From positions 1 through 20,063 of the forward strand of contig JAOUGG010000003.1 in NCBI GenBank assembly GCA_029857855.1: DNA of 20,063 bases. Direction: 5' to 3'. The notes below the pieces were generated by a model, which saw nothing but the letters and a program-made list of their open reading frames with translations, did not search any database and was not told the origin of the DNA. The translations under genes and the position numbers were made by a program. Shown piece after piece: positions 1-20,063 of this stretch (positions are counted from its first letter, which is position 1; every line of letters begins with the position of its first letter). The stretch is from Acidimicrobiia bacterium (GTDB lineage Bacteria > Actinomycetota > Acidimicrobiia > Acidimicrobiales > SZUA-35).

Positions 1-766
1 TGAGATCGATGCGGATCATCGTAAACTCGGGATCGGCGGCGGAGAACAAGCCGGTCATGAGATGGAGCAGCCCGTCTCCGGTCAGCTCAACGGCCGCCAG
101 ACTGTGGCCCTGGGGAACGGGCGAGGCGTTCGGCGACGGCTCGGCGTCGAGATCGTCGACGGGAAGCGTGACGATGGCGTTGCGCGGATCGACGAGGTAG
201 AGCAGGCCGGCGAAGTCTCCGACCATTCGCCCCGTCACGTCGTAGACGTCGACCTGACCGTCGGCCAGGTCGACCCGCAGCAGACGCCCGGAATGCTGAG
301 CGAACACGTGATAGCGGGTGAGCGCCGAATCGAGGTCGCTCACGTCGACCGTGGACTGATCGGGGTCGACGGTGGTCGACGTCGAACCGCCCTCGTCGAC
401 CGCCGCGTCGGCGGCACCGCTGTCGGCGGTCGAGGCCGACGTTGGCGTGGTCGCGGTCGCCGCGTCGAGGTCGCCTGCCAACCCCTCGACCTCGGTGGTC
501 GGAGCGCGGAACAGGTTCCAGACGACGAAGGCCAGCACCACTCCAACGGCCAGGAGCCGCAGCGGATGCGTGAGCCCCCGCCGAACGCCCGGCGCACGAA
601 CAGCAGCGTCGTGGGACTGATCGGTCGACGTCAACCAGTGCGACTTGTCGGTGCCGGAGATCACCTCCGCTCCGGCCGCCCGGGGGGAGACCAGCGGCAG
701 CCCGCACTCCGAGCAGAAGCGAGCCGTCGACGCCGACTCGTGGCCGCAGCTGGTGCAGGAGGTCAC
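1..766 (-). CDS. Zinc-ribbon, single-pass membrane protein (3' end outside window)
   Basis: Open minus-strand frame from a GTG at 766 to the window edge, at least 255 codons, with no stop. The N-terminus carries a zinc ribbon with two CxxC knuckles (MTSCTSC at residues 1-7 and FCSEC at 17-21). A hydrophobic segment (about residues 69-87, ending FVVWNLFR) is probably a transmembrane helix. A Thr/Ser/Ala/Asp-rich linker (about 95-140) follows, then a beta-rich part (YHVFAQHSGRLLRVDLADG and onwards) that would lie outside the cell. The start is supported by GAGG four bases upstream and by the immediate zinc ribbon. No catalytic motif is visible. The layout (cytosolic zinc ribbon, helix, extracytoplasmic domain) suggests a sensor or envelope protein, but I cannot name the function. 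The 3' end is missing. Confidence 0.75.
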   Translation of the reverse strand, partial: MTSCTSCGHESASTARFCSECGLPLVSPRAAGAEVISGTDKSHWLTSTDQSHDAAVRAPGVRRGLTHPLRLLAVGVVLAFVVWNLFRAPTTEVEGLAGDLDAATATTPTSASTADSGAADAAVDEGGSTSTTVDPDQSTVDVSDLDSALTRYHVFAQHSGRLLRVDLADGQVDVYDVTGRMVGDFAGLLYLVDPRNAIVTLPVDDLDAEPSPNASPVPQGHSLAAVELTGDGLLHLMTGLFSAADPEFTMIRIDL

Positions 767-801
767 AGTACCTCAACAGTACTCGCCCCTCGCCCTCCCG
801 A

Positions 802-916
802 TTCTGCGCGCGTCAGGTGACAACCAGTGTCACCTGAGCTGCAAATTTCGGGAGCGGCTACGTTCTGCGCGCGTCAAACGGGAACCAGTGCCGCCCTGGC
901 TGCAAATTTCGGGGAG
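802..916. repeat. Two tandem copies of a ~53-bp intergenic repeat
   Basis: Copy 1 is 802-854 and copy 2 is 863-916, a period of 61 bp. Both begin TTCTGCGCGCGTCA, share ACCAGTG in the middle and end GCTGCAAATTTCGGG(G)AG. The middle parts differ. In copy 1 it forms a perfect inverted repeat; in copy 2 that pairing is lost. The pair fills most of the gap between the helicase stop and the zinc-ribbon gene. It encodes nothing convincing. The well-conserved ends with a variable core suggest a dispersed repeat family or paired regulatory sites. Confidence 0.8.
813..837. terminator. Perfect 10-bp palindrome with 5-nt loop (terminator or operator)
   Basis: TCAGGTGACA (813-822), loop ACCAG, TGTCACCTGA (828-837). 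It lies downstream of the helicase and 47 to 71 bases upstream of the zinc-ribbon GTG, both on the minus strand. It could end helicase transcripts or act as an operator for the next gene. No U-run follows on either strand, so classical intrinsic termination is not proven. Confidence 0.4.
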
Positions 917-932
917 GGAGGTGGGGTGGGGG

Positions 933-3176
933 CTAGATCTTTTCGAGGGGCGCCCAGGCCAGGAGCAGCGTCTTCTGGCCGACCGAGGGGAAGTTGACGA
1001 CGACCTCGGCCTTGTCGCCGAGACCGTCGATCCCAAGGATCACGCCCTCGCCCCACTTCTTGTGCGCCACGTCGTCGCCGATCTTGAAGTCGACGTCACC
1101 GGCGCCCGACCGGGTCGGACCCTGTGGCCTCAACGCGGCGTCGACGATCCGGTCACGCCCGGTGAACGACGACGAGGCCGTGCCTCCCCCACCGGCCCGA
1201 TTGCCGCCCCGGCCGAAGACCGACCTCGCCCGGCTGCGGGAGTCACGACTACCGGGAGCGTCGGCCACGAGCTCGGACGGGATCTCATCGAGGAACCGGC
1301 TGGCCGGGTTGTAGCCGGTCTGGCCGAAGAGCAGGCGGGACCACGCATTGGTCAGGTACAAGCGCTGCTGAGCTCGGGTGATACCCACGTAGGCCAGCCG
1401 CCGCTCCTCCTCCATCTCGTCGGGATCGGTGAGCGAGCGCATGTGGGGAAAGATGCCGTCCTCCAGCCCGATGATGACGACGACCGGGAACTCGAGGCCC
1501 TTGGCCGCATGCAGGGTCATCAGCACGACCGACGAGTCGTCGTCGGTGATGGCATCGGAGTCGGTGACGAGGCTCACCTGCTCCAGGAACTCGTCGATCT
1601 CGTCGAACTGCTGGGCCGTGCCGACGAGCTCCTGCAGGTTCTCGAGCCGACCCTCGGCCTCGATCGAGTTGTCATCCTCCAACTCGGCCACGTAGCCGGT
1701 GTCGCGCAGGATGGCCTCGAGCGCAGCGGCCGGACCCTCGGCCAGTTCCTCGGTGAACGAGTCGAGCAGCGACAGGAACCCGGCGATGCCCTTCAGCGAT
1801 CGACCGCTGACGCCGGCCTCGTCGGCCCGCCGGAGGGCGTCGATGAAGGTCATGGCGTTGGTTCGGGCGAACGATTCGACCTTGGCCACGGTGGTGTCGC
1901 CGACACCCCGCTTGGGCACGTTGATGATGCGTTTGATCGAAACCTCGTCGGCCGGGTTCGACGCCGCCTTCAGGTAGGCGACGGCGTCCTTGATCTCCCG
2001 GCGATCGTAGAAGCGTGTGCCGCCCACGACCTTGTAGGGGATGCCGACCCGCATGAAGTAGTCCTCGATGACGCGGGACTGGGCGTTGGTCCGGTAGAAC
2101 ACCGCCATCTCGCCCCAGCGAAAATCGCCGGTGTCATGTAGCTGGGCCAGCTCGCCGGCCACGAACTGGCTCTCGTCGACCTCGTCGTCGGCGTGGTACC
2201 GGATGATCCGGTCGCCGCCGCCCTGATCGGTCCACAGATTCTTCGGCTTGCGACCGAAGTTGTTGGCGATCACCGAGTTGGCGGCATCGAGGATCGTCTG
2301 GGTCGAGCGATAGTTCTGCTCCAACAGCACCACGGTGGTGTCGGGGAAGGCGTGTTCGAACTCGATGATGTTGCGGATGTCCGCCCCGCGGAAGCGATAG
2401 ACCGACTGGTCGGAGTCGCCGACCACGGTGACGTTGCCGTGAGCCGAAGCCAGCTTGACAACCAGTTCGTTCTGCACGCCGTTGGTGTCCTGGTACTCGT
2501 CGACCAGGATGTGTTTGAAGCGACGCTGGTAGTAGGCGAGCGTCTCCGGCGCCTTCCGGAACAGTTTGACCGAGTTCAACAGCAGATCGTCGAAGTCCAT
2601 GGCCGAGGCCTGCTGCAACCGCTTCTGGTATTCGACGTAGATATCGGCGGCCCGCTTCTGCATGCCGACACCCTCGTTTCCCTCGGCCCGGGCCTGAAAC
2701 GCCGCGGCGTCGAAGCCGTCGTTCTTGGCCGACGAGATGATGGCCTGGACGGCTCGGGGCTGGTAGCGCTTCGGGTCGAGACCGAGATCACGGATGACAT
2801 AGCCGGTGAGGCGTACGGCGTCGGCCTGATCGTAGATCGTGAAGTTCGACGGGAACCCGATGATGTCGGCCTCCCGGCGGAGGATCCGTACACAGGCCGA
2901 GTGGAACGTCGAGACCCACATCTTCTCGGCGACCGGACCCACGAGGGCACCCACCCGATATTTCATTTCGTCGGCGGCCTTGTTGGTGAAGGTGATGGCC
3001 AGGATCTCGAACGGCGAGGCCCCCTCGTCGATCAGCCACGCGATGCGGCGGGTCAGCACCCGGGTCTTGCCCGACCCGGCGCCGGCCATCACGAGAAGAG
3101 GGCCGCCGCTGTGGGTCACGGCGTCGTGTTGAGCCGGATTGAGGCCGTCGAGAATGATGGGGGCGGTCGTCGTCAT
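933..3176 (-). CDS. pcrA: UvrD/PcrA-family ATP-dependent DNA helicase
   Basis: Superfamily 1A 3'-5' DNA helicase of 747 aa, the usual PcrA length, acting in repair and in removing protein blocks ahead of replication. Motifs visible in order: Q-motif Gln16; Walker A AGAGSGKT (31-38); motif Ia TFTNKAADEM (62-71); Walker B VDEYQDTN (225-232); motif III GDSDQSVYRFRGAD (253-266); motif IV QNYRST (287-292); then a TLHAAKGLEF motif V and an RRLAYVGITRAQ motif VI. After a Gly/Ser/Arg-rich linker the C-terminus has the Tudor-like PcrA tail (GDDVAHKKWGEG, ending LLAWAPLEKI) that binds RNA polymerase in studied homologues. The ATG overlaps the stop of the upstream TetR gene (ATGA), so translation is probably coupled. 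Only a weak GGA lies upstream. The gene looks intact. Confidence 0.97.
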   Translation of the reverse strand: MTTTAPIILDGLNPAQHDAVTHSGGPLLVMAGAGSGKTRVLTRRIAWLIDEGASPFEILAITFTNKAADEMKYRVGALVGPVAEKMWVSTFHSACVRILRREADIIGFPSNFTIYDQADAVRLTGYVIRDLGLDPKRYQPRAVQAIISSAKNDGFDAAAFQARAEGNEGVGMQKRAADIYVEYQKRLQQASAMDFDDLLLNSVKLFRKAPETLAYYQRRFKHILVDEYQDTNGVQNELVVKLASAHGNVTVVGDSDQSVYRFRGADIRNIIEFEHAFPDTTVVLLEQNYRSTQTILDAANSVIANNFGRKPKNLWTDQGGGDRIIRYHADDEVDESQFVAGELAQLHDTGDFRWGEMAVFYRTNAQSRVIEDYFMRVGIPYKVVGGTRFYDRREIKDAVAYLKAASNPADEVSIKRIINVPKRGVGDTTVAKVESFARTNAMTFIDALRRADEAGVSGRSLKGIAGFLSLLDSFTEELAEGPAAALEAILRDTGYVAELEDDNSIEAEGRLENLQELVGTAQQFDEIDEFLEQVSLVTDSDAITDDDSSVVLMTLHAAKGLEFPVVVIIGLEDGIFPHMRSLTDPDEMEEERRLAYVGITRAQQRLYLTNAWSRLLFGQTGYNPASRFLDEIPSELVADAPGSRDSRSRARSVFGRGGNRAGGGGTASSSFTGRDRIVDAALRPQGPTRSGAGDVDFKIGDDVAHKKWGEGVILGIDGLGDKAEVVVNFPSVGQKTLLLAWAPLEKI

Positions 3177-3820
3177 GGCAGTTCCAACCCTACCTCAGCC
3201 CGATGCCGCAACGCCCGTGTCAGCCCGTTCTCGTACAGCTCGTCGAGGCTTCCGGTGTCGGCCGGACCCATGCCGACGAGTTCGAGCATCACATAGCCGT
3301 GGACGGTGGCGTAGAGATGATAGGCGGCGGCCGGGGGATCGATGTCGCCGGGAACCGTTGTGGCATCGGCCACGGCGTCGACCAGGAACTGAAAGGACAC
3401 GGCAGCTCGTTGGGCCGCCCGTTCGCTCGGCTCGAAATCGGGCACGGCCCGCCCGAACATCACCAGATAGTGGGTCGGATTGGCCAGCGCCCATCGACGG
3501 TAGGCCCGGCCTGCTTCGGCCAAATCGCCCGAGTGGTAGTGAGGGGTGAGGGATTCGTCAAAGGATTCGAAGCCGTCGAGGAAGATGGCCTCCACCAACC
3601 CGTGCTTGCCGCCGAAATGGGTGTAGATCCCCGTCGTCGAACAGCCGGCTCTGTCGGTGATGTTGCGCACGGTGAGTGCGGCGGCCCCATCGTGCTGTAG
3701 GACGCTGAGCGCGGCTTCGAGCAGCGTCCGTCGCATATCAGGAAGTGACGCTGCAGAGGGTGACGCTGCACGAGGTGACACAGCAGGTGGTGACGCAGCA
3801 GGAGTTGACCGGACGACCAT
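3173..3820 (-). CDS. TetR-family transcriptional regulator
   Basis: 215-aa regulator. The helix-turn-helix domain is at about residues 30-80 (TVRNITDRAGCSTTGIYTHF, 50-69). The C-terminal ligand domain contains YRRWALANPTHYLVMFGRA, typical of the WHG-type TetR C-terminal domain. Residues about 5-29 are an unusual Ser-Pro-Ala pentapeptide repeat. ATG 3820 has no Shine-Dalgarno but a TAACTT -10-like box ends 8 bases upstream, fitting a leaderless mRNA. The alternative start is Met29 (3736), just before the HTH domain. The gene diverges from the carotenoid oxygenase across two near-palindromes, so it probably controls that gene and itself. Its stop overlaps the helicase ATG, so both likely share a transcript. 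The ligand cannot be inferred; an apocarotenoid or aromatic compound is a guess from the neighbour. Confidence 0.9.
   Translation of the reverse strand: MVVRSTPAASPPAVSPRAASPSAASLPDMRRTLLEAALSVLQHDGAAALTVRNITDRAGCSTTGIYTHFGGKHGLVEAIFLDGFESFDESLTPHYHSGDLAEAGRAYRRWALANPTHYLVMFGRAVPDFEPSERAAQRAAVSFQFLVDAVADATTVPGDIDPPAAAYHLYATVHGYVMLELVGMGPADTGSLDELYENGLTRALRHRAEVGLELP
3746..3810. repeat. 15-bp tandem repeat in the TetR 5' end
   Basis: TGAC (TTGAC in the last unit) recurs at exactly 15-bp steps, starting at 3746, 3761, 3776, 3791 and 3806. Most units read TGACGCNGCANG-like. On the minus strand each unit encodes five residues of the form S-P-x-A-A/V, at the extreme N-terminus of the TetR protein. 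Confidence 0.8.
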
Positions 3821-3883
3821 CTGTAACTAAGTTATGTCTATAACTAAGTTACAGCAACACCACCAACGTTACGGAGTCGTGCA
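3821..3883. promoter_or_regulatory. Divergent promoter/operator between TetR and the dioxygenase
   Basis: The near-palindrome TAACTAAGTTA occurs twice, at 3824-3834 and 3841-3851, 17 bp apart, and the whole 3822-3853 block is itself an imperfect palindrome (TGTAAC...GTTACA). The minus-strand reading of copy 1 contains TAACTT, a -10-like box ending 8 bases before the TetR ATG. Copy 2 on the plus strand contains TAAGTT (3845-3850), a -10-like box for the dioxygenase gene. GGAG at 3873-3876 is its ribosome site, 7 bases from the ATG. A TetR dimer bound here would block both promoters. Confidence 0.7.
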
Positions 3884-5266
3884 ATGACCGCAACCGACGT
3901 CAACATCTATCTCGCAGGGAACTACGCCCCCGTCGCCGAGGAGGTCACGGCCTTCGACCTAGCGGTCGTCGGCGAACTCCCCGCCGAGCTCAACGGCCGT
4001 TACCTGCGCAACGGCCCGAACCCTGCCGGCGACGTCGACGTGCGCTCGCGCCACGCCACCCACCACTGGTTCACCGGCGACGGCATGGTTCACGGCATTC
4101 GCCTGCGGGAGGGGAAGGCCGAGTGGTACCGCAACCGGTATGTCGGATCGGCCGGGCTCAGCAGGCTCCGGGGCGAATCCGATATCAACGGACCCAACTG
4201 GAGCGGCATCGGCTTCGGGCCAAACACCAACGTCGGCGGTTTCGCCGGTCGAACCTGGGCCATGATGGAGGCCGGTGCCACGCCCGTCGAGCTGACCTAC
4301 GAGCTGGAAACCGTCGCCCGCAACGACTTCGACGGCACCCTCCCCGGCGCCTTCACCGCCCATCCCAAGTTCGACCCCGACTCCGGCGAGATGCACGCCA
4401 TGGTCTACGCCTGGGCCCAATGGCTGGACCACGTGCAGTACGTGATCGTCGGGCCCGACGGCAGGGTGAGCCGTACCGTCGACATCGGTCTCCCCGGCAT
4501 GACGATGCTGCACGACATGGCACTCACCGAGCGCTATGCCCTCGTGTTCGATCAGCCCTGCACGGTGGATCTCGATCTCGCTTTCGCCGGTCGATTCCCC
4601 TTCCGCTGGAATCCGGACTACGGCAACCGGGTCGGTCTGCTCCCCCGCAACGGCGACGCCGCCGACATCACCTGGATCGATGTGCCCATCGGGTACTCCT
4701 ACCACCCGATGAACTCCTATGACACCGTCGACGGTGGCGTCGTCGTCGACCTGTGCGTGTTCGACAAGATGTTCGACGCCGACATCCTCGGTCCGTTCGA
4801 GAACCTCCCAAGGCTGGAGCGCTGGGAGCTCGACCCCGCCCGGCGGACATCATCGGTCACCGTCATCGACGAGTCCGCCAACGAGTTCCCTCGGACACGG
4901 GGCTCCTTGTCGACCAAGCCGTACCGGTACGGCTACTGTGTCGGCGTGTCGAACGAACCGGGCGAACGGTGGACGACGATCAAGCACGACCTGGAGACCG
5001 GCGCCCGCCACGAGTTCGACCACGGCCCCGGTCGCGCTGCCGGCGAGGCGGTGTTCGTGGCCCGTGACGGCGGCGAGTCGGAGGACGACGGCTGGTTGTT
5101 GACCTTCGTCCACGACCAGAACGAGGGATCGGCCGAGTTCGTGGTGCTCGATGCCCGTGACTTCGAGCGGGGCTACGTCGCCCGGGTCCCACTCCCCCAG
5201 CGGGTTCCGTTCGGCTTCCACGGCAACTGGATCAGCGACCGCGCCGTCGCTCCCCCACCCCACTAG
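3884..5266 (+). CDS. Carotenoid oxygenase / carotenoid-cleavage-type dioxygenase
   Basis: 460-aa member of the RPE65/carotenoid cleavage dioxygenase family, non-haem Fe(II) enzymes that split a C=C bond of carotenoids, apocarotenoids or stilbene-like substrates. Family blocks are in order: ELNGRYLRNGPNP (about 35-47), HHWFTGDGMVHGI (60-72), FTAHPKFDP (157-165), MLHDMALTE (208-216), SYHPMNSYD (272-280) and PFGFHGNW (442-449). The four iron-ligand histidines are therefore H160, H210, H274 and H446, all present. ATG 3884 has GGAG 7 bases upstream. No signal peptide is seen, so it is probably cytosolic. It diverges from a TetR regulator with shared operators, so expression is probably substrate-induced. 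No carotenoid synthesis gene is in the window, so the substrate stays open: carotenoid, lignostilbene or similar. Confidence 0.95.
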   Translation: MTATDVNIYLAGNYAPVAEEVTAFDLAVVGELPAELNGRYLRNGPNPAGDVDVRSRHATHHWFTGDGMVHGIRLREGKAEWYRNRYVGSAGLSRLRGESDINGPNWSGIGFGPNTNVGGFAGRTWAMMEAGATPVELTYELETVARNDFDGTLPGAFTAHPKFDPDSGEMHAMVYAWAQWLDHVQYVIVGPDGRVSRTVDIGLPGMTMLHDMALTERYALVFDQPCTVDLDLAFAGRFPFRWNPDYGNRVGLLPRNGDAADITWIDVPIGYSYHPMNSYDTVDGGVVVDLCVFDKMFDADILGPFENLPRLERWELDPARRTSSVTVIDESANEFPRTRGSLSTKPYRYGYCVGVSNEPGERWTTIKHDLETGARHEFDHGPGRAAGEAVFVARDGGESEDDGWLLTFVHDQNEGSAEFVVLDARDFERGYVARVPLPQRVPFGFHGNWISDRAVAPPPH

Positions 5267-5316
5267 AACTTTGTGCTCCCAACGACCCAATGGAGGGTCG
5301 CCGGCGGCACGAAGTT
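5267..5316. terminator. Nested hairpin between convergent genes, likely bidirectional terminator
   Basis: AACTTTGTGC (5267-5276) pairs with GCACGAAGTT (5307-5316), 10 bp with one G-T wobble, starting right after the dioxygenase stop. Inside, CGACCC (5283-5288) pairs with GGGTCG (5295-5300) around a 6-nt loop. It lies between two convergent genes. No strong U-run is present. Confidence 0.5.
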
Positions 5317-5332
5317 CGGTCGTGGGTTTGGT

Positions 5333-5503
5333 CTATCCCGCTGCTGCCTCGGAAGAAGCGGCCCGCAGCCGTTCATGGAGCTTCTCACGCAGCTCGTCGG
5401 GTTCGACCTCGTTCCAGGTTCGTCGTCGACGGGCTACGACGACACCGGTGGCGGTCGCGACCCCGGCCAAACCGGCCAGACCAAGCAGCTTCCAGGCGTT
5501 CAC
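5333..5503 (-). CDS. Small 56-aa membrane-anchored protein
   Basis: GTG 5503 to TAG 5333 encodes 56 aa. Residues 4-24 are a Gly/Ala/Val-rich hydrophobic helix (WKLLGLAGLAGVATATGVVV), followed by an RRRR stop-transfer patch (25-28). A charged amphipathic tail (EVEPDELREKLHERLRAA, about 32-49) has a helix-forming pattern. An in-frame stop lies three codons upstream of the GTG, so the start cannot move far. A TACCAT -10-like box lies 7 bases upstream of the GTG, fitting a leaderless transcript; AGGG is also nearby. The design (N-terminal anchor, basic patch, cytosolic acidic/basic helix) and dense G/C third positions support real coding. I do not recognise a function. It occupies the strand opposite a false upstream extension of the hydrolase gene. 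Confidence 0.65.
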   Translation of the reverse strand: MNAWKLLGLAGLAGVATATGVVVARRRRTWNEVEPDELREKLHERLRAASSEAAAG

Positions 5504-5524
5504 CTGCCCTATGGTAGGCGTCCG
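5504..5524. promoter_or_regulatory. 21-bp divergent start region with shared -10 box
   Basis: TATGGT (5510-5515) read on plus lies 9 bases before the hydrolase ATG. The overlapping TACCAT (complement of 5511-5516) read on minus lies 7 bases before the small protein's GTG. Both fit TANNNT -10 boxes of leaderless or near-leaderless actinobacterial mRNAs. GGTAGG (5513-5518) could alternatively be the hydrolase ribosome site. Confidence 0.45.
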
Positions 5525-6151
5525 ATGGCAAAGACTCTTTCATTGGCCGACGCCGCGGCGACGACCGGCACCGGAGACGTCTGGTTGTTCCGCGGCCACA
5601 GCCCGGCCGACCGGGTGATCCGCTTCGCCACCAACAGCCCGATCAACCACGTCGGCATGGCCGTCGCCATCGACGACCTCCCGCCCCTCCTCTGGCACGG
5701 AGAGCTCGGCCGATCCCTGCCCGACGTCTGGACCGGAACCCGCAAGCGCGGCCCTCAACTCCATCGCCTCGAGGACGCGGTCTCCACGTGGGTGCATCGC
5801 TACGGGCAACGGGCCTGGTTTCGACAGATCGACATCGAAGCCACCCGGGAGATGGAGGACGCCGCGCTGGCCGCGATCAACGAACTCGTCGACCGACCGT
5901 TCCCCAAAGCCCTGTCGCTTGGCGTGCGCTGGGTCAAGGGACGGTTCCGCCGTCCAGTGTCGTTCGAAGATCTGTACTGCGCCGAGCAGGTCGCGCTCAC
6001 CTACCAGCGGATGGGCCTGCTCAACGGCGATCGACCTCCCAACTGGTACGACCCGGGCCGATTCTGGAGCGGCGACCGCCTGGAGCTGATCGGTGCGGCT
6101 CTCGGTCCGGAGATCGAGATCGTCGACGTGCCCCCGCTCGCCAAACGCTGA
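5525..6151 (+). CDS. YiiX/YebB-like permuted NlpC/P60 (papain-like) cysteine hydrolase
   Basis: 208-aa protein of the permuted papain-like YiiX/C92 group. The catalytic His comes first, in INHVGMAVAI (H42), after a GDVWLFRG strand (17-24). The Cys comes late, in FEDLYCAEQVALTYQRMG (C152). This order, opposite to classical NlpC/P60, is the hallmark of the group. Members are thought to cleave amide or ester bonds in lipids or cell-wall-related molecules; the substrate here is unknown. No signal peptide or membrane helix is seen. ATG 5525 is preferred over in-frame starts further up (to 5273), because those codons lie opposite the small membrane protein and do not look like protein. The TGTGDVW strand follows soon after ATG 5525. 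Confidence 0.85.
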   Translation: MAKTLSLADAAATTGTGDVWLFRGHSPADRVIRFATNSPINHVGMAVAIDDLPPLLWHGELGRSLPDVWTGTRKRGPQLHRLEDAVSTWVHRYGQRAWFRQIDIEATREMEDAALAAINELVDRPFPKALSLGVRWVKGRFRRPVSFEDLYCAEQVALTYQRMGLLNGDRPPNWYDPGRFWSGDRLELIGAALGPEIEIVDVPPLAKR

Positions 6152-6205
6152 TCCTGGGGAACCGGTGGCGGATGGTCGGCGATCTCGACCGGTCGACGCA
6201 ATGAG

Positions 6206-6571
6206 CTACCTCTCCCCGCGGCTCCCCCGACGCGTCGTTGGCCCACCATCAACTTGTCCACCCGGGCCCGGGCCTCCGCCGGCAGCCCGTCGGCCGGCCC
6301 GATTGAGAGAGCCGGCGTCAGCTTGGTCGCCCCGTTTGAGATCCGGGTGGGGTGCGATCCCTTCCTCATCGATCGACAAGGCATTGACGACGGGTTTCAT
6401 CGTTGGGGCAACCCGGCCAATCACCTTGTCCCAGATCTCCTGTTGGTCGTCGAGCCCGGTGATCGAGGGTCCGAACCGCAACACATCTACGATCTGAAGC
6501 CTGCCGTCAGTCTCAACCATTGCTGTCAGGCCATCACTGCCGTGCTGATCCAAGAGCCAGAACCTGCTCAC
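6206..6571 (-). pseudogene. Doubtful hypothetical ORF, possibly a decayed or frameshifted gene
   Basis: GTG 6571 to TAG 6206 encodes 121 aa. The first ~80 residues look protein-like (FWLLDQHGSDGLTAMVETDG, then VDVLRFGPSI and DDQQEIWDKVIGRVAPTM), with codon use looser than in neighbours. The last ~40 residues are Gly/Arg/Pro-rich and look out of frame. From about 6330 downwards a different minus frame (PALSIGPADGLPAEARARVD) reads more naturally, suggesting a frameshift, but that frame stays open into the antisense of the hydrolase with no natural end. No family is recognised. It may be a fragment of a transferred gene, or a short real gene with an odd tail. Confidence 0.35.
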
Positions 6572-6772
6572 AGCCGAACGTCCTTGCTTAGTCGGTAGGT
6601 CTGACAGCAGTCTAGACCGTCCTACTCAGTCCACGGCCACGCCCGGCTACTGCCACCACCATGGCCCGAGCACTCGCGCGTCCTTCCTGACGACTTGATG
6701 GCCGTTGGCGCCAACAGTTTCTGCCTTGGGCACGAGCTACGCCTACTGCCAGCGCCAACCCCACCCCACCCC

Positions 6773-6822
6773 CGTTCTGGCGGCTGTAGACCACCGATAC
6801 CGCACCCTGCAACCGCCAGTTG
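6773..6822. repeat. 50-bp hairpin repeat, copy 1
   Basis: Identical over 50 bp to 6845-6894, same orientation, 72 bp apart. The unit begins CGTTCTGGCGGCTGTAG and ends CTGCAACCGCCAGTTG. Its ends pair: CTGGCGGCTGTAG (6777-6789) with CTGCAACCGCCAG (6807-6819), a 13-bp stem with one mismatch and one wobble around a 17-nt loop. This is REP-like architecture. Confidence 0.85.
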
Positions 6823-6844
6823 GGGTGGACTGGGGTTCTCGGCT

Positions 6845-6894
6845 CGTTCTGGCGGCTGTAGACCACCGATACCGCACCCTGCAACCGCCAGTTG
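6845..6894. repeat. 50-bp hairpin repeat, copy 2
   Basis: Second identical copy. The stem arms are 6849-6861 and 6879-6891. It lies 47 bases below the permease stop, so on the permease mRNA the two hairpins sit in the 3' untranslated region, where they could shield the transcript or slow polymerase. The 22-bp spacer between copies is not repeated. Confidence 0.85.
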
Positions 6895-6940
6895 ACGGTT
6901 CGAGGCTGGCCGATCCCAGATCTTGTTCTTGTCTCGGCGT

Positions 6941-9520
6941 TCAGGTGCCGTTGCGGCGACCGCCCGCGGTGCCGATCCAGTCGGCCGGTTTCGGCGCGTC
7001 GGTGGCCGCCGTCGGGTCCAGCTCACGAACGAGTCGCCACGCCTCGTCGGCTCTGGTTCTGGCGTCGACATAGGTCCGCTGGGCCTGGCGAGCCGCCGAC
7101 TCGGCGGCCGCCACGACCTCGGGGTCGAAGGCCCGGGCCGACTGGGCGTCGATGCGGGCCAGCTCGGCGGTGACCACCAGGGTCGCCGCATCCTGGCTGA
7201 GCTGCTCGGCCCGGGCCGACAGCTCGGTCGCCCGATCGTGGGCCGCGGCCACCGCGGCCAGGTCGGTGTCGTCGGGCTGGACATCGAGTTCGAACGGCGT
7301 CGCGGCATGGGCGAACACCGAGACACCGAGTTCGGGGAGCAGGGCTTCGAGCGGTCGATCGCCCGGGCCCAGCGGTTGGCCGTGGCGAACACGAACGGGA
7401 GCGAACACGAGATCGGCGGAACGGTTCAGCCGGTTGAAATCCGACGGCGAGGCAAGGCCCACCACCGTCGCCGACAGCCGAGCCTCGTCGATCAGTGTGG
7501 CCACCCGCTCGCGGTCGACCATGTCGTCGCTTTCGACCAATACTTCGATCACAGCGTCGCTCCAGGACGAGCTTCTGGTGCACATCCAGGCCAGCATCGT
7601 CAACAGTTGACCGGTGTGGTCATCGGACCACCACACGCGGATGCTCCGACCCTTCGAACTCCCGGCGGCGTGGAAGAGGCGGGACCAGCCGGCATCGGGC
7701 GTGTGCACAATGCCGACATTGCAGCTGTGACGGATGGCGGTGTGGATCATCGACCCGTGGTCCACCGCCTTCTCCCGGTCACAGTCGTCCTCGAACCAGC
7801 TGGTCAGAACCATGTTGGCCCGCAGGGATCCGATGCCGTGAGCCTGCAACATCGCACTCACACCACCGTCGAGCGTGTCGGCGGCCAGCACCCGGCCGTA
7901 CACCGTTCCCTCCCGGTCGCTCAGCTCCTTCTGCAGTTCGAGATCGATGCGCCCGGCGATCTTTCGGGCCATGGGGCCCTTCCCGACCACGATGCGGGCC
8001 ACCGTGGTGAAGCCCGCCCCGCCCTCGAGCCACTCCGCCACCTCGCACAACCGCTGGCGGCGGGTCGGGTCGCGGGGGGCGAAGGCGACGGTGCAGGGCC
8101 GCCAGTCGCGCGTCGTGTCGGTCTGCATGCTGAAGTTCGCCAGGTTGATGCGCAGGCTCGAAGCGTGAAAGCCCCGGGTACTGTCGGCCCATCGGGTCTG
8201 TTGCACCGTCCGGGACAGGTACCGGTACAACCCGAACAGGGCGCCGACGGCCACGACACCGGCGAGCGGGTTGATGGCGATGATCGTGCCGAGGCATGCC
8301 GCCGTGCCGGCAAGGCTGAGACGCCAGTCGAAGAATCGGAAACGGGGGCGGAACGAGGTGTTGGCGGCTCGGGCCTCCGAGTACGTGGCGTAGTTGATCA
8401 TGCCGTAGGTGACCAGGAAGAACATCGAGATCACGGGGGCGACGAGGTCCAGGTCACCGAGGCCGACGGTCACCAGTGCGATACCGGCGCTGAGCAGCAC
8501 CCCTCGACGGGGATTGTCGGCTGGTCCGACACCCAGCGCGAACGGTTCGAGCGGTTTGATGAGCCGATCGGCGGCCAGGCGCTGCAGAACCCTCGGAGCG
8601 CCGACGATGGAGGCGACGGCCGACGAGAGCGTGGCGGCCACGACCCCGACATCGACCAGCCACGGCGCGAGGGAGAGGCGGCGCATGATCGCCGTGTCAT
8701 CCCGCAACGCCTCCAGCGGGACGACCATGGCCAGGGTGAGGATCACGATCAGGTAGACCACAGTGGAGACACCGATGGCGCCGAACGTGCCCACACTGAT
8801 CGACCTCGACGGCGTCTTCAGGTCGCCCGACATGGCGACCCCCTGGGTGAACCCGGTGATCGCCGGGAAGAAGATGGCGAATCCCACCCACATCGACACG
8901 CCGTCACCGTCGGAGGGCCGCCAGAAGTTGTCGGCGAGGAGCGACGGCTGCAGGTCGTCGACCACACCGGCCATATAGCCGATGATCGCCACCACCAGGC
9001 ATACCATCACCACGTACTGGAGTTTCGTGGCGATGTCGGCGCCGAGCCAGGCCACCCCCAGCAGGAACACGATCGTCCCGAGCGCGACGAGGCGGGGAAA
9101 GAAGGCGTCGTCGATCGCCACGATGCTGGCCACGGCCTCCCCGAGACCGATGGCGTAGAAGGCGACGGAGATCGACATGGCCACGTAGAGCACGAGCCCG
9201 ATGGCACCACCGAACGCCGGGCCCAGGGTCCGGGAGATCAGGAAGTAGACTCCCCCGCCGCCGACCCGGAGGTTGGTGGCCAGGGCGGCGAGCGAGAACG
9301 TGGTGAGGACCGACACCAGCGTCGAAATCCCCAAGATCACCAGCATCTCGGCCAGACCAACCGAGCCGGTGACGTAGCCGAGCCGCAGGAACAGGACGAG
9401 GCCGAGGATGGTGAGGACGCTCGGGGTGAAGACACCGCCGAACGTGCCCAGCTTCGCGCCGGGCGCGGTCCCCACCGGAGTTGTCGCCCGCCCAGCCGAC
9501 GTCGTCGTGTTGGTTCCCAT
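6941..9520 (-). CDS. SLC12-like (cation-chloride cotransporter type) APC-superfamily permease
   Basis: 859-aa membrane protein from ATG 9520; an in-frame ATG at 9550 would add 10 residues. ATG 9520 has AGGG 6 bases upstream, which is better. The N-terminal ~450 residues form about twelve membrane helices. They start with GGVFTPSVLTILGLVLFLRL and VGGGGVYFLISRTLGP, which match the first helices of eukaryotic Na-K-Cl and K-Cl cotransporters (SLC12), including the GG-Y-FMISR-type turn. The remaining ~400 residues are cytosolic. They comprise a mixed alpha/beta region resembling the SLC12 C-terminal domain (VARIVVGKGPMARK, then LTSWFEDD and WWSDDHTGQL) and an Ala-rich tail with coiled-coil character (about the last 100 residues). 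It may move chloride with cations, or amino acids; the substrate cannot be fixed from sequence. Two hairpin repeats follow its stop. Confidence 0.85.
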   Translation of the reverse strand: MGTNTTTSAGRATTPVGTAPGAKLGTFGGVFTPSVLTILGLVLFLRLGYVTGSVGLAEMLVILGISTLVSVLTTFSLAALATNLRVGGGGVYFLISRTLGPAFGGAIGLVLYVAMSISVAFYAIGLGEAVASIVAIDDAFFPRLVALGTIVFLLGVAWLGADIATKLQYVVMVCLVVAIIGYMAGVVDDLQPSLLADNFWRPSDGDGVSMWVGFAIFFPAITGFTQGVAMSGDLKTPSRSISVGTFGAIGVSTVVYLIVILTLAMVVPLEALRDDTAIMRRLSLAPWLVDVGVVAATLSSAVASIVGAPRVLQRLAADRLIKPLEPFALGVGPADNPRRGVLLSAGIALVTVGLGDLDLVAPVISMFFLVTYGMINYATYSEARAANTSFRPRFRFFDWRLSLAGTAACLGTIIAINPLAGVVAVGALFGLYRYLSRTVQQTRWADSTRGFHASSLRINLANFSMQTDTTRDWRPCTVAFAPRDPTRRQRLCEVAEWLEGGAGFTTVARIVVGKGPMARKIAGRIDLELQKELSDREGTVYGRVLAADTLDGGVSAMLQAHGIGSLRANMVLTSWFEDDCDREKAVDHGSMIHTAIRHSCNVGIVHTPDAGWSRLFHAAGSSKGRSIRVWWSDDHTGQLLTMLAWMCTRSSSWSDAVIEVLVESDDMVDRERVATLIDEARLSATVVGLASPSDFNRLNRSADLVFAPVRVRHGQPLGPGDRPLEALLPELGVSVFAHAATPFELDVQPDDTDLAAVAAAHDRATELSARAEQLSQDAATLVVTAELARIDAQSARAFDPEVVAAAESAARQAQRTYVDARTRADEAWRLVRELDPTAATDAPKPADWIGTAGGRRNGT

Positions 9521-9636
9521 TCGGCGCCCTATTGTCCTCAACCGAGCCATCTACCCAGCAAGCTCGTGTCGGCGAGAAGACTCCAACCCGCAGCGCTCAG
9601 TATTGTCGATCCCCGCCCGAAAAGCCATGGTGGCCT

Positions 9637-9657
9637 ACCGGCCATCCGGCGGCCGGT
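9637..9657 (-). terminator. GC-rich hairpin below the FAD oxidoreductase
   Basis: ACCGGCC (9637-9643) pairs perfectly with GGCCGGT (9651-9657) across a 7-nt loop. It starts 15 bases past the oxidoreductase stop on the minus strand. No U-run follows, so it is only a candidate terminator. Confidence 0.4.
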
Positions 9658-9671
9658 CGACGAGGGTCAGG

Positions 9672-11078
9672 TCAGCGTCCGGCGCCTCGCAGGAGACGTG
9701 ACACCTTGTGGGCCAGTTTCGCCTCCCTGCCGGTCGTGTCCTCCCGCACGTCGGCGGCGCCGAGAAGGATGCGGCTCGAACGCACCCCAAGCCACCGCAG
9801 GGGCTCCGGTTCCCAGCGCCGAGCGGTTGCCCCGACCCAGGGCAGGCTCGTCCGCTCGGTGTCGTGACCGAGAATGAGTTCGGCCATGGTCCGCCCGGCC
9901 ATGTTCGAAGCGGCTACCCCCTCGCCGACGTAGCCGCCGAGCACGCCGAGCCCGTCGGCCCGGTCGAAGGTCAGGCCGGGAATCCAGTTGCGAGGGATGC
10001 CAAGCACCCCACCCCAACGGTGGGTGAAGCCGATGCCCTCCAGCGCCGGAAGCAGATCGACGAGCGTCTCCGCAATCAACTCGTGCGACGGCTGGTGCAG
10101 CTCGGCCTGCCGGCTGATCCGGGAGCCGAACAGATACGGCACGCCGCGGCCGCCGAAGGCGATCCGGTCATCCGCGGTTCGCTGACCGTAGATGACCATG
10201 AACCGGTCGTCGGCAAAGGTCGGTCGATGGTCGAGCCGGACGGCGGCCAGCTGCTCCGGCGTCAAAGGCTCGGTGGCGACCATCAGCGAGTACACCGGAA
10301 GGACATCACGCCGATGGCCTTTCAGGTCCCTGGTGTAGGCCTCGGTGGCCCGCACGACGATCTCGGCCCGGACATCACCCTGGTCGGTGACCACCCGACC
10401 CGACTCGAAGCCGGTCACCGCCGTCTCCTCCACGATCCGAACCCCGGCCCGTTCCACCACCTCGGCCAGACCCCGCACGAGGCGGGCCGGGTCGAGTGCG
10501 GCCGACGGAGCGAAGAAGATGCCGGACTGAACGCGGCTGGCTCCGATGTGTTCGGTCGCCTCGTCGGCGGTCAACAGGCGGATCTCCTCGTCGGTGAAGC
10601 CCCAGGAACGGTGATGGGCGATCTCGTCGCGCTGGCGCATGGCCTGAGGCCGGTTGCGGGCGACGCGGATGGTGCCGCCCTTGGCGTAATGGCAGTCGAC
10701 CGCCTCGGTCTCGGAGAACCGCCCGATCTCGTCGACGGCATCGAATGCGGCCCGGGCCAGCCGCATGGCCTCCGCCTGGGTGGAACGGCGGGCGTACCAT
10801 TCGAGCGGACCGGCCAGCTCGCCGACGGCCCAGCCTCCGTTGCGGCCCGACGCCCCGAACCCGCAGAACTGCCGCTCGATCACGGTGATGCGCATGGAGG
10901 GGTCGGCGCGGACGAGGTAGTAGGCGGTCCACAGTCCGCTGAACCCCCCGCCGATGATGGCGACGTCGGCGTCGGCGGCCTCGGGCCGGGCGTCGAGACC
11001 GGGGCGCCGCCCGATGGGAGGATCGAGCCGATCGAGCCAAAGCGCCTTGGTCACCGTTTCGGAAAGATCCATCGACAT
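9672..11078 (-). CDS. FAD-dependent oxidoreductase of the DAO family, PuuB-like amine oxidase
   Basis: 468-aa DAO-fold flavoenzyme. The FAD-binding Rossmann motif VAIIGGGFSGLWTAYYL is at about 39-55, preceded by a ~35-residue N-terminal arm. Next come the second dinucleotide strand (ITVIERQFCGFGASG, 64-78) and GASGRNGGW (75-83), the pattern of gamma-glutamylputrescine oxidase (PuuB) and related N-substituted-amine oxidases. Near the C-terminus, RWGGVLGIPRNWIPG and GLGVLGGYVGEGVAASNMAG complete the FAD site. It probably oxidises a secondary or primary amine to aldehyde plus H2O2. It diverges from an operon with a polyamine-type importer, a GNAT and a C45 amidase, supporting an amine substrate. 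ATG 11078 has no ribosome site. A TAGATT box (11079-11084) lies 6 bases before the in-frame ATG at 11072, so a leaderless start there is possible. Confidence 0.88.
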   Translation of the reverse strand: MSMDLSETVTKALWLDRLDPPIGRRPGLDARPEAADADVAIIGGGFSGLWTAYYLVRADPSMRITVIERQFCGFGASGRNGGWAVGELAGPLEWYARRSTQAEAMRLARAAFDAVDEIGRFSETEAVDCHYAKGGTIRVARNRPQAMRQRDEIAHHRSWGFTDEEIRLLTADEATEHIGASRVQSGIFFAPSAALDPARLVRGLAEVVERAGVRIVEETAVTGFESGRVVTDQGDVRAEIVVRATEAYTRDLKGHRRDVLPVYSLMVATEPLTPEQLAAVRLDHRPTFADDRFMVIYGQRTADDRIAFGGRGVPYLFGSRISRQAELHQPSHELIAETLVDLLPALEGIGFTHRWGGVLGIPRNWIPGLTFDRADGLGVLGGYVGEGVAASNMAGRTMAELILGHDTERTSLPWVGATARRWEPEPLRWLGVRSSRILLGAADVREDTTGREAKLAHKVSRLLRGAGR

Positions 11079-11198
11079 AATCTATTCGTTGGGCTCATGG
11101 TTGGCTGCCCCGAACTCGGGATCGCCCGGTCTTCGGTCCCAGCCGGTTACGGCGTAAGCTGTGTGGATCCGTTTGGCCCCTACAGGAAGTGGGGAACT
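11079..11198. promoter_or_regulatory. Divergent promoter region between amine oxidase and C45-pot operon
   Basis: On plus, TTCGGT (11132-11137) and TAAGCT (11155-11160) are separated by 17 bp and fit -35/-10 boxes. The predicted mRNA start is about 30 bases before GTG 11199. The near-palindrome TTACGGCGTAA (11147-11157) overlaps that -10 box and could be an operator. On minus, TAGATT (complement of 11079-11084) is a -10 candidate for the oxidase. Confidence 0.45.
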
Positions 11199-12314
11199 GT
11201 GAAGCGTCCACCTATTCGAGTTGTCGATCTTTCCGGGTCTCCGAGCGAGTTGGGCCGTCGACACGGGCTCGCTCACGCCGAGGAGATCCGGGCCTACACC
11301 TCCGACCGGGTGGCGCTCGTCGCCGGTGGCCGCTGGATCGACGGCCCGATCCCGACGGCGGATGTCCTCGACATCGCCGAGTCGATGCTCGGAGCCCACG
11401 AGGAGTTCCATCCAGGGCTGCACGCCGAGATGATGGCGATGGCCGATGCCGTCGGCATCACCGCGGCCGAGGCGATCGTCGTTGGCGGATTCACCGATTT
11501 CGTCGACACCGTCCGGGCCGTGGTCGGAGGCGATCATCCGGCCACGGTGATCGAGGACGACTGCACCGCCGTCATCGTCCCCGACAGCAGGGGCGACGAA
11601 GCCGACGACGGCCGCAACGGTTACTACGGTCAGACCTGGGACATGCACGACACCGCCACCGAGTTCGTGGTCCTCCTGCGGCTCACGCCGAGCGACGCCC
11701 CGGCCGCACTGGTCTTCACCACGACCGGCTGTCTCGGTCAGATCGGTATGAACGAACTGGGTGTCTGCGTCGGGATCAACAACCTGATCTGCACCGACGG
11801 GACCCGTGGGGTGACCTGGCCCAGCGTCGTGCGGGCCATGCTCGAACGGGAGTCGGCCGACGACGCACTCAACGTCCTCCTGGCTGCCGACCTGGCCGGC
11901 GCCCACAACTACCTGATCCTCGATTCCGACGGTGTCGGCTACAACGTCGAGGCGATGCCGACCGCACGAGTCGTCACCAAACTCGACGCCGACCCCCTGA
12001 TACACACCAACCACGTCCTCCACGACGAGGCACGAGCGGTCGAGGGCAAACGGGACCACGCGCTCATGGCCAGCTCGGCCGCCCGTCTGGCCCGGGCGAC
12101 CGAACTCCTGGCCGACGGTCCAATCGACGCCGAGCGGCTGTTCGAGCTGACCCGCGACCCCGAGTCCATCTGCCAGGTTCCGTTCGACCCCTACCGCATC
12201 GAATCGTCGGGGGCGGCCGTGATGCGGCCGGCCTCGGGCGACTTCTGGGCCTGCTGGGGACCGCCGTCGGACAACGAGTACCAGCACATCGCCATGCCGA
12301 CGACCGGCCGGTGA
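11199..12314 (+). CDS. C45-family autoproteolytic acyltransferase/amidohydrolase
   Basis: 371-aa N-terminal-nucleophile-type hydrolase of peptidase family C45, the family of fungal isopenicillin N acyltransferase and insect Tan. The hallmark DDCTAVIV is at 120-127, giving Cys122 as predicted nucleophile after self-cleavage. GYYGQTWDMH (141-150) and FTTTGCLGQIGMNELGVCVGINNL, which follows, are core strands of the family. Before Cys122 lies a ~120-residue helical propeptide-like part (SELGRRHGLAHAEEI). No signal peptide is present, so it is probably cytosolic. GTG 11199 has GGGGA just upstream and a good family N-terminus; the same frame stays open much further up, but that part is antisense to the oxidase. 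It is the first gene of the operon, 7 bp before the GNAT. It likely hydrolyses or transfers an acyl group on an amine; the substrate is inferred only from context. Confidence 0.88.
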   Translation: MKRPPIRVVDLSGSPSELGRRHGLAHAEEIRAYTSDRVALVAGGRWIDGPIPTADVLDIAESMLGAHEEFHPGLHAEMMAMADAVGITAAEAIVVGGFTDFVDTVRAVVGGDHPATVIEDDCTAVIVPDSRGDEADDGRNGYYGQTWDMHDTATEFVVLLRLTPSDAPAALVFTTTGCLGQIGMNELGVCVGINNLICTDGTRGVTWPSVVRAMLERESADDALNVLLAADLAGAHNYLILDSDGVGYNVEAMPTARVVTKLDADPLIHTNHVLHDEARAVEGKRDHALMASSAARLARATELLADGPIDAERLFELTRDPESICQVPFDPYRIESSGAAVMRPASGDFWACWGPPSDNEYQHIAMPTTGR

Positions 12315-12321
12315 GCACACG

Positions 12322-13101
12322 ATGACCGATCCAACCGACAACCCGGCGCTGCTCACCGACCCCGAGCTTCTCGCCGACCTCACCGTCGACGGCGAACCGG
12401 TGGTCGCCATCGGCGCCCGCAGCCGCCTGCATTACGCCAACATCGTGCCCCGCTGGGCCGAGGACCTGGAGGCCCTCGAGCTGGCGTCGTACCCCACGGC
12501 CGACCCGGAAGACCTGTACAACCGGGTCGAGCTGCGGGCCCTGGCCACCGATTTCGGCATCGGCTGTTTCGCCGGCTTCGATACCGAACCGGCGGATCCC
12601 GCCGAATCCGACGATGCCGCCATTGCGGTCGACGCCGGCCCGAAGCTGGTGTCGATGGGTCTCGGCCTCCGAACCGATTTCGACTTCGACAGCCCCCAGC
12701 ACACGATCCACGACATCATGGGACACACGCCCGACGACAGCGGCGACGACCCCGACGGCCGCTGGTACTACGGGACCGGTATCTCCACCCGGATCGAGTA
12801 CCGTCGCCGCGGCATCGGCCGGGAGGTCTACGCACTCCGCAAGCAGGTCTGCCGTGACCTCGGCCTCCTCGGTATCGTCGCCGGTGGTGTGATGCCTGGC
12901 TACGCCGGCCATATCGACACGATGACCGCCGATGAGTACATTGATGCGGTACGGCGCGGCGACCTGTACGACCCGACTCTGAGTTTCCAGTCCGCGAACG
13001 GATTCGAACTGGGACCGGCGTTGGAGAACTACATAACCGATCCGGCCGTCAACAACTATGCAGCACTGATCGTCTGGCACAATCCGGCGGCGACAACCTG
13101 A
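12322..13101 (+). CDS. GNAT-family N-acetyltransferase
   Basis: 259-aa acetyl-CoA-dependent transferase. The acetyl-CoA loop is in STRIEYRRRGIGREVYALRK (155-174), with the R-x-x-G-I-G-R signature. The C-terminal part (GVMPGYAGHIDTMTADEY, 189-206, then FQSANGFEL, 222-230) resembles, from memory, the GNAT half of bifunctional GNAT/carbon-nitrogen-hydrolase proteins. Here the hydrolase half is absent and a C45 amidase lies next door. The N-terminal ~40 residues precede the GNAT fold and are unassigned. ATG 12322 comes 7 bp after the C45 stop and lacks a clear ribosome site, so translation may be coupled. The substrate is probably an amine carried by the downstream importer, which is inference. 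The potA start follows 47 bp later. Confidence 0.85.
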   Translation: MTDPTDNPALLTDPELLADLTVDGEPVVAIGARSRLHYANIVPRWAEDLEALELASYPTADPEDLYNRVELRALATDFGIGCFAGFDTEPADPAESDDAAIAVDAGPKLVSMGLGLRTDFDFDSPQHTIHDIMGHTPDDSGDDPDGRWYYGTGISTRIEYRRRGIGREVYALRKQVCRDLGLLGIVAGGVMPGYAGHIDTMTADEYIDAVRRGDLYDPTLSFQSANGFELGPALENYITDPAVNNYAALIVWHNPAATT

Positions 13102-13103
13102 GA

Positions 13104-13126
13104 ATTCCGTACCGTCCTGGCGGAAT
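13104..13126 (+). other. Weak intercistronic hairpin before potA
   Basis: ATTCCG (13104-13109) can pair with CGGAAT (13121-13126) over an 11-nt loop. It is only 6 bp long and may be chance. Confidence 0.25.
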
Positions 13127-13148
13127 CGAAAGACATGGGGAGACACCG

Positions 13149-14276
13149 ATGACAGAGGCCGGCGTGGCTCACGTCGACGTCGAGGAAGTGGCGACCACGG
13201 TCGACGCCGTGGCGATTCGAGGCGTGACCAAACGCTTCGGCAGCGGCGACGGCGAAGTGGTGGCCGTCGACGACATCGACCTGTCGATCGCGGATGGCGA
13301 GTTCTTCGCCATGCTCGGCCCATCGGGCTGCGGCAAGACCACGACACTGCGCATGATCGCCGGTCTGGAGTTCCCCACGTCGGGGAGCCTGAAGATCTTC
13401 GGCGACGAGGTCGGCACGTTGCCACCGAACAAGCGACCTGTGAACACGGTGTTCCAGAACTACGCCCTGTTCCCCCACATGACCGTCCTCGACAACGTCA
13501 GCTTCGGGTTGCGTATGCAGGGCGTCGACAAGGCCACCGCTTCGGGCAGGGCGAGCGAGCTGATCGACCTCGTTCAGCTCAGCGGCATGGAGAAGCGGAA
13601 GCCGTCACAGCTGTCGGGCGGCCAGCAGCAGCGGGTGGCGCTGGCCCGAGCGCTGGTCAACCGGCCGAAGGTGCTGCTGCTCGACGAACCGCTCGGCGCC
13701 CTCGACCTCAAACTCCGTCAGGAGATGCAACTCGAACTGAAGAGCCTGCAACGGGATCTCGGCGTCAGTTTCGTGTTCGTCACCCACGACCAGGAGGAGG
13801 CACTCACGATGAGCGATCGGATCGCCGTGATGCACGACGGGCGGCTGCTCCAGGTCGGCTCGGCGGAAGAGCTCTACGAGCGGCCCGCCAACCGATTCGT
13901 GGCCGACTTCATCGGCCAGACCAACCTCATCGAGGCCACCGTCGCCGACGGCGACATGATCGTGCTCGGCAACGGCTCGAAGGTCCTGGCCCCCTCCGAC
14001 TACGCCGCCGGCACCCCGGTGGCGATGTCGCTGCGCCCGGAGGCGATCTCCATCGGCACCCGGGGCTCGGTTCCGGCCGAGCACCAGGCCGACAGCCTCG
14101 ACGGTGTCGTCTCGACCGCCGTCTACCTCGGCCACGCGCTCGACTACCACGTCAGCGTCGACTGGATCGACCTCGAGGTCCGGGCGCCGGCCGTCGGATC
14201 CCGCGGTCGGTTCCAGCCCGGCGACGAGGTGTCGGTTTGGTGGGACCGGTCATCGAACTGGGTGGTGGCCGACTAA
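13149..14276 (+). CDS. potA: Polyamine-type ABC importer, ATP-binding subunit PotA
   Basis: 375-aa ATPase of the spermidine/putrescine (PotA) class. Visible motifs: Walker A GPSGCGKTT (57-65); Q-loop in VFQNYALFPHMTV (101-113); ABC signature LSGGQQQR (155-162); Walker B VLLLDEPLGALD (175-186); and a switch His in FVTHDQEEAL. After about residue 255 comes a TOBE-type domain (PEAISIG and onwards) for regulatory or substrate-linked control. A 20-residue acidic arm precedes the nucleotide domain. ATG 13149 has GGAG six bases upstream, a strong site. Its stop TAA is directly followed by the potB ATG, so the two are translationally coupled. It works on the inner face of the membrane with PotB and PotC. 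Confidence 0.95.
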   Translation: MTEAGVAHVDVEEVATTVDAVAIRGVTKRFGSGDGEVVAVDDIDLSIADGEFFAMLGPSGCGKTTTLRMIAGLEFPTSGSLKIFGDEVGTLPPNKRPVNTVFQNYALFPHMTVLDNVSFGLRMQGVDKATASGRASELIDLVQLSGMEKRKPSQLSGGQQQRVALARALVNRPKVLLLDEPLGALDLKLRQEMQLELKSLQRDLGVSFVFVTHDQEEALTMSDRIAVMHDGRLLQVGSAEELYERPANRFVADFIGQTNLIEATVADGDMIVLGNGSKVLAPSDYAAGTPVAMSLRPEAISIGTRGSVPAEHQADSLDGVVSTAVYLGHALDYHVSVDWIDLEVRAPAVGSRGRFQPGDEVSVWWDRSSNWVVAD

Positions 14277-15200
14277 ATGGCAGCCGTCTTCGAACGAGAC
14301 GAGATCGACGTCGAACCGTTCATCCACGGTGAGGAGGCCACCCCGGAGTTCGAGGCGGCGAACATCGCCCAGGATCGACGACGGGGCCTGCTCATCGCGC
14401 TGCCCGCCTACCTCTACCTCCTCGTCTTCTTCGCCATCCCGCTGCTGACGGTGGTGGTCTACTCGTTCGCCACTCGCGACCGGTTCGGCGGGGCCGACTT
14501 GACCAGCTTCAACCTCGACTCCTACGTGGAGCTGAACGACCAACTGATCCGCACGATCATCCTGCGCTCCGCCGGTCTGGCCATCCTCACGACCCTCATC
14601 TGCCTGGTCGTCTCCTACCCGTTCGCCTACTACATGGCCACTCGGTCCGAGACGGCCCGCAACGTCATGCTGGTTTTCGTGATGATTCCGTTCTGGACCA
14701 ACTTCTTGGTCCGCAACTACGCCTGGTACGTGATCCTCGGCACCGACGGGCCGCTGAGTCGGGTGGCGGAGTTCCTCGGGTTCGGACCGACCCGGGTGCT
14801 GTTCACCCAGTCGGCCGTGGTACTGGGCCTCGTCTACGGGTTCCTGCCGTTCATGATCCTCCCGCTGTACGCCTCGATCGAACGCATCGACGGCAGGCTC
14901 ATCGAGGCCAGTCGGGATCTCTACGCCAACGGGCTCCAATCGTTTCGCCACGTGCTGTGGCCGCTGTCGCTACCGGGTGTCATCGCCGGCTCGATCCTCG
15001 TGTTCATCCCCTCGCTCGGCGCCTACGTCACGCCGCAGATCCTAGGCGGCACCGGAACCAGCATGCTCGGCTCCTACATCGTCACGCAGTTCCTGACCGC
15101 CAGGAACCTGCCCTTCGGGGCGGCGATGTCGACGGTGCTCATGGTCTTCATGCTCGCCGCCACCATCATCTACTTCCGCAAGGGAGGTCGCACGCTGTGA
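14277..15200 (+). CDS. potB: Polyamine-type ABC importer permease PotB
   Basis: 307-aa inner-membrane permease with about six helices, the first at roughly 38-62 (LLIALPAYLYLLVFFAIPLL). The EAA loop that docks on PotA is EASRDLYANGLQSFRHVLWP (210-229), and a PotB-like SLGAYVTPQILGGTG (246-260) follows. A 35-residue acidic cytosolic N-terminus precedes the first helix and is longer than in E. coli PotB. The ATG directly abuts the potA stop. The potC GTG follows 13 bp after its stop. It forms the heterodimeric channel with PotC. Confidence 0.95.
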   Translation: MAAVFERDEIDVEPFIHGEEATPEFEAANIAQDRRRGLLIALPAYLYLLVFFAIPLLTVVVYSFATRDRFGGADLTSFNLDSYVELNDQLIRTIILRSAGLAILTTLICLVVSYPFAYYMATRSETARNVMLVFVMIPFWTNFLVRNYAWYVILGTDGPLSRVAEFLGFGPTRVLFTQSAVVLGLVYGFLPFMILPLYASIERIDGRLIEASRDLYANGLQSFRHVLWPLSLPGVIAGSILVFIPSLGAYVTPQILGGTGTSMLGSYIVTQFLTARNLPFGAAMSTVLMVFMLAATIIYFRKGGRTL

Positions 15201-15213
15201 TCGGACGTCAGTC

Positions 15214-16032
15214 GTGAGCGGCATCACCGAGCCCAGAGGCTGGACGAAGGGCGCGCTCGCCGCCACATCCTGGCTCGTCTACTTCTTCTTCTACGCACCG
15301 ATCCTGGTGCTGATCATCTTCTCGTTCTCCGACAGCCGCAACGCCAGCGTCTGGGGCGGCTTCACCACATCGTGGTACTCCGACTTCGCCTCCGACAGCG
15401 AATTGACCGGGGCCCTGTGGAACTCGCTCCGCATCGCCGTCGTGGCCACGCTGGTCTCGGTCGTGCTCGGCACCATGAGTGCGATCGCGCTCGAACGGTT
15501 CCGCTTCCGGGGCCAGCGGGTGTTCGACGCCCTGCTGTACCTCCCGGTGATCATTCCGGACGTGACCATGGCCGTGATGCTGCTGCTGTTCTTCGCCCAG
15601 GCGGCCAACTGGTTCGGATTCTCGAAGGGCTTCGGCACGATCGCGCTCAGCCACATCGCCTTCTGCATCAGCTTCGTCTCGATCGTGGTCCGGGCCCGCC
15701 TGGCCGGTATGGACGACAAGCTGGAGGAGGCGGCCATGGATCTGTACGCGTCCCGCTGGCAGGCGTTCCGCCACGTGACGCTGCCCCTGATCATGCCCGG
15801 CATTCTGGGCGGCGGTCTGCTGGCCATGACGCTGTCGCTCGACGACGTGGTGATCACCCAGTTCGTGACCGGTGGCGGATGGAGCACGCTGCCGGTGTAT
15901 GTTTTCAGCTTGATACGTAAGGGCGTCACACCGCTGATCAACGCGGTGTCGGTCGTCATGCTCGTCGCCTCGATGGTGCTGGTGGCCCTCTCGTTGCTGG
16001 CGCAACGGCTACGAGGCGACGACGCGATCTAG
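15214..16032 (+). CDS. potC: Polyamine-type ABC importer permease PotC
   Basis: 272-aa permease paired with PotB. The first helix is at about 17-38 (TSWLVYFFFYAPILVLIIFS), matching the PotC N-terminus, followed by a SFSDSRNASVWGGFT-like loop. The EAA loop is EEAAMDLYASRWQAFRHVTL (171-190), and SLDDVVITQFVTGGG (208-222) is the PotC signature after it. GTG 15214 is the best start; the earlier GTG at 15197 in another frame stops within a few codons. The ribosome site is weak, so coupling with potB is likely. A hairpin lies in the 60-bp gap before potD. Confidence 0.94.
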   Translation: MSGITEPRGWTKGALAATSWLVYFFFYAPILVLIIFSFSDSRNASVWGGFTTSWYSDFASDSELTGALWNSLRIAVVATLVSVVLGTMSAIALERFRFRGQRVFDALLYLPVIIPDVTMAVMLLLFFAQAANWFGFSKGFGTIALSHIAFCISFVSIVVRARLAGMDDKLEEAAMDLYASRWQAFRHVTLPLIMPGILGGGLLAMTLSLDDVVITQFVTGGGWSTLPVYVFSLIRKGVTPLINAVSVVMLVASMVLVALSLLAQRLRGDDAI

Positions 16033-16042
16033 GAAGCCAGGA

Positions 16043-16059
16043 CGTCGGATGTTCCGACG
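16043..16059 (+). other. Intercistronic hairpin between potC and potD
   Basis: CGTCGGA (16043-16049) pairs perfectly with TCCGACG (16053-16059) around a TGT loop, 10 bases after the potC stop and 33 before the potD ATG. Such hairpins often stabilise the binding-protein part of an ABC-importer mRNA or partly terminate transcription. The role here is inferred. Confidence 0.6.
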
Positions 16060-16092
16060 GAATGAAACACAGAGAACAGGCAAGGGAGAGAC

Positions 16093-17199
16093 ATGACCTC
16101 ATCACGAGTTCGGTGGAAGGTGGTGATCGCCGCGTTCGCCATGATTCTGGCCGGGTGCGGCGGAGACTCCGGCTCCGAATCGGCCGCCGGCGAATGCGAG
16201 CTCGGCCAAACCGACGGATCGCTCGCCCTCTACAACTGGGCCGAGTACATCGACCCCGAGCAGCTCGACGCCTTCGCGGCCGAGTACGGCATCGCGGCCA
16301 CCATGACCGAATACGACTCGAACGAGGCCATGTTGCCCGTCGTGTCGGCGGGCAACTCCGGCTACGACGTCATCGTCCCGTCCGACTACATGGTCGGCAT
16401 CATGATCGACGGCGAATTCGTCCAGCCCCTCAACTTCGATCTGATCCCCAACGCGGCGAACATCTCGGACGATTTCGCCAACCCGAGCTACGACCCCGAG
16501 CAGACCTACTCGGTTCCCTACCAGTGGGGTTACACCGGCCTGGCAGTCGACACCGCTGTCGTCGGCACCGACTTTCCCCGCAGCTGGGACCTCGTCTTCG
16601 GCGACGCCGTGCCGGCCGAGGCGGTCGGCAAGATCACGTTGCTGAACGACCCCCGGGAGACGTTGGGGGCGGCCCTCAAGTCGCTCGGCTACTCGCTCAA
16701 CACGACCGACCAGGGCGAGCTCGACGAGGCTCAGGCCTTGATCGAGTCCTCGAAGGACAATCTGCTCCGGTTCGACACGGACTCGTCCGATGAGCTGCTG
16801 ACCTCCGGCGAGTCGGCCATCGCCCACGGCTTCTCGGGTGACATGCTCACCCAGTTCCTGGAGATGGACGATCCGAGCCGATACGTGTTCTTCGTACCCG
16901 AGGAGGGCGGCACCCGCTGGATCGACAACATGGTCATCCCGTTCGACGCCCCCCACCCCTGCACAGCCCACACGTTCATCAACTGGATGCTCGACGCCGA
17001 GCAGGGCGCGGCCCTGTCGAACTGGAACTACTACGGCACACCCAACTCGGCGGCCATCGACGGCCTTGACGATGAACTCAATGCGTTCCTGACCGATCCG
17101 AGCGTGCTGCCCGGTGGTCTCGGCAATGTGGAGGAGATCGCCGACACCGGCGACTTCGAGATCAACTACTCGGACGCCTTCGAAAACGCCAAGGGCTGA
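16093..17199 (+). CDS. potD: Polyamine-type extracellular substrate-binding lipoprotein PotD
   Basis: 368-aa lipoprotein. It has a basic N-terminus (RVRWK), a hydrophobic stretch and a lipobox LAGC with Cys22 as the lipid anchor. YNWAEYIDPEQ (47-57) and YDVIVPSDYMV (91-101) match the PotD fold. By recollected alignment with E. coli PotD, polyamine-contact residues are kept at W49, E51, Y52, Y99, D186 and E189 (NDPRE) and at W276 and D278 (RWIDN). The Trp in E. coli's VWNGS segment appears to be His245 or nearby (IAHGFSGD), which could alter specificity. ATG 16093 has AGGGAGA just upstream. It is the last gene of the operon, outside the membrane, delivering substrate to PotBC. A polyamine or a related diamine is the probable ligand. 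Confidence 0.94.
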   Translation: MTSSRVRWKVVIAAFAMILAGCGGDSGSESAAGECELGQTDGSLALYNWAEYIDPEQLDAFAAEYGIAATMTEYDSNEAMLPVVSAGNSGYDVIVPSDYMVGIMIDGEFVQPLNFDLIPNAANISDDFANPSYDPEQTYSVPYQWGYTGLAVDTAVVGTDFPRSWDLVFGDAVPAEAVGKITLLNDPRETLGAALKSLGYSLNTTDQGELDEAQALIESSKDNLLRFDTDSSDELLTSGESAIAHGFSGDMLTQFLEMDDPSRYVFFVPEEGGTRWIDNMVIPFDAPHPCTAHTFINWMLDAEQGAALSNWNYYGTPNSAAIDGLDDELNAFLTDPSVLPGGLGNVEEIADTGDFEINYSDAFENAKG

Positions 17200-17219
17200 T
17201 CGCCCGGCAACGACGTTGA

Positions 17220-17249
17220 ACTCCCGCTGTCCATCCGGGCGGCGGGAGT
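17220..17249. terminator. Hairpin between potD and the convergent DUF4282 gene
   Basis: ACTCCCGC (17220-17227) pairs perfectly with GCGGGAGT (17242-17249) over a 14-nt loop. It lies 20 bases after the potD stop and 22 before the end of the convergent gene. There is no U-run, but position and symmetry suit a bidirectional terminator. Confidence 0.6.
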
Positions 17250-17271
17250 GTCGCGTCGGGATTCGGGTGAG

Positions 17272-17895
17272 TCAGTCGGAGTTGGGGTCGAGCTTCTCGG
17301 CGATCGACTCGAGCAGCTCGGTCTGACGGAACTGGTTGACGAAGAACTCGAGCGTCATGCGGATCATCACCAGATAGAACAGGCCGACGAGCGGACCGAG
17401 GATCAACGCAAGGAGCGCCGTCGCTCCGCCGCCGGCCAGGCCACCGATCACGAAGAACAGCGTCATCAGGGCGACGGCGATGATGACCAGGATGTAGACC
17501 ACCGAGATGGCCCGGCCGGTGATGAACGAGGTGAACTTCGTGTCGAAAAGCGTCGACACGAAGCCACCCAGGTCGACCGACCCCGACGAGCCGGACGCCG
17601 GTTCACCCGAAGGTGGTGCGCCCCAGTCGTCTCCGGCCGCCGTTCCCGGATCGGGTGCCGGACTCGGAGCCGGTGCCGCGACCGACGGGGCCTGATAGTC
17701 GCTGTAGCCGGTTGTGCTCTGACCGATCGAGGAATCCACGGTGCTGTACTGGGCGGAGGGGTTCACCGGCTGGGGGTCACCCTGCCAGGCGGATCCGTCC
17801 CAATAGCGCTGCGTGCCCGGAGGATCACCCTGGGCGTAATACCACCCGGCGGGTCGGTACCCGCCGCCTGCCGATTGGCCCGACATGTCACTCAT
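17272..17895 (-). CDS. DUF2510-DUF4282 membrane protein
   Basis: 207-aa protein. The N-terminus has a DUF2510 motif, AGWYYAQGDPPGTQRYWDG (16-34, then SAWQGDP), a small actinobacterial module with conserved Trp and Tyr residues. A Pro/Ser/Ala/Gly-rich flexible linker follows (about 45-105). The C-terminal part is DUF4282-like: FVSTLFDTKFTSFITGRAIS, two hydrophobic helices (about 131-155 and 160-180), then a charged MRMTLEFFVNQFRQTELL tail. ATG 17895 has GAGGGAGAGG just upstream. The function of both domains is unknown; membrane association is clear. It stands alone, convergent with potD and 130 bp from the next gene. Confidence 0.88.
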   Translation of the reverse strand: MSDMSGQSAGGGYRPAGWYYAQGDPPGTQRYWDGSAWQGDPQPVNPSAQYSTVDSSIGQSTTGYSDYQAPSVAAPAPSPAPDPGTAAGDDWGAPPSGEPASGSSGSVDLGGFVSTLFDTKFTSFITGRAISVVYILVIIAVALMTLFFVIGGLAGGGATALLALILGPLVGLFYLVMIRMTLEFFVNQFRQTELLESIAEKLDPNSD

Positions 17896-18025
17896 GGCCT
17901 CTCCCTCTGTCTGCGAGACGGTGGGCCGCTGCGTCGGCCACCAGCCGCAACTCTAGGGGCCGTTGTGGTCAGGCTCAACCCCCGATCTGGTGCCGATCAT
18001 TCGATGGGCGAGCGGGTCGATCTGA

Positions 18026-19108
18026 TCAGTGAGCGTTGACGAACAGCCGGCCGGTGGCAGTAGCGAGGAAGGCGTCGAACGGGATCTCCTCCTGTTTGAT
18101 GAAGCCCCGCTCCGGCAACATGCCGTCTCGGACCATCTGGATCACCGACGCTACCGAACCGGCGGTCGTCCAGGCGATGGCCGTGGCTTGCTCGCCGCCG
18201 ACCATGATCGGTCGGAACTTTCGCACGTACTCGAGTCGTTTGAGCTGATCGTCGATCCAGCCTTCGGAGGCCACGTGGATGTAGACCGCGTCCTCGGCCA
18301 CGGGCGGTTTGGCGTTGGTCAGGATCTCCCCCGCCAGCTCACGCCGCTCCCGCATCAGCAGCTCATGGAAGAAGAAGTTCATCAGATCCATGTGGCCGGG
18401 GTAGCGCATCGTCTTGTAGTCGATGTTCTCGACCCGGTCGAGGTAGGTCTCACACATCGTGCCGAGGCCGCCTGAGGTGGTGAACGCCTCGAGCCGGGTC
18501 CCGGCCACGTAGACGGTCTCCTTCCACTCCATGGGCGACACCCACTTGTGCACCCCCTCCTCGATGACCTCGCAGTCGTTCAGGTACTCGTTGACCACCC
18601 CCTCCGGGGACCAGTTGAAGGCATAGGCCAGCAGTCCGGTCGGGTGCTCGGGCAGGGCACCGACCCGCATACGGATCGAGCGGCAGCGATCGAACGACTC
18701 GGCTTGGGAGGCGGCCACGATGCCGACGAAGCCGGGGGCCAGACCGCACTGGGGGGCCATCACCCCGGCCGACGTCTCGGCCAGCGATCGGATGTGCTTG
18801 GTGGTGGCGACGTCCTCGGTCAGATCGAAGTAGTGGATGCCGAGCCGGTGGGCCACATCGGCCACACCGATGTTGAACGAGTACGGGAGACACGACAGCA
18901 CGGCCTGACGGTCGGCCAGCGCGGCGGCCAGGGTCTCGGTGTCGGACACGTCGGTCGTCTTGACGGGAAACGGTTCGGACCCGGAGCGGGGCCGCACGTC
19001 GTGGCCGACGACATCGAAGCCGGCGTCGGCCAGGAGACGGGCGGCGAGCAGACCGACCTTGCCGAGGCCGAGAACGGCCACGGACTCAACGTCATCGTTG
19101 GTTCCCAC
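18026..19108 (-). CDS. Saccharopine-dehydrogenase-family enzyme, probable lysine 6-dehydrogenase type
   Basis: 360-aa NAD(P)-dependent enzyme. The Rossmann motif VAVLGLGKVGLLAARLL is at 10-26. PQCGLAPGFVGI (119-130), LEAFTTSGGLGT (206-217) and YKTMRYPGH (231-239) are the conserved blocks of lysine 6-dehydrogenase and saccharopine dehydrogenase C-domains. The length fits stand-alone lysine 6-dehydrogenase (about 370 aa), which turns L-lysine into alpha-aminoadipate semialdehyde. The substrate of that step is the product needed by the ALDH7 gene 2 bp upstream, so the two probably act in sequence. GTG 19108 has GAGG seven bases upstream, inside the ALDH gene end. A saccharopine-cleaving or carboxynorspermidine-type role is the main alternative. 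Confidence 0.85.
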   Translation of the reverse strand: MGTNDDVESVAVLGLGKVGLLAARLLADAGFDVVGHDVRPRSGSEPFPVKTTDVSDTETLAAALADRQAVLSCLPYSFNIGVADVAHRLGIHYFDLTEDVATTKHIRSLAETSAGVMAPQCGLAPGFVGIVAASQAESFDRCRSIRMRVGALPEHPTGLLAYAFNWSPEGVVNEYLNDCEVIEEGVHKWVSPMEWKETVYVAGTRLEAFTTSGGLGTMCETYLDRVENIDYKTMRYPGHMDLMNFFFHELLMRERRELAGEILTNAKPPVAEDAVYIHVASEGWIDDQLKRLEYVRKFRPIMVGGEQATAIAWTTAGSVASVIQMVRDGMLPERGFIKQEEIPFDAFLATATGRLFVNAH

Positions 19109-19110
19109 GC

Positions 19111-20063
19111 TCAGACCTCGAATCGGATGCCCTGAGCCAGCGGCAGCTCACGGGAGTAGTTGATGGTCTGGGTCTGGCGCCGCATGTAGCCCTTCCAGGC
19201 GTCGGACCCGGATTCCCGGCCGCCGCCGGTTTCCTTCTCCCCGCCGAATGCGCCGCCGATCTCGGCCCCCGATGGACCGATGTTGACATTCGCGATACCG
19301 CAGTCGGATCCGACCGTGGAGAGGAACTGCTCGGTCTCGCGGACGTCGGTGGAGAAGATGCACGACGACAGGCCCTGGGGCACGTCGTTCTGGATGGCGA
19401 TCGCCTCCTCGAGCGACGTGTACGGCATCACGTAGAGGATGGGGGCGAAGGTCTCCTCCCTGGTGAGTTCGGTCGGTCCGTCGAGTTCCACGACGGCCGG
19501 GGTCACGTAGTAGGCGTCGGGGTGGGCCTCGGCCATCACCCGCTCGCCGCCGAACACCTCGGCGCCGCCGGCCCGGGCCCGGTCGAGGGCGGAGGACATC
19601 GCAGCGTGGGCCCGACCGTCGATCAGCGGCCCGACGAGGGTCGAGGGATCGAGCGGATGACCGACCGGCAGGCCGGCGTAGACCTTCTTCAGCCGTTCGA
19701 CCAGATCGGCACGGATATCGGAGTGGACGATGAGGCGGCGCAGGGTGGTGCAACGCTGCCCGGCGGTGCCGACGGCGGAGAACACGATGGCCCGCAGGGC
19801 CATGTCGAGGTCGGCCGAAGGGGCGACGATCATGGCGTTGTTGCCGCCGAGTTCGAGGATGCAGCGGCCGAACCGTTCGGCCATCGCCGCCGACACCTTC
19901 CGGCCCATGGCGCATGAACCGGTGGCCGAGACGATCGCCACGTGGGGGCTGCCGGTGAGGACCTGACCGAGCTCCGGTCCGCCGACGAGCACCTGGGACA
20001 GGGCCTCGGGCGCTCCCCCGCCCTGGGCGTTGAAGCGGGCGACGGCCCGGTCGACGATGACCT
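19111..20063 (-). CDS. ALDH7-type aldehyde dehydrogenase (alpha-aminoadipate semialdehyde dehydrogenase), 5' end outside window
   Basis: The last 316 residues of an aldehyde dehydrogenase; the N-terminal part lies beyond the window edge. ILELGGNNAMIV holds the catalytic Glu, and FSAVGTAGQRCTTLRRL holds the nucleophile Cys (codon at 19750-19752). The C-terminus reads GAEIGGAFGGEKETGGGRES, then SDAWKGYMRRQTQTINYS, the signature of ALDH7 (antiquitin/AmaB). These enzymes oxidise alpha-aminoadipate semialdehyde to 2-aminoadipate in lysine degradation, with some betaine-aldehyde and lipid-aldehyde activity. The nucleotide-loop region reads SATGSCAMG. The stop is 2 bp before the saccharopine-dehydrogenase-like gene, so both form an operon. 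The fragment shows no internal break. Confidence 0.93.
   Translation of the reverse strand, partial: VIVDRAVARFNAQGGGAPEALSQVLVGGPELGQVLTGSPHVAIVSATGSCAMGRKVSAAMAERFGRCILELGGNNAMIVAPSADLDMALRAIVFSAVGTAGQRCTTLRRLIVHSDIRADLVERLKKVYAGLPVGHPLDPSTLVGPLIDGRAHAAMSSALDRARAGGAEVFGGERVMAEAHPDAYYVTPAVVELDGPTELTREETFAPILYVMPYTSLEEAIAIQNDVPQGLSSCIFSTDVRETEQFLSTVGSDCGIANVNIGPSGAEIGGAFGGEKETGGGRESGSDAWKGYMRRQTQTINYSRELPLAQGIRFEV

Follow-up and report, generated by a model that had tools for sequence, protein, structure and literature searches.

Organization of the Gene Cluster

The window, i.e., the whole analyzed stretch of 20,063 nucleotides from an Acidimicrobiia bacterium, contains six plus-strand genes for a C45 hydrolase, a GNAT and the four subunits of a PotABCD importer, and a divergently oriented oxidase gene (Table 1). 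The coordinates and strands of the initial annotation, its gaps of 7, 47, 0, 13 and 60 bp between the plus-strand genes and its 120-bp divergent region were all reproduced. A consensus promoter scan and an inverted-repeat search of this divergent region yielded nothing. The hairpin following potD has a folding energy of −50 kcal/mol (z −6.47; 0 of 200 shuffled sequences folded equally well), includes an inverted repeat at 17211–17258 and is predicted to be the probable operon end. Genes for an aldehyde dehydrogenase, a transaminase or an agmatinase were not found in the window operon itself.

Table 1. Features of the gene cluster in the window.
Feature	Position	Strand	Basis
DAO-family FAD oxidase, distant PuuB relative	9672–11078	−	PF01266, 193.7 bits
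Divergent intergenic region, presumed site of both promoters	11079–11198		120 bp separating the start codons of the oxidase and C45 genes
C45 Ntn hydrolase, AAT fold, GTG start	11199–12314	+	PF03417
GNAT, subfamily tied to amidases	12322–13101	+	GNAT fold; fusions with C45
PotA, ATPase of polyamine-type importer	13149–14276	+	TIGR01187
PotB, permease	14277–15200	+	best model PotB, below equivalog cut-off
PotC, permease	15214–16032	+	best model PotC, below equivalog cut-off
PotD, predicted polyamine-binding lipoprotein	16093–17199	+	best model PotD (below cut-off); contact residues; lipobox
Hairpin between potD and a convergent gene	17200–17271		folding energy and inverted repeat

Properties of the Encoded Proteins

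The first plus-strand gene product matched the AAT/C45 profile PF03417 with 64.6 bits (cut-off 23.2), and this match, together with an N-terminal Cys nucleophile, places it in family C45. Its Cys122 (codon 11562–11564) and Asp148 align with Cys103 and Asp121 of isopenicillin N acyltransferase (AAT), and its fold resembles that of 2x1c (TM 0.82). The nucleophile Cys was present in all 121 aligned proteins (the window protein and the best 120 of 1822 matches), while the residue preceding it is Asp in the window protein and Gly in AAT. Tan-like C45 enzymes would point to a possible connection with carcinine and histamine.

The window GNAT had no Pfam match at an E-value of 0.001; relatives at ≤69% identity carry PF00583. 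Its structure model showed a GNAT fold (pLDDT 91), and R161, G164 and G166 of the CoA-binding loop RRRGIG were invariant in 120 of 120 aligned proteins (the window protein and 119 of the best 120 of 568 matches, the short P0111 being dropped). The predicted fold and the loop are those of GNAT N-acetyltransferases. The position of the canonical general acid Tyr is taken by Gln223 in this family according to a weak alignment (E 0.37). The closest solved folds were those of GNAT-like decarboxylases; a decarboxylase assignment was set aside, since in the same weak alignment Gly189 and Gln223 occupy the positions of the His-Ser/Thr dyad of CurA, GphF and MCD.

PotA scored 376.2 bits with TIGR01187 (cut-off 355.6). 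The best models of the other subunits were PotB (243.1 bits, equivalog cut-off 348), PotC (249.8 bits, equivalog cut-off 326) and PotD (140 bits, cut-off 582). Thus, four subunits including a PotA of the polyamine subfamily are present, as in a polyamine importer. PotD carries the lipobox LAGC close to its N-terminus and has identical residues at 10 of the 13 positions that we take to be the spermidine contacts of E. coli PotD (the letters agree with the E. coli sequence), which suggests polyamine binding. Through these residues, the second refutation named in the initial annotation, a non-amine ligand of PotD, was examined as well.

Over 388 aa, the oxidase shares 28% identity with E. coli PuuB, and its two best curated models are the same as those of PuuB, both scoring below cut-off. 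PuuA (gamma-glutamylputrescine synthetase) and PuuD (the peptidase C26 hydrolase of gamma-Glu-GABA) were not found in the window; their absence there had been pointed out before and was confirmed. Outside the operon, the gamma-glutamylputrescine synthetase model gave scores of 204.4 and 192.3 for two GS-family proteins of the same genome, compared to 198.7 for E. coli PuuA (cut-off 650).

Conservation of the Gene Set

The gene content of the loci around GNAT homologs was determined by tblastn with single queries and fixed thresholds (70 bits for Lrp and PuuD-like proteins, 90 bits for all others), because a codon-based gene finder overlooked genes where loci are AT-rich. The best 80 of 300 GNAT matches were examined; the remaining 220 may belong to other groups. 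Among these 80 loci, the oxidase was present in 70, C45 in 61 and PotA in 53. Agmatinase, though absent from the window cluster, occurred in 43 and class III transaminases in 41; Lrp also joins the cluster, as does GABA transaminase or aminobutyraldehyde dehydrogenase in some loci. GS/PuuA-like genes inside the same 20-kb locus were rare (5/80), as were PuuD-like genes (9/80), one of which scored 78.9 (cut-off 266; E. coli PuuD 574.3). Pot genes were missing from 13 of 46 well-covered loci.

The initial annotation had named co-occurrence of the families across many genomes as its check and a lack of conserved linkage as its refutation. The refutation failed: 12 of 17 other genomes showed the linkage around C45 (0.18 expected by chance), and among 148 genomes of the class, all 15 with GNAT belonged to the 18 with C45. 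Hence, the gene set is not a chance neighborhood. One C45 match carries the name Dehalococcoidia.

The agmatinase from the relatives' loci scored above its model cut-off, as did GabT in one locus (L148), where it adjoins an SSADH-like dehydrogenase, C45, GNAT and PotDABC, and aminobutyraldehyde dehydrogenase in another (L150). In the genome of the window, agmatinase is encoded on a different contig. On contig C753 of this genome, a transaminase end and a dehydrogenase 65% identical to MMSDH of locus L035 were considered as a second portion of the cluster and rejected, since the adjoining dihydropyrimidinase makes them look like pyrimidine breakdown. An amidohydrolase family (f17) found downstream in nine loci, with one member weakly matching curated models, was considered as substitute deacylase where C45 is missing, and was discarded as lying far from the operon.

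C45 and GNAT formed a single fused protein in 18 of 24 database rows and in one open frame of a single-contig genome (G027). The genome with the fusion appears to belong to a named species, Ilumatobacter coccineus, which makes a test look practical. An arginase–GNAT protein (P0267) was not accepted as a fusion, a frameshift between neighboring genes being more likely. The two genes can also be separate from each other: C45 occurred without GNAT in three genomes (G013, G042 and G129), and 13 of the 18 genomes with GNAT loci lacking C45 had no C45 anywhere at an E-value of 1e-10.

A Putative Acyl-Protected Route of Polyamine Degradation

Sequence comparison supports the composition of the cluster and the conservation of its linkage, as well as the polyamine theme and the C45 catalytic residues. 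Considering the conserved linkage, the agmatinase, transaminase and GABA enzymes, the PotD contacts and the C45-GNAT fusions together, the cluster appears to be a polyamine utilization operon (agmatine/putrescine to GABA), seen here in Acidimicrobiia. The earlier proposal of an amine-processing system is thus well supported by the linkage, by agmatinase, GABA transaminase and aminobutyraldehyde dehydrogenase in relatives and by the largely kept PotD contacts.

In the preferred reading, to which we assign a probability of about 0.45, this operon of Acidimicrobiia serves polyamine uptake and catabolism; GNAT would block one amine, and C45 would release GABA once oxidation has taken place. PotABCD would import a small polyamine, i.e., agmatine, putrescine or spermidine, and in many relatives agmatinase would convert agmatine to putrescine. 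GNAT would acylate one amine, acetyl-CoA being the probable donor of an acetyl group, and the DAO-family oxidase would convert the free amine to an aldehyde, from which an aldehyde dehydrogenase would form N-acyl-GABA. C45 would cut the amide to yield free GABA, which GabT and SSADH could convert to succinate. Which acyl group is used, what GNAT and C45 act on and in which order the steps occur are inferred. GNAT and C45 may accordingly be stand-ins for PuuA and PuuD; they are separable in some genomes, and the genome of the window encodes PuuA-like ligases at other sites. Besides these two points, the Gln in place of the acid Tyr, the decarboxylase-like nearest folds, the degradative enzymes missing from the window operon and the loci without Pot genes speak against this reading.

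Alternatively, C45 might act at the entrance, deacylating imported N-acyl-polyamines, which is the job of HDAC-type amidohydrolases in Pseudomonas. GNAT would separately acetylate surplus polyamine, and the free diamine would then be oxidized or transaminated. P. aeruginosa grows on acetylputrescine via deacetylases (PMC4784309), C45 directly adjoins PotD or PotA with no GNAT between in some loci (e.g., in genome G042), C45 and PotA lie ≤300 bp apart in 6 of the 80 loci, and the separability of C45 and GNAT would be accounted for. However, opposed activities fused on one substrate (18 rows) would be a futile pair, and the PotD residues suit free polyamines, the comparison covering free forms only; we consider this alternative unlikely. 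An ordinary gamma-glutamylation is less probable: a PuuA-like ligase encoded elsewhere would make gamma-glutamylputrescine, the oxidase would be PuuB, C45 would replace PuuD on gamma-Glu-GABA and GNAT would have a side role. This would fit the identity to PuuB, the PuuA-like scores of the GS-family proteins of the genome (all below cut-off) and the five loci with GS/PuuA-like genes, but 75 of the 80 loci are without such a ligase, and neither the fusions nor the tight linkage of GNAT would be explained.

GNAT and C45 could also do something else in polyamine metabolism, for example because GNAT, as a relative of the CurA/GphF decarboxylases, is not an acetyltransferase or because the pair builds and breaks a signaling or storage amide. 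The residues found at the dyad positions in the weak alignment argue against the former and the degradative gene set around the pair against such a role in general, which makes it quite unlikely. The neighboring saccharopine-dehydrogenase-like and piperidine-6-carboxylate-dehydrogenase-like genes at 18026–20061 would be compatible with a part of a lysine/cadaverine pathway. However, a homolog of the former was found in none of the 80 loci (L002 included), and the hairpin and a convergent gene stand between potD and these genes. As the association is not conserved, this explanation was rejected as very improbable.

Significance and Comparison with Known Systems

Polyamines are regarded as an important component of planktonic dissolved organic matter (PMC8437039). 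A review notes that it is not yet known what becomes of acetylspermidine in E. coli (PMC9397018), and the acetylpolyamine deacetylases of P. aeruginosa had not been matched with a partner acetyltransferase (PMC4784309). With a polyamine importer, agmatinase and GABA enzymes as neighbors, a conserved operon in which a GNAT and an amidase are paired, and sometimes fused, is a concrete candidate for an entire route by acylation. The cluster is conserved within a little-studied group of actinobacteria and suggests a function for a C45 and a GNAT subfamily, both known here by fold alone. In line with the initial annotation, no described pathway with this set was found in the literature searched. 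More broadly, and tentatively, acyl-protected polyamine degradation in Acidimicrobiia, with a dedicated GNAT blocking the amine and a sometimes fused C45 freeing GABA, might replace gamma-glutamylation; it would give this C45 subfamily a catabolic role, and nitrilase-GNAT fusions would be the equivalent of the route in other bacteria.

In these fusions (PF00795 and PF00583), the same GNAT subfamily (48–49% identity across one half of the domain in two of three rows) is joined to an amidase, which, unlike C45, belongs to the nitrilase superfamily; a limited literature search found no function for them. The GNAT-like decarboxylase domains of CurA and GphF and malonyl-CoA decarboxylase differ from the window GNAT in their catalytic Thr/His dyad. 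AAT of peptidase family C45 shares fold, Cys and Asp with the window C45, but the two are only ~21% identical, and the context is penicillin synthesis for AAT and polyamine genes for the window C45.

Like the acetylpolyamine amidohydrolases PA0321 and PA1409 of Pseudomonas, C45 would free a polyamine product from its N-acetyl form (PMC4784309); the former are HDAC-type zinc enzymes, whereas C45 is a cysteine Ntn hydrolase. The Puu pathway of E. coli K-12 (puuPADRCBE) is similar in the logic of blocking, oxidizing and unblocking, and in the GABA transaminase and aldehyde dehydrogenases present in relatives of the window cluster; its oxidase PuuB is a distant relative of the window oxidase. In contrast to Puu, the window operon contains GNAT and C45 instead of a GS-type ligase and a C26 hydrolase, and PotABCD where Puu has PuuP.

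Gene Layout of the Cluster

The coordinates, strands and gaps given in the initial annotation all proved exact when the genes of the window were re-checked. The window is the entire contig C966 of its own genome (4.39 Mb, 978 contigs, 81% complete), whose closest relatives with a name belong to Acidimicrobiia. The oxidase and C45 genes are divergent with 120 bp between them, and C45 is followed on the plus strand by GNAT, PotA, PotB, PotC and PotD with gaps of 7, 47, 0, 13 and 60 bp, respectively. A hairpin of -50 kcal/mol (z of -6.47 against 200 shuffles) lies immediately 3' of potD, between it and a convergent gene. Since hairpin and convergent gene are located directly there, the sequence suggests that the transcription unit probably ends at this hairpin.

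Cluster genes with tabulated coordinates and other genes of the window
Feature	Position	Strand	Remarks
TetR	3173-3820		adjoins the carotenoid cleavage dioxygenase gene
Carotenoid cleavage dioxygenase	3884-5266	+	RPE65 family; NF052295 515.4 bits, cut-off 675
Transporter	6941-9550	-	869 aa, K-Cl cotransporter-like; TIGR00930 386.5 bits (below cut-off), PF00324, PF03522
Oxidase	9672-11078	-	DAO family
C45	11199-12314	+	GTG start
Saccharopine-dehydrogenase-like and piperidine-6-carboxylate dehydrogenase-like genes	18026-20061	-	adjacent; the latter truncated at the contig end, NF050084 481 bits

K-Cl cotransporter-like proteins are not commonly known from bacteria; a homologue of the 869-aa transporter was met again only in L002, the locus of the closest relative. 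The gene pair at the end of the contig looks like lysine catabolism and is apparently a unit separate from the polyamine cluster.

Properties of the Encoded Proteins

The oxidase matched PF01266 with 193.7 bits in the Pfam profile search. Its top two curated models, TIGR03329 and AmaA, remained below cut-off, as they did for E. coli PuuB, with which it shares 28% identity across 388 aa. C45 matched PF03417 (64.6 bits, cut-off 23.2), and its predicted structure (pLDDT 88) superimposed on isopenicillin N acyltransferase with a TM score of 0.82. The catalytic residues Cys122 and Asp148 align with Cys103 and Asp121 of that enzyme and were identical in 121/121 aligned C45 proteins (the window protein and the best 120 of 1822 matches). 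The window GNAT had no Pfam match of its own; PF00583 was present in relatives at 69% identity or less, the predicted model (pLDDT 91) adopts a GNAT fold, and the protein has the CoA loop RRRGIG.

PotA exceeded the cut-off of the polyamine subfamily model (376.2 vs. 355.6). The best models for PotB, PotC and PotD were PotB, PotC and PotD, respectively, all below the equivalog cut-offs. The 13 positions of E. coli PotD that we take to be the spermidine contacts agree in their letters with the sequence. Ten are retained in the window PotD (W34, E36, Y37, S83, Y85, D168, E171, W255, D257 and Y293) and three differ (T35A, W229F and Q327I). Nine of the ten retained residues were invariant across 49 aligned relatives; at position 36, 39 of them have Glu and the other 10 have Asp. 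By sequence, PotD is of the polyamine type.

Conservation of the Neighbourhood

A GNAT scan of genome contigs yielded 300 relatives. Gene content was counted by tblastn in the best 80 of the 300 loci, all with GNAT by selection and titled Acidimicrobiia or subgroups, Actinobacteria/Actinomycetota or plain 'bacterium'. The linkage in related genomes that the initial annotation had set as a check was conserved: the oxidase was found in 70/80, C45 in 61/80, PotA in 53/80 and PotB, PotC and PotD each in 52/80 of these loci. Agmatinase was present in 43, a class III transaminase of any kind in 41 (GabT in 14; the remaining transaminase queries in 18, 15, 7 and 1), Lrp/AsnC in 19, PuuD-like in 9, BADH-like aldehyde dehydrogenase in 8, MMSDH in 7 and GS/PuuA-like in 5. 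C45 and GNAT were at most 300 bp apart in 51/80. Flanks of 6 kb or more on both sides were available for 46 loci; of these, 43 contained the oxidase, 37 C45, 32 complete PotABCD and 26 agmatinase; oxidase, C45 and PotABCD occurred jointly in 23, and 13 had no Pot gene.

L002 and L008 showed a short form identical in layout to the window. Elsewhere, the divergent oxidase was followed by GabT-C45-GNAT-Lrp-agmatinase-PotABCD, by transaminase-C45-GNAT-agmatinase-PotABCD-MMSDH or, without C45, by GNAT-agmatinase-PotABCD; C45-PotABCD also preceded a divergent oxidase/GNAT pair. Gene orders vary, and the association thus persists through rearrangement. Three loci (L149, L150 and L151; genomes G098, G105 and G050) harbored two GNAT copies per polyamine cluster, one beside C45 and the other beside the oxidase, as if separate paralogues served two steps.

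By genome, C45 (query A1, E 1e-20) was found in 18 and GNAT (query A2) in 15 of 148 genomes of the class, and all 15 fell inside the 18 (Fisher p of 6e-18, shared ancestry ignored). The 17 other C45 genomes contained 0-3 PotD homologues each; in 12 of them one lay within 10 kb of C45, with 0.18 genomes expected by chance. The remaining five were G027, G013 and G129, in which the PotD search gave no match, G046, with PotD on contigs other than that of C45, and G137, with C45 on a 4.8-kb contig. When the whole phylum was sampled, GNAT (E 1e-10) occurred in 3/296 genomes: besides the own genome, these were G027, which belongs to the same order, and a genome whose match was weak (E 1e-15).

Polyamine Enzymes and Fusions

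Agmatinase of L003 scored 444.7 with NF002564 (cut-off 302) and 250.2 with TIGR01230 (cut-off 174.3); in the own genome, agmatinase is encoded on contig C183 (353.8, cut-off 302). GabT of L148 exceeded the cut-off of 506.65 (520.4), and that of L043 was slightly under it (496.2). Aminobutyraldehyde dehydrogenase of L150 (682.3, cut-off 615) and a transaminase of L079 (NF005102, 728.2 vs. 574) were above cut-off. L148, transcribed as GabT, SSADH-like dehydrogenase (484 bits, below the cut-off of 646), C45, GNAT, PotD and PotABC, is the most complete putrescine-to-succinate set among the loci seen. In seven loci (L018, L020, L034, L035, L036, L046 and L049) the added dehydrogenase, located after PotD, is of the MMSDH kind (662.3 vs. 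448.5 in L035); a PuuD-like C26 gene is convergent behind it, and C45 and GNAT are present too. These loci hint at a three-carbon branch from 1,3-diaminopropane via beta-alanine to malonate semialdehyde.

When the GNAT domain of a C45-GNAT protein served as query, 24 entries were returned: 18 C45-GNAT proteins (one marked partial), three nitrilase-GNATs, two double GNATs and one arginase-GNAT, probably a frameshift. In G027, a single 4.83-Mb contig, C45 and GNAT domains share one 674-codon open frame; among the fused proteins, P0254 bears the name Ilumatobacter coccineus. P0269 (577 aa) and P0270 (599 aa) combine the GNAT subfamily with additional GNAT-type Pfam domains. The fusions, the parallel nitrilase-GNAT fusions and the position of C45 directly 3' of a dehydrogenase gene in L148 and L150 are the chief grounds for regarding GNAT and an amidase as one functional pair.

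Proposed Pathway

The cluster is a real, conserved polyamine operon. PotABCD would import the polyamine and agmatinase would convert agmatine to putrescine. GNAT may block the amine with an acyl group, the DAO-family enzyme would oxidise and dehydrogenation would follow, C45 would free GABA, and GabT/SSADH would convert GABA to succinate. Direct transamination may be a parallel route in loci with transaminases. The sequence itself establishes the gene set, its linkage and the catalytic residues of C45, whereas we infer the order of these steps, the acyl group and acceptor of GNAT and the substrate of C45; this acyl route is the best supported candidate reading.

Among the open-licence papers listed, none was recognisable as describing the gene set; the topics covered were C45 and polyamines, routes through acetylputrescine and 4-acetamidobutyrate, polyamine genes of Acidimicrobiia, proteins that join nitrilase to GNAT, and Ntn hydrolases or Ilumatobacter in connection with polyamines. 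As polyamine routes, a review lists gamma-glutamylation, aminotransferase, direct oxidation, spermidine dehydrogenase and acetylation, and it states that what becomes of acetylspermidine in E. coli is not known (PMC9397018). SAR11 reportedly uses agmatinase and transamination (PMC8437039).
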